50,932 nucleotides of DNA from a virus. Of the stretch, positions 1 to 50,932 are shown one piece after another. The notes under the pieces are model-generated. The model was not told the origin of the DNA. It was given only the letters and a program-made list of their open reading frames with translations, and did no database searches. Position 1 is the stretch's first letter; every line of letters begins with the position of its first letter. Position numbers and translations under genes: made by a program. Where the stretch lies: positions 1-50,932 of the IMG/VR virus record IMGVR_UViG_3300042391_000121, one strand, 5' to 3'.

Positions 1-3000
1 GTTTATATTAGCAGTGTCAAACTTAGTAGCTTGTGTCACTCTAAATAAATGTTCCGCCATCTTAGAGTATTTCAAGAATTCATTTAACATGAATGCTTGT
101 TGTAACTTTTCTTTATCATTAAGTGCAGTCTTCCCAACTAGTGCAGATAATTCTTTACCAGAAGGAATTATACCATCTTTAATTGTATAACCAGAATCAC
201 CCACTCTATATTTAGCATTAATTCTCACCTTATTAATTGCTTCTCTTGAGAACAAGAACGCAGAACCTAAATTTTGTAACTCTTTTAAGTAGTCATTGAT
301 GATAGGTTGGTTCATAAAGTTAGCCACTTCTTCAATAGGTACACCTATCTTAACTAGGAATAACCAAGTAGGAGCAACTGTAGGGTTAGCACCCAACTCC
401 ATAATCCAAGGACCTTTTGCAATATCCACATAACCATCAATAAACATACCAATGATGTCAGAGATGTCATGCTCATTGTTTGCATCTTTCACTCTAGATA
501 ATAATGGGAATACATCATTACCAATTTTAAACTTATTATACTTACTAAATTTAACTTTCTTATCACCTAACCAAGAAGCATCTTCAGGAACAACATATTT
601 TCTATGATCTACAATAACAACATCACGTTGGTTAAGAGCATGGTTAGTTTGTGCTTGTGCAGCAATACCAATTGCATACTTACCACGTACAAACGCATCT
701 CTAATTGTAGACATGAATGTTTGGTTTAGTAAGTTAGATGTATTAGTGTAATCAAACTCCTTACCAAACTTCTTAATTACAATCTTCTTAGATAAGTCTT
801 TTAACAATTTTGCTGAGTTAGGTTTAATCAATCTAGCAAAGTTTTGCTCACTAGAGATTAAATCTTCCATTGAAGCAATGTATTCATTCTCAATAGACTT
901 AGTGTAGAACTTATCTACATCAGAACCATAAAACTCTTCATCTTCATCAACATCTTCACCAACTTCAACAGTGCCTATTTTAGATAACTTATTGGCAATC
1001 AAGAACTTACTAATAGCTCTTTTAGCTTCAGCTTCATTCTCACCAAAATAAGGGATATACCTAGGCATACCATCTTTATCAATATATACATTCTTTAAGT
1101 AGATGGATAGCTTATCTATATCAAAGTCAGATCCAGCCTTCTCAACTAATGCTGAAGGTACTACGATAGAGTCACCAAACTCCTGTGGAAGGAACTTAGC
1201 CACTACAAATCTATCAATAGAGTTTTGTTTCTGAGTTGGGATACGGAAACCTACACCAGATAAAAGCTTCTTACCCTCATCTGTAGTGTTTAAATATTTC
1301 AACAATTCCTCATCAGACATGTCAGTCTTAAACCATTTACGTACCATCACCTCACACACACGCTCTCCCTCTGCATTTCTATAGAACTTTAATACACTAG
1401 ATGCATATGTTTTCTTACCATTAATCTCTTTAACCTCAGCTCTAACTGATTCTAACATTGCTGAGCTGATTTGCACCTTCATACCACCTGTCATCTTAGG
1501 AGCTGCAAAAGTGTTCTGTGCAATAGAGTATAATGTATTTACGATTTGTTGATATGCTGGAGTTGCTTCAATGTCTTGATTACCAGCTATTAAGCTATCA
1601 ACAGCTTTTAATATATTCTCGTTAGTATTACCTTTAATAACTTGCTTACGTAGATACTTACCTAGACTTTGTAAATTTAACTTACCATCCTTGTAACCAA
1701 TTTGTTTTAATAAAGATTGATACTTATTATCTGTAATTTGCTTAACTAAGTTATCATTATGACGCACCATTCTGTATGTAGGGTTCTTCATCTTTTGCTC
1801 CTCAGTCATTTCTTTCCATGCAGCAACACGCTCTTCAAGAGTGTCATCTGGCATGAAGTCAGATGGAAGACCAGCATCTAAGAAGTCTAATGTAACCAAT
1901 TTAGTAACCTGTGTACCTCTTCTAACCTTCTCATCATCCTTAGAAGGAACGTCTGATTGAATAGCTAATATGCCAAATGGAACTTCTGTGATTTCATTCT
2001 TAGCAACTGGAGTTGAGTTAAATGTACCATTTGCATTGTACAAAGCAATAGTCTTTTCAGCACCAACCTTTCTACCAGATCTGAATACACCATAGTCTAC
2101 ATTACCCTTCTGCATCTTATCATACATTTTAAGTGCATTAGATGTAGGGTTGATTTGTTTTAAGATTCTATAAGAGTATACGTACAAGGCAAACTTATCC
2201 AACATGATGTCGTTATACTTCTTGTTGTTAGCTTTTCTACCTCTAGCAATAGGTTTAAGTGGAGTGTAAGCACTAGCCACTTTAGGATTATCACCTTCTA
2301 ATAAAGCTTCTTCCTTATCAGATAGGTCTAAACCTTTATCTCTCTTCTCCCAAGCAACATCATATCTATATTGTTTCTCTTCATACTTATTCCAGTTACC
2401 AGCACGCTTCCTCACTCTACGGTTAGCTTTCATCATAATGATACCACCACCATCAGTCTCAACGTGACCTTTGTAACCTGGAAGACCTTCAACAACATCT
2501 ACGTCATCAAACACTACAGAAGACAATGAGTCTTTAGTTTCATCAGTGTAACCAATGTCACCTTTCATGTAATCCTCGTTAGAAATTTTGTTCTGAGCGT
2601 TGTTGTAATCTTTAGATCCACTGATTAAGTCTTGAGCTGGAGAACTAAAGTTTTTAAGACGCTTCAACTCATCTTCATATAAGTATGGATCTGAGTAGAT
2701 TAATTTGTGTAACTCTATGTTATTAATCATATAGTTAACACTTAACATCTTAATGTTATTTTTTAATTGATCTAAGTTTAAATTAGTTTTATTCTTAAAC
2801 TCAATGTTCTTAATGAAGTATACACCCTTTTGTCTCTCTGAGATTAATCCCTGAGTTGTATAATTCTTAATTCTAGCATTGATATCAGTTTCAATATACT
2901 TATCAATTGCAACTTCAATAGAATTAACATTAGTATCTTCATTTGTGAAGTAGTCATACACTTCATCAATAGTAAGATTCTTGTTATCTTGAATAAGCTT

Positions 3001-6000
3001 AACCACTTTATCATGAAGATCTTGTCCTAATATACCTTTAAAGAAACGTAAGTCTGTAGATTTTCTACCTTTAACATCAGGAAGACCTTTACGCTTTTCT
3101 CTAGATACAGCAATTTCAGCATCTAAATATCCTTTAAATATTGATTGAATTTTGCTGTTACCTTTTAAAACTTCAGCATAAGAAATAGAATTACCTAAAG
3201 CAAGTGTCCATCCTAAAGAAGAATCTCCAGGAACAAGGTTCATGTAGAATCCTTTTAAGTTAAGGTTAAGTTCTTCAACTAAACGCTCACTATACAATAA
3301 ACTTCCAGATGCTCTATCTTTACCAGTCATCTCGTTAATAACTCCACCTGTATATCCTACCTTCAATAACTTATTAGCTCCTTGTTTTTTATCTCCTGTT
3401 TTACTATTAAAGATTCTATCCATTAATACAGAAAATCCTGAGAACTTATCAGTTAGTAAATAGCTAAACTTAGTGCTTCTTAATTGTTCTTTATTAGTAA
3501 CACTATTGATAACATTGTAGAAATCACTCATCAAGTTTTGACCAATGTAAGATTGTACTTGGTCACCATCAATATTAAAATATGTTGTTTGGAAGTCAGG
3601 GTTTTCAATCATTGCTTGAATTTCTCCTAACTCTCTAAGTCTACCGTTAATCCCTAAAGTCTTACCGTTCAATTCTTTAGTGGCAGTCACCTCTAATAAA
3701 CTATCTCTGATACCTGTAGTGATTACAATAAATCTAGCATCAAGGTTTCTTTTCTTTATTTCATCTGCATCAAATATAACACCAAGATCTGCCATGAAAT
3801 CAATGTTATCTTCTAATCTACCTGTAGGTACATTCATTAAATCTTTACGCTTTTGCACAAAAGATTTACCGTTAAACCCAAAAAACTTACCATCTTTAAT
3901 AGCATCAATGATGTTATCTTCTATCTGAGAAGCCACTTGATCTGCAACACTAGCTAAAGATGTATCACCTACGCTCACCTCACCATTAGCTAAGATGTAT
4001 GTAGTTTTTACATCTGGCTTTTGTAAGTTAAATGTTTTAAAGAATGCGTCAATCATTCTTAATTGACCATCAGTCTTAATATTTTGGAAAGGGTTTAGCT
4101 TAAGATTGTTATCTAACTTATTAGTAAGTCTTGAATACAATATCTTATATTGAGGATTGTCTTGAGTGAACAAACGGAACTTCTCTAACATATCATCAAT
4201 ACCTACAGCTCCACTAACATTGTTAAGAATATCAATATACACCTTACCCATTGGAACTAAGTTTACACCACCAATAGATGATGCTCTGTTACTTCCATCT
4301 GGATTTTTAACAGGTACAGTTGCTAAGAATAACTTAACAGCTGCACTAGCCTTTCTAAATGAATCTACTTTATCAGGACTTGAATAAGTGCCTTCTTTAC
4401 CAGTTTTCTCTTCGTTCCTAATTTCATCCTCATCATTTTGATCAAACTTAACTGAGTAAGAACTTAGGTATTCTTCTTCAAATTTCTTAGTGATAACATC
4501 CCACTTATTAGTAATAATGTCTCTTAATGCCTTAGCATCAGCAAGAATAGGATCTACATCATCTTGTGTGTATGTACCATCTTCTACACTAGCGTTAGCC
4601 ATTTCAACTAAGTCATCGTATATTATCTTATCAAGATTTGCTTTAAGCTTTTGGAATAAATCTTTTTTATCAAGATTCTCAATCTCAAATAAGTCTTTAC
4701 CTTCTGCACTTAATGTACCAAGTGTACCGTAAGTCATTTCTTGCATGATGTCATTAATTACATCTGGAGTTAATCCAGCAGTAACTAAACTAGGATCATA
4801 TTCCCCAGTTAGAACAAGCTCATCAATATCTGTTATACCTTTAGTTGCTAAACTTAATGTATTAGCATTAGGACTAAATGTTCTAAATCCACCAGTGTTT
4901 ATCTTTTTAAATAATTCTTCTGTGTAAAAATTAACATCTTTTCTACTAAAGAACTTTTTTATTATATCAATCAAGTCTTGGAATACTCCCAAGATACCTG
5001 ATCTACCTTCAGTAGGTTTTGGAGGAACAGTACCATCTTCAATATACTCTTTGAATTCTTCTGGTAATTGTTCTTTGATTTGATCATCTGTAGCTTCTGA
5101 ATACTTAATAGTTTCACCTGTAGGTCTATCAACAAAACTACCTTTTCTACGTCTAAACTCATCACGTAATGTTGCTCTTTCTTTAGGAGAGGTCATCATT
5201 TCAAACACAGCATGGAACACCTCATGGTACACAGTACCAGATTCAGCATTGTTATATACATAGATGGCACCATCTTTGTAAGCTCCCCAGAATTGTTTAC
5301 CATTAGTATTTCTAAGAATAGTTTTAACTCTAGTTACAGGAAGACCAGGAAGATTAGTATTTAACCATTCTTCTACCTTAGCCCAATCTTCTCCTTTGAA
5401 GTTTTTAATTAACTCATTAAGTCTTACACGAGCATCATAGTTCTTGTTACCTCTAAGCATTTTATTTCTTAATGCTCTAGCTGCAGATTTATCTGCAACT
5501 TCAGGAACAACTTCTTCTTCAGGAGCTTCTTCCTCCTCACCTAATCCACGATCAGCATCCATAGCTTGTAACATAGCTAATGCTCTTTGTTGTTTAGCTT
5601 CCTGTTCTTCTATTGCAGCCTTCTGTGCCAAACTATCCTCAATTCTTTCTTGAGCAACTTGCTTAACAATATCTACATTTTCTAATTCATCAGACGTTAC
5701 AGCAAATTTACCTTCTTCATATAACTCATCATACTTAGCTTTGAACTTCTCAAGAGTTAATTCATCATTAGCTAATTTTTCAAATACGGTGTTATTAGAT
5801 TCAGAGTCAGTGATTGTTACTGATTGATCAGTATTAATTCTATAATCAACATTCTCTACATCACCTGTAGATGCTATTTTAAAACCAAATGTATCTAATC
5901 CACTTTTACGAGCTGCAGGGGCTGCAGTCTTCTTAACAGTCTTCTTAGGAGTTGGAGCAAACTCTTCATCATCTTCAAAGTCCTTCATAATGAAGTAGTT

Positions 6001-9000
6001 ACCATCTCTATTGATACCATTTTCAGAATCAGCAATAGCATCAGCTTTAGTAGTTAAAGGAATATCTTCCTCACTTCTACCTTCGCTAGATAATAAATAT
6101 GTTTGATAGTTCTGCCACTCTTTAGTTTCTAACTTACCATCAGTAGAAACACCAGTGATTTCAGTGTATGTTTCATTAACATCTTCAGTTTGTTTCTTGT
6201 TAACGTTATGATTAAGTTTCAACAACTCTTCAATGATAGAATCTTTTTGTTGCTTTAATACAGATGGTTTAAATGACATATCTATCTTAGCTGCACCAAA
6301 ATTCAATCTAAGTCTATCTGTTTTTCTTTCAGCATCTTTAGCAAACCAAACACTATTCTTACCTGGTTGCTTTCCTTCTTTAGGACTACCCCATTGTAAT
6401 GTGGTTCTTAACCAGTTAATCATTGATTCAGCTTCATCTGTAATTCCTTTGTTCTTCATCATGCTTTGTGACAAACTTAATAGAACATCGTAAATAGCAT
6501 TAGCTTGCTTGTTTGTAAGCTTAGATGTGTATAATCTAACATAACCATTAGGTTGGTCTAAGAACACCATACCTTGTGGTTTATTAAAACTGGTTGTACC
6601 TTTAGCTAATACATCCACTCCTGTAGTAGGAATAGTTAATACCGCCCCATCTTCAAGTTGTGAATCAGTAACAAATCCAGCAGCTTTTACAGGTGTTGTA
6701 TTATCAATCTTATCTTGAACAATACCAAAAGAAACATCAAAGCCTCTTTGTACAAGATCTTCGTTAGCTAGTATCTTTTCTCTTCTCTTAGCATAAATGG
6801 CTTTATATTGTTCTTTATTAGTATCATCTCTGAACATTGTCTCATCATTGAACTCTCCACTCCATTTCAATCCCTCTAAAGGCATTACTTGGAATATAGC
6901 ATTCTCTAATGGGTTTTGTCCTGCTTCAAGAATCTTACCATCTGCACCAACTAATCTTGATGTACCATCTGGTTGCTTCTCAACAATAACAGCAGCTATG
7001 GTAGTATTAATATCTACTTTTGATTTACCTAACTTAGCTAGTTCTGCATTATATTTAGCATTAATTTTTTTTGTAACATCTTCAATAGAACTTCCTACAA
7101 TTCTTTCTGGTTCTCCTTGATTAGGAACATATAAACCTGCAATTTTTCCATCTTCTTTTTTCTTTACACCAAGCTCTTCAGAAAAAGAATACTCTCTTCT
7201 TTTTTCTACATCAGCTATTTTAGTAGCATCTGCAGCATTTTCTCCAGCTAAATATTCTACTAATCCAGGAATAAGCTTAGCTTGGTTCTTAGCTGTAACA
7301 AATACAGCATACAAGTTCTTTCTAACATTCTCAGGAATGTTATAGAACTTATTAGCAAACTCTACTGAACGTTGATATCCAGGAATCTTCTTAGATGCAA
7401 TACTTCCACTAATAACAACTCTGTCTGGTTTTCTTGAATCATCTCCAGCTTCATTTTCATTATCTGCAATCTCTTCTGTATTATCTGGATTAGTGATTTC
7501 AATTAACTCATCAGCAAGATTTTCATCTTCTAATGCAGCATTCTCTTCAGCCTTAATTTTTGTATAAGCTTCAGACTGAGTATTGAATTCTTTTTGAATA
7601 TCTCTAGCTAAATCACTGTTGTTCAATGAGTTAATGTAAGCTATTTTATCTTCTCCTTCAGGTATAGTGATGCCATTATACTTAGCTTTGCTAAGCACTT
7701 TATCAATTGCTGTATCTAAGATGTCAGCATATCCTTGATCTGTATTGTCTGAATCAGTAACTTTATAATCCTTAAACTCATTAGGAGTTAAGAATGTAGT
7801 TTCTCCGTTAGGAAGCTTCACCTCATACTCACCACCTAATGTTTTAGATAGCACAGTCATCTTAGGAGCAAGCTGTAATTGAGAACCTTCTCTTCTAAAT
7901 GGATCTATTAGTGAGTATTCTTTACCCACTTCCACTTCTTTACTTATAGTCCTAGCTCTCTTATCTCCTTGATTCTTTTCTAATTGTTTAATTAATGCAA
8001 CGTTATCATCTTCCTCTTCATCAATAAGATCTTCGTAATCATCTGGAGATTCTTTAATTGCATCATATTCATTAATGAACTTTCTTCTTCTTTCAGCAAG
8101 TTCCATTACATCAATCAAGTCACCTTTCAATGTATCTTTAAGTTCTTTAGGGACATCTAATCCTTCAGGACTTTTTAAATTGTTGATTTGATCTAATGCA
8201 TTCTTTGTTGCTTCTGCATTAGGAGCTTGTTCACCAATCATGCTTTGTAATACAGCTAATGTATTAATACCATTCTGAACTAATTTAGCATTCACTAATG
8301 GAATACGCTCATCGTAGTTATTTATTTTAGCAGCAGCATATACCATCTTATCAATAGCATAGTCAGAGTATTTCTTCTTACCCTGTTCATCTACAGCATT
8401 TTCATATCTATCATTTAAACTTTCATATAAATTACTAACTGACTTAGAAATCTTTTTTAAGTTTTCAATTCTATTTATAAATTGCTCTTTGCTCTCATTA
8501 CCATTAGCAATACCAGATGTAATTAATTCATTATATCCTTCAGTTGTAGTTGCTTGAGATTGATAAAGAGAAAGCTCTTGTTGAACAGATGCCTCTCTAC
8601 CGTACTTAGTTCTAGGCATAACATATGATAATACAAAGTCATGCTCAAAGTCTTTCTCTGCTAATGTATCATTTGCACGAATTGCTTCTTGTCTTAACTT
8701 TTGAGAGTTAAGTGCAATACCTACATATTTAATTCTATCTTTTAATATATCTGATAACTTTGTTTGATTAAGAGCTCTTACAGCAATATCAGTGTTAGCT
8801 GCTCTTTCTCCACCAGTTCCAAACACACCTCTTTCACCAATCTCTCCAGACTTACCAATACCAAATTTTGTCTTACCCTCTTTATCTTTATATGTACCAA
8901 CAAAACCAGCTTGTTGTAATCCTCCAGACAAGCCACCAATTAACATATTTTCAATACCTTCTTTAGTATTAAATGCTTGCTCTATACCATATGTACTTAT

Positions 9001-10350
9001 ATTACCTAATGCCCCAGTAAGGTCAGACATAAAATCACTTGTACTTTTAGGATCTCTGTACGCTCTGTTAAAGAAGTCTTGTGTACCTGTTTGAATAGCA
9101 AATTGAGATCCTTCTTCAAATGCTTCTGAAGGAGAAAACAATAAACCAGCTACACCTTTAGTTCCAGATAAAATTCTACCTACTTTTGTAGTAGGCTTGT
9201 ACGCAGAAAATAATCCTGTTTCAGCATCTTTAGTTATCTCATTGATTAGCAACTTATCTGCTTTTCTAGAAGAACCAAGAATTTTAGGAAGTTGAATATA
9301 GTTAGTACCAGTCAATAAAGCTACGTTCATACCCCAAGAGAAGTTACCTACTCTTTCAGTGAACTCTTCTATCTTTTCAAGATCTGCACCTGAAGGACCA
9401 TATCCATTTTGTTTTATATAATCATCAATTGCATTTTTTCTAAATGAGTTTGCATTTTGCAAAGCCTCCATACTAGCCTCACCCATGGTTCCCATGAATG
9501 CTGTAGTAACTCTTTCACCATTATTTATAACTGATGCAATAGGACTTTTAACATACTTTTGTGCTAGTGAACTTAATGCATTTTCAAATGCTCCAAGTTT
9601 TTGTAATTTAGGAACTTGAGACATAGCAGACTCAACAGCTTGAACAGCTTCTAAACCTTTACCTGCTTTAACCACACCATTTATTGCACCAATACCGCTT
9701 AATACTTTAGACCAAGCCATACCACCAGCTAAAGCTCCTAAGCTATAACCAAAGTTTTTTATAAGTTTATCTGAGAAAAAGTTAGCTGTTAATAGGTTAG
9801 AAGATTGCCACCATTCAGAATCTTGTTCAACATGTGTATAATAGTTAGGTAGAGCATCCTCTAGCTTTTTATTAACTTCATCAAGACCTTGATTCAGTTG
9901 GTTATTCCACACAGAAGAAAACTTATGCGTATTAAATATTGCATCACCAGCACCATATACTAATCCTGCAGTACCAGATAAAAATGCTGTACTACCAGTA
10001 CCTACCATCTTCATAATACCGTTAGCAAACTTGCTAGCAGTAGATTGACCACGTGCGTATAATTCTTCTGAATCCTCATAAGGTCTACTACTCTTATATC
10101 TATCTCCTATATAAATAGAAGAATAAGGTAATTGAGCAACAGGAACTCTTCCACCAGGAAAACTTACAGGTGTATTATTCCATAAATCTTGAAGAGTTAT
10201 TTTACCACCTGTTCCTTGTTGAGGTGCCATTTGAAAGTTACCTTCTACAATAGGAGTTGTTGGAAAACCTTGAATAACTCCGCCTAGATTAAGTGGTCTA
10301 TCTCTATCAAGTGATTGTTCCGTAAGTGATTTATTTACGTTATCTGGCAT
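1..10350 (-). CDS. Giant virion RNA polymerase with metalloprotease motif (crAss-like), partial
   Basis: The frame is open from an ATG at 10350 to the left edge, giving 3,450 codons with no stop in the window; the C-terminus lies outside. Near residue 3075 it reads GSDFDIDKLSIYL, the DFDID metal-binding loop of the crAss-like virion RNA polymerase. About 40 residues earlier is RIPTQ, which resembles the RxPT element that precedes the catalytic loop in multisubunit polymerases. Around residues 1709-1713 it reads YHEVFHAV, an HExxH zincin metallopeptidase motif. The first 200 residues hold Gly/Ala-rich hydrophobic stretches that could contact a membrane. In phi14:2 the polymerase (about 2,180 aa) is packaged and transcribes early phage genes after injection. 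This protein is much longer and looks like a fusion of giant ORFs that are separate in other crAss-like phages. It is the last gene of the leftward block and starts 2 nt after the 957-aa gene. Polymerase call is strong; protease activity is inferred. Confidence -1.
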   Translation of the reverse strand, partial: MPDNVNKSLTEQSLDRDRPLNLGGVIQGFPTTPIVEGNFQMAPQQGTGGKITLQDLWNNTPVSFPGGRVPVAQLPYSSIYIGDRYKSSRPYEDSEELYARGQSTASKFANGIMKMVGTGSTAFLSGTAGLVYGAGDAIFNTHKFSSVWNNQLNQGLDEVNKKLEDALPNYYTHVEQDSEWWQSSNLLTANFFSDKLIKNFGYSLGALAGGMAWSKVLSGIGAINGVVKAGKGLEAVQAVESAMSQVPKLQKLGAFENALSSLAQKYVKSPIASVINNGERVTTAFMGTMGEASMEALQNANSFRKNAIDDYIKQNGYGPSGADLEKIEEFTERVGNFSWGMNVALLTGTNYIQLPKILGSSRKADKLLINEITKDAETGLFSAYKPTTKVGRILSGTKGVAGLLFSPSEAFEEGSQFAIQTGTQDFFNRAYRDPKSTSDFMSDLTGALGNISTYGIEQAFNTKEGIENMLIGGLSGGLQQAGFVGTYKDKEGKTKFGIGKSGEIGERGVFGTGGERAANTDIAVRALNQTKLSDILKDRIKYVGIALNSQKLRQEAIRANDTLAEKDFEHDFVLSYVMPRTKYGREASVQQELSLYQSQATTTEGYNELITSGIANGNESKEQFINRIENLKKISKSVSNLYESLNDRYENAVDEQGKKKYSDYAIDKMVYAAAKINNYDERIPLVNAKLVQNGINTLAVLQSMIGEQAPNAEATKNALDQINNLKSPEGLDVPKELKDTLKGDLIDVMELAERRRKFINEYDAIKESPDDYEDLIDEEEDDNVALIKQLEKNQGDKRARTISKEVEVGKEYSLIDPFRREGSQLQLAPKMTVLSKTLGGEYEVKLPNGETTFLTPNEFKDYKVTDSDNTDQGYADILDTAIDKVLSKAKYNGITIPEGEDKIAYINSLNNSDLARDIQKEFNTQSEAYTKIKAEENAALEDENLADELIEITNPDNTEEIADNENEAGDDSRKPDRVVISGSIASKKIPGYQRSVEFANKFYNIPENVRKNLYAVFVTAKNQAKLIPGLVEYLAGENAADATKIADVEKRREYSFSEELGVKKKEDGKIAGLYVPNQGEPERIVGSSIEDVTKKINAKYNAELAKLGKSKVDINTTIAAVIVEKQPDGTSRLVGADGKILEAGQNPLENAIFQVMPLEGLKWSGEFNDETMFRDDTNKEQYKAIYAKRREKILANEDLVQRGFDVSFGIVQDKIDNTTPVKAAGFVTDSQLEDGAVLTIPTTGVDVLAKGTTSFNKPQGMVFLDQPNGYVRLYTSKLTNKQANAIYDVLLSLSQSMMKNKGITDEAESMINWLRTTLQWGSPKEGKQPGKNSVWFAKDAERKTDRLRLNFGAAKIDMSFKPSVLKQQKDSIIEELLKLNHNVNKKQTEDVNETYTEITGVSTDGKLETKEWQNYQTYLLSSEGRSEEDIPLTTKADAIADSENGINRDGNYFIMKDFEDDEEFAPTPKKTVKKTAAPAARKSGLDTFGFKIASTGDVENVDYRINTDQSVTITDSESNNTVFEKLANDELTLEKFKAKYDELYEEGKFAVTSDELENVDIVKQVAQERIEDSLAQKAAIEEQEAKQQRALAMLQAMDADRGLGEEEEAPEEEVVPEVADKSAARALRNKMLRGNKNYDARVRLNELIKNFKGEDWAKVEEWLNTNLPGLPVTRVKTILRNTNGKQFWGAYKDGAIYVYNNAESGTVYHEVFHAVFEMMTSPKERATLRDEFRRRKGSFVDRPTGETIKYSEATDDQIKEQLPEEFKEYIEDGTVPPKPTEGRSGILGVFQDLIDIIKKFFSRKDVNFYTEELFKKINTGGFRTFSPNANTLSLATKGITDIDELVLTGEYDPSLVTAGLTPDVINDIMQEMTYGTLGTLSAEGKDLFEIENLDKKDLFQKLKANLDKIIYDDLVEMANASVEDGTYTQDDVDPILADAKALRDIITNKWDVITKKFEEEYLSSYSVKFDQNDEDEIRNEEKTGKEGTYSSPDKVDSFRKASAAVKLFLATVPVKNPDGSNRASSIGGVNLVPMGKVYIDILNNVSGAVGIDDMLEKFRLFTQDNPQYKILYSRLTNKLDNNLKLNPFQNIKTDGQLRMIDAFFKTFNLQKPDVKTTYILANGEVSVGDTSLASVADQVASQIEDNIIDAIKDGKFFGFNGKSFVQKRKDLMNVPTGRLEDNIDFMADLGVIFDADEIKKRNLDARFIVITTGIRDSLLEVTATKELNGKTLGINGRLRELGEIQAMIENPDFQTTYFNIDGDQVQSYIGQNLMSDFYNVINSVTNKEQLRSTKFSYLLTDKFSGFSVLMDRIFNSKTGDKKQGANKLLKVGYTGGVINEMTGKDRASGSLLYSERLVEELNLNLKGFYMNLVPGDSSLGWTLALGNSISYAEVLKGNSKIQSIFKGYLDAEIAVSREKRKGLPDVKGRKSTDLRFFKGILGQDLHDKVVKLIQDNKNLTIDEVYDYFTNEDTNVNSIEVAIDKYIETDINARIKNYTTQGLISERQKGVYFIKNIEFKNKTNLNLDQLKNNIKMLSVNYMINNIELHKLIYSDPYLYEDELKRLKNFSSPAQDLISGSKDYNNAQNKISNEDYMKGDIGYTDETKDSLSSVVFDDVDVVEGLPGYKGHVETDGGGIIMMKANRRVRKRAGNWNKYEEKQYRYDVAWEKRDKGLDLSDKEEALLEGDNPKVASAYTPLKPIARGRKANNKKYNDIMLDKFALYVYSYRILKQINPTSNALKMYDKMQKGNVDYGVFRSGRKVGAEKTIALYNANGTFNSTPVAKNEITEVPFGILAIQSDVPSKDDEKVRRGTQVTKLVTLDFLDAGLPSDFMPDDTLEERVAAWKEMTEEQKMKNPTYRMVRHNDNLVKQITDNKYQSLLKQIGYKDGKLNLQSLGKYLRKQVIKGNTNENILKAVDSLIAGNQDIEATPAYQQIVNTLYSIAQNTFAAPKMTGGMKVQISSAMLESVRAEVKEINGKKTYASSVLKFYRNAEGERVCEVMVRKWFKTDMSDEELLKYLNTTDEGKKLLSGVGFRIPTQKQNSIDRFVVAKFLPQEFGDSIVVPSALVEKAGSDFDIDKLSIYLKNVYIDKDGMPRYIPYFGENEAEAKRAISKFLIANKLSKIGTVEVGEDVDEDEEFYGSDVDKFYTKSIENEYIASMEDLISSEQNFARLIKPNSAKLLKDLSKKIVIKKFGKEFDYTNTSNLLNQTFMSTIRDAFVRGKYAIGIAAQAQTNHALNQRDVVIVDHRKYVVPEDASWLGDKKVKFSKYNKFKIGNDVFPLLSRVKDANNEHDISDIIGMFIDGYVDIAKGPWIMELGANPTVAPTWLFLVKIGVPIEEVANFMNQPIINDYLKELQNLGSAFLFSREAINKVRINAKYRVGDSGYTIKDGIIPSGKELSALVGKTALNDKEKLQQAFMLNEFLKYSKMAEHLFRVTQATKFDTANIN

Positions 10351-10352
10351 CT

Positions 10353-13226
10353 TTATTTGTTTACAATTAATGGAATTGCTTCAGGGCCCAAGCTTTTTAA
10401 TCTTTGTACTGCTATATTTAAATCCACCTCACCCTCTAGTTCTTGTACAGAAGACCTACCGTTTATATCTTTTGCATAAACAATAGGAAACCATAAACCA
10501 TTTTGAAATTTAAAGTTAGCTTTAATGTCTATTCCTTGAGGGGTTTTCATCATTCTTGGAAAATCAGATTTGTCAAAATACGAATCATTATTATAATATG
10601 TATTTACATCATTAGGATCTAATGTAGAAGTTCTTTGATTTGCATTTAATGAAACCTTTCTTCTAATAGCAGCAATAGAATTTGATTCATACAATGAAGC
10701 CATATTGATTCCTCTATTATTAGCTTCTTCGTCTGATATCACCATTCTTCCTGATACCTCCCCATTAGTATTATATGATACAAGTTGTGTAAGAATGTTA
10801 CCATTATTAGGATCTCTAAATGTTTTTGCTTGTACAACATCTGGATCTTTTTGACTAATTGCTGTAGCAAAGTTTTTAACTTCACTTTTGTCTGCATAGT
10901 TTTTACCGCTTTCAATATAGCTACCAGCCATTGTTTTTAAATCAAGATATGTTTTTCTATCTGTTTCAGCATCCCCTATAAGAATATCTAGTTTCATAGC
11001 AGGTTTAAAGTAAGTACTTTCTTTTAAAAGCTCTGCTTTTTTAGCAAGTGCTTTTGTAACCTTCTCATTATTAATTAAATTATATGCCTTATCTAATGAA
11101 CCTTTAAATGCTAAACTAGTAGCATCTGCAAAACCAGGTGCCATCTTTGAAACACCAAGACCATATCCTTGATCATTCCTTAAATATGTATCTCCACCAC
11201 CAAGAAAGCTGTAAATATTATTAGTAAGATCTTTAAACTCTCTAACTATAGCAGTTGGTACATCTAAAGTTTTAGTTGTACCAGTTCCATATCTATCAAG
11301 AACTGTAGGTAAAATAAAGGCTTTACCTCTACTAGCTAATCTTGCTTCTGCAGCTTTAGCAGCATTGACTTCTGCATCTGAAGTATAATCTCCAACTACT
11401 GATTTATGACCAGCTAAATAAATAGCAGCATCATTAAAATCTTGTTTATCTAATGTATATTTTTTACCATTATAATTAACATCAACATTTTTAATATCAG
11501 CATCTTTAAGTAAATTACCTAAATCTACTCCACCAGCTTCATTTGAAGCTTTTATGTTTATTGTTTTCTCTTCATCTAAAAGACCACTATATTCTTTCTG
11601 TGCTTCTTTATATGAATTAAGACGGTTTATTAAAGTTGGAGAAGCAGTAGATAAATTTTTAGTAACTCTTTGAACAGCACTTCCTCCTATTTGAGTTATA
11701 TAATCTTCAAGAGGTAACTTAGCTTTTTTTGCATTAGCCGCTAAGATTCTTTGAATAGATTCTAATCTAGTAAAACCAGATCCTCCCTTTTTCTTCATAT
11801 CAGCTGTAAGAACAGCATCGTTTGCAGGGTCTCCACTAAACATACTATCCCAAACAAATTCATAAGAAGAGTTTAAAAACTTTGCTCCCACTTCAGCTTT
11901 TTGTTTTTCAGCTTCTGCTATTATATCAACATCTGATGGATTCTCATCACGTGTAGGTCCATTACCATCACCACCCATATTAAAGCCTGGAAACATATTA
12001 TTAGACAAACCTTTCCCTTTACCCATCATTGCAATCTGTTTTGCATTCTCACGGTTAAGTTTATTTTCATTTGCTGTAAATGCTCTAGTCTCTCTAGCAT
12101 TGTTTATATCCCATTGTAACCTCTGAGCAAATCTAGATTGCTCATTTGCTTCTTGCATCATTTTAAAATTAGAATTCCATAAAGGATTCTCATGAGCTTC
12201 TACACTACTTCTAACAGATCCATATATAGATTTGTAATTACTTACAACTCCTTGCTTATATAAATATCCTTTTAGGGCATCTGGACTATCAATAGCTTGT
12301 TGAGCTAATTTATCATAACTAGATGTAATTGTGTCAACATTACCTTTAACAGCATCTATTTCTGTTTGTACATTTTTACCTAGTTTTTTATCTAGATTTA
12401 AGTCAGCTAGTTTATCTAAATATCCTCCAAGTGTAGCATCTCTTTGATCATAAAGCATATCAACTAATGCTTTAGGAGTATAACTTTTATAATTATATCT
12501 ACCACTAATTTGTAACTGTTGTCCCACTCTAGGGTCAGCCATGATTTGGTTAATAGCTCCTTCTACTTCTTGAGGAAGTCTACCTTCCTTTTTCATTCTC
12601 ATCATCACTGGAGAAGCAATGTAATTACCTTGCTTGTCTCTTGCATACGAACCATCTGCATTAGTTTGATATAATTCATCAAATGTATATCCACCTGGCT
12701 TGATAGCATCAAATGTTTCTTTTGCGTATTTATCTACATCAAAGAATGGAGTGTAGCTAGAATTAAACTTATATCCAGCTTTACCAGAAGTTAACCACTT
12801 TTGTACTTCAGAATTAAATAAGTCTACGTTAGCAGGATTAGATTTACCTTCATCAATAGCCTTTTGCATTTTCTCATTTTGCTCTCTATACCAATTAGCA
12901 GAAGAAACAGCATTTCTAACAACTGGATCTTTAACTATTTTAGTAGCCATTCCACCAACAGAATTAACTAATTGCTGGTTAGAGAAATCCCCAGCAGCAA
13001 CATACTTTAAGTTGTTTCCTAATTGATTAAGAGAAGACTGTAAATACTTTCTATCAGCATCTGTAGCTACAGGTAGTCCACCTATCTCATCCACATAGGC
13101 TTGGATTTTTTGCACACCTGCGTCATATTGAGCCTGCTTTTGCATGCCAACTTGAACCATTGCCTCAACTGGAAGCTGGGCAATGTAGGGATTAAAGGAT
13201 GATATCTGGTCTGTAAATGAAGCCAT
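10353..13226 (-). CDS. Large helical virion cargo/ejection protein candidate (957 aa)
   Basis: This gene sits directly upstream of the giant polymerase gene. Its first 80 residues (FNPYIAQLPVEAMVQVG, then QYDAGVQKIQAYVDEIGGLP) resemble, from memory, the start of a protein conserved next to the RNA polymerase in crAss-like phages. That neighbour is believed to be packaged in the virion as cargo. The sequence is charged and mostly helical by composition, with no signal peptide, no clear membrane segment and no catalytic motif that I recognise. The start codon lies about 10 nt downstream of a promoter-like sequence at 13241-13272, so this gene and the polymerase may have their own transcript. 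A role as an internal protein that protects, packages or escorts the polymerase during ejection is inferred from position only. Confidence -1.
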   Translation of the reverse strand: MASFTDQISSFNPYIAQLPVEAMVQVGMQKQAQYDAGVQKIQAYVDEIGGLPVATDADRKYLQSSLNQLGNNLKYVAAGDFSNQQLVNSVGGMATKIVKDPVVRNAVSSANWYREQNEKMQKAIDEGKSNPANVDLFNSEVQKWLTSGKAGYKFNSSYTPFFDVDKYAKETFDAIKPGGYTFDELYQTNADGSYARDKQGNYIASPVMMRMKKEGRLPQEVEGAINQIMADPRVGQQLQISGRYNYKSYTPKALVDMLYDQRDATLGGYLDKLADLNLDKKLGKNVQTEIDAVKGNVDTITSSYDKLAQQAIDSPDALKGYLYKQGVVSNYKSIYGSVRSSVEAHENPLWNSNFKMMQEANEQSRFAQRLQWDINNARETRAFTANENKLNRENAKQIAMMGKGKGLSNNMFPGFNMGGDGNGPTRDENPSDVDIIAEAEKQKAEVGAKFLNSSYEFVWDSMFSGDPANDAVLTADMKKKGGSGFTRLESIQRILAANAKKAKLPLEDYITQIGGSAVQRVTKNLSTASPTLINRLNSYKEAQKEYSGLLDEEKTINIKASNEAGGVDLGNLLKDADIKNVDVNYNGKKYTLDKQDFNDAAIYLAGHKSVVGDYTSDAEVNAAKAAEARLASRGKAFILPTVLDRYGTGTTKTLDVPTAIVREFKDLTNNIYSFLGGGDTYLRNDQGYGLGVSKMAPGFADATSLAFKGSLDKAYNLINNEKVTKALAKKAELLKESTYFKPAMKLDILIGDAETDRKTYLDLKTMAGSYIESGKNYADKSEVKNFATAISQKDPDVVQAKTFRDPNNGNILTQLVSYNTNGEVSGRMVISDEEANNRGINMASLYESNSIAAIRRKVSLNANQRTSTLDPNDVNTYYNNDSYFDKSDFPRMMKTPQGIDIKANFKFQNGLWFPIVYAKDINGRSSVQELEGEVDLNIAVQRLKSLGPEAIPLIVNK

Positions 13227-13240
13227 AATGTATGAATTAG

Positions 13241-13272
13241 CAAATGTAATTTAAAATATTATATATACCAAG
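13241..13272 (-). promoter_or_regulatory. Bacteroidota-type promoter, weaker match, before the cargo/RNAP pair
   Basis: Read on the minus strand this is CTTG, 20 nt, TACATTTG. The -7 box fits TAnnTTTG exactly and the -33 box has one mismatch to TTTG. The expected start site lies about 10 nt before the ATG at 13226. The -33 box overlaps the left arm of the inverted repeat at 13264-13302, so binding there could affect promoter use. Confidence -1.
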
Positions 13273-13302
13273 AGAAATAACAGTTTTGGTTAACTTGGTA
13301 TA
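13264..13302. repeat. 9-bp perfect inverted repeat in the gap between two cargo genes
   Basis: The arms TATACCAAG (13264-13272) and CTTGGTATA (13294-13302) are perfect complements separated by 21 nt. They lie in the 86-nt gap after the 1,296-aa gene. As RNA this would be a hairpin; no good T-run follows on the minus strand, so a terminator role is doubtful. It could be an operator or an RNA processing site. Confidence -1.
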
Positions 13303-13312
13303 ACTGAATTAG

Positions 13313-16300
13313 TTATAGATTTTTGAGTGCTTTTACTATAGCACCATTTCTAGCAGTTGTCTTGGTTGTCTTAGGTTTCTTGGCAGCTTTAGCTTGTTCT
13401 ACAAATTTAGTATAGTCATCCCAAGTTGGTAACTTAATACCTGTATCTGGAACACTTTGGGTACCTTCTGTTTCTGAATTGTATACAACTGGCATATTTA
13501 TGTTAGCAAGACCATTCAAATTTCTAGCTCTCATATCTTTACCAAATCTGTAGTTATATAAGTTCTCATAAGTATTCAATTGTTTGGTAGCAAGTTCATT
13601 CTGAAGCATCTTAGCACTAATAGAATTAAGAGCCGTAATTGCTTGAGCTTTAGTATTGCTCTTAGCTTTAGATTGTCTTTCATATTGATTATCAAGAATT
13701 GCTAAGTTCTTAAGCTGAGCATCATTCATAATATCTCTGTTCTTGCTATATATAGCAGCTTTATTAGCTTGATTCACTCTAAATTGATTAGCTAATACAC
13801 TAGAGTTAGCACCGTATTTTTGTGCAGCCAAGGCAGCCATTGCTTCAGGATTTCCATTAGCCTGTCTTAACATTGCGTTGAAATCAGACTGATTAGCATT
13901 TAACTGATCCTGGAAAGAAACATCATACGGAGTGTCTAACATTGGGTTGTACAATTGAGCTTGTACAGGTTCAAGTTGGTTATTAGCCAGAGCGTATTGT
14001 TCTCCTAATGTTTGTCTATAATCAAAAGGGTTCTTAGTAAACGGTCTTAAATAGTTTAACCCCTCATTAACCACAACTTCCCAAGGAAACTTTTGTTTAG
14101 GAGGAGTTGGGGATGTGCCTGGTGGCACTACAGGGTCAATAGGAGTTTCACTAGGAGGAATTACTGTTCTTGGAGGAAGAGGGATTTTAGTTTTAGTAGT
14201 CTTAGCAGCATTATCTAATGCAGCCATGTATTGTTTAGTTCTCTTACCAAAGATAGAATCTTCATTCCCACGTAAGTCATCAAGTTTATATTTATTCTTT
14301 TTTGCATAAGCAGTAAGAGGTTCTTTGCCTATAACAGCTTTTGCATATTCAGGGAATAACTTATGATATTCTTGTTGAAACTTTTTAACATCTGTTCCTT
14401 TCTTAGTCTTTTCAGCTTTTGCATATAACTCTTTAATCATTGCGTACTTGTCCTCATCTACTGTAGGAAGACCTGGAGCAGCTGGTGCATTTGTAGGATC
14501 TTGTGTAGGAGCAAATGGATCTTCTCCTTCAAAATCCATATGGAATCCAGCTTGTGCCTTTTCTATGGCAGCACCATATTTTGCTTGGTTTGAGTTCACG
14601 TTATCTTTTTTAAGTTTTAAGTTTCCTTTTAATACGTCTTCAGAAAACTTTTTAGGGTCTTCATATCCATATTCGTTTGCTGTGTCAAGAATAGCGTTCT
14701 GTCCAGCAGCTAATTTCTTTTTCTTATCAGCAATAATCTTCTTACCTAGATCAGCTCCAAAATTATTAGCTAATGCAGAGTTCATTCCCAATTGACCACC
14801 AATAGATCCATCATCAGAAATCAACGCTAAATCTGAAGCCTTCTGTTGTATTTTGTTTAATTTTATTTCTTCCTTATTTAAACCAAATACAGCTTTCTTA
14901 AACTTAACTCCTTTCAACTTCTCATCTCCAGCAGACTTAGCTACATAGTCAGGAATATGGATGTCTCCATAAACAACTACATCATCAGACTCACCACCAT
15001 TATTAAACTTCTGAATTGGTTCATTCTCTACCTCTACAACATTATCACCATATTGAACACCAATTCCTGTTTGTCCTTTACCATTAGATTTCTCATGAGA
15101 GTTACCTTCAGCTTCTACACTATCTCCTAAGTATTCATTGTGAGAAACTGTATTAAGCTTACCGCCCCATAATGTTTTCAAATCACCACCGTAAGCCATT
15201 TGTCCACCATACTCCATATTAGGTGCTGTATATCCTGGTAATCCACCAGGCATAGTATCATTCATTTGTTGCATGTATCCTTGAGCCTTCTTCTCATTTA
15301 ACATATCATATCTATCCATGATTTGTTTTTTACCAATCAAGTTAAGGAATGGTCTACGCTCTTCTGTTCTACGAAGTTCATTTACAGCAGGTTGCCCTTC
15401 TGTAGCCATTCTTGTAAACTCTGAAAACTTATTACCATTATCTCTACCATATGAATAAACTTCCTGAGATGGTTGGTTATCATAATAGTCTTTAGTGTAT
15501 TGAGCACTTGTAAAGTCTTGATTATAATTACTTCTACCATTTCTATTTGTATCAGTAGTATTCATTTGTGTATAAGCTTTAATATTGCTCAATCGTGGAT
15601 TTGCCATAGCACCACCAGTAGGTGCAACTTCTACACCTGGTTCATTTGTTCTCTTCATCCATTTACCATACTGAGCTCTATCTGTATACATAGCTGCAGC
15701 ACTAGGAGGAGTGTATTCTCTTAAGTGGCCACCAGCACGTAACATATCAGCATCATTAGGAGGTGCTAATAGATTTTTCATTCTATAGTCACCAAATGAA
15801 GCAATCACTTGTGGTTGCCAATCATTACTTACCCATCCACCATTTTCCATGTTACTAGAATACTGAGACTGAATAGATTTAGCACCTTGAGCCCAAGCAG
15901 ATCTTTCTACATTCTTTTCAGTTTGATCTTGAAAACCAGCAAGCTTATTAGCATCATCTGCACCACCAAGTAAGTTACCAGCAACCTTTCCTAAGAACCC
16001 ACCCACTTGTCCACCAAGAGGACCAAAGAATGCAGAACCAATTGCAGATCCTACACCTTTACCAATAGATGCTTGACCTGAGTCTTGGAAGTAATCTCCA
16101 AACTCTGCAGTAGGAATGCCGCCACCATAAGCATATTGTTTAGGATTGCTATCATCTAATGGTTCATATCCAAGATCCATATATAAATTGCTAGGAGCAT
16201 ATGTGTTTTGAATCTCTGCACCATATTGTGCATTTAATACATTACTGCCTGTACCATAACTAGGAGACATTTGATTAGGACCAAACTTTTGATCTTCTGG

Positions 16301-17203
16301 TCTCAAAAACTTATTTTTCTGTATACCCACTGGACTTGACTCAGCTGCTTGTGCTGTAAGTCCTGAGATTTGAGCTGATTGATCAGCTTGTTTAATTGCT
16401 GCCTTTTGTTGTTTAATTTGACCAATGCCATTTATAATATCTGGAGCAGCTTGTAATGCACTACCAGCAGCACCAGCCCAATCAAATCCTTCACCACTAG
16501 GAACACCCTCACTTAATCCTAAAGCATCTGTATCAGCCTTACTAACACTGCCAGAAGCATTATCAACCATACCAGTCTTTGTATTAAAAGTAGCTGTGCT
16601 CTTTTTTCCTTGTCCAAAAATACCTGTTGTAAAAGGTGAGTCTATAGGAGATGATGCTTTTTTTGTATTACCAAATAAACCTCTTGGACCAGACATCCAG
16701 TTATCCTGCTTCTTATCCATAAGATTCTTACCAGCAGTCTTTGCAAAACCTCCAACCTTGCTACCTATACCTTTAAGAAACTTACCAAATTGAGCTTCTT
16801 CAACACTAGTCATATCTCCTCCACCTTCACCAAACAAAGCTGCAATATTCTTAAGTCCACCTAATGCTTCTTGTGTACCATCAGATTTACCAGCAGCAAT
16901 AGTTTGAGCATTTGCTTCATCAGCCATCATCTTTTGCTGAGTCATATATTGATTCTTACTCATACCTAAATTGGTAGCTTGTGCTCCAACTAGTGCATCA
17001 TCAAAATTAAAGCCTGCTTGAGCTTGAGGAGGATTAGCAAAGTCTGTAAGCTGGGTCAATTGAGTGTCAACCATCTTGGCACCCATAGCAGCTTTCTTAA
17101 GCTGTTTACCATGCTTAGCCATAAATGCTTCTTCTGTAGGAAACTTCTTGTAGAATTCCTTTTCAGACTTTACTTTAGCGATCTTTAAGATTTGATCTTT
17201 CAT
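13313..17203 (-). CDS. Large virion cargo protein with glycine zippers and a peptidoglycan-binding-like segment (1,296 aa)
   Basis: No single family is recognised for the whole protein. A stretch at about residues 373-413 (IGKGVGSAIGSAFFGPLGG and onward) is a Gly/Ala hydrophobic zipper of the kind seen in phage ejection proteins that enter membranes; a shorter one lies near 138-160. Residues about 660-800 contain repeated YGG motifs and a region resembling other crAss-like cargo proteins. Residues about 935-1000 (VKKFQQEY, then IFGKRTKQYMAAL) resemble the PG_binding_1 fold, where a Q near the start and a G-x-x-T near the end are typical. A proline-rich linker (about 1000-1040) leads to a helical C-terminal region with many Asn, Gln and Ala. 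It stands between the ADP-ribosyltransferase-like gene and the polymerase pair. A role in carrying cargo across the cell envelope is inference. Confidence -1.
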   Translation of the reverse strand: MKDQILKIAKVKSEKEFYKKFPTEEAFMAKHGKQLKKAAMGAKMVDTQLTQLTDFANPPQAQAGFNFDDALVGAQATNLGMSKNQYMTQQKMMADEANAQTIAAGKSDGTQEALGGLKNIAALFGEGGGDMTSVEEAQFGKFLKGIGSKVGGFAKTAGKNLMDKKQDNWMSGPRGLFGNTKKASSPIDSPFTTGIFGQGKKSTATFNTKTGMVDNASGSVSKADTDALGLSEGVPSGEGFDWAGAAGSALQAAPDIINGIGQIKQQKAAIKQADQSAQISGLTAQAAESSPVGIQKNKFLRPEDQKFGPNQMSPSYGTGSNVLNAQYGAEIQNTYAPSNLYMDLGYEPLDDSNPKQYAYGGGIPTAEFGDYFQDSGQASIGKGVGSAIGSAFFGPLGGQVGGFLGKVAGNLLGGADDANKLAGFQDQTEKNVERSAWAQGAKSIQSQYSSNMENGGWVSNDWQPQVIASFGDYRMKNLLAPPNDADMLRAGGHLREYTPPSAAAMYTDRAQYGKWMKRTNEPGVEVAPTGGAMANPRLSNIKAYTQMNTTDTNRNGRSNYNQDFTSAQYTKDYYDNQPSQEVYSYGRDNGNKFSEFTRMATEGQPAVNELRRTEERRPFLNLIGKKQIMDRYDMLNEKKAQGYMQQMNDTMPGGLPGYTAPNMEYGGQMAYGGDLKTLWGGKLNTVSHNEYLGDSVEAEGNSHEKSNGKGQTGIGVQYGDNVVEVENEPIQKFNNGGESDDVVVYGDIHIPDYVAKSAGDEKLKGVKFKKAVFGLNKEEIKLNKIQQKASDLALISDDGSIGGQLGMNSALANNFGADLGKKIIADKKKKLAAGQNAILDTANEYGYEDPKKFSEDVLKGNLKLKKDNVNSNQAKYGAAIEKAQAGFHMDFEGEDPFAPTQDPTNAPAAPGLPTVDEDKYAMIKELYAKAEKTKKGTDVKKFQQEYHKLFPEYAKAVIGKEPLTAYAKKNKYKLDDLRGNEDSIFGKRTKQYMAALDNAAKTTKTKIPLPPRTVIPPSETPIDPVVPPGTSPTPPKQKFPWEVVVNEGLNYLRPFTKNPFDYRQTLGEQYALANNQLEPVQAQLYNPMLDTPYDVSFQDQLNANQSDFNAMLRQANGNPEAMAALAAQKYGANSSVLANQFRVNQANKAAIYSKNRDIMNDAQLKNLAILDNQYERQSKAKSNTKAQAITALNSISAKMLQNELATKQLNTYENLYNYRFGKDMRARNLNGLANINMPVVYNSETEGTQSVPDTGIKLPTWDDYTKFVEQAKAAKKPKTTKTTARNGAIVKALKNL

Positions 17204-17223
17204 ATTATAATCTATTGTATGAT

Positions 17224-19797
17224 TTATTTATATTTACTTAGCCAGCCACCATTTTTCTTTTGTGAAGCTCTTTCTATTCCAGCAACTCCTACTGCAGGAA
17301 GAAGAGCTTTATATATATTTGGATTGTTCATATCAAACATTCCATTGTTACCTACAGCTGATTTAAGTTGTTTATTTGTTGGAAACACTATTTCATATGC
17401 GTCATTCCAAGGTCTAACGTTTGTTACATTAGGGTGTTTATTAGCAATAGCAGCATCATATCCAGTCAATCTTTCTTCAATAGGTATTTCTCCTTTCCAA
17501 TTTGCTGTTCTATTAAAATTAAACAAATCTCTTTTACCTCCTTCATTAACTAATTGTTCAGAACTAATTGGATTATTAGCTTGACCATATAATTCATAAA
17601 CAGTAGGAGTATGTTCTTTTCCTCCTATAAATGAACGTGAAGAATAAGCATAACTATCAGCAACTGTTTTTGATGGTGTTGTATATATTCCAACTCCTGA
17701 ATATCCAGCATCTCCTCTTTGAAATAATGCAGGGTCAAAAACATTAAACCTTTCTGGAGCTCCATGGTATAACATAATTGGAGAACCATCTGGATTTACT
17801 AACTTAGAGTTACCAAATGCCTTTTTAAAGTTTTGACTTTGCTGTTGTACAAACTGTTCAGGAGTTCCTTTAAATTCACTACCATCAGGATTTTTCATCC
17901 ATACATCATTGGCTTTAGTAGAGTTTTCTATATTAATATACTCCTCCATTAACTTTTTATTCTTAGGAATTTCAGGATTCCATTTAGCCCAGTCTATTTC
18001 AGATACTTTTGTTGATTTATTTTTAGAAACTTCTTTATATCCTTTTAACCAATCTTTCTTTAATATCTTACCTTCAGTTGTAGGTATATCTCTTTGAGCT
18101 ATTTGACTCCATTCTTTTTTACCATATCTTTTTCCCCAGTCAGAAGCTGCTCTTGGTACCTCAGCAATAAATCCTTGTCCATACTGATCTGCTATATCAA
18201 ATCTAGGACTATAGTAAGCTTTACTAAATTGTCTAGTAGTATTAAAGTTACCTATACTAGTGGGAGTTACATTTTGTTTAGCTCTAAACAGACCACTCTG
18301 TACTGCATCTTCCATTCCTTCTTTTCCAAGCCCTCTATACATCATTCCTTCTGTAGGTTTAAATGCATAAGGATTTAGTTTATATGCATTAGAAAGTAAT
18401 CCAGACTCCATTGATTGAGCAACTTTTCCTGGAACTTTCAAAGCACTTCCTAAAGGATCTATTCCTAATGCTCCTGTACCAGCAGCTAATGCCAAAGATG
18501 TTGCAATAGCTTTTGGGTCTCTTGCTGCAATTGATTCTCCTAAAGCATCTGCTAAGACACCTACATATGTAGCTGGATTTAAGTAATCATCAAACATTTC
18601 TCCCACTCCACCAACACTCTCAGGAAACAATCTAGCTTTTTCTGCTATATTAAAACTACCAGGAACATTTACATCTCCTTTTGTTTTTCTTTTAGCTGCT
18701 CTTTCAGCTATAATTTTTTCATCACGTTCTTTGGTTCTTTTTTGAGTTTCTTTATTTATTCTAGCATTCTCTTCTTGTTCTTTCTTTGTAAGAGGTCTTA
18801 TAGGAGCAGCAACTCTTGTAGCATCTTGACGCATTGGTTCAGGATATTTATCTAACCAACCACCACCTTGCATCATTGGATATTCTGTAACCTTATCACC
18901 ATCAAACTTGTAATCTTCTCCAGGTTGCATCATCTTTGTATCACCTGTATCAGATACACCAAGAACAGGATAGTCAACTCCCTGCATTGTTATTTCATTA
19001 GAACCTATCTCTGTAATCTCACCTGGGTGAGCCCATTGTCCTCTGTCATCTTTAATAACAGAACCATCTTTACTTATATTGTTAGGTTTCCAATCAAGTC
19101 CATTCTGATAAAACTCCATCTCACCACCATTCTGTAATGTATGTCCTTTTTTCTTTAATTTGTTAAAGTGGTTTATATACTTTAACATATCTAAATAACT
19201 AACACTTGATGGTGTATTTTTCATAGCACCTGCAAGACCTATCTTAGACCAATTAGTATTTAATAATTTAGTAAGTTCTTCTTTAGGTAATTCCTGTACT
19301 TTATTCTGAACCTCTTTAATAATTGGGTCCATAGGAGGTATGTTTCTATTAGAAGCAACAGAAAATCCTGCTATAGTTTTATTAAGAAAATCTTTAGTTG
19401 AATATGGAAGTTTATCATAACTATCTTGTGTTCCTATAGCATCAAATACTTTATTTTCTATTGGAGCATATAATTCATTATATCTTTCTTTTTGAATATC
19501 TTTACCATTCTGAGCACTTGCTTTAGTCTTCTTAGTATACTTACCATTAGCAGGAGCTGAGCCAGCTACACGTGCGTACGTGAACCCTACAGCACCTGGT
19601 AAGCTACCACCCATAGCAAACTGACCTCCCCATGCAGGAGAATAGTTTCTACCTGTTGTATCATAACCATCTCCTACGTAACCAGGACCTACAGATACTT
19701 CTACATCATTAGGATTAAACTTTAGGTCATAGTTATCTTTAGTCTTTTTCTTTAAGACCATTCCTCCTTGCTCGTATTTATTTAACCACTTAGCCAT
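17224..19797 (-). CDS. Virion cargo protein with two ADP-ribosyltransferase-like domains (857 aa)
   Basis: The N-terminal half (to about residue 310) is a structural-type region with ITMQGVDYPVLGVSDTGD and MMQPGEDYKF, a pattern I recall from crAss-like and other Bacteroidota phage virion proteins. Residues 484-590 hold a first ART-like domain: YRGLG (R488), then FSKAYYSPRFDIADQYG and FIAEVP (E546), fitting an R-S-E layout. Residues 674-830 hold a second: MLYHGAP (H678), GYSGVGIYTTP (Y705) and VYELYG (E735), fitting the H-Y-E layout of the ART-PolyVal type. The motif (G)WLxKY occurs at residues 4-8, 313-318 and 850-856. Residues 71-78 (GFTYARVA) are identical to a peptide in the capsid protein N-terminus. 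Its ATG overlaps the previous stop by one base. Likely an injected effector that modifies a host target, by analogy to T4 Alt; activity is not shown. Confidence -1.
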   Translation of the reverse strand: MAKWLNKYEQGGMVLKKKTKDNYDLKFNPNDVEVSVGPGYVGDGYDTTGRNYSPAWGGQFAMGGSLPGAVGFTYARVAGSAPANGKYTKKTKASAQNGKDIQKERYNELYAPIENKVFDAIGTQDSYDKLPYSTKDFLNKTIAGFSVASNRNIPPMDPIIKEVQNKVQELPKEELTKLLNTNWSKIGLAGAMKNTPSSVSYLDMLKYINHFNKLKKKGHTLQNGGEMEFYQNGLDWKPNNISKDGSVIKDDRGQWAHPGEITEIGSNEITMQGVDYPVLGVSDTGDTKMMQPGEDYKFDGDKVTEYPMMQGGGWLDKYPEPMRQDATRVAAPIRPLTKKEQEENARINKETQKRTKERDEKIIAERAAKRKTKGDVNVPGSFNIAEKARLFPESVGGVGEMFDDYLNPATYVGVLADALGESIAARDPKAIATSLALAAGTGALGIDPLGSALKVPGKVAQSMESGLLSNAYKLNPYAFKPTEGMMYRGLGKEGMEDAVQSGLFRAKQNVTPTSIGNFNTTRQFSKAYYSPRFDIADQYGQGFIAEVPRAASDWGKRYGKKEWSQIAQRDIPTTEGKILKKDWLKGYKEVSKNKSTKVSEIDWAKWNPEIPKNKKLMEEYINIENSTKANDVWMKNPDGSEFKGTPEQFVQQQSQNFKKAFGNSKLVNPDGSPIMLYHGAPERFNVFDPALFQRGDAGYSGVGIYTTPSKTVADSYAYSSRSFIGGKEHTPTVYELYGQANNPISSEQLVNEGGKRDLFNFNRTANWKGEIPIEERLTGYDAAIANKHPNVTNVRPWNDAYEIVFPTNKQLKSAVGNNGMFDMNNPNIYKALLPAVGVAGIERASQKKNGGWLSKYK

Positions 19798-20663
19798 TAC
19801 TTGTAAGAAATTTGCGATGGTGTAATAATGAATTGAGATACTAAATTGGCTTCTGATGTATTATCAAGAATATGCCTCACCTTAAGTTCTTTAGCTCTTA
19901 AAGGTTCTTTCTTATATGATCTTTTTCCGTAATCCATATTAGCTTGATTTACAATCTTGTCTATTGATAATGACTCACAGCTCACCGTAAACAAAGGTAC
20001 GGCTTTATTTTTAACTAAACTCCAAAATGTATTATACTGATAAAAATTATCAGATTTAGTATACATGATAGTTTTACTCTCAGCATTGTATATAGGATAT
20101 TGTAAATAAGCTTTTAGGTTATTAATTGGTTTTGGTACCAATTCTAATACACCTGTAGACTGTTGACCGTTATATAACACTGCCTTATTGAACCAATGGT
20201 TGTCAGTTTCTATCTGAGCATTATCATTAAACACACCATCTGCTATAGGAAGATATTTATAAGCCTTTGTATAGTCTTTTACATTCTGAAGAATCTCATC
20301 ATATGATTGATATGAGAATGGGTATTCAATAATGTAAGGTTCTATAATATCATAATACTTATTATAAATAGTTGTGTTAGCAAGATGTCTCCATAAAGAA
20401 GCTGTATTAATTGGAGTGTATACAACAGCAGCTATTTGTTCAACAGTCATTGTTGTAATGTCTACATCAATAATAGTCTTACACCTTCCTGTAGATTCTA
20501 TAATAATTGAAGTAACAGCATCAGCAACACTAACTGTGTAACCATCAATAAGGTTATCTTTGGACACAGCTATACCCAAAACAGTACCTAAGTTATCATA
20601 GATATTGAACGGTCCTGTTCTGTTACCAGCTCCTGTTAATTTTATTATTACTATCTTAGCCAT
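19797..20663 (-). CDS. Tail-tip protein with N-terminal GPFN anchor module (288 aa)
   Basis: Residues 1-70 carry the module found in three other genes of this window: a beta-rich stretch, TGPFNIYD, then GYTVSVAD and STGRCKTIIDVDI. Unlike the other three it has no poly-Thr linker. The remaining 215 residues run straight on with many Tyr and Asn and a segment DYGKRSYKKEPLRAKELK that looks like a conserved structural region. Lying just downstream of the muzzle-like gene and its 238-aa neighbour, it is probably a minor tail component. The function of the C-terminal part is not recognised. Confidence -1.
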   Translation of the reverse strand: MAKIVIIKLTGAGNRTGPFNIYDNLGTVLGIAVSKDNLIDGYTVSVADAVTSIIIESTGRCKTIIDVDITTMTVEQIAAVVYTPINTASLWRHLANTTIYNKYYDIIEPYIIEYPFSYQSYDEILQNVKDYTKAYKYLPIADGVFNDNAQIETDNHWFNKAVLYNGQQSTGVLELVPKPINNLKAYLQYPIYNAESKTIMYTKSDNFYQYNTFWSLVKNKAVPLFTVSCESLSIDKIVNQANMDYGKRSYKKEPLRAKELKVRHILDNTSEANLVSQFIITPSQISYK

Positions 20664-20677
20664 TTATTGTAAGTATT

Positions 20678-21394
20678 TTAACAAGTTACATAATTTGTAA
20701 TCTCTCCACTTGTATTAATTTCTACAGCATATGTGTCTAATGGTCCTGTTAATTTACGCCAACCTACTGAACCAACAAATGGATTTGCTAAAGGATTAGT
20801 AGTGGTGTATAAAATTAACCCTACCATAGGTACTGTATTTCCAGATTCAGCCCAAACAATACTTGTTGTTGTTGAACTTGTACAAGCATCACCTGAAGTT
20901 CCAGTAGCTGAATTATCAATTTGATACTCCTCAGGAGGAGGAGAACATTGACCAACTTGACTTATAATAGCTAAACTGCCTTCTAAAACATTAGGTGTTG
21001 CATTATCACATAAACATGCATTTCCTGATTCACCATCAGTTAATACTCTACTTTGATTATTACCATCACAATCTGTCCACTGTACTATTGCACCTTCTGA
21101 ACCTGCTGTAAAGTCCCAATTAAAACAACCAGCTCCTGCACCAATTGATTCACAATAAGTTGTTATGCTAGTTATTTCCATATCTACATAATTTGTACAA
21201 CCAACACTATTAGATTTTACTCTAACTATAGTAGCAGCATCTGGCACCACGGTTGAAGTGTATCCAGCTAACAAAGCTGATTTTGCTATTCCTGTAGCAA
21301 ATGCAGTAACGTATGCATCTGCATCTGAAAAAAGATTAAATGGACCTGTATCAGTTCCTGCTGCTGCGATTGTTATAATTACTGTTTGTGACAT
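20678..21394 (-). CDS. Cys-rich adhesin-type tail protein with GPFN anchor module (238 aa)
   Basis: Residues 1-75 are the shared anchor module (AGTDTGPFNLFSDAD, then LLAGYTSTVVPD and VGCTNYVDMEI). Residues 80-130 form the recurring Cys module, with QWTDCDGNNQ at 105-114 and a closing Cys pair at 127/129. A short Ser/Thr stretch (STTTS) follows, then a C-terminal domain of about 60 residues. There is no signal peptide. The architecture matches the 160-aa gene in the fibre cassette 9 kb upstream, so both probably decorate the same virion structure. Receptor or glycan binding is inferred from architecture and position. Confidence -1.
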   Translation of the reverse strand: MSQTVIITIAAAGTDTGPFNLFSDADAYVTAFATGIAKSALLAGYTSTVVPDAATIVRVKSNSVGCTNYVDMEITSITTYCESIGAGAGCFNWDFTAGSEGAIVQWTDCDGNNQSRVLTDGESGNACLCDNATPNVLEGSLAIISQVGQCSPPPEEYQIDNSATGTSGDACTSSTTTSIVWAESGNTVPMVGLILYTTTNPLANPFVGSVGWRKLTGPLDTYAVEINTSGEITNYVTC

Positions 21395-21409
21395 ATATCG
21401 TTAATTTAT

Positions 21410-24400
21410 TTATTGAAGAATAGCTGTTCCAGCAGTTAATGTACAATCATATGTTACTACAACAGCACTTCCTGCAGTTAATGTACAATCATAAACAGGA
21501 GGAGTAGGAGTTGTTGTACTAGTAGTTGTTACTGGTATAACATATTCTGCTGTACCACCTAAGTTACAATTTAATATAACTGTTGTTGTAGTTGTAGTAG
21601 TTGGACTAGGAATCTCCATAACAGCAATAGCTTCTAAATCACATCCCTCATTCAATCCTGAATAGAAGAAGTTGTTTTCAGCTATGTAATAGTTAGGAAT
21701 ATAACTATGGAAACTAACCCAGCTTTGTATATTTACACTGTATGATAGAGTCCACGACTTGTTACAGAAGTATTGTCTGTCTGTTAAACTAACTACCTTT
21801 CTTAAAGATAAATCACCATAAGCTTTATCAATATAGTACTCACCTGTTAATTCATCATATTGGATAACATCTACATACTCTTGTTGAGGAATGTAGTCAA
21901 GTTTAGATATAATTATTCTATCATACTTACTATCATATACACCATGTAAACCACAAGCATTGAAGTGATTATCTGTATCAGCATTAGGAAAATAACGTAA
22001 TATCTCAAATGCTAAGTGGTCTGTAAAGAACTTATTAAGCCCTGAACCAAATGCAGACAAGTCTTGTATTTGACCACCCATTCCATTAATAAGAAACACT
22101 TGTCCTCTTTTAGCATCTATAGTTACTTGTCCATTAGGAATCTTCAATAAGAACTTATTTTGACTTCCTACATATCCAAGGTCTGTCTCAGCAAAATCAA
22201 TTGGAGGAGCAGATCTAAATAGTGAAGGATTGCCTAAATAAGCAGCTTGAGGATTACTTGTATTTATTGTTAACAATGTATTATATAACAATGACTTGTT
22301 CTCAAATCTAGCTAATACAGCTTTGTTCTGAATACCGTCCAATGAAGTTAAATTGCCAAAGTTTTGAGGAAAGTCAAAGAATGCTACAGGAGCATAATTT
22401 AACCAGCTATTTACTCTTACGCTTGGATTATTAGCTTGTGCCTCAGAATAGATTGCTCTGAATGGAAAGTTTGTATAACACTGGTTGTTATCAAAATCTA
22501 CAGGTAAGTGAGAAAAGAAATTTTCTTTATTCTGTTTTGAATATGTTACATTATATGTATATGTATTGTCAAATTGAATTGGAACAACAGATTGTTGTAA
22601 CCAGTTATCAGGAATACCAGAACTCACGTGGGGGTAGAAGTCTCCTTCAAAATTATTAAATGCTTGACGTAAGTCTACATTTATAGAACTTTCTACATAA
22701 TAATAAGGAATACCATAAGCAAATAGATACATCTTGCCCTCATATGAATAAGCTGTACTACTTAAAGCTGTACTACCTGGAGCAGCTGTAGTAGATGTGG
22801 TAGTGGTAGTATTACTTATAATAGTATAATCATTAGGACAATCAAGATAGTTTGCCTTAACAGATATAATATTTTTCATTAATGTTGTACCAGCCATGTA
22901 ATTGCTTAGTACAGATCTAGCAGAGTACCAGTATTGTGGATAGGCAACATTACCTAATTCATCGTAGAATATATCACTATCATCAGGAGCTCCCACTCTA
23001 TTATCAATAAAGAAAGGAAGTTTAGTTTTATAAGCAAATCTGCCAATAAAAGTATCTCCACCAAACACAGTTTGAATTCCTGATACATCACTTAATTGTT
23101 TTTGGAAACCTGTATCAATTGTATTATAAGAATATAATTGACCCCACTGATTAATGTTTATATTCTTAATAGATCCATAATAAGAAACCACTTTAATAGG
23201 TTCTTGTGTTTCTGGAGATGCACAAGCATCTCTTTGAGAAATTGTAAATCTTGAATCATCAGTAATTAAACTGTTCCCAGCAACTACTAAAGATGGAGTT
23301 TGTTCAGCAAATGGTAATGGGGTTACACCGTTTGGTGTTTTTAAATAAACAGAAGATTCTCTTTGAAAGTTATTTATATTATAAGTATCACCAACAGACT
23401 GAAAACCAGGAATAAGATATTGATATAAATCAAGTTCTCTTTGTTTAACACCTATATTACCAAATGCATCAGGAGCAGCGTTTTGAACATCTGCATTATA
23501 ATCATATTGAGCAGTGGAATTAAATGAGTATGTAAAGTTTCTTCTGCTAATACCATTAATATAAATTGTTAAATATGCTTGGTAAGCAGTAAACATCGCT
23601 GTAGCATCTAATGTACCTGTAATTCTAGCAATGTTATAACTTGAATTCAAAGCATCTACTTGTGCTTGTTTAGTAATTAACTTATATAATGCATGATTTT
23701 TAACTTGTACAAAATGGGCTCTACCTCCTCCAAATACAGCACTTTCTAACTTAAGCACATTACCTAAAAAAGGTTGTCCAAAAGAAGTCTCTGGTGAATT
23801 AAACACCATTCTATATTTAGAACTATTATCAAATCCACTTAAGTTATTTGGAAAACAGTTTGTATTTTTATTATTAGTTGTTTCTAATATCGTATATTTA
23901 TCAGATCCACTTACACGACTAGGAACAGTTGTAGAACTTACAGTAGTAGGATTATTTGGTACAACAGTTATATTGACACTTACTAATGAAACTGGATCAG
24001 TGTATATAAATGCTGTAGACGATCCATAAGCAGTTAATGTATAAGAAATAGCTGTAACGTTAGTAAATGTAGCAACTCCTGTAATTACTAAAGGAAGTGT
24101 AACAGAACATATTTCTGTCATACCAAGTGGCATATTAATTGCTAGTACTTCTCCTGAATAACAATCAGTATATTGTAATGTGCCAGCCGTAGTTACTACA
24201 ACTTTAAATGTTTGACACTGAGAGTTATATGCATTATTCTGTTCAAGTAAGAATGGATCAGTTTTAATGTCATTATAAGGATAGTTAGGATAGTAATAGT
24301 AAGTAGCAGTAGGACTAGTTGGGTCCTCTCTTGTATACTTACCTACATTTCTTAACATACCTTTTGCTACAATAGATTTGTTTGTAGCTCTATCACCTCT

Positions 24401-26062
24401 TACAATTTTATATGCAACTATATCAGCTTTTTGATCAGCTGTTAAATTAGAATTATCAATTAACGATATTACCTGTTGTGTATTTATTTTAACACCAATA
24501 GGGTATAAAGCATTTGCTTTCTGCAATTCTGGAAGATTATAGTTTGGAGCCTGTGACTCAAACATTGGACTAACTAGAATATCAGGAAACTTATGATGAC
24601 GAATCTTTTGTCCAGCTAAAGCTCCATATAAAAGAGTGTTACATGGATATTCTTCATTAGATTCCCAATATGCAAAATCACCAAATTTATATGGTGTAGC
24701 ATTTCCAATATTAGGTCCTAAAGCATCTCCAACTACAGTTGCAGTGTTGTATATTTTCCAATAAGGAGCAGTTGTTCCTGTACCAATAAAATCAGCATTT
24801 GTAGATTTATCAACAACCACCAAATCATCAGCTGTAGCAACTCTACCAGGGATATGAAAACCACTTGTTTGTTTGCCGTTTCTTAATAAGAAAACAATTT
24901 CAAATGCATATATTTCATCACGCAGATACCCACGTAAGTTAGTAGCATTTAATTCATCAGCGTAAGTTTCTCCAGCAGGAATCTTATAAGTTTGCCATTG
25001 AAGATCAATCTTACTAGCAATACTTTGATAGTTAATTTTATCAATAGATGTAAGTTGATCCCATACAAGAATATCTTGTACAGCTGTTACATCTTGTGCA
25101 ATATCATAATATGGAAACTTTTCAAATATTTCAGCAACTGTTAAATTAATTGCTTCTTCATATTGCCCTGTATAAGTAATTTGATTTGTAGCACCATCAA
25201 TAAAATATGTACCTACTAATTGAACAGAGGTAATATCATTTATTGTTTTAATTACAGCCAAATTGTAATATTCAAAATATCCTGTTAAATCAATGTTGCT
25301 TATATCCACTACAATAGATCTTCCAACAGGATAGTTAAAATCAAGTGTTGTAAGCTTTGGATTTGCAATAGGAGTTGGATTAGTTACTGAATAGTAAGAT
25401 GTGTATGCATCTCCTTGTGCACTACAATATTGAATAGCAAATTGATATGTACCAGCTCTTAAATCTCCCCCATTAATAATACTATTAACACTTAAACCTG
25501 GAATATTAAAATTAGGTTGTATCTTTAATTTATTACAATCAAGTATTGGTGTTACAATAGGATCACAAATAACATCATCTGCAAAAGTTGTAATATATGG
25601 AATATTATCAAGATCTAAATATCTTCTAGGGTTTAATCCATCTGTCCAATAAATCTCTGTACTACAGTTTGAAATCTTGTGTACAGCTTTTTGTATTGGA
25701 TAGTTAATATTAAAGTTTAAACAAAGTCCTTCTACGTACATGTGATAGATACAATCGTTGTTATCCATGTATCCAATCTGAGAAGCCCCAGTTTCAGGAT
25801 TAGTTAGAAAGAATATATGTTGATTCCTCTCTTGAATAAAATGTGTTCCAATAAGAAGAAAGTTCTCAGGAAAGTTTAGACATAACTCATTACCTGGTTC
25901 ATTTTGGTAGTTTACAGCAGTGGCACTAAAATTCTCAACAGATGCATTTAAGGCATAAGTAAGCTTACCCTTCTCAACCTGGTTTACAGATGAGTCCATA
26001 TTTAGTCCAGTTCTACCTAAACTAAATTCCTGTCTAATATTTCCTTGTTCTTGATCTGCCAT
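21410..26062 (-). CDS. Muzzle / tail-stabilisation-type protein (1,550 aa)
   Basis: This is the largest complete gene in the window. It lies directly downstream of the neck/ring protein genes, where crAss-like phages encode the stabilisation protein (P22 gp10-like; the muzzle in phi-crAss001). The N-terminus (FSLGRTGLNMDSSVNQVEKG) is typical of such proteins, which begin by describing a long Tyr/Asn-rich beta structure. It contains a copy of the Cys module near residues 613-655 (LQYTDCYSGE), a Thr-rich linker near 1087, and a C-terminal tail from about 1487 with two more Thr tracts and repeats of CxLxxG(S/T)A. The C-terminal repeats suggest an exposed end that exchanges parts with the adhesin genes. 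It is expected at the tail end that closes the DNA exit channel. Confidence -1.
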   Translation of the reverse strand: MADQEQGNIRQEFSLGRTGLNMDSSVNQVEKGKLTYALNASVENFSATAVNYQNEPGNELCLNFPENFLLIGTHFIQERNQHIFFLTNPETGASQIGYMDNNDCIYHMYVEGLCLNFNINYPIQKAVHKISNCSTEIYWTDGLNPRRYLDLDNIPYITTFADDVICDPIVTPILDCNKLKIQPNFNIPGLSVNSIINGGDLRAGTYQFAIQYCSAQGDAYTSYYSVTNPTPIANPKLTTLDFNYPVGRSIVVDISNIDLTGYFEYYNLAVIKTINDITSVQLVGTYFIDGATNQITYTGQYEEAINLTVAEIFEKFPYYDIAQDVTAVQDILVWDQLTSIDKINYQSIASKIDLQWQTYKIPAGETYADELNATNLRGYLRDEIYAFEIVFLLRNGKQTSGFHIPGRVATADDLVVVDKSTNADFIGTGTTAPYWKIYNTATVVGDALGPNIGNATPYKFGDFAYWESNEEYPCNTLLYGALAGQKIRHHKFPDILVSPMFESQAPNYNLPELQKANALYPIGVKINTQQVISLIDNSNLTADQKADIVAYKIVRGDRATNKSIVAKGMLRNVGKYTREDPTSPTATYYYYPNYPYNDIKTDPFLLEQNNAYNSQCQTFKVVVTTAGTLQYTDCYSGEVLAINMPLGMTEICSVTLPLVITGVATFTNVTAISYTLTAYGSSTAFIYTDPVSLVSVNITVVPNNPTTVSSTTVPSRVSGSDKYTILETTNNKNTNCFPNNLSGFDNSSKYRMVFNSPETSFGQPFLGNVLKLESAVFGGGRAHFVQVKNHALYKLITKQAQVDALNSSYNIARITGTLDATAMFTAYQAYLTIYINGISRRNFTYSFNSTAQYDYNADVQNAAPDAFGNIGVKQRELDLYQYLIPGFQSVGDTYNINNFQRESSVYLKTPNGVTPLPFAEQTPSLVVAGNSLITDDSRFTISQRDACASPETQEPIKVVSYYGSIKNININQWGQLYSYNTIDTGFQKQLSDVSGIQTVFGGDTFIGRFAYKTKLPFFIDNRVGAPDDSDIFYDELGNVAYPQYWYSARSVLSNYMAGTTLMKNIISVKANYLDCPNDYTIISNTTTTTSTTAAPGSTALSSTAYSYEGKMYLFAYGIPYYYVESSINVDLRQAFNNFEGDFYPHVSSGIPDNWLQQSVVPIQFDNTYTYNVTYSKQNKENFFSHLPVDFDNNQCYTNFPFRAIYSEAQANNPSVRVNSWLNYAPVAFFDFPQNFGNLTSLDGIQNKAVLARFENKSLLYNTLLTINTSNPQAAYLGNPSLFRSAPPIDFAETDLGYVGSQNKFLLKIPNGQVTIDAKRGQVFLINGMGGQIQDLSAFGSGLNKFFTDHLAFEILRYFPNADTDNHFNACGLHGVYDSKYDRIIISKLDYIPQQEYVDVIQYDELTGEYYIDKAYGDLSLRKVVSLTDRQYFCNKSWTLSYSVNIQSWVSFHSYIPNYYIAENNFFYSGLNEGCDLEAIAVMEIPSPTTTTTTTVILNCNLGGTAEYVIPVTTTSTTTPTPPVYDCTLTAGSAVVVTYDCTLTAGTAILQ

Positions 26063-26067
26063 AATTA

Positions 26068-27036
26068 TTAATTATTTCTTCTCCTGCCGTATCTGTTAGT
26101 TCTATTAGGTAGTTCATATTGAGCAAACCTTTGCAAATCATTTTTAATTCTTCTTTGCTTCTCCCAAGGAGTTTGTTTCTTAATCTCAATATCAGCCATG
26201 ATAAATGCTTCATCATGTAACTGTTTGTAATAAGCTAGCTTTTGTTGTATTTGTTGGAAGGTCTCATCATTAATTTGATTTGAAAGAGTTTCAAACACTT
26301 TATATTTAATGAATGCTTCTACAAACTCTCTAATACGATAGTTATCAGGAATCAATTGATTACCTATATTATCATACTCTGTAGCATAAAATAATAAATG
26401 TACTACACCATTTCTGAAGTTAGTAACAAATTTGTTATCTCTAATGTCAAATGAATCATAGCCAGCAGAACCAGGAGTAAACTCATGCACTGTTGGAGGG
26501 GGAGCATAAAACTCCCAAGCATTACTGTATTCAACCTCACAGTTGTTTCTTGCAGAAATGTTACCTGGTTTTAATAAATATTCTTGTCTATAAGATCTAG
26601 CTATTGCATTGTTTGTTTTGTATACAGCTTGTATAAGCTCAGGCATACATGTAGGACAACCTGTTGTACATTGAGGATTGGTACAGGGTACTGTTCCACT
26701 AATGATAGGTGCTATCTGAATAGTTGTTTGAGATGCAGCTTGTGAATAGAATGAGTTAGCTGATTGATAAGGATACCCTGGAATCTCAGTACACATCCAA
26801 GCTTCTCTAGCAGCATAAAAGTTATCAGGAAGCCTAGCTTGGAAGTCTTCAATATAAAGAACTTGCTCAGCAATAGCATAAGTTGTCCTACCTAACTTGT
26901 TTAAACACTTGTTTAAATAAGTAGGGAAAAGCAAATCATCCACAGCTCCTGTGTCAAAATAGCTTTTTAATTCTTCTTTAACAGTTGCATAAACTGGTTC
27001 AGGAGATACAAATCTGTACTTATAATAGTATGACAT
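26068..27036 (-). CDS. Ring / tail-tubular-type neck protein (322 aa)
   Basis: The protein sits between a small basic protein and the muzzle-like gene, the place of the tail tubular (ring) protein in crAss-like phages. The first 85 residues are helical with aromatic and acidic patches (LFPTYLNKCLNKLGRTTYAI, then LPDNFYAAREAW), similar to P22 gp4-like or gp10-associated hub proteins. A CTNPQCTTGCPTC cluster (C118, C123, C127, C130) could bind zinc or form disulfides. Residues 240-322 are strongly helical and basic. Spacing to both neighbours is under 6 nt, so they are probably co-translated. Confidence -1.
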   Translation of the reverse strand: MSYYYKYRFVSPEPVYATVKEELKSYFDTGAVDDLLFPTYLNKCLNKLGRTTYAIAEQVLYIEDFQARLPDNFYAAREAWMCTEIPGYPYQSANSFYSQAASQTTIQIAPIISGTVPCTNPQCTTGCPTCMPELIQAVYKTNNAIARSYRQEYLLKPGNISARNNCEVEYSNAWEFYAPPPTVHEFTPGSAGYDSFDIRDNKFVTNFRNGVVHLLFYATEYDNIGNQLIPDNYRIREFVEAFIKYKVFETLSNQINDETFQQIQQKLAYYKQLHDEAFIMADIEIKKQTPWEKQRRIKNDLQRFAQYELPNRTNRYGRRRNN

Positions 27037-27039
27037 AAT

Positions 27040-27516
27040 TTATTTTTTCCACTCACGATAGATGTGTTGATACGTATCGTTTGTTTTTATATAATGTGAG
27101 AGCAATCTTGATGTAACTCTTGAAGGTTTAAAATACCACAAGTCTATGTTTCTTAGTCTGGCAGTTTCTTTAAACCATACCCAGCCAAAAAAGTAACCCT
27201 CTGTGTGATAATTAAAGTTGTATATAATTTTTCCCTTCTCTTTAGACTTTTGCCAGTCTACTGGTAAGTTAATGTACTCCTTACCATTGATATCCTTAAC
27301 CTTCTTTCTTTTCTTTTTATTGATTGAGAACTCACCAAACCCAAAAGGTAGCTTTGCTTTTTCTCCAGTTTCTAGTATATAACTTTTAAAATTCTCATTA
27401 TAAGAATATAAAATGTTTCTCCACTCATCAAATGTAATTTTAATTGTGGGATGCTTCTTGCAAAAGTTATTGTAGTTTTCTTTACTGGAGCTTCTCCAAT
27501 CAATTTTTATCCTCAT
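27040..27516 (-). CDS. Small basic protein, possible IHF/HU-like fold (158 aa)
   Basis: The sequence is rich in Lys, Trp and Tyr. Residues about 56-75 (LPFGFGEFSINKKKRKK) resemble the GFGxF-basic segment that leads into the DNA-binding arm of HU/IHF proteins. After that it continues with INLPVDWQKSKEKGK and a Trp/His-rich segment that HU does not have. crAss-like phages encode IHF-like genes inside the structural block, which gives some support. Otherwise it could be a small virion protein of the neck. Its start overlaps the preceding stop by one base. Confidence -1.
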   Translation of the reverse strand: MRIKIDWRSSSKENYNNFCKKHPTIKITFDEWRNILYSYNENFKSYILETGEKAKLPFGFGEFSINKKKRKKVKDINGKEYINLPVDWQKSKEKGKIIYNFNYHTEGYFFGWVWFKETARLRNIDLWYFKPSRVTSRLLSHYIKTNDTYQHIYREWKK

Positions 27517-28250
27517 TACTGGGTTGGTTGTGCATTAGGAGCTTGCCCATCAACACCGTTATCTGCCATATCTGTTTTAATACTAAAATATGTAGATAAT
27601 AATTTTTGAGACGTAAGCTCTAATACTTGTTTCTCAAGATATCCTGGACAACCATATTCTTTATCCAAAGGATTTTTGCAGTATTCTTCATTAGTAACCT
27701 CAGGACCAGTTCCACAACCACATTCTGGATACGCAATATCATTAGGAATATCTTCTTCAAAGAATGCTGATATCCTAACTGATTTTAAATTTGGATTACT
27801 CAAATATAAGTAACCTTCATTTGCTATCCAATAGTATGTTTGTTTTTTAATAATAGGAAGTCCCAGTAAGTTTAAATATCTATTGATTGTAATCTCTTTA
27901 AACTTTGTACCCATTCCTCCCATAGCGTTTATAGAATAAACACCTTGTATTAAATATTGATAATTTCCTTCTGTAATCCTAGGAAGTTTATATTTACTTC
28001 TAGAAACAGTACATGGATCTACGTAATTACAACAGTCAGAAATAGGAACTTCTACCATTTCCAAACATTGGATGGTATTAAAGACAGTATCAGTAGCCCA
28101 AAGCTTTCTGAGATTTGTCTCACGTTTAACTAATAACTGTGTGTTGTTTCTAATCTCTGATGCTATAACCCTATCTGTGATAACGTTATCTGTGGATATA
28201 AGCTTATGCATTCCACGCACATCTGAAACTAACTTACGTAATGTTGCCAT
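27516..28250 (-). CDS. Neck/ring-type structural protein (244 aa)
   Basis: No motif with a known activity is seen. Shape and position suggest a ring protein: a basic helical N-terminus (MATLRKLVSDVRGMHKLIST), a central beta region that ends in short Cys-rich loops (CCNYVDPC; YPECGCG; EYGCPGYLEKQ), and a C-terminal helix (VLELTSQKLLSTYFSIKTD). The 243-aa gene at 37497-38228 has a similar plan, so the two may be related ring components. It overlaps its upstream neighbour by one base (TAATG). Disulfides are unlikely in the cytoplasm, so the Cys pairs could bind zinc. Confidence -1.
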   Translation of the reverse strand: MATLRKLVSDVRGMHKLISTDNVITDRVIASEIRNNTQLLVKRETNLRKLWATDTVFNTIQCLEMVEVPISDCCNYVDPCTVSRSKYKLPRITEGNYQYLIQGVYSINAMGGMGTKFKEITINRYLNLLGLPIIKKQTYYWIANEGYLYLSNPNLKSVRISAFFEEDIPNDIAYPECGCGTGPEVTNEEYCKNPLDKEYGCPGYLEKQVLELTSQKLLSTYFSIKTDMADNGVDGQAPNAQPTQ

Positions 28251-29491
28251 TATAAATACTGTTTAAATATATTTGTCATTCCTGACCCTTGTTCTATTAA
28301 GAATCCAGTCACTTCTGCTTTAGACATTGTATGACCGTTCTTATCATCCCAAAGGCTTTTAGCATTAGAAAATGCTGGTATTTGGTAAAATTTAATACCA
28401 TTGAAGTCGTGACTAACCTCATGGTGTTTGTCTCCTGTGAATATGTAGAAGTTGTTATGGAAAGACCATCCTTCTCTAAATTCTATTGGGAATAGTGCTG
28501 CTAACTTAGCAGGCTTAATTGCATCTCCATGGTTAAACATCATTGCTGAACCACCATAGCTTATGTACTTTCTATACTTAGGAGAGCAGTCAAAAGTTAA
28601 TCTGTCTGTGTTTCTAAAATACGTTTGTAACCAGTTAACCATATGCCATCCTACAAACTCATCATGATTACCTGCTACGTACACAACATTCACATTCTCA
28701 GCATATTGTAATAACATTGTAATCATTAACACCTCATGTCCACAGATGTATTCAAAAGATGTTTGATATGTATGAGTGTTTGTTTGAGGAGTACCCTTTG
28801 TGGTCATTCCTGTAAACTCACTGTTAAACTCATCAGAACCAATGATGTATGTAATTTGTTCTAAGTTGTTGGAAAGCTGTGCTTGATTAGCAATCAACTC
28901 TACCTTGTACATGATGTTAGAAAGCCTATCAACTATATCATTGTTGCCATCAATATCATATTTGTTTAAATGAGAGTCTTGTTTGTTGATAATTAACATA
29001 CCGTTACTCTTACCATTTATAAACTTAGGACTCATAATGTCCTGACTAACAGGCTCATATGAAGCTAAAAAGTCCACAAAGCTATCTTGAAACACTTGCT
29101 CTGCAGACTTCTTTCCTAACCAGGCTTTTACTTGCCAGTGTGGATTATCTCCGTTTCCCCAATAGTTTTGTACGTATTTAGTTATCTCCCACTTATCTGT
29201 GTCTATCTTACACTTCTCAATAAGCTCATCAAGGCTTTTAATCTCTTCTGAGACATTGGCTACAATCTCTCCAGTTCCTTTCACTAGGTCTTCTGTAAAC
29301 TTAACTACAGTGTCCTCTAGATCAGATATATAGTTGCCAGTGATGGCCTCTTCTTCTCTCTTTCTAATATCTGTTAATAACTCATCAATCTCTAATTCTG
29401 TCACTCCTAGCTTGTCAGCGTAATATTTCTTTGATTTTTTCCAGTGTAACATCTGCTGTAGCTGCTCCAAAAGGGGTTGGTTTCCAGACAT
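28250..29491 (-). CDS. Calcineurin-like metallophosphoesterase with N-terminal HTH (413 aa)
   Basis: The five metal-binding blocks of the metallophosphoesterase superfamily are readable: DSH (D172, H174), GSD (218-220), GNHD (274-277), NHGD (320-323) and GDKHH (353-357, in place of GHxH). Residues 20-45 (KKYYADKLGVTELEIDELL) look like a helix-turn-helix, and residues 55-115 are acidic and coiled-coil-like. Proteins of this type in phages may act as DNA exonucleases or repair enzymes (SbcD/Mre11-like) or as nucleotide phosphatases; the substrate cannot be told. It is the first gene after a terminator and behind its own promoter (29521-29553), heading the neck/tail/cargo genes, an unexpected location for an enzyme. 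Confidence -1.
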   Translation of the reverse strand: MSGNQPLLEQLQQMLHWKKSKKYYADKLGVTELEIDELLTDIRKREEEAITGNYISDLEDTVVKFTEDLVKGTGEIVANVSEEIKSLDELIEKCKIDTDKWEITKYVQNYWGNGDNPHWQVKAWLGKKSAEQVFQDSFVDFLASYEPVSQDIMSPKFINGKSNGMLIINKQDSHLNKYDIDGNNDIVDRLSNIMYKVELIANQAQLSNNLEQITYIIGSDEFNSEFTGMTTKGTPQTNTHTYQTSFEYICGHEVLMITMLLQYAENVNVVYVAGNHDEFVGWHMVNWLQTYFRNTDRLTFDCSPKYRKYISYGGSAMMFNHGDAIKPAKLAALFPIEFREGWSFHNNFYIFTGDKHHEVSHDFNGIKFYQIPAFSNAKSLWDDKNGHTMSKAEVTGFLIEQGSGMTNIFKQYL

Positions 29492-29520
29492 ATAGGTTTT
29501 AAGTTTGGTTAAAATTAAAG

Positions 29521-29553
29521 TAAAGGTATGAAACTTTTTTGATATTTTCCAAA
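29521..29553 (-). promoter_or_regulatory. Bacteroidota-type promoter for the neck/tail/cargo genes
   Basis: On the minus strand this reads TTTG, 21 nt, TACCTTTA. It matches the Bacteroidota consensus except for the last base of the -7 box. The -7 box and next bases (CATACCTTT) are the same as in the promoter at 49392-49422. The predicted start is roughly 20-25 nt before the ATG at 29491. A second -7-like box (TAAATTTG) at 29550-29557 lacks a well-placed partner. Confidence -1.
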
Positions 29554-29602
29554 TTTAGTTAACTAATTTAATTATATAGTTTAATCAATTTGATTAGAGT
29601 TC

Positions 29603-29661
29603 AAAAAAAAAACCCCCAGGGTAGAAACCCCAGGGGATGCCCTGTAAACCAACAAACAGGG
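29603..29661 (-). terminator. Strong intrinsic terminator (probably bidirectional) closing the tail-fibre cassette
   Basis: For minus-strand transcripts ending the 160-aa gene, a 10-bp stem (29613-29622 with 29627-29636; two G-T wobbles, 4-nt loop) is followed by ten consecutive T. Next to it is a second hairpin, CCCTGT/ACAGGG (29640-29645 with 29656-29661), followed on the plus strand by TTTTT. The pair separates the fibre cassette from the metallophosphoesterase-led genes. Confidence -1.
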
Positions 29662-29675
29662 TTTTTAATAATTTA

Positions 29676-30158
29676 TTATAAACAAGGCCCAATTTCTGTT
29701 ATTGAAATAGCTTCAGAACTTGAATCTACAGAATCTCTTGCAGCACAAATTTCTCTACATTGCGTATTTACTACACTTGACTCTATAGATGTTCCATTAC
29801 AACTTATGTAAGTAAAAGGAAAAGCATCTCTATCTCCTGTACCATCATTTGCACAAACCTCATAACCATAACATTCAATAGGAGGTATTAAAGTTGTACT
29901 TGAACTAGTTGTGCTAGTAGTACTAGTTGTTGTAGCAGGAGCACCTGATACATCTAAATAAAGATCTCTTTGACAAGCTCCTGTAGACCTAACTAAAACT
30001 TCTGTAGTTCCATCAGGAACAGTTGCGTTATAGCCAGCTACCAAAGATGCTCTAGATACACCAGAGATGATTATTGTTGAAAACCCATCTGCATTTGAGT
30101 ATATGTTAAAAGGTCCTGTATCAGAACCAGCTGTTGTCAAAGTTATTAATACTGTCAT
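29676..30158 (-). CDS. Small adhesin-type protein: anchor module, Thr linker, Cys module (160 aa)
   Basis: The shortest and clearest example of the modular plan. Residues 1-72 are the anchor module (SDTGPFNIYSNADG, then LVAGYNATVPDG and STGACQRDLYLDV). Residues 76-90 are a Ser/Thr linker (TTTSTTSTTSSSTT). Residues 95-140 are the Cys module (IECYGYEVCAND, then TYISCNGTS and C134, C138). It is the last gene of the fibre cassette, 14 nt after the beta-propeller gene and just before a strong terminator. A surface decoration or receptor-binding role is inferred. Confidence -1.
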   Translation of the reverse strand: MTVLITLTTAGSDTGPFNIYSNADGFSTIIISGVSRASLVAGYNATVPDGTTEVLVRSTGACQRDLYLDVSGAPATTTSTTSTTSSSTTLIPPIECYGYEVCANDGTGDRDAFPFTYISCNGTSIESSVVNTQCREICAARDSVDSSSEAISITEIGPCL

Positions 30159-30172
30159 GTTGGTTTATTTAA

Positions 30173-31438
30173 TTAAGGTAATTTTATCCAATCAGATCCA
30201 GAATTTGTAGATCTCCAAAGTCCAGTTGTTTCTGAAGCAATTGCTACAAATGAATTATAAGAAATTGATACACTATTCCAAAGTTGAGAACTTGTCACTG
30301 GAGAAAGCGTACCAAATGAAACTGATTTATATAATCTACTTGTACCTGTAAGAAATTGCATAGCTATAATATTTGTACCGCTTCCATCTATAGTTATATC
30401 ACCCCATTGAGTAGAAACTCCACCAAAATTTGCGTATGTTTCTCCATAGTCTATACTTCTTTTTAATTGAACAGCTCCAGGACTAAATCCATAAACTCCA
30501 CCTTGATTAGCAACAACCACCTTTGATCCATCTGCATTTGTACTCACTGCAAAATATGTTTGATCTTCATCAAGTGCTTTAGGTGTAAAAATACTTGAGG
30601 CACTTGTTGTTCTTCCTACACTACCTCTAAGTGGTGCTATAGAAAAATTGGGACTAGCAGCATATTGACGATCACCTGAACTATTTATTGCAACATCATA
30701 TACTAATTGAGGAAGAACATCAATACCTGCATTAATTGAAAACTCCACTCTTACAAAAGATACTCCATAGTCTGAAGATCTCCAAACTTGATTTAAGTAT
30801 GGCTCGTTTATTGCTTCACCTGAATTCATTGAACCAACTATTACATATTGTCCTGTTCTATTTGTAGTGATTGAAGAATATGCATTACCTGTACCCCCTG
30901 TAGCATTCCAATTAACCCCATAGTCTGTAGATCTTACAATAGTAGATGGTTGTCCTGATTGTTGTACAGTGCAATATATATATTGACCTGTTCCACTTAT
31001 TGCAACTCGTTTTATTAAATTTGCTGCAGCAGCTACAAAAACTGATCTATATGTAAGTCCGTAGTCATTAGAAATATATAACTTATTATTTGTTGAACAT
31101 ATTACAGCTACGTATTTACCATCATTTGAGCTAGTAACATCATCTCTACTTACAGCAACACTAGTAAAATAAAGATTGTTAGTTGGATTAATTGTAGTGG
31201 TTGTAGTTGTAGTACTAGCACATGGAATAGCTTGTGCTATTACATTTGTACAAGCTCCAGTAGATGTTACTGTCACTTGACTAGCAGCATTATCTACATC
31301 AACAGTTTTACCTGCAAGCAGTTCTGCTTTTGTAGCAGTTGATGGACTTACACTTCCAACATCTGCTGTAAGATTAAAGTTTGGTCCTAAGTTAGCACCT
31401 AACCCAGCTCCTAATGTTAATGTTATATTTATTGCCAT
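30173..31438 (-). CDS. Beta-propeller (Asp-box/BNR) adhesin with anchor module (421 aa)
   Basis: Residues 1-72 are a divergent copy of the anchor module (LGPNFNLTADVG, then LLAGKTVDVDN and STGACTNVIAQAI). A poly-Thr linker follows (residues 75-81). The rest is a repeat protein with five Asp-box motifs: SNDYGLTY (122-129), STDYGVNW (169-176), SSDYGVSF (220-227), SIDYGETY (327-334) and STNSGSDW (409-416). That spacing suits a BNR or photosystem-stability-factor-like beta-propeller. Such domains occur in sialidases, but I see no arginine triad, so glycan binding is more likely than cleavage. It is a candidate receptor-binding protein of the tail or capsid surface. Confidence -1.
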   Translation of the reverse strand: MAINITLTLGAGLGANLGPNFNLTADVGSVSPSTATKAELLAGKTVDVDNAASQVTVTSTGACTNVIAQAIPCASTTTTTTTINPTNNLYFTSVAVSRDDVTSSNDGKYVAVICSTNNKLYISNDYGLTYRSVFVAAAANLIKRVAISGTGQYIYCTVQQSGQPSTIVRSTDYGVNWNATGGTGNAYSSITTNRTGQYVIVGSMNSGEAINEPYLNQVWRSSDYGVSFVRVEFSINAGIDVLPQLVYDVAINSSGDRQYAASPNFSIAPLRGSVGRTTSASSIFTPKALDEDQTYFAVSTNADGSKVVVANQGGVYGFSPGAVQLKRSIDYGETYANFGGVSTQWGDITIDGSGTNIIAMQFLTGTSRLYKSVSFGTLSPVTSSQLWNSVSISYNSFVAIASETTGLWRSTNSGSDWIKLP

Positions 31439-31451
31439 TTTTTATTTTATT

Positions 31452-32315
31452 TTATATACACCCACCATCACATCTTGAAAATACGTTTAACGTTAATGTG
31501 TTTCCAATATCTCCACTTGTAACAATATATGTTGCTGAAAATAAAGTAGTAGAACCATTACCGCATGAAGCATCTGCTATAATACCAGATGTGTATGCGT
31601 TTGCTTTATCGTCAGGATTAGTACATCCATATGTAGTGACTTCAACATTAATTGAATCACCCATAGAAACAGCATATATACCACTTGCATTTGTACTTCT
31701 ACTTTCAACAACTGAACCATTTACATATAAATCCATATTACCAATAACACCTGAACCACTTTCATTAAAAGTCCAAGATAAGTTCGCAGTTGAAGCAGTG
31801 TTACAAACTACAGTGAGTCCATTGTAATTACATTGAGGTATAGTAGTTGTACTAGTTGTAGTGCATGGATAGTTTGCATAACAACATCCTGAATAATTCA
31901 CAGAAGATAAACGAACACCAACAACTGAACCTCTTAAAATTCCACAACCTGTTACAGGTCCACCTTCTCCTCCAGATGAACATGCAATAATTCCTATAGA
32001 CCCACCGTAAGGAAGATAATAATAATATGTATTTCCAGAACAATCTTGATATGATATAGTTTGACTAAATCCATCTGACATTTGATTATATACTTCAACA
32101 CCTGATACACAAGGACATGGATAGTCTTGATATTTAGGAGCTCGTGTATCAGGATAAGTAGACCAAGGGCTAACTGTACCATCTATATAGTAGTTAGTAC
32201 TAGCTTCTCCTTTGCTCATAATACTACCATCAAGAGGAGGAGTTGTCCCAGGCTTCTGTATATATCCCATTGTAGCAAGATCTGCTCCTGTTACTAAAAA
32301 ATTACTAACTTTCAT
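31452..32315 (-). CDS. Cys-rich tail-fibre-associated protein (287 aa)
   Basis: The N-terminus is different from its neighbours (MKVSNFLVTGADLATMGYIQ). Residues 65-113 form the recurring Cys module (YPCPCVSGVEVYNQMSDG, then SYQDCSGN and C112). A Thr linker lies at about 152-158, and the C-terminal 130 residues look like an Ig-like beta sandwich with paired Cys (CNYNGLTVVC; TTYGCTNPDDK). Its start overlaps the stop of the collagen-like fibre gene by one base, which suggests coupled translation and possibly a shared assembly. Its exact role is not recognised. Confidence -1.
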   Translation of the reverse strand: MKVSNFLVTGADLATMGYIQKPGTTPPLDGSIMSKGEASTNYYIDGTVSPWSTYPDTRAPKYQDYPCPCVSGVEVYNQMSDGFSQTISYQDCSGNTYYYYLPYGGSIGIIACSSGGEGGPVTGCGILRGSVVGVRLSSVNYSGCCYANYPCTTTSTTTIPQCNYNGLTVVCNTASTANLSWTFNESGSGVIGNMDLYVNGSVVESRSTNASGIYAVSMGDSINVEVTTYGCTNPDDKANAYTSGIIADASCGNGSTTLFSATYIVTSGDIGNTLTLNVFSRCDGGCI

Positions 32316-34177
32316 TATTGGTTTAATTTAGCTTCTAATTCTGCTATGCGTTTTTCTAATTGTGCTATTTTTAATGTATGTACATCTGAATAGTTAACTA
32401 CTAGTTTATCTTCTCCTGATACAACATCTGGTAAAATTGCTTGTACCTGTTGTGCAGAATATCCATATCTAATTTGATTAGACTCTTCATCTGTACGAGT
32501 AAATTTAATCACTTGTATTCCTAATACATCAATATTAGGATTTGTTTCTAATACATTTTTAAATCTGATATCTGATGTTTCATAGAATGAACCAGCATTT
32601 AATTGAGAACCACTAATTGTAACTCCTGTATTTGCTGTTGCACTGTTTGATGTACCATTTGCTGTAAGAACAGCTCCTGATGTTGTAGGAGAAATGGAAT
32701 TAAATCCTGCTCCATTAGCTCCACTAGTTCCAGAAGTTCCAGATGTACCTCCTGTACTAGCTCCTGAAGAACCAGAAGTACCAGAAGTACCCCCAGTGCT
32801 AGCTCCAGATGTACCTGAAGTTCCTCCAGTACTTTGACCTGAAGACCCTGAGGTACCAGATGTACCACCTGTACTTTGACCTGAAGATCCACTGGTTCCA
32901 GTTGTACCAGAAGTACCTGTTGTTCCACTTGTGCCAGTTGTTCCACTTGTGCCAGTAGTTCCACTTGTACCGCTTGTACCTGAAGTTCCAGACGTACCAG
33001 AAGTCCCTGACGTTCCACTCGTACCAGATGTACCAGTGGTTCCAGATGTGCCTGATGTGCCAGTGGTACCGCTAGAACCAGCTGTTCCAGATGTTCCTGA
33101 ACTACCAGCAGCACCTACAGGAACTAACATAAATACTTCACCACTAGCAGGATTTGTACCCTGAGCTGCAGTTTGAGTAACTATAAATCGTTCAAAACCC
33201 ACTTCAAAAGGAGAAGTGGATACAATTTCTAATATTTTAAATCTAGAAGAATCAACCGTACTAACTAGCTTAAGTGCTGAGAAAGGGTTCAGTGCATCTA
33301 GATATGCTGAGAAGTCAGCACTAGGATTATATGATAAATCACTGATAGCAATTTGAGAAGCAGAGGCTAACCAACTTGCATCATTTAAAGTGAAATATGT
33401 AGCACCAGGATTAATGTCTGTGTTTGTACTAGGATTAAATCTCCATTGTGCAAGACCTCCTTCAAAGCCTGATGTACCAGATGTGCCAGTTGTTCCACTG
33501 GTTCCAGTTGTTCCTGAAGTACCAGTGGTACCAGAAGTACCAGTTGTTCCACTTGTGCCAGTAGTTCCAGAAGTTCCAGTTGTACCACTAGTACCTGTTG
33601 TTCCTGAAGTTCCAGACGTACCAGTTGTTCCATGAGTACCATCTGTACCACTTGTACCAGAAGTTCCATCTTCACCACTTGTTCCAGCAGTACCAGATGT
33701 ACCTGTAAGACCACTTGTACCGTTTGCACCACTAGTTCCATTAATACCACTTGTTCCATCAGCACCTCTTCCACCAGATGTTCCACTGGTTCCTGAAGCA
33801 CCGTTTGTACCACTTACACCAGAGGTACCAGAAGTACCGTTACCACCAGAAGTACCATTGGCACCAGATGTTCCAGATGTACCAGAAGCTCCTGGTGTAC
33901 CGTTAATACCAGAAGTTCCTGATGTTCCACTTGTACCACGAGTGCCAGAAGAACCAGACGTACCTGAAGTACCTGTTCCTCCACCACCTGTACCAATGGC
34001 ATCATCTAATTTTTCTATAGCAAGAGTTAAGCAGTTTCCGTTTTGAACTCCTGAGTTTGGTAAATTAGGACCAACGTATATTACATTATTTGAATTGCTA
34101 ATGCACTCAGCACATCCACAGTTTTCACTAGGATGATAATAAGCGTTATAGCAAGGTGTACCAGGTAAACAAGACAT
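32315..34177 (-). CDS. Collagen-like tail fibre with S74 intramolecular chaperone (620 aa)
   Basis: Residues 1-62 are a Cys-containing anchor (VIYVGPNLPNSGVQNG) shared in pattern with the next fibre gene. Residues 63-237 and 357-490 are Gly-X-Y repeats dominated by GTS, GTT and GSS, the hallmark of a collagen-like triple helix. Between them (238-356) is a globular domain. The second repeat block ends in a longer unit that includes QSTGG or ASTGG. Residues 530-620 are an endosialidase-type chaperone (peptidase S74): SDIRFK gives the Ser535/Lys540 dyad, followed by YGYSAQQVQAILPDVV and a terminal coiled coil. In this family the domain trimerises the fibre and then cuts itself off. This is probably a main adhesion fibre. 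Confidence -1.
   Translation of the reverse strand: MSCLPGTPCYNAYYHPSENCGCAECISNSNNVIYVGPNLPNSGVQNGNCLTLAIEKLDDAIGTGGGGTGTSGTSGSSGTRGTSGTSGTSGINGTPGASGTSGTSGANGTSGGNGTSGTSGVSGTNGASGTSGTSGGRGADGTSGINGTSGANGTSGLTGTSGTAGTSGEDGTSGTSGTDGTHGTTGTSGTSGTTGTSGTTGTSGTTGTSGTTGTSGTTGTSGTTGTSGTTGTSGTSGFEGGLAQWRFNPSTNTDINPGATYFTLNDASWLASASQIAISDLSYNPSADFSAYLDALNPFSALKLVSTVDSSRFKILEIVSTSPFEVGFERFIVTQTAAQGTNPASGEVFMLVPVGAAGSSGTSGTAGSSGTTGTSGTSGTTGTSGTSGTSGTSGTSGTSGTSGTSGTTGTSGTTGTSGTTGTSGTTGTSGSSGQSTGGTSGTSGSSGQSTGGTSGTSGASTGGTSGTSGSSGASTGGTSGTSGTSGANGAGFNSISPTTSGAVLTANGTSNSATANTGVTISGSQLNAGSFYETSDIRFKNVLETNPNIDVLGIQVIKFTRTDEESNQIRYGYSAQQVQAILPDVVSGEDKLVVNYSDVHTLKIAQLEKRIAELEAKLNQ
32888..33067 (-). repeat. 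Tandem DNA repeats encoding Gly-Thr-Ser collagen-like units, distal block
   Basis: The coding strand repeats 9- and 18-nt units that encode GTSGTS and GTTGTS. Synonymous differences between copies show the array is old enough to have diverged, yet it could still change length by slippage or recombination. The antisense frame opposite it is open only because of this repeat. Confidence -1.
33479..33622 (-). repeat. Tandem 18-nt repeats encoding GTTGTS units, proximal block
   Basis: About eight consecutive units of the hexapeptide GTTGTS are encoded in an 18-nt period. As in the distal block, copies differ at third codon positions. Fibre length could vary between isolates here. Confidence -1.
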
Positions 34178-34196
34178 TTATAGTTGATTTAGAATA

Positions 34197-35300
34197 TTAA
34201 GGAATATACATGATGTAATAAGAAGCAATTACAGGTTGAATGTTTGGATGACCTTGATTACTACCAGTGTTTGTGTTGCTTACATTTACAGTTGTTGCTA
34301 CAGTGATACCTGTTGTAGAAGTTGTAGTTTGAACATTCTTTGGTGTTCTATTTACAATACCAATACTACCTGAACTATCCCAACCTTCTGGTGTATTACC
34401 AACATAATGACTATGCCCAGGATCTGTTACAGTGGATGAAGCACTTGCTGTTGCAGTGTGTGTGTGACTAGGAAGTTGATTAACATTTATAGCCACTGTG
34501 TTTGCACCAGCAATATCTTCAAGATCATAATTTGGATTACCAGCATAAACAGGATCTACAGCAGCGGTTAATGGTCCACCAGGAACATTAAGAATAGCTC
34601 CTACACCAACTCTACCTCTTTTATCAGGAGTGCCGTTAGAACCATTACATAAATAGATTTTATCCCATCCTAATGTTCCTATACCAGCACCTGTACCATC
34701 AAAGTTTGTAAGAGGACCATAGTATTCAACTACTGTAAAAGGAACCATCTTTAAATAGTTCTGAGTTACATTACCTGATTGACCAGCTATGTAAGCAGCT
34801 ATTAATGCATCTAGGTCAGACAGCTTTACATAGTTTGTGCTTACATCTAAATCTAATGCTGCTAAATCTGCCACTACAACACAAAGTCTTGTAATAACAG
34901 CTTGTAAGATAGCATGTGTGTCAGAAGAGGCTGTTACACCTGTAAGACAATCTATTGTATAATCTGCATTTAATACAGCAATATCAGCAGCAACTGCAGT
35001 CACCTGAGCTTGTAAACTACAAACAGATTTAACTAACGCTGTGAATAATTGAGTAGAATTAGGAGAAGTGATTCCTATTAAGAATCCATTTATAAGAGCA
35101 CATTTATCACCAGAAGCAATAGTTATAACATCACCTGTACCAGTTAATAACGGAACAAGTTTAGTTGTAATCATTTCTTCTACATGAAGCAATGTATCTC
35201 CTGTAGTAATATTTAGAGCAGGGATAGTTGGACCTGTATATCTAACACATTGATCAGATACAGTCTCAACACATCCATTAAAACAACTTGTACAAGACAT
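34197..35300 (-). CDS. Tail fibre with tail-collar-type C-terminal domain (367 aa)
   Basis: The N-terminus (MSC, then VRYTGPTIPALNITTGD) follows the same anchor pattern as the collagen-like fibre: a Y-x-GP motif, then G-x-x-L and a Glu-rich helix. Residues 100-190 are helical and coiled-coil-like, with three short repeats of an ITRLC/LCSLQ type. The last 170 residues are a phage tail-collar / Mdp-type receptor-binding domain: a conserved KRGRVGVG region, a His-rich loop (LPSHTHTATA, then DPGHSHYVG) and the typical ending HPNIQPVIASYYIMYI. Such domains trimerise and place a metal or ligand site in the His loop. A receptor-binding role is likely. Confidence -1.
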   Translation of the reverse strand: MSCTSCFNGCVETVSDQCVRYTGPTIPALNITTGDTLLHVEEMITTKLVPLLTGTGDVITIASGDKCALINGFLIGITSPNSTQLFTALVKSVCSLQAQVTAVAADIAVLNADYTIDCLTGVTASSDTHAILQAVITRLCVVVADLAALDLDVSTNYVKLSDLDALIAAYIAGQSGNVTQNYLKMVPFTVVEYYGPLTNFDGTGAGIGTLGWDKIYLCNGSNGTPDKRGRVGVGAILNVPGGPLTAAVDPVYAGNPNYDLEDIAGANTVAINVNQLPSHTHTATASASSTVTDPGHSHYVGNTPEGWDSSGSIGIVNRTPKNVQTTTSTTGITVATTVNVSNTNTGSNQGHPNIQPVIASYYIMYIP

Positions 35301-35308
35301 TTTATAAT

Positions 35309-35575
35309 TTATTTATTTATTAACAATATTACTCTACTTGCAATCATCTCCACTGTAAAAGGTGCACAGTATTCTGGATTACAAAGTTTGTAAGTTAATA
35401 TTTGTTTATAGTGTAGTAAGTCACCAATTACCTGTCCTGGAATAAAATAATTCAAGGAGTATACAATATTATTATACTGATCATTAGCTAACGCAGTTAG
35501 TCTAAGATCAATATCAGTTAATAGTGCAGGTATGCTAGCACACTCAATACAGTCCGTTAATCTTGGTGATAACAT
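35309..35575 (-). CDS. Small conserved-looking protein of the fibre cassette (88 aa)
   Basis: No known domain is recognised. The protein begins with a short Cys pair (TDCIECAS) and continues as two helices and a beta-like stretch with SLNYFIPGQVIGDL and a Cys pair (LCNPEYC). It lies 8 nt before the collar-type fibre gene and its 5' end overlaps the 47-aa Cys-rich gene by 32 nt in another frame. It could be a small fibre adaptor or chaperone; that is a guess from position. Confidence -1.
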   Translation of the reverse strand: MLSPRLTDCIECASIPALLTDIDLRLTALANDQYNNIVYSLNYFIPGQVIGDLLHYKQILTYKLCNPEYCAPFTVEMIASRVILLINK

Positions 35576-35687
35576 TTCTTATTCTTTGATTAATTTGTTT
35601 CAGCTTGTTATTACATGCTGAACACAAGCCATTAATTAATTGACATCCGCAGCCTACTTTAAGGCCACAATCTCTACAGTTTGCCAT
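35544..35687 (-). CDS. Six-cysteine mini-protein, putative zinc-binding (47 aa)
   Basis: An ATG at 35687 lies one base after the TGA of the 186-aa gene (TGATATG) and opens a 47-codon frame ending in TGA at 35544. The product begins MANCRDCGLKVGCGCQ and continues to CSACNNKLK, with cysteines at 4, 7, 13, 15, 22 and 25 (CxxC, CxC, CxxC), followed by a basic helix. The tight join to the upstream gene, the regular Cys spacing and the filling of an otherwise empty 113-nt gap support a real gene. Small Cys-rich proteins of this type occur in other Bacteroidota phages. The role is unknown; zinc binding is inferred. Confidence -1.
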   Translation of the reverse strand: MANCRDCGLKVGCGCQLINGLCSACNNKLKQINQRIRNVITKINGLY

Positions 35688-35688
35688 A

Positions 35689-36249
35689 TCAATAGAAGTT
35701 ATTTATATAGTTGTTTCCAGAACAACCACAGTTGTTCCTAATAAAATTATCTAATTGTCTATCTGCCTGTAAATATAATCTGTTAGCTGTATCTATTGCA
35801 CAGTTATTAGCAGCAGCAATAGAGCCTTGAATCATATAATATATACTATTTAGATTCACTTTTGCTTGTGTTCTAATTGCACTATCACATTCCATCATAT
35901 CAAGCTTCATGAAAGCATTATCAAATTTTTCTTGAATTCTTTCAGTACGCATTATGTTCTTTTCTACAAAGTTTAAATATGCAGGAGCAACAGAATATTT
36001 CATAAAGTATACACCATCTGGAAGAGGTTGCATACCTCCTGCAAGAGTATTAAGTCCTAATATAATAGAATTATAAACATTAAAATCTTGAGGTATAAAA
36101 GGAATAGACACAGGAACAGTATATCCAGGAATAGTAATCTCCATAGTTGGAGCAACAACATTAGGAGGCTGTGTATCATAAACTGATATATCAGCAACAC
36201 CTAGTGTTTTTGTATTGAAAGTATTTATTACTAAAAAATCTAGAGTCAT
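35689..36249 (-). CDS. Conserved-looking virion protein of the fibre cassette (186 aa)
   Basis: The first 90 residues are beta-like and Pro-rich (ITIPGYTVPVSIPFIPQDF, then LPDGVYFMKYSVAP). The rest is helical (EKFDNAFMKLDMMECDSAIR, then QGSIAAANNCAIDTANRLY) and ends in a small Cys pair (NNCGCSGNNYI). From memory the helical half resembles a family found in crAss-like and flavobacterial phages next to tail genes, but no function is known to me. Its ATG lies 15 nt after the stem of a terminator-like hairpin, so its expression may depend on read-through. Confidence -1.
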   Translation of the reverse strand: MTLDFLVINTFNTKTLGVADISVYDTQPPNVVAPTMEITIPGYTVPVSIPFIPQDFNVYNSIILGLNTLAGGMQPLPDGVYFMKYSVAPAYLNFVEKNIMRTERIQEKFDNAFMKLDMMECDSAIRTQAKVNLNSIYYMIQGSIAAANNCAIDTANRLYLQADRQLDNFIRNNCGCSGNNYINNFY

Positions 36250-36264
36250 GTCTTTAAAATAAAA

Positions 36265-36304
36265 ATGCCAGAGGACTTGAGATTATCCTCTCACCCTCTG
36301 GCAT
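36265..36304 (-). terminator. Intrinsic terminator after the 379-aa structural gene
   Basis: A perfect 10-bp stem, ATGCCAGAGG (36265-36274) with CCTCTGGCAT (36295-36304), is followed on the minus strand by TTTTATTTT. An inner stem GAGGA/TCCTC competes with part of it. It lies 26 nt after the stop of the 379-aa gene and directly before the start of the next gene, so it may set the ratio between capsid-block and fibre transcripts. Confidence -1.
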
Positions 36305-36330
36305 AGGTTAATATGATTCTACTTTTATTC

Positions 36331-37470
36331 TTAAGGAATCAAAGTAGTTGTTGTTGAAGTACTAGGCCAAATAGTAGTTGTAGTACTAGTTGTAGAAGTG
36401 ATATCACCACTTTCATCAGATACAACACCCAAAGCAGCCTCTAATACATCTAAGATGTCTTGAGTTAACGCTTGTGGAGCAGCAATGATTACTTGAGAAT
36501 CTTCAATGATATAATCACCCCACTTGTAAGCAGATTTGTCATACTCATTAAACTTGATATACAAAGTATCGTAAGTAGTACCATCAGTTACCCAAGACTC
36601 AAAGTTCTCGTTGTAACCAACCATTCTGTACAAATGCTTCAAATAACCAGCTTGGTAGCTATAGAAGTTTTTCTCTAATTGTTGAATCTCTCCAGAAGTA
36701 CCAGAAACATAAGAACTACGTTGAGTAATTACAGCTTGAGCTACTTGGTTACAAGGATCATCAACAATGAAGTCAGCAGTTGTAGCTGGACCAGAGAAGA
36801 TGAATGTACGGAAATACATACGGTCATACTCCCAAGGGAATGCAGCCACATCACATGGTTGTCCATAGATAGTCAAAGGCTTACCGCTAATAACTAACTT
36901 AGCACTTGCATTATTACCAACTCTTTGGAATTGATAGAAAGTGTCAAAGCTAATGTTGTCAGGGTTGTTACCTGGAGCTTTTTGACGTAACTTGATGATT
37001 AATTCATCAATTAAAGCAGGTACATCAACATCTGTACAAGGATCACCACCACATTCTAAACATGGAGCGTTTACAGTTACACTACGAGTGAAACCGTTGA
37101 AATACAATGTGTCAATGTAACTAGAGAAAGCACGTAATGTTAAAGTTACAACTTCACCTGGTTTTACAGTGAAATCACCAACTTCTGTTACTTGGTTAGC
37201 AGCAACTGGATTACCTGTAACTTTGTACCATTCAGATACATTGTCTGCAGAAATCTTGTCAGAACGCTTAGAACCTTGTAAATACGTGTTTACTCTACCT
37301 TGAGCTAAATAGAAATAAGGAGCAGCTGCAATGTTACCTACAGTTGCAACAGCATAGTTATTGGTATAAATACCAAACTGACCAGCTGTTAAGTCTTGTG
37401 TTGATCCAGAGCTAGGTAATGAATTTCCTACTGGTACAACAAAGAGGGTGGTTAATGAAAAATCCGCCAT
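36331..37470 (-). CDS. Virion structural protein with Thr-rich C-terminal tail (379 aa)
   Basis: This gene ends the capsid segment. The N-terminal 150 residues look beta-rich (LTTLFVVPVGNSLPSSG; VKPGEVVTLTLRAFSSYIDT). A Cys-rich loop (CLECGGDPCTD) lies near 136-146. The C-terminus is a Ser/Thr tail with two tracts (TSTTSTTTT and STSTTTT) that end in IWP and LIP, like the linkers of the adhesin genes but with nothing after them. It could be an auxiliary capsid protein or a head-fibre base whose tail is a site for joining adhesins. I cannot name the family. Confidence -1.
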   Translation of the reverse strand: MADFSLTTLFVVPVGNSLPSSGSTQDLTAGQFGIYTNNYAVATVGNIAAAPYFYLAQGRVNTYLQGSKRSDKISADNVSEWYKVTGNPVAANQVTEVGDFTVKPGEVVTLTLRAFSSYIDTLYFNGFTRSVTVNAPCLECGGDPCTDVDVPALIDELIIKLRQKAPGNNPDNISFDTFYQFQRVGNNASAKLVISGKPLTIYGQPCDVAAFPWEYDRMYFRTFIFSGPATTADFIVDDPCNQVAQAVITQRSSYVSGTSGEIQQLEKNFYSYQAGYLKHLYRMVGYNENFESWVTDGTTYDTLYIKFNEYDKSAYKWGDYIIEDSQVIIAAPQALTQDILDVLEAALGVVSDESGDITSTTSTTTTIWPSTSTTTTLIP

Positions 37471-37496
37471 TTTGTTTTATTTTAAATTATGAAAAA

Positions 37497-38228
37497 TTAC
37501 TCGTTTGTTTGAATCCTCATCTGAGCTGATTGAACTGCAGACATGTTTTCTGTGTACATTGCTAAATTTTGAACTGTTAAATCTACTAATTCATCTTCTA
37601 AGTATAATTCAAGTTCGCAATTTTGGTTAATTGATGGTTGTCCATCAAAGTCAGTATACCCTACTGAATCAATATACACTGGGTATCTCATATAAGATAT
37701 GTACATCTTACTTGGTGTAAATGTACCATCTGTAAATATACTTATCTCATCAGAAGATATAAAGTTGAATGTCTCTTGATATTCAAAAGAAGGTCTATAA
37801 TGAGTATTGTTTAAAAGCACAGATAAATCACCATGCTTTGCCAAATCCTTATTAATCCATATCTTTCTATCAGTACATCTTCCTTTATTAGCCAAAACAT
37901 ATGAGTCTACATAGAACATATATTTAGGAACTAATAAATCTAAATCAGCAGACCATTGATTTAACTCTGTGTTTTTTAAAGTTAGAGATAGTTCACCATC
38001 AATATAGTTCACTACCAATCTTTGTAGGTCTTCGTAACGCTTTTTAAAAGAGTCAAAGCCCATACCTGAAACTGTACTAAACCCATCAACCTTTTGCTTT
38101 ATAAGCTTTATCTGAGCTTCATTTAAAGCTAAAATTTTGTCTTCTAGGTTAATTTGTTGATGCTCGTTAGTTGATAGTTTATTTAGTTTCTGGTCTATCT
38201 TATATAATAAACTATCTACAGGGATCAT
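37497..38228 (-). CDS. Neck/ring-type structural protein (243 aa)
   Basis: Residues 1-75 are helical with a coiled-coil look (YKIDQKLNKLSTNEHQQINL). The middle is beta-rich with many Tyr and Asp, and the C-terminal 40 residues are helical (LELYLEDELVDLTVQNLAMY). This plan resembles the 244-aa protein at 27516-28250 and fits the ring/gp4-like connector proteins of crAss-like phages. It overlaps its upstream neighbour by 4 nt (ATGA), which suggests translational coupling. The role is inferred from position and shape. Confidence -1.
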   Translation of the reverse strand: MIPVDSLLYKIDQKLNKLSTNEHQQINLEDKILALNEAQIKLIKQKVDGFSTVSGMGFDSFKKRYEDLQRLVVNYIDGELSLTLKNTELNQWSADLDLLVPKYMFYVDSYVLANKGRCTDRKIWINKDLAKHGDLSVLLNNTHYRPSFEYQETFNFISSDEISIFTDGTFTPSKMYISYMRYPVYIDSVGYTDFDGQPSINQNCELELYLEDELVDLTVQNLAMYTENMSAVQSAQMRIQTNE

Positions 38229-39193
38229 ACAGAGGCTAGTTTTTTAAGTTTCAATTTTTGTTCCAAAGTGATCAATGCATCTTGATTATCTTCATCTGCT
38301 AAGAATCTGATTAAATCATCTTCATCTTTTGCAATAGCATGTTCACCTTCATATACTTTGTCATTTGCTTTTATTCTATAAATAGAATGTGCAACTGCTT
38401 GTTTTACTAAATCTTTAATATGGAGTAAGTTTTCACTCATGTCTGCAAATCTGTTAAACACTTCTACAGGATTTAAACCAGCGTGTTTACCATTTTTGAA
38501 TTCAGTTTGTTTTAATAGGTTGTCTACTTGGTTATATACAGACTCTTCTTTAGAATCTTCACTAACTGGTAAACCTAATAATCTTGCTACCTTACGTTTC
38601 TTTTCAGGAGTCATTGCATCAAACTTAACAATAGCCTTGTTGATCAATTGTTTCTTCTTGAAAATCACTTGGTTTTCAATCTCATCATCAGCAACATAAA
38701 ATTGTATATCTGCTGAATATTCACCACGCTCCCATGCTTGATAGCTAGAAGCAATTGTTGGATGAACTCTTAACCATGCAAAAGCTAACTCTTGAGATGG
38801 ATTACTAAAATCAAAGAAGTTATCACCATCCATTAACTTAACAGCTTGTACATGTAGTACATCATCTGTAGATGTAGACAATCCATAGTTCCAAAATTTA
38901 GAACGAGGACCTAAGTCAATATCACCCATAGCAGCTTCAAGTTTAGCTTTCAATGCTGTAACTCTTTCAACTTCTAACTCTCTTTCAAGATTATCACTAA
39001 TGCGTCTAATGTAAGCAGCATTTGGATCAAGACCTGTTCTGTACTGTCCATCAAGTTCTTTATAAGGATACTTGAAAACACCTGTACCAGGAATTCTTGT
39101 TAAGCCTTTCTGTGCAAGACCAGCCTGCATCGTTTGTAACTGAGAATTGTTATACTCTTTTTTTAACGTAGAGATTTTTCCTATCTTACCCAT
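38225..39193 (-). CDS. Capsid-proximal virion protein of unknown function (322 aa)
   Basis: The gene follows the major capsid gene after a structured 168-nt gap. The N-terminus is basic (MGKIGKISTLKKEYNN). Most of the rest is helical and charged, with segments such as FDAMTPEKKRKVARLLGLP and ALITLEQKLKLKKLASV. There is no membrane segment, signal peptide or enzyme motif. The position suggests a head-completion or auxiliary capsid role, but no family is recognised. A leader with AACTACAT directly before the ATG is shared with the scaffold and zinc-ribbon genes. Confidence -1.
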   Translation of the reverse strand: MGKIGKISTLKKEYNNSQLQTMQAGLAQKGLTRIPGTGVFKYPYKELDGQYRTGLDPNAAYIRRISDNLERELEVERVTALKAKLEAAMGDIDLGPRSKFWNYGLSTSTDDVLHVQAVKLMDGDNFFDFSNPSQELAFAWLRVHPTIASSYQAWERGEYSADIQFYVADDEIENQVIFKKKQLINKAIVKFDAMTPEKKRKVARLLGLPVSEDSKEESVYNQVDNLLKQTEFKNGKHAGLNPVEVFNRFADMSENLLHIKDLVKQAVAHSIYRIKANDKVYEGEHAIAKDEDDLIRFLADEDNQDALITLEQKLKLKKLASV

Positions 39194-39220
39194 ATGTAGT
39201 TGTTTTTTATTGGTTTATTT

Positions 39221-39280
39221 GCAGATGGTTCCCATTGAAGGGAATGCGGTGGGGCATGGAGCCCAAACCCATCCATCTGT
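39221..39280 (-). ncRNA. Three-way-junction-like structured RNA after the capsid gene
   Basis: A closing stem CAGATGG/CCATCTG (39222-39228 with 39273-39279) encloses two hairpins: TTCCC/GGGAA (39229-39233 with 39240-39244) and GGGC/GCCC (39252-39255 with 39261-39264). It is 58 nt long, clearly richer in G and C than its surroundings, and would be part of the leader of the 322-aa gene. It is too short and lacks the arms for a tRNA. It may stabilise the capsid mRNA or slow read-through. Confidence -1.
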
Positions 39281-39284
39281 GTAA

Positions 39285-39322
39285 GAAGATTCCCCCTCGT
39301 TGAGGGAGGGGGGAACATCTTC
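39285..39322 (-). terminator. GC-rich hairpin downstream of the capsid gene
   Basis: GAAGAT (39285-39290) pairs with ATCTTC (39317-39322), and TCCCCC inside it pairs with GGGGGA, leaving a small bulge. The stem is very stable, but no T-run follows on the minus strand. It is therefore more likely an attenuator or a 3'-end stabiliser than a classic terminator. A weaker hairpin (39331-39354) lies closer to the capsid stop codon. Confidence -1.
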
Positions 39323-39361
39323 TCTGTGTAGTTTTAAGGATTTTAACCCTTAACTCTTTTA

Positions 39362-40915
39362 TTAGAATTGAGGAATTTCTTCAATCAATACTGTTCTAGA
39401 TAAATCTTCAATGAATACATCACAACGATCTTTCATCCAGATTTCGTATCCTGGGAATTTATTTGCAGAACTCATACCTTGAGACTTAGCAAAGCCTAAG
39501 TGGTGACGAGTACCATCAATATAACCCCAAGTCATAGAAGGAGCACCCTTCATACGTACTTCACGAATGTTGTTGATCATAGAACCATCAGACATTGGAG
39601 ATACATCAAACACCATAAATACTGGAGTTGACTTCTTATTCTGACCAAATTCTAAGTTTGTTTGAGGAAGATCTAATTCTTTCAAGTGGATCAATTCAAC
39701 ACGACCAGTCTCACGTGTAACCATTGCATCAAATGCAAAGTTGTAAGTAATGTGTTGACCTTCTCCTTGTAAATATCTGTTACCAGAATCAGCCATGAAA
39801 GTTAAACCTGAATTCAATGCATCATTCTTTAAAGCTTGTTGGAACACGTCAAAACCAGCTTCGTTAGTGTACATTTTAACTCTACGATCCTTAACATCAA
39901 CACGTCTGTAGAACAAGTCACCAAACACTGAACGAATCAAGTTTGCAGTGAACTCACCACGGTTGTATTGTACTAAGTTACCGTTATTACGCATTCTGTG
40001 GTAAACACCAGCAGATGTACGCTTTAATTCTTGCTTAGAACCATTAGTCTTCACGGTACCAGGCTTAGCCCAGATCATACGCTTAACTTTTAATTCTAAC
40101 ATAGACTTACGCATCCAGAACTCAATAAATGGTTCCCACTTAACATCATTACGAGTTAAAGGTAATTGGTTACGTCTTTGAGGAGCATATACTAAAATGT
40201 CTAAAGCTTTACCAGAAGCATCAACCATCATCTTATCATCAGCCCACTCAGTGATTTTGTGCTCATAACCATATGCAGAACCTAAAGATTCAAACATTGT
40301 GATTTGCTCACCTAAACGAGGAAGACCTAATAAGTCTTGGTCAAATTCACCAATTGCAGCATCAACTAATTCCAATTCAATACCAACTCTTAAGAAGTTA
40401 GGACTAACGAAATCTACAGTTGGATTGTCTGTAACTAAAGTGAAAGTGTATAAGTAACCCATGTTCCAGTTTACTGGATCTTTGATTACATAGAAACGAG
40501 GACCATACTGACGAGTACCTACAGATACAATTGCATTCTTAGAGAACTCATTAGTATCAATTACTAATTGGAATTCTTGACCATCAATACCTGGCTTGCT
40601 CAGCTCTAAAGTACTTGTTGGAATGTCAATGATTTTAGGGAACTTGTATGGAACTTGTACCTGCCACTTCCAAGCATCACTGTTGTTGTCAATATAGTAA
40701 GGAGTGCTCTTGTTAATCATGTCCAAGAAGTCATTACTGTAAAGAGAGCTTTGAGTATACAAACTGATAATTTTCTTATCATAATCTGCTGGCTCTGTAG
40801 AGTGAAAGCTTTCCAAGTGGTTAGCATCTGTTAATTTACCTACAGCACGCTTGTCCATAGAAGCTACTCTTGCGTAAGTAAAACCAGTTAAACCTGGAAT
40901 TGTTTGAATTGCCAT
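39362..40915 (-). CDS. Major capsid protein candidate (HK97-type, crAss-like; 517 aa)
   Basis: Position and size fit the crAss-like major capsid protein (about 490-520 aa), right after the scaffold-like gene. The N-terminus (TIPGLTGFTYARVASMDKR) is followed by a charged helix (residues 28-60) and then by mixed alpha/beta sequence with basic-aromatic segments (VGTRQYGPRFYVIKDPVNW) that fit a P-domain/A-domain layout. Codon choice here is more even than in neighbouring genes, with more GC-ending codons, as is usual for the most highly made protein. An A/T-rich leader and a strong hairpin cluster downstream also fit heavy expression. Residues 11-18 are identical to residues 71-78 of the 857-aa cargo protein. 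Confidence -1.
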   Translation of the reverse strand: MAIQTIPGLTGFTYARVASMDKRAVGKLTDANHLESFHSTEPADYDKKIISLYTQSSLYSNDFLDMINKSTPYYIDNNSDAWKWQVQVPYKFPKIIDIPTSTLELSKPGIDGQEFQLVIDTNEFSKNAIVSVGTRQYGPRFYVIKDPVNWNMGYLYTFTLVTDNPTVDFVSPNFLRVGIELELVDAAIGEFDQDLLGLPRLGEQITMFESLGSAYGYEHKITEWADDKMMVDASGKALDILVYAPQRRNQLPLTRNDVKWEPFIEFWMRKSMLELKVKRMIWAKPGTVKTNGSKQELKRTSAGVYHRMRNNGNLVQYNRGEFTANLIRSVFGDLFYRRVDVKDRRVKMYTNEAGFDVFQQALKNDALNSGLTFMADSGNRYLQGEGQHITYNFAFDAMVTRETGRVELIHLKELDLPQTNLEFGQNKKSTPVFMVFDVSPMSDGSMINNIREVRMKGAPSMTWGYIDGTRHHLGFAKSQGMSSANKFPGYEIWMKDRCDVFIEDLSRTVLIEEIPQF

Positions 40916-40951
40916 TTTTTTATTTTTTTAATTAATGTTTATTGAAATTGT

Positions 40952-42238
40952 TTATTGAAACCATGAGTTAGCTTTGACTGGTTGTTTAGATTTCACAGCA
41001 CTTTTACTAACCTGTCTGGCTACCTCACCAAACAATTCATTTGACTTTTTGGTGACACCATTCTTTTGAATCGTAGAAAGTGTAGGATCTTTTTCCAAGA
41101 TCTTAAGTAAAAGAGCAACTTTCACTTTTCTTTCATGATTCTCAGGACGTTTAAGTTCTAGAATAGTACGATCAAAGTCTGTTAATGTTTCACCAGAATT
41201 TGTCTTGTACTTATCTGTTACTAAGAAATCTTGTAGTTCACCAGCCAGTTTTGGATTAAGAGGAATACCATCAAACTCTTTTGCTTTTAGCTTGTCTTGT
41301 AACACTTGGGTTACATTATTAGCATATTGCTGTTTATATTGAGCTTGTTGTTGTAATTGTACTTCTTTCTCTTGTTCCATTTTTTGAAGCTTTACAGCTT
41401 CTTTCTTTACTAAGACCTTGTGATGCTTTGTAGCAACACTTTCAAGATCTCCGTAGTTCTTAAGTCTTTCAACTTCAGATGTAACATCTTCAGGATCAAA
41501 TCCTTGATCAGCTAAAGCTTGTTTAATTACAGAAACCTGATTTGCTTCTTGTGCAAGATCCATTTCAGCAAATGATTGAATTTGGTTATATGTACCAAAG
41601 TAATCTTTAGGATCAACTCCTTTTACAAATATGGCATCAAATGCATTACGATAATCTTCTCCAAATTGACCAATGAAGTTATCAACCACTTCAATAGCTC
41701 CTTTCTTTTTCTCAGCATTAAACTTCTCTAAGAATTGTTCTGGAGTTGTAATTGGTTCTTCTTCTTCATCTTCTCCTTGAGTGAATACACCCAGTTTGAA
41801 AAGGTCTTTAGATAAAGATGAAAATGTTGACTCAGGAGCATCATCTCCTTCCTCTTCATCAGCATCATCTTGTTTACTATCTTGTTTACTAGTTTTTGCA
41901 ACTGGTTGATTATCAGTATCTTCTGAATCATCACCATCTTCTTCATCGTCTCCACCTAATAAGAAGTCTGTTAAAGATTTCTTTTCATCAGGTTTTTTAT
42001 CAGAAGTGTCATCACTAGAATTGTCTGCATCAGGTTTTTTACCTGAATTTGCAGAAGTAGTTTTTTTATCAGGAGCAGGAGGGGGAGTGTCATTAATATC
42101 CTTAATGTCATCAGGATTAGATGTAGCACTATCAGGGCCCATTAAATCGTTTAACAATTCAGCGTTGCCCATTCCCATTTCCATTGTATCTTGGATACTA
42201 AAGTTCCCAAAACCTGGATTATCTAGATTTTCAGCCAT
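40952..42238 (-). CDS. Scaffolding-type acidic protein (428 aa)
   Basis: Residues about 40-155 are a low-complexity acidic, Ser/Lys-rich region (GGDDEEDGDDSEDTDNQ and similar). Residues 165-380 are helical and Gln/Lys-rich, and the end is basic (KSAVKSKQPVKANSWFQ). A disordered acidic start, a helical core and a basic C-terminal tail are typical of phage scaffolding proteins, as is the position directly before the major capsid gene. No protease motif is visible. It is the first gene after the promoter at 42270-42300. Confidence -1.
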   Translation of the reverse strand: MAENLDNPGFGNFSIQDTMEMGMGNAELLNDLMGPDSATSNPDDIKDINDTPPPAPDKKTTSANSGKKPDADNSSDDTSDKKPDEKKSLTDFLLGGDDEEDGDDSEDTDNQPVAKTSKQDSKQDDADEEEGDDAPESTFSSLSKDLFKLGVFTQGEDEEEEPITTPEQFLEKFNAEKKKGAIEVVDNFIGQFGEDYRNAFDAIFVKGVDPKDYFGTYNQIQSFAEMDLAQEANQVSVIKQALADQGFDPEDVTSEVERLKNYGDLESVATKHHKVLVKKEAVKLQKMEQEKEVQLQQQAQYKQQYANNVTQVLQDKLKAKEFDGIPLNPKLAGELQDFLVTDKYKTNSGETLTDFDRTILELKRPENHERKVKVALLLKILEKDPTLSTIQKNGVTKKSNELFGEVARQVSKSAVKSKQPVKANSWFQ

Positions 42239-42269
42239 ATGTAGTTGAGTTTTAATTGGTTTTGTAATG

Positions 42270-42300
42270 TAAAAGTATACTATAGTAAATTAATATCAAA
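42270..42300 (-). promoter_or_regulatory. Bacteroidota-type promoter for scaffold and capsid genes
   Basis: On the minus strand this reads TTTG, 19 nt, TACTTTTA, differing from TTTG-N19-TAnnTTTG only in the last base. It lies 30 nt before the scaffold start codon in a 120-nt gap that otherwise holds no gene. A dedicated start here would raise capsid and scaffold output above that of terminase and portal. Confidence -1.
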
Positions 42301-42358
42301 GAGATGAAGCTCTATATAGATCATTATTTAAGATAATATAGCATTAATATTTTTTACT

Positions 42359-42889
42359 CTAATCTAATTTATTAATAAAGTTGTCATTTATAAGTCTAAT
42401 GCTTCTTATTGGAGCTAGGTCAGTGAGTGTAACTTGTTGAACTTCAACCCCCCACTTCTTAGCTTCCACCCTCACTTTCTTAGTAAGAGTGTTATCAATT
42501 TCAGCATCTGTACACTCATCTAATGTCATAGACATAATGACATTTTTAATGATAGCTTGTGCCATATCTGATATAGCATCTTGAGCATCCCAAACTTCTA
42601 ATAAGAATATTTTAACGTCAGCTATCTTATATTTAATCAATCCTTTCACAACAATATTCTGTTTATCTGCTGTATACAAAGATTGTGCATCAAGACTTAA
42701 TGTTGTAGTGACAACATGCTGGTCAATCACCTCGTCAAACATTGGAATTTTCAAATGTATTCCAGGTTCAAGAACTTTTTTAAATTTTCCAAACCTAAGT
42801 AATACAGCTTTCTCGTAATCTCTTATTATAATTATTGGGGTTAGTTGTAACCACCAATTAGATATAATCTCAATCAGTTTATCAAACAT
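42359..42889 (-). CDS. SPFH / stomatin-like protein (176 aa)
   Basis: A hydrophobic N-terminus (residues 9-22, ISNWWLQLTPIIII) is followed by YEKAVLLRFGKFKKVLEPG and HLKIPMFDEV, the opening signature of the stomatin/prohibitin (SPFH, band 7) domain. The domain continues through TTTLSLDAQSLYTADKQNIVV and ends in a helical stretch with WGVEVQQVTLTDL, another conserved stomatin segment. It lacks the long C-terminal coiled coil of bacterial slipins. SPFH proteins sit at membranes as oligomers and often control FtsH-type proteases. Here it stands between portal and scaffold, 2 nt after the portal stop. Possible roles are a membrane platform for assembly or host protease control; both are inference. 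Confidence -1.
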   Translation of the reverse strand: MFDKLIEIISNWWLQLTPIIIIRDYEKAVLLRFGKFKKVLEPGIHLKIPMFDEVIDQHVVTTTLSLDAQSLYTADKQNIVVKGLIKYKIADVKIFLLEVWDAQDAISDMAQAIIKNVIMSMTLDECTDAEIDNTLTKKVRVEAKKWGVEVQQVTLTDLAPIRSIRLINDNFINKLD

Positions 42890-42891
42890 AA

Positions 42892-45474
42892 CTATTTAGT
42901 TTTCTTGTTCGCCCTACCTTTAGCATTCTCTTTAGCAATAGCTAAATCATTTGCTTGATTCTCTCTAGATACTTTTAACTTTTCTTTTTCTACTTCAAGT
43001 TTTTGTAAAGCTAATGTATTTTTAGATTGAATATCGTTCATTTTTAATTGATAATCATTAGCAGCTTTTGTTTGTTCACGCATTAATTTATCAACTTCTA
43101 AAGCATCAGGAACTCCATTTATGTCTGTATCTGGTAATCCCCCTTTAGATTCAGCAGAAATAATAGCAATTTCTTTCTTATTAATTCTGTCTAATGCATT
43201 TTGATAATCATCATGAGCTATTTTTTCAGCTTGCATTTGTTTAGCACTTTCAATAGCTGCCATAGATTGCTGTTGCTGTTGCTCAAGTTCTTGTTGCTTT
43301 TGTTGCATTTGTTGATCTTGCATTTGATCTTGACGATCTTTAAGTGTCTTAAACACCTTCTTCATCTGACGTACAGAGTTAGTGCTGTAAAGCTCAATGA
43401 TATCATGTAATGAACCACCGTTTTGTAAAACAGCTTGAGATAAGCCTCTAATTTCATTAAACATTTTCTGATCTTCTGGTCTATTAGTTAAATACACTTT
43501 AAGATCACGGAACTTAAGATCTGTACCATTCACTTGTACAAATGCAGATTCTCCTTCGTTAGTAATATATGAAATAGTTGACTCAGGTTTTTTAGCTTCT
43601 ACATATAGTGATGCATCAATTATAGCTTGATAAAGCTGACCTAATACGTATTCATGTGCAACAAATATAGGCTCAGTTTGAGAATATGATTGTGTAATAG
43701 CAGTGTTAGTACCTGTAGCTGATTCACTAGCTGAAATAGATCCCATACGTTGTCTAGACATACCTATCAATTCCCAACACTCATTCTTTAATTGTTGAGC
43801 TAGTGTATATCTAGATTGGATCTCTTGCGTACGTGTAAGATCAATATCACGGAACTGGTTAAATGATGATGGGCTCTTCAAATTTTCTGGAGAGTCATCA
43901 ATAAACATTACACCACGGTTACGTGCTTCCATTTCCCATACATCAAGAGCATCTTGAGCATCTCCATCTTTAGGAATAGGAATATGTCTAATAGATGTTA
44001 AATACACCTTACCAACTTCTTTTTCTAACAGCTTGTATAATTGATTCATACAAACGTTATAAAGAACCTGAAAAGGTTTCATCATATCTACCAAGCTTCT
44101 AGCTTCTGTATTCTTAACTTCATGTACTAATCCAATGATAGGACAATAAGGAAGTAATTTATATGGTTTAATATGATAGATGTCTGGACCAATCTTAACT
44201 CCTTGGTACCATTCATTAATCCATCCCCACTCTAACGATTGTTGTGTAGGAATAGTTCCAGATTTGTAGTTTTCATCTACTAGTAAAGATTGCTCATTAC
44301 CTAACTCATCTAAGTAAATTAATTTACCAATCTTCTTTTTAGAAATCCAATATGTACGTACAACAACATACTTGTAACCAAATGAACTAACATTAGATGT
44401 AAGACCTAAGAAGTCTTGTAAGCCATCATTGTTCTCTTTCATTTCAGACTCAATTACCATTCTTGTTTGTAACACTAATGGATCATATGTATCATATTGT
44501 ACTGAATCAATACCTGGAATAGCATTAGGATTACCTAGATTAGATTCACGTACGTTAATCAAACCATAGTCTTGTAATGAACTACGTAAGTGATCAATCT
44601 CTTCTTTAGTGATATCAGGGAACGTTTCAATAATCTCAGATAGTTCCATCACCATAACTGTACCAGCAGCATATGCTCCTTGTGCACGTCCTGAAGGATC
44701 TGAAATATATTTTCTATCTGGTGTAGTTAAGAAGAATGTATTCTTAGGGTTAGCCACCTCAATATTAAATCCAACTTTTGAGTTATCTTCATATACATGA
44801 TAGAACTCTCTAGAAGAAATTAATAAATCTCTAAACGCATCTTCACTTTTTTCTTTTAAAATAAACTCAGCTTTCTGAGCTGTTAATACATGATTAGCCC
44901 ACTTCTCTGCAACAGATGTATAAGAATCAAGTTGATCTTTTACATCCTCCATTGTCATTTTTTGCAAGTCTTCGTCAGAGATTTCTTCTCCTTTTAAATC
45001 AGCTTGTTCTTGTATTTTAGACTGAGCTTGATTAATTACATAATCTTGTAATATACTTGTTTTAAATTCAAGCTCTTCAGACTTACTATCATCATCAAAT
45101 GCCTTCACACGGAAAGCATCTGGACGTTTAGAAATCTCACCTACTAATTCATTAATAGGTGTTGTCATTATAGAATAATGTTTTACATATGCAGGAAGCT
45201 GTAAATCAGCTGTTAGCATATCTGTAAAACTTCTCACCTCAGGTTCTTGGTAAAAATCCTCATGTCTTAAAATACCCTTAACAAGATCGTAGTTCTTAAC
45301 AAACGTATCACGGTTCTTTACATACTCAGCGTAAGCTTTGTTTGCAAAGTAGTCCATTGTATTCTTTATCCAACTCTCATCCATCTTTTCCTTCTCAGTT
45401 TTAAACTGATCAGGGAAGATGTTTAAATAGGCATACCTAATTGTTGCGTCTTTTGTATATCTTATAATTGCCAT
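42892..45474 (-). CDS. Portal protein (860 aa)
   Basis: It directly follows the terminase with a one-base stop/start overlap (TAATG), is of the large size usual in crAss-like phages (about 800 aa), and has a long alpha/beta body with segments such as RSLVDMMKPFQVLYNVCMNQ that fit portal stem and wing helices. The last 180 residues are a Gln-rich coiled coil (MQDQQMQQKQQELEQQQQQS) and other charged helices, as expected for a barrel or core region. At about 778-792 lies LPDTDINGVPDALEV, a DxDxxGxxDxxE loop like those that bind calcium in dockerin and thrombospondin-3 repeats. It forms the dodecameric DNA entry ring at one capsid vertex. Confidence -1.
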   Translation of the reverse strand: MAIIRYTKDATIRYAYLNIFPDQFKTEKEKMDESWIKNTMDYFANKAYAEYVKNRDTFVKNYDLVKGILRHEDFYQEPEVRSFTDMLTADLQLPAYVKHYSIMTTPINELVGEISKRPDAFRVKAFDDDSKSEELEFKTSILQDYVINQAQSKIQEQADLKGEEISDEDLQKMTMEDVKDQLDSYTSVAEKWANHVLTAQKAEFILKEKSEDAFRDLLISSREFYHVYEDNSKVGFNIEVANPKNTFFLTTPDRKYISDPSGRAQGAYAAGTVMVMELSEIIETFPDITKEEIDHLRSSLQDYGLINVRESNLGNPNAIPGIDSVQYDTYDPLVLQTRMVIESEMKENNDGLQDFLGLTSNVSSFGYKYVVVRTYWISKKKIGKLIYLDELGNEQSLLVDENYKSGTIPTQQSLEWGWINEWYQGVKIGPDIYHIKPYKLLPYCPIIGLVHEVKNTEARSLVDMMKPFQVLYNVCMNQLYKLLEKEVGKVYLTSIRHIPIPKDGDAQDALDVWEMEARNRGVMFIDDSPENLKSPSSFNQFRDIDLTRTQEIQSRYTLAQQLKNECWELIGMSRQRMGSISASESATGTNTAITQSYSQTEPIFVAHEYVLGQLYQAIIDASLYVEAKKPESTISYITNEGESAFVQVNGTDLKFRDLKVYLTNRPEDQKMFNEIRGLSQAVLQNGGSLHDIIELYSTNSVRQMKKVFKTLKDRQDQMQDQQMQQKQQELEQQQQQSMAAIESAKQMQAEKIAHDDYQNALDRINKKEIAIISAESKGGLPDTDINGVPDALEVDKLMREQTKAANDYQLKMNDIQSKNTLALQKLEVEKEKLKVSRENQANDLAIAKENAKGRANKKTK

Positions 45475-47516
45475 TATGTAAACAATTTATTTCTTTTATA
45501 TTTATTATGAGAGGTTCCAAACATCCCACCTCTTGATTCTGTAAACAGTACGTTTCCTTTCTTCTTACTAAACATTGCCTTCACTCTATCATCAGATGTT
45601 CCACCAATCTTACCCATAATAGGGTCCATCTTTAATGCTTGTGCAATGGCTAACTCTGCAGCAATGATTCTATCAAAGTTACCTGAATCATTGTATTGTA
45701 TAATCTCTTCAAGCAATACAGGATCAAATATCTTACTCACCCCTAGAACTTCTCTTATAGTATCACCAGCCTCATTTGTTTCTTTGAATATCACAGACTC
45801 CATATACTTCTTTAAGCAGGTGTGAAGATACTCAATTATTTTGTCACTTGAACGATGAATTCCATAATCTCTTTTAACTGTTGTGTTTGGAACAATTTCT
45901 TTAAGCCATTCAGGTTGTTTCTCTAAATAGTGAGCATCCCCTTTGGCCTTCATATATTCTATAAATGATATATCATCATTCTCACACAGTGTTCTTGCAT
46001 TGTAATACTTAATAAGAAGTCTAGCTTGTTCTTCCCAAATCTCTTTCTTATCAGGTCTTGCACAATACGAAGCTACGAACATATCTTGATACTTCTCACC
46101 ACTAATTTCATGCATTCTTTTATATATGAATACAGAACCAAGTGAACTTGAATACACAGACTTACCTTGTCTATAAGGGTCAACTCCTGCTACATACAAT
46201 CCATAAGGAGGGTTTTCTACAGGGAATTCATATATAACTATAGGAGCATCTTTTGTATCACTGTTCTTTAATGGAAAGTTAGATATAGGAAGCTTGTCTG
46301 TAAACTCATGCTCAATACCATTTTCTCCAGAGAACAATGTAACAGGAGTTCCTGTTCTTTCTTGTTGTAACAGTCTGGTTTTCTGTCTCTTAGCTGATTC
46401 AATATCAAAGATGTTTGTATCCTCATTCAAGAAGATATCATCCACCTCCATTGGGTAGTACATCTTCTCCTTCAAATAAGCAATTCTATCTCCAGCCTTT
46501 TTAAGTCTTTCTAGGTTCTTCTCTGTAATCTCTTTAGCTCTTTCCTCATCACCCACTAACATTTCAACGTTATATAAGTCTGATCCAGTAGGCTCATTTA
46601 AGAAAGCTCCTAATGTAGATTTCTCTTTAGCTTCCATTCTATATTTAGCTGGGATGAATAAGCCATGTATACGCTTATCATCTTTTGCATTATTATATGT
46701 AAGGAAATTAAAGTTGTCTACGTCAAACATCAGGGATTTTGCATCCTGAAATTTCTTCATATCACCACCAGTGCCTGTGAGAATTGGAGAACATCCCCAA
46801 CCATAGGGTGTAGTGAAACCTGGTATAGCCGCCTGTAAACCTCTAAGAAAATTTCCTTTACCAATCTCATCTATAATTAATTTACGTGGTTTTGTACCTG
46901 CAATTGCTTCTTCATTATTACCTTCATCAAGGTTACGTATCAGAATGGAAGAGAATGGGATACGTTCACCAGATTTGGTTTTAATACCTAATGTGACCTG
47001 GTTTTTCCAGTTATCCTCAATTCTCTGCCATCTCCAATACTCAGGGATAAAGTTTAATCCTTTATCTATTTTATCCGTAATAAGTTTTATATCTGGTGCA
47101 TTCAAACCAGCAATAATATTCTGGGAGTTCTCATCAAATGTTGCACCCCATGCAATATAGGATGCTTCAAGAACGGATTTAGCAAAACGTCTAATACCTA
47201 GAATAACCAAGCCCTTTTTTTCCTGTTGGGCTCTATCAATTTCGTTTGTTACCAGCCACTCATTATCTCTTAAAAACGGATTAGCATATTTTTGTGCAAT
47301 TCTTCCTCTATCATCTATGACATCCACCTCAGTGTGCCATATATTTAGGTGCCAATATAAAAAGGGGTTGATATACACACCCCCCATCATAGCACCATTT
47401 AAACATAATTCTCTATGGAAATCAAAGAACGGTTTACATTCAGCAGATTCCTTATCAGGAATACGTTTCTGATTTATGAACCAATCTTTGTAATCTATGT
47501 TTTGTAGTTCAATCAT
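45474..47516 (-). CDS. terL: Terminase large subunit (680 aa)
   Basis: ATPase motifs are readable: a Walker A variant GIRRFAKS (107-114) with Ala in place of the last Gly, and Walker B LIIDEIGK (213-220; D216, E217). An SxILTGTGG segment (243-251) fits the coupling motif. The nuclease half shows GVDPYRQG (444-451; D446), CENDD (511-515) and FDRIIA (614-619; D615), a plausible RuvC/RNase H-type metal triad. Length agrees with crAss-like terminases. It packages DNA into the prohead through the portal encoded next, with which it shares one base. The start is an ATG overlapping the previous stop by one base. Confidence -1.
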   Translation of the reverse strand: MIELQNIDYKDWFINQKRIPDKESAECKPFFDFHRELCLNGAMMGGVYINPFLYWHLNIWHTEVDVIDDRGRIAQKYANPFLRDNEWLVTNEIDRAQQEKKGLVILGIRRFAKSVLEASYIAWGATFDENSQNIIAGLNAPDIKLITDKIDKGLNFIPEYWRWQRIEDNWKNQVTLGIKTKSGERIPFSSILIRNLDEGNNEEAIAGTKPRKLIIDEIGKGNFLRGLQAAIPGFTTPYGWGCSPILTGTGGDMKKFQDAKSLMFDVDNFNFLTYNNAKDDKRIHGLFIPAKYRMEAKEKSTLGAFLNEPTGSDLYNVEMLVGDEERAKEITEKNLERLKKAGDRIAYLKEKMYYPMEVDDIFLNEDTNIFDIESAKRQKTRLLQQERTGTPVTLFSGENGIEHEFTDKLPISNFPLKNSDTKDAPIVIYEFPVENPPYGLYVAGVDPYRQGKSVYSSSLGSVFIYKRMHEISGEKYQDMFVASYCARPDKKEIWEEQARLLIKYYNARTLCENDDISFIEYMKAKGDAHYLEKQPEWLKEIVPNTTVKRDYGIHRSSDKIIEYLHTCLKKYMESVIFKETNEAGDTIREVLGVSKIFDPVLLEEIIQYNDSGNFDRIIAAELAIAQALKMDPIMGKIGGTSDDRVKAMFSKKKGNVLFTESRGGMFGTSHNKYKRNKLFT

Positions 47517-47848
47517 TATTTTCTATTTGCTAAAAACTCAGCAGCAGCTCCTGACAACTCACCCTTTCCTCTCACTTCCACCTTAGCTTCTTCCATGTTT
47601 CTTAGCTTATCTACCACTTCTACTAGAGCAAGGTAGTTCTTCATTGTCTCCTGTACAAACTTACCCTGAGCTTCAATACTAGCTATTACCATAGGTAACA
47701 TTCCTCCTTTAGCTGTAGGCTTCCACTCAATTCTATCTTTCAATTCATGTAGTGGGTTTGCATTTACATAAGCTTTCCAGGAAACAAGCTGTGCTTCTGC
47801 CCATTCAAGCTCTGTGTTTATATATGTAGTTTTTTTAATAGTCGCCAT
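47516..47848 (-). CDS. Small protein before the terminase, possible small terminase (110 aa)
   Basis: The sequence is helical and charged (ELEWAEAQLVSWKAYVNANP; ALVEVVDKLRNMEEAKVEVR), ending in a basic GAAAEFLANRK. No HTH is evident. The spot just upstream of terL is where a small terminase is expected, and size and helical content suit one, but sequence alone does not prove it. Its ATG lies 14 nt inside the previous gene. Confidence -1.
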   Translation of the reverse strand: MATIKKTTYINTELEWAEAQLVSWKAYVNANPLHELKDRIEWKPTAKGGMLPMVIASIEAQGKFVQETMKNYLALVEVVDKLRNMEEAKVEVRGKGELSGAAAEFLANRK

Positions 47849-48116
47849 CTTCTTCTTCTTTTAGTATATTATCAAGGTCCATACCTTCTTTTATAATCTT
47901 ATCAATCTCAGACTCATCTGTATGTGGAACGTCCATTTCAATCTCTGTCTTATATTTTTCCAAAGCAAAGACTAATTCTTTGTCTGTCATCCCCCATATA
48001 TCTCCATAATCACTAAGAGCTGTAGCAAGATGCCTTCCTAAATTGTATGTAGGAAAGTCTTTATGTAGTTCTTGTAGTATATAAAGAGCTTTTTCGTAGT
48101 TGTTCTTTTTACTCAT
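47835..48116 (-). CDS. Small acidic protein of unknown function (93 aa)
   Basis: The first half is a helical, basic-aromatic segment (KKNNYEKALYILQELHKDFP) with a TPR-like look, and the C-terminal 35 residues are very acidic (ILKEEEDGDY). It overlaps both neighbours by a few nucleotides, so it is surely part of the operon. No function is recognised. Confidence -1.
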   Translation of the reverse strand: MSKKNNYEKALYILQELHKDFPTYNLGRHLATALSDYGDIWGMTDKELVFALEKYKTEIEMDVPHTDESEIDKIIKEGMDLDNILKEEEDGDY

Positions 48117-48391
48117 ATTAAATCATTCAAGTCTTTATCAGACAGTTTTTGATTCAGAAGCTCACTTATATCCATTCCTTGTATAGGAACATTTTTAAAG
48201 TTTTCTTCAGCTCCTTCCATCATATAGTCTTTTGTAAATGATACAGCCATCCTATCTTGATCACTCTCTTGATTATCATCTGGAGCACCTGTAATATCAA
48301 TATAGTCCACACCTTTATTATAGAGATCTACTAAGATTTCTATAAAATTATCTAGGTGAATCTTCTTAATATGCATTACCTTATTGTCCAT
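48113..48391 (-). CDS. Small acidic protein of unknown function (92 aa)
   Basis: It reads HIKKIHLDNFIEILVDLYNK, then YIDITGAPDDNQESDQDRMA, and a leucine- and aspartate-rich end (MDISELLNQKLSDKDLNDLI). This looks like a small folded protein with an acidic loop. It overlaps the zinc-ribbon gene by 11 nt and the next gene by 4 nt. No family is recognised. Confidence -1.
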   Translation of the reverse strand: MDNKVMHIKKIHLDNFIEILVDLYNKGVDYIDITGAPDDNQESDQDRMAVSFTKDYMMEGAEENFKNVPIQGMDISELLNQKLSDKDLNDLI

Positions 48392-48680
48392 GAACTTCTT
48401 TTTTTAATGCTTCCTCCTCTTCTACATTGGCTATAACAGCTTCCCATTTCTTAAGAGGACAGTCACATGATAAACATTTTGTTTTAGCAATTAACATACA
48501 TCCACAATTTGTGCAATGTACATCAGGTCTGACAGTTTTATGTTTTGTTGATATGAGATCACACTCCTCACATATAGCCATTCTTTCATCACTCACTTGT
48601 TTAATGTAAGTTCTCATATTCTCAGCTGGGAAAAGGTTATTTTTCCAACCCTCATATATCTGGGAGAAGTTAATCTTCAT
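48381..48680 (-). CDS. Zinc-ribbon protein (99 aa)
   Basis: Residues 37-78 contain CEEC, CTNCGC, CLSC and DCPLKKW, giving enough Cys for two zinc sites. The CxxCxC ... CPLxxW arrangement resembles small phage zinc-ribbon proteins of the DUF6171 type, though I assign this by eye. A helical N-terminus (FSQIYEGWKNNLFP) and an acidic C-terminus flank the ribbon. It might bind DNA, RNA or a transcription component. The gene has the AACTACAT leader directly before its ATG and overlaps the HU-like gene by 11 nt. Confidence -1.
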   Translation of the reverse strand: MKINFSQIYEGWKNNLFPAENMRTYIKQVSDERMAICEECDLISTKHKTVRPDVHCTNCGCMLIAKTKCLSCDCPLKKWEAVIANVEEEEALKKEVHGQ

Positions 48681-49023
48681 ATGTAGTTCTTGGTTTAAGT
48701 TGGTTTATCTGCACTATTGTCTTTTCTAATGTGACAATAGAAGACTTTCTCTTTTGCTCAGACGTATTAACATCATTAATAATACGTTCCATAGCTAGCT
48801 TTTTAGCATTTAGCTTCTCCACCTTCTTTCCTGCCTTCTTCCTGTTAAAGAAGAGCTTTCCAAATCCAGAAATTTCTATGCTGTCATTTAAGTCCATTGC
48901 CTCATTGGCTGATTGGAACTGATGATTGACCACTGTCTCAATTGTCTTCTCTGAAACCATCATCTTAACAGCTAGTGTCCTGACTAGATAATCCTTCACT
49001 GACATTGAGATTGGCTTATCCAT
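48670..49023 (-). CDS. HU/IHF-family DNA-binding protein (117 aa)
   Basis: Residues 8-40 follow the HU helical start (VKDYLVRTLAVKMMVSEKTI). The core motif ISGFGKLFFNRKKAGKK (about 47-63) matches the GFGxF segment and the base of the DNA-binding arm in HU and IHF. The arm itself is short, and a charged helical C-terminus of about 50 residues replaces the usual end. crAss-like phages encode IHF-like proteins in the structural block. Likely roles are DNA bending at the origin, at promoters or during packaging. It overlaps the winged-helix gene by 8 nt. Confidence -1.
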   Translation of the reverse strand: MDKPISMSVKDYLVRTLAVKMMVSEKTIETVVNHQFQSANEAMDLNDSIEISGFGKLFFNRKKAGKKVEKLNAKKLAMERIINDVNTSEQKRKSSIVTLEKTIVQINQLKPRTTYED

Positions 49024-49378
49024 GACTTACAGTTATTTGTAAGACAATGTCTTTCTCAAAGTCTAGGATGATGACTGGGTTGACCTTCACCTTGGTACCG
49101 TCCTTGACAAATACACCAATACGTTTAAGTTTGGAGATGATGTTGTTGATGGTTGGGGGCGAGCTTTTGTACTTCTCACAGAACTCTTGACGAACATTGG
49201 CATAGGAGATGTTACCTTTGATGGCTGTGAAAGCAATCAATTGCACCTCACGTTCTGTCAATCCAAGACCATTCACAGCTGACAGTATATTGTAATACTT
49301 CTCAGCCACAGCGTAGGAATCCCCCACTGGTCTCTTCATTTTCTGAACAATTAGCTTCTTGTTGTTTGTTGGTTCCAT
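49016..49378 (-). CDS. Winged-helix-type DNA-binding protein, first gene of the late block (120 aa)
   Basis: Residues 30-100 suit a winged helix: LGLTEREVQLIAFTAIKG, then ISYANVRQEFCEKY, SSPPTINNIISKLKRIGVFV (a likely recognition helix) and KVKVNP (wing). No other domain is visible. Lying first behind the promoter at 49392-49422, it could regulate the block or repress its own promoter. With about 8 nt between the predicted transcription start and the ATG, its mRNA may be nearly leaderless. Confidence -1.
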   Translation of the reverse strand: MEPTNNKKLIVQKMKRPVGDSYAVAEKYYNILSAVNGLGLTEREVQLIAFTAIKGNISYANVRQEFCEKYKSSPPTINNIISKLKRIGVFVKDGTKVKVNPVIILDFEKDIVLQITVSHG

Positions 49379-49391
49379 AATTAGTTAAAGC

Positions 49392-49422
49392 AAAGGTATG
49401 TATATTCCTTTGATTGTCAAAT
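49392..49422 (-). promoter_or_regulatory. Consensus Bacteroidota promoter for the leftward late block
   Basis: On the minus strand: TTTG (49419-49422), 19 nt, TACCTTTG (49392-49399), a perfect match to the Bacteroidota -33/-7 consensus with the preferred spacing. It lies 14 nt before the ATG at 49378. This suggests use of the host housekeeping polymerase for late genes. Confidence -1.
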
Positions 49423-49535
49423 AACTATTTTAGTTATCTGGAATAGGAATGCTATATTATGCACTATTTTTATAATCCATTATATTCTACCAATAAATTG
49501 TAGATAGTGTATTAGCTGATTAGATGTACTTAGGG

Positions 49536-49554
49536 CCCCCCCTAAATCCCCCCC
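49536..49554. repeat. Two C7 tracts separated by TAAAT (G-rich on the minus strand)
   Basis: CCCCCCC (49536-49542), TAAAT, CCCCCCC (49548-49554), preceded by GGG. The minus strand has two G7 runs with a short spacer, which could form a G-quadruplex. In an otherwise AT-rich region this stands out. Confidence -1.
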
Positions 49555-49586
49555 AAAGTTACGAAGACTATTTTGAAACTACCAAA
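49554..49586 (-). promoter_or_regulatory. Second upstream Bacteroidota-type promoter
   Basis: On the minus strand: TTTG (49583-49586), 21 nt, TAACTTTG (49554-49561). Both boxes match the consensus. The start site would fall in the G7 tract, so a transcript from here would begin with a G-rich stretch. It could act in tandem with the promoter at 49392-49422. Confidence -1.
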
Positions 49587-49656
49587 TTTATTTTCACCTA
49601 TTATCAAAACTTGCAAAATATTATAGTTTTGATACAACAGGAGTTTATAATTTTGG

Positions 49657-49668
49657 TGGAACATTCCA
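49657..49668. repeat. Short palindrome TGGAACATTCCA
   Basis: Arms TGGAA and TTCCA with a 2-nt centre. The half-site TGGAAC recurs at 50095-50100 and in the hairpin at 50153-50166, so it may be a protein-binding site used several times in this region. Confidence -1.
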
Positions 49669-49689
49669 TCACTATACACCATAACATAC

Positions 49690-49750
49690 CATAATGTGTT
49701 ATAAAAGCAACATTGTTAAGCTGAGCATATCCCTTATAAGACACATTATG
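49690..49750. repeat. Long imperfect inverted repeat (15/17 bp arms)
   Basis: CATAATGTGTTATAA (49690-49704) pairs with TTATAAGACACATTATG (49734-49750) except for a 2-nt bulge. The 29-nt interior contains AACATTGTT, itself a small palindrome. It is the longest inverted repeat of the region and could be a cruciform or a replication-initiator site. Confidence -1.
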
Positions 49751-49802
49751 TTCACAAACAAAGCTTGTTCACGAATACGTGAACAGAAGGAAAATGTGAA
49801 CA
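49749..49802. repeat. Nested inverted repeats of TGTTCAC
   Basis: Outer arms TGTTCACA (49749-49756) and TGTGAACA (49795-49802) enclose inner arms TGTTCACG (49766-49773) and CGTGAACA (49778-49785) with a 4-nt loop. All arms are perfect. Four copies of the TGTTCAC half-site in 54 nt look like an operator or origin site for a dimeric protein. Confidence -1.
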
Positions 49803-49808
49803 ATATGT

Positions 49809-49856
49809 AAAGCTATAGCTTGACAAAACGTAAGATGGGTAAAGCCATAGCTTGAC
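49809..49856. repeat. Two direct repeats AAAGCYATAGCTTGAC
   Basis: Sixteen-base copies at 49809-49824 and 49841-49856 differ at one base and start 32 nt apart, about three helical turns. The first contains the perfect palindrome AAGCTATAGCTT. Confidence -1.
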
Positions 49857-49857
49857 T

Positions 49858-49954
49858 TTTGGCAGAATATAGACTTGTTATAACTTGCCAAATCAGGAAG
49901 TGAAACACAGCCAAACCTGGAAGTGTGTCACAAATATTTGAAAAACTGTGACAC
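49858..49954. repeat. Two inverted repeats, TTTGGCA/TGCCAAA and GTGTCACA/TGTGACAC
   Basis: Arms 49858-49864 with 49886-49892 (21-nt loop) and 49925-49932 with 49947-49954 (14-nt loop) are perfect. The two hairpin-forming units lie one after the other between the TGTTCAC cluster and the ATGGGnGCA repeats. Confidence -1.
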
Positions 49955-49991
49955 TCTTGTAACATATTTATATAGTTATTTGTTACGAAAA

Positions 49992-50117
49992 ATGGGGGCA
50001 AAGTTTAATTTATGGGTGCAATTTATACTGTAAGTATAAAAATGGGTGCATGAAACATTTGGAAAAATTCATGCAAACATTTAACATGGGGCCATGGAAC
50101 ATTTAACACAGGGGCCA
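49992..50117. repeat. Short direct-repeat cluster (ATGGGnGCA x3; AACATTTAACA...GGGGCCA x2)
   Basis: ATGGGnGCA occurs at 49992, 50012 and 50042. AACATTTAACA followed by GGGGCCA occurs at 50076-50094 and 50098-50117, with a 22-nt period. Repeats of this size spaced near two helical turns resemble iterons. Confidence -1.
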
Positions 50118-50152
50118 CTTAAGCCATTGGTCCTCAGATGATTATACCCAAG

Positions 50153-50280
50153 GTTCCATGTGGAACTATTTTACAAAATTTTTTTCTAGATGTTACAACC
50201 CCCTTATCCATGGGAGGAGAGGCTACTCCACATGGTGACCCCTCCTGTGATTTGAGCGATTGGGGTAGCCCCCAGGGGTC
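50153..50280 (+). promoter_or_regulatory. Structured segment before the rightward gene, possible pseudoknot
   Basis: A small hairpin GTTCCA/TGGAAC (50153-50166) is followed by pairings that interleave: GGCTAC/GTAGCC (50221-50226 with 50265-50270) and GACCCCT/AGGGGTC (50237-50243 with 50274-50280). Competing hairpins CCATG/CATGG plus GGAG/CTCC (50208-50235) and ACCCC/GGGGT (50238-50266) are also possible. This could be a structured leader of the 168-aa gene or a DNA element. No match to the host promoter consensus was found for the plus strand here. Confidence -1.
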
Positions 50281-50334
50281 TCAAAGACACAATTAAACAT
50301 TGGGAACAGAACACAATCTGAACAAAAACACATT

Positions 50335-50841
50335 ATGGCACAGCCACAAACAAAAACAGCAAAGACAGCAGTAGCTAAAAAGCCTGCAATTTTTAACATC
50401 AGAAGAAATGCACCTGAAACTAACGGCACCACAGAGCGTGTGTTGGCAGGCACATTACAAGACTATCTTGTAGATAGCGAAGAATTATCATTGAGTGATA
50501 ATGTTAACTATCCTGTAATGAATGTTAAGACTGACCAAGCTGTCACTCTTAAAATTAATTATGAAGGTACATCTGACTACGGTTTATTGTGGTTCAGTCG
50601 TCCATTGAGTGCAAAGCTTCGTAACAAGTCTATCAAGCTTGCTGATATGTTGAACTATCCAATTCAAGAGCAACCAATCTTCCAAGATATTGATAATACA
50701 ATACCTTTGATTAGTGATGAAACAGGCGAACAAGTCGTTAAGTATATCATTAGTAATCCAGAAGGTGGTTCTCGCGTTAAGGTTAAGATGCCTGTTGCTC
50801 CTGCGAAGAGTAATGTTGCATCAGTATCTGATGTTTGGTAG
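50335..50841 (+). CDS. Rightward small protein of unknown function (168 aa)
   Basis: The only rightward gene in the window. The first 25 residues are basic and Ala/Thr-rich (TKTAKTAVAKKPAIFNIRR), which could contact nucleic acid. The middle has mixed sequence (VTLKINYEGTSDYGLLWFSR) and the end is Pro/Ser/Val-rich, ending VSDVW. An OB-fold-like single-strand binding protein is conceivable from size, basic start and position beside a putative origin, but no motif proves it. It ends in TAG and is followed by a strong terminator. Its leader is the structured segment described above. Confidence -1.
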   Translation: MAQPQTKTAKTAVAKKPAIFNIRRNAPETNGTTERVLAGTLQDYLVDSEELSLSDNVNYPVMNVKTDQAVTLKINYEGTSDYGLLWFSRPLSAKLRNKSIKLADMLNYPIQEQPIFQDIDNTIPLISDETGEQVVKYIISNPEGGSRVKVKMPVAPAKSNVASVSDVW

Positions 50842-50849
50842 TCACTAAT

Positions 50850-50885
50850 ATGAAAGAGAGTGCATTAAATTGTGCTCTCTTTCAT
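50850..50885 (+). terminator. Terminator hairpin of the rightward gene
   Basis: A 15-bp stem (50850-50864 with 50871-50885, two G-T wobbles, 6-nt loop TTAAAT) starts 9 nt after the TAG stop. The following sequence is only partly T-rich (TATTACATA). Stem length and position make it a likely transcription end. Confidence -1.
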
Positions 50886-50932
50886 TATTACATATACAAG
50901 TGGGTGTAGGGGTTAGGGGTTGTGGGAAATAG

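What the first reader, a model, noticed from the sequence alone, without database searches (positions are those of the whole stretch)
17224..19797. Two different ADP-ribosyltransferase-like domains in one putative virion cargo protein
The C-terminal half has an R-S-E-type unit (residues 484-590) and an H-Y-E-type unit of the ART-PolyVal kind (674-830). Genes beside it encode the packaged polymerase and cargo, so this looks like an injected dual effector acting at the start of infection, comparable in concept to T4 Alt but in a crAss-like phage.
Basis: partly seen in the sequence, partly recalled or inferred. Interest (0 to 1): 0.8.

Follow-up and report, generated by a model that had tools for sequence, protein, structure and literature searches.

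The report
Modular crAss-phage cargo protein with ADP-ribosyltransferase
A crAss-like bacterial virus carries a mix-and-match protein, probably packed in its particle and injected into the host, that bears one clear and one doubtful NAD-using host-modifying domain, and its relatives swap those enzyme parts inside a conserved frame.

Summary
The ORF is real: 857 aa, minus strand, 17224-19797, in a crAss-like phage contig. The second unit is a confirmed ART-PolyVal domain (Pfam E 7e-14; ART folds in Foldseek; H678 and Y705 conserved, E802 mostly). The first unit (466-594) is a real, conserved phage module with a confident AlphaFold model, but no sequence or profile match to any ART. Its Arg is invariant (34/34); the proposed Ser (14/34) and Glu (5/34) are not. 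"R-S-E ART" is therefore unproven and may be a degenerate ART-like domain. Virion packaging has good indirect support: the protein's single-copy "anchor" domain is fused to a cargo-1-like protein in a relative contig and occurs in Cellulophaga phage phi4:1 gp040, annotated as a virion protein from MS/MS, as is gp041 at the equivalent gene position. In phage cr85_1 an ART-PolyVal is fused to a homologue of gp47, a packaged crAss001 protein. Beyond the finding: about 80 non-redundant relatives are mosaic polyvalent proteins. In their C-terminal cassette, near-constant borders (about 65% identity) enclose exchangeable cores (H-type ART, R-type ART-like, zincin; identity near shuffle level). A new crAss-phage variant of known polyvalent effectors, not a new kind.

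The parts
17224..19797 (-). 857-aa polyvalent protein P0001 (the finding)
   Evidence: ORF without internal stops
19492..19797 (-). residues 1-102: N-terminal block 'MAKWLNKYEQGG ... AWGGQFAMGGSLPGAVGFTYAR', shared by the close relatives
   Evidence: BLAST mapping in relatives
19135..19491 (-). residues 103-221: variable slot; replaced by a longer HExxH (zincin-like) module in L005, L006 and L008, whose last ~545 residues are 99-100% identical to P0001
18859..19089 (-). residues 237-313: 'anchor' domain, one copy in each of 54 family proteins; AlphaFold pLDDT above 90 over residues 251-310
18451..18507 (-). residues 431-449: most hydrophobic 19-residue stretch (mean Kyte-Doolittle 1.3)
18016..18402 (-). 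residues 466-594: ART1 module (proposed R-S-E ART); fold plausible, homology and catalysis unproven
18334..18336 (-). Arg488 codon, invariant in 34/34 ART1 homologues
17815..18003 (-). residues 599-661: conserved N-terminal border of the swap cassette (SEIDWAKWN...NFKKAF)
17335..17790 (-). residues 670-821: ART2, ART-PolyVal domain (H-Y-E type)
   Evidence: PF18760 E 7e-14; AlphaFold and Foldseek
17764..17766 (-). His678 codon, first residue of the H-Y-E triad
   Evidence: 17/17 conserved
17683..17685 (-). Tyr705 codon, second residue of the triad
   Evidence: 16/17 conserved
17392..17394 (-). Glu802 codon, third residue of the triad
   Evidence: 12/17 Glu
17308..17367 (-). residues 811-830: conserved C-terminal border of the cassette (LKSAVGNNGMFDMNNPNIYK)
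13313..17203 (-). 1296-aa cargo-protein-1 (gp45)-like protein, gene directly downstream
   Evidence: weak alignment to the gp45 portal-bound domain; a neighbour homologue that also matches the cargo-1 domain
10353..13226 (-). 957-aa protein; homologue of phi4:1 gp039, annotated as virion protein by MS/MS
   Evidence: E 1.5e-6; annotation
1..10350 (-). giant RNAP ORF (at least 3450 aa, runs off the window) with gp47-like and gp50-like parts
19797..20663 (-). 288-aa protein, matches the C-terminus of muzzle-type structural proteins
   Evidence: phrog_15100 E 7e-13; fused to the muzzle in Lbo-JY46 and FpV4
21410..26062 (-). crAss muzzle protein
   Evidence: PF25731 E 7e-34
26068..27036 (-). crAss tail ring protein 1
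   Evidence: PF24228 E 6.9e-10

Best explanation
P0001 is a polyvalent cargo (ejection) protein of an environmental crAss-like phage, probably of a Bacteroidota host. It is made with the tail and cargo proteins and loaded into the virion, where its single anchor domain probably serves as the virion-targeting part (inferred). It is ejected with the cargo proteins and RNA polymerase ahead of the DNA and refolds in the host. There the C-terminal H-Y-E ART-PolyVal domain transfers ADP-ribose from NAD+ to host macromolecules to favour infection (family-level inference; target unknown). The preceding module (ART1) is most likely an ART-like domain that has lost the canonical Ser and Glu in most relatives, so it either contributes binding or specificity or has a modified activity. 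Relatives exchange enzymatic cores (H-type ART, R-type ART-like, zincin, peptidoglycan hydrolases) within conserved frames, so the protein works as a swappable effector carrier. Shown here: the ORF, the ART2 family and fold, the one-copy anchor, cassette swapping, crAss synteny. Inferred: packaging, injection, enzymatic activity, host target.
For: ART-PolyVal Pfam hit; AlphaFold plus Foldseek to PARP catalytic domains and to ART-PolyVal proteins including crAss phages; conserved triad. Gene order muzzle - P0001 - cargo-1-like - 957 aa - RNAP matches crAss001 gp44-gp45-gp46-gp47, whose cargo proteins were detected by MS in virions (PMC10172136). Anchor domain: exactly one copy in 54 proteins; in L125 it is on the same ORF as a cargo-1-like protein; it is in phi4:1 gp040, annotated as a virion protein by MS/MS. 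phi4:1 gp041, at P0001's position, is also MS/MS-annotated and carries Phage_lysozyme2 and two HExxH motifs. cr85_1 gp47 homologue (46% identical to crAss001 gp47) carries an ART-PolyVal. 37 non-redundant cassettes: 20 H-type, 16 R-type, 1 zincin; H-versus-R borders 65-67%, cores 27% against 24% shuffled. 22 of 24 records tested carry the crAss muzzle.
Against: No virion proteomics was found for this phage or any member with the ART2 cassette. The cargo-1 identity of P0004 is weak by direct alignment (E 4e-4 single comparison, 0.007 in a small set; Pfam CARG1 over cut-off in only 5 of 33 relatives). The anchor is not homologous to the gp45 portal-binding domain by profile or fold, so how it would target the virion is unknown. 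ART1 fails every sequence test of ART homology.
Confidence: 0.68

Rival explanations
1. Both modules are catalytically active ARTs with different targets: an injected dual effector.
For: R488, S530 and E575 are all present in P0001; the two modules show a similar order of strands and helices in the AlphaFold model; 7 of 79 non-redundant family proteins combine ART1 with the cassette.
Against: Ser and Glu are not conserved in the ART1 family (14/34 and 5/34) and no sequence method links ART1 to ARTs.
Confidence: 0.2
2. ART1 is not an ART at all but a new phage-specific polyvalent-associated domain (binding or structural), so the protein has a single ART.
For: Nearly phage-restricted family: one hit in the genome collection, in a 104-kb contig of a MAG. 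Invariant R488 and W583 and near-invariant E546 do not follow the R-S-E pattern. No Pfam or profile match.
Against: Confident beta-alpha-beta order with Y-R at strand 1, as in ARTs. A 107-column Foldseek match to CC0527 (2o0q) may be to ART1, but the tool gives no query range.
Confidence: 0.35
3. The protein is a structural or assembly component of the tail or head, and its enzymatic domains are remnants or act on the phage's own proteins during assembly.
For: It lies in the structural gene block; the anchor also occurs alone as 82-aa proteins.
Against: The ART2 triad is kept in most H-type members, and relatives carry swapped enzymes such as SLT, VanY, amidase and glucosaminidase, which is not expected of inert structural parts.
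Confidence: 0.15
4. The protein is expressed late but not packaged; it modifies host proteins at the end of infection.
For: No direct proteomics for ART2-bearing members was found.
Against: Equivalent proteins of phi4:1 are annotated from virion MS/MS and cr85_1 fuses ART-PolyVal to a gp47 homologue.
Confidence: 0.12

Closest known systems
Polyvalent proteins of phages and conjugative elements (Iyer et al. 2017, PMC5512222)
   Same: Multidomain proteins predicted to be injected with DNA; ARTs are the commonest protein-modifying domain and may occur in several copies; fusions to metallopeptidases, lysozymes and virion RNAP; encoded with virion genes.
   Different: crAss phages are not mentioned in that paper's main text. 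Here there are a single-copy anchor domain, a fixed place next to cargo-1-like and RNAP genes, and a border-conserved swap cassette.
ART-PolyVal (PF18760)
   Same: ART2 matches over 138 of 140 profile positions with the H-Y-E residues.
   Different: The flanking 63-residue N-terminal border and the exchange of the core for R-type or zincin cores are not part of the Pfam model.
crAss001 cargo proteins gp45, gp46, gp47, gp49, gp50 (PMC10172136)
   Same: Same gene neighbourhood; the cr85_1 homologue of gp47 carries an ART-PolyVal.
   Different: P0001 has no counterpart in crAss001: it sits between muzzle and cargo 1; gp47 of crAss001 has no Pfam ART.
Cellulophaga phage phi4:1 gp040 and gp041
   Same: gp040 has the anchor domain; gp041 has the same gene position and is a multi-enzyme protein; both annotated as virion proteins from MS/MS.
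   Different: Neither shows an ART; gp040 combines the anchor with a cargo-1-like stretch.
T4 Alt
   Same: Concept of a packaged, injected ADP-ribosyltransferase (as described in PMC5512222).
   Different: Alt is an R-S-E ART outside the polyvalent class, in a T4-like phage; no Alt-type family match was found here.

Membership tests
ART-PolyVal (PF18760) | Score over the curated cut-off | tested here: met
   53.2 bits against 31.2, E 7e-14
ART-PolyVal (PF18760) | H-Y-[E/D] active-site residues | tested here: met
   H678, Y705, E802 present; 17/17, 16/17, 12/17 in the H-type set
ART-PolyVal (PF18760) | ART fold | tested here: met
   AlphaFold pLDDT about 88 over ART2; Foldseek to PARP domains (prob 0.9-1.0, global TM low because the model has two domains) and to ART-PolyVal viral proteins, E to about 1e-12
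ART-PolyVal (PF18760) | NAD-dependent transferase activity | not testable with these tools
   needs biochemistry
R-S-E ART (first unit) | Homology to a known ART family | tested here: not met
   no relevant Pfam, PDB or profile match
R-S-E ART (first unit) | Conserved Arg, Ser, Glu | tested here: not met
   R 34/34, S 14/34, E 5/34 across the family; all three present in P0001 itself
R-S-E ART (first unit) | ART fold | tested here: inconclusive
   confident model with ART-like element order, but Foldseek gives no query range to assign matches to this domain
Polyvalent protein | Several unrelated enzymatic domains in one polypeptide, across the family | tested here: met
   ART, SLT, VanY, amidase, glucosaminidase, SET, histidine phosphatase among relatives; HExxH in 20 of 79
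Polyvalent protein | Encoded with virion or packaging genes | tested here: met
   between muzzle and cargo-1-like/RNAP genes
Polyvalent protein | Packaged and injected | not testable with these tools
   indirect only: MS/MS annotation of phi4:1 gp040 and gp041
crAss cargo protein 1 (gp45) | CARG1 domain in P0001 | tested here: not met
   no Pfam hit; anchor against the C1 domain Prob below 1%; no gp45 among the 50 best fold matches
T4 Alt family | Sequence homology to Alt | tested here: not met
   no Alt-type family in Pfam or PHROG scans

The most novel reading that the evidence does not exclude
The one-copy anchor domain is a transplantable virion-loading tag, and the cassette borders are a slot in which crAss-like phages exchange effector enzymes by recombination, so that the whole family forms a naturally modular system for loading enzymes into virions and injecting them into Bacteroidota.
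Probability: 0.35. Interest if true: 0.8.

Novelty: new variant of a known kind. Interest (0 to 1): 0.55.

Why it matters
crAss-like phages are very abundant, yet what they inject besides RNA polymerase is poorly known. A conserved locus whose proteins combine one recurrent anchor with exchangeable enzymes gives a concrete, testable list of early-infection effectors and a candidate virion-targeting domain. It also shows domain shuffling in which borders stay constant while catalytic cores turn over, which makes the question of what polyvalent effectors are for directly testable in cultured relatives.

Tried and rejected
Homology of the anchor to the gp45 portal-bound domain was suggested by eye; hhalign (Prob 0.4-0.8%) and Foldseek (only weak, non-significant cupin-like matches) did not support it. 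Enrichment of the GG-x-L motif as a docking or cleavage signal: GG counts in P0001 are not above a composition shuffle (10 against 7.8, p 0.23), although contexts such as GGWLxKY recur. ART1-ART2 duplication: Smith-Waterman 31.0 against shuffles 28.6 +/- 4.9. DUF952 as an ART1 relative: no HMM match in the window. Cyanophage A4 pre-ejectosome 9k3a_B, top Foldseek PDB hit at E 9e-4: rmsd 19 A and TMq 0.21; the A-4L internal protein I could examine has an M23 peptidase and no Pfam ART, so I give it no weight. Searches for papers on cyanophage A4 found none.

Full report
OBSERVATION. The coordinates hold a single 857-aa ORF on the minus strand. The window is a complete IMG/VR record of 50,932 bases, a linear fragment. 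Upstream in transcription are tail ring protein 1 (PF24228) and the crAss muzzle (PF25731, E 7e-34). Downstream are a 1296-aa protein, a 957-aa protein and an ORF of at least 3450 aa that aligns to crAss001 gp47 (E 3e-34) and gp50 (E 9e-14).

SECOND UNIT. Residues 670-821 are an ART-PolyVal domain by Pfam (E 7e-14). AlphaFold of residues 466-857 with 46 sequences gave mean pLDDT 80.4. Foldseek returned many PARP catalytic domains in PDB (prob 0.9-1.0, though global TM-scores are low because the model holds two domains) and 57 viral models at E below 0.001. Many of the latter are named ART-PolyVal, including proteins of crAss phages cr130_1, cr271_1, cr116_1 and ctelJ1. ART-PolyVal in crAss-like phages is therefore already annotated and is not new in itself. 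H678 and Y705 are conserved in the H-type set and E802 mostly.

FIRST UNIT. Residues 466-594 form a conserved module found in dozens of phage contigs and in one contig of the genome collection, a 104-kb contig of a Dependentiae MAG. The model is confident and its order of strands and helices resembles ART2. All homology tests were negative: Pfam at E 10 for 38 members, PDB profile search, profile-profile against the H-type and R-type ART sets, and direct alignment to ART2. The two ART sets themselves also matched each other only weakly (Prob 14%), so the profile test is not decisive. R488 is invariant, but S530 and E575 are not. I rate an ART-like fold as somewhat more likely than not and an active R-S-E enzyme as unproven.

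FAMILY. Scans of viral contigs gave about 80 non-redundant family proteins. 22 of 24 records tested have the crAss muzzle. Residues 237-313 define an anchor domain present exactly once in each of 54 proteins, at the N-terminus, in the middle or at the C-terminus, and alone in 82-aa proteins. AlphaFold gives it pLDDT above 90 over residues 251-310, with a small beta fold; the best fold matches are non-significant and partly cupin-like. Other modules among relatives include SLT, VanY, amidase, LysM, glucosaminidase, lysozyme, SET and histidine phosphatase and HExxH motifs (20 of 79). In L005, L006 and L008 the last ~545 residues are 99-100% identical to P0001, while the slot at 103-221 holds a different, HExxH-bearing module, a near-isogenic natural swap.

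CASSETTE. The C-terminal region has a 63-residue border (SEIDWAKWN...NFKKAF) and a 20-residue border (LKSAVGNNGMFDMTNPNIYK). Among 37 non-redundant cassettes, 20 enclose an H-type ART, 16 a Y-R-G core that I read as R-type ART-like (no relevant Pfam match), and 1 a zincin. Between H and R types the borders are 65% and 67% identical while cores are 27%, against 24% for shuffled cores. L146 and L153 have similar cores with H in one and R in the other, which suggests these cores are one ART superfamily.

PACKAGING. In crAss001 the order is muzzle gp44, cargo 1 gp45, cargo 2 gp46, gp47; gp45, gp46, gp47, gp49 and gp50 were found in virions by mass spectrometry (PMC10172136). P0004, next to P0001, aligns weakly to the gp45 portal-bound domain at the right place (E 4e-4). 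A homologue of P0004's N-terminus in L024 has the cargo-1 domain. Five of 33 records have the Pfam cargo-1 domain over cut-off. The gene following the family protein is P0004-like or cargo-1-like in 28 loci. The anchor is on the same ORF as a P0004-like protein in L125 and occurs in phi4:1 gp040 (HMM E 1e-15). GenBank marks gp040 and gp041 as virion proteins from MS/MS. gp041, at P0001's position, carries Phage_lysozyme2 and two HExxH motifs. In cr85_1 a gp47 homologue 46% identical to crAss001 gp47 carries ART-PolyVal at its C-terminus. Together these make packaging likely; nothing here shows it directly for P0001.

MECHANISM AND CONTEXT. The best reading is a polyvalent cargo protein that is loaded into virions, ejected ahead of DNA, and uses NAD+ to modify host macromolecules. 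The class was described by Iyer et al. 2017 (PMC5512222), including several ARTs in one protein and fusions to virion RNAPs. Iyer et al. 2022 (PMC9503650) argue for frequent packaging of ARTs. The main texts of both papers do not contain 'crAss'. What appears new is the crAss locus, the single-copy anchor and the constant-border, variable-core cassette. I did not find these described in the open-access papers I searched, but subscription literature was not covered.

Noticed in passing
window 1-10350 (-): Giant ORF of at least 3450 aa joins gp47-like and gp50-like RNAP parts that are separate genes in crAss001; it runs off the contig and contains an HEVFH zincin motif and a DFDID motif.
   Followed up: partly
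window 19797-20663 (-): The 288-aa protein matches the C-terminal ~200 residues of muzzle proteins, which are fused to the muzzle in Lbo-JY46 and FpV4: an apparent split of the muzzle gene in this lineage.
   Followed up: partly
L039, L042, L043 (82-aa ORFs): The anchor domain occurs as a stand-alone 82-aa protein in several contigs.
   Followed up: no
L146 and L153 cassette cores: Similar cores carry Y-H-G in one and Y-R-G in the other, suggesting a switch of the first catalytic residue between H-type and R-type ARTs.
   Followed up: no
L015, L021, L030 (e.g. L021 protein residues 1104-1330): A third possible ART type with an ERELIGTG ExE-like motif sits in the slot before or beside ART1 or the cassette.
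   Followed up: partly
L013:4542-8882: A SET-domain protein-methyltransferase-like N-terminus (PF00856) on a phage polyvalent protein.
   Followed up: no
L179 (Leptolyngbya phage Lbo-JY46): A phage recorded on a cyanobacterium has the same muzzle, anchor, cargo and RNAP order; its other named muzzle relatives are mainly from Flavobacterium and Cellulophaga, so the host assignment deserves a check.
   Followed up: partly
L178 (RXKB01000023.1): The only ART1 homologue in the genome collection is on a 104-kb contig of a Dependentiae MAG, perhaps a misbinned phage.
   Followed up: no
L002 (cr130_1) 15776-22000: This ART-PolyVal protein reads open only with TAG as Gln (31 stops under table 11).
   Followed up: yes
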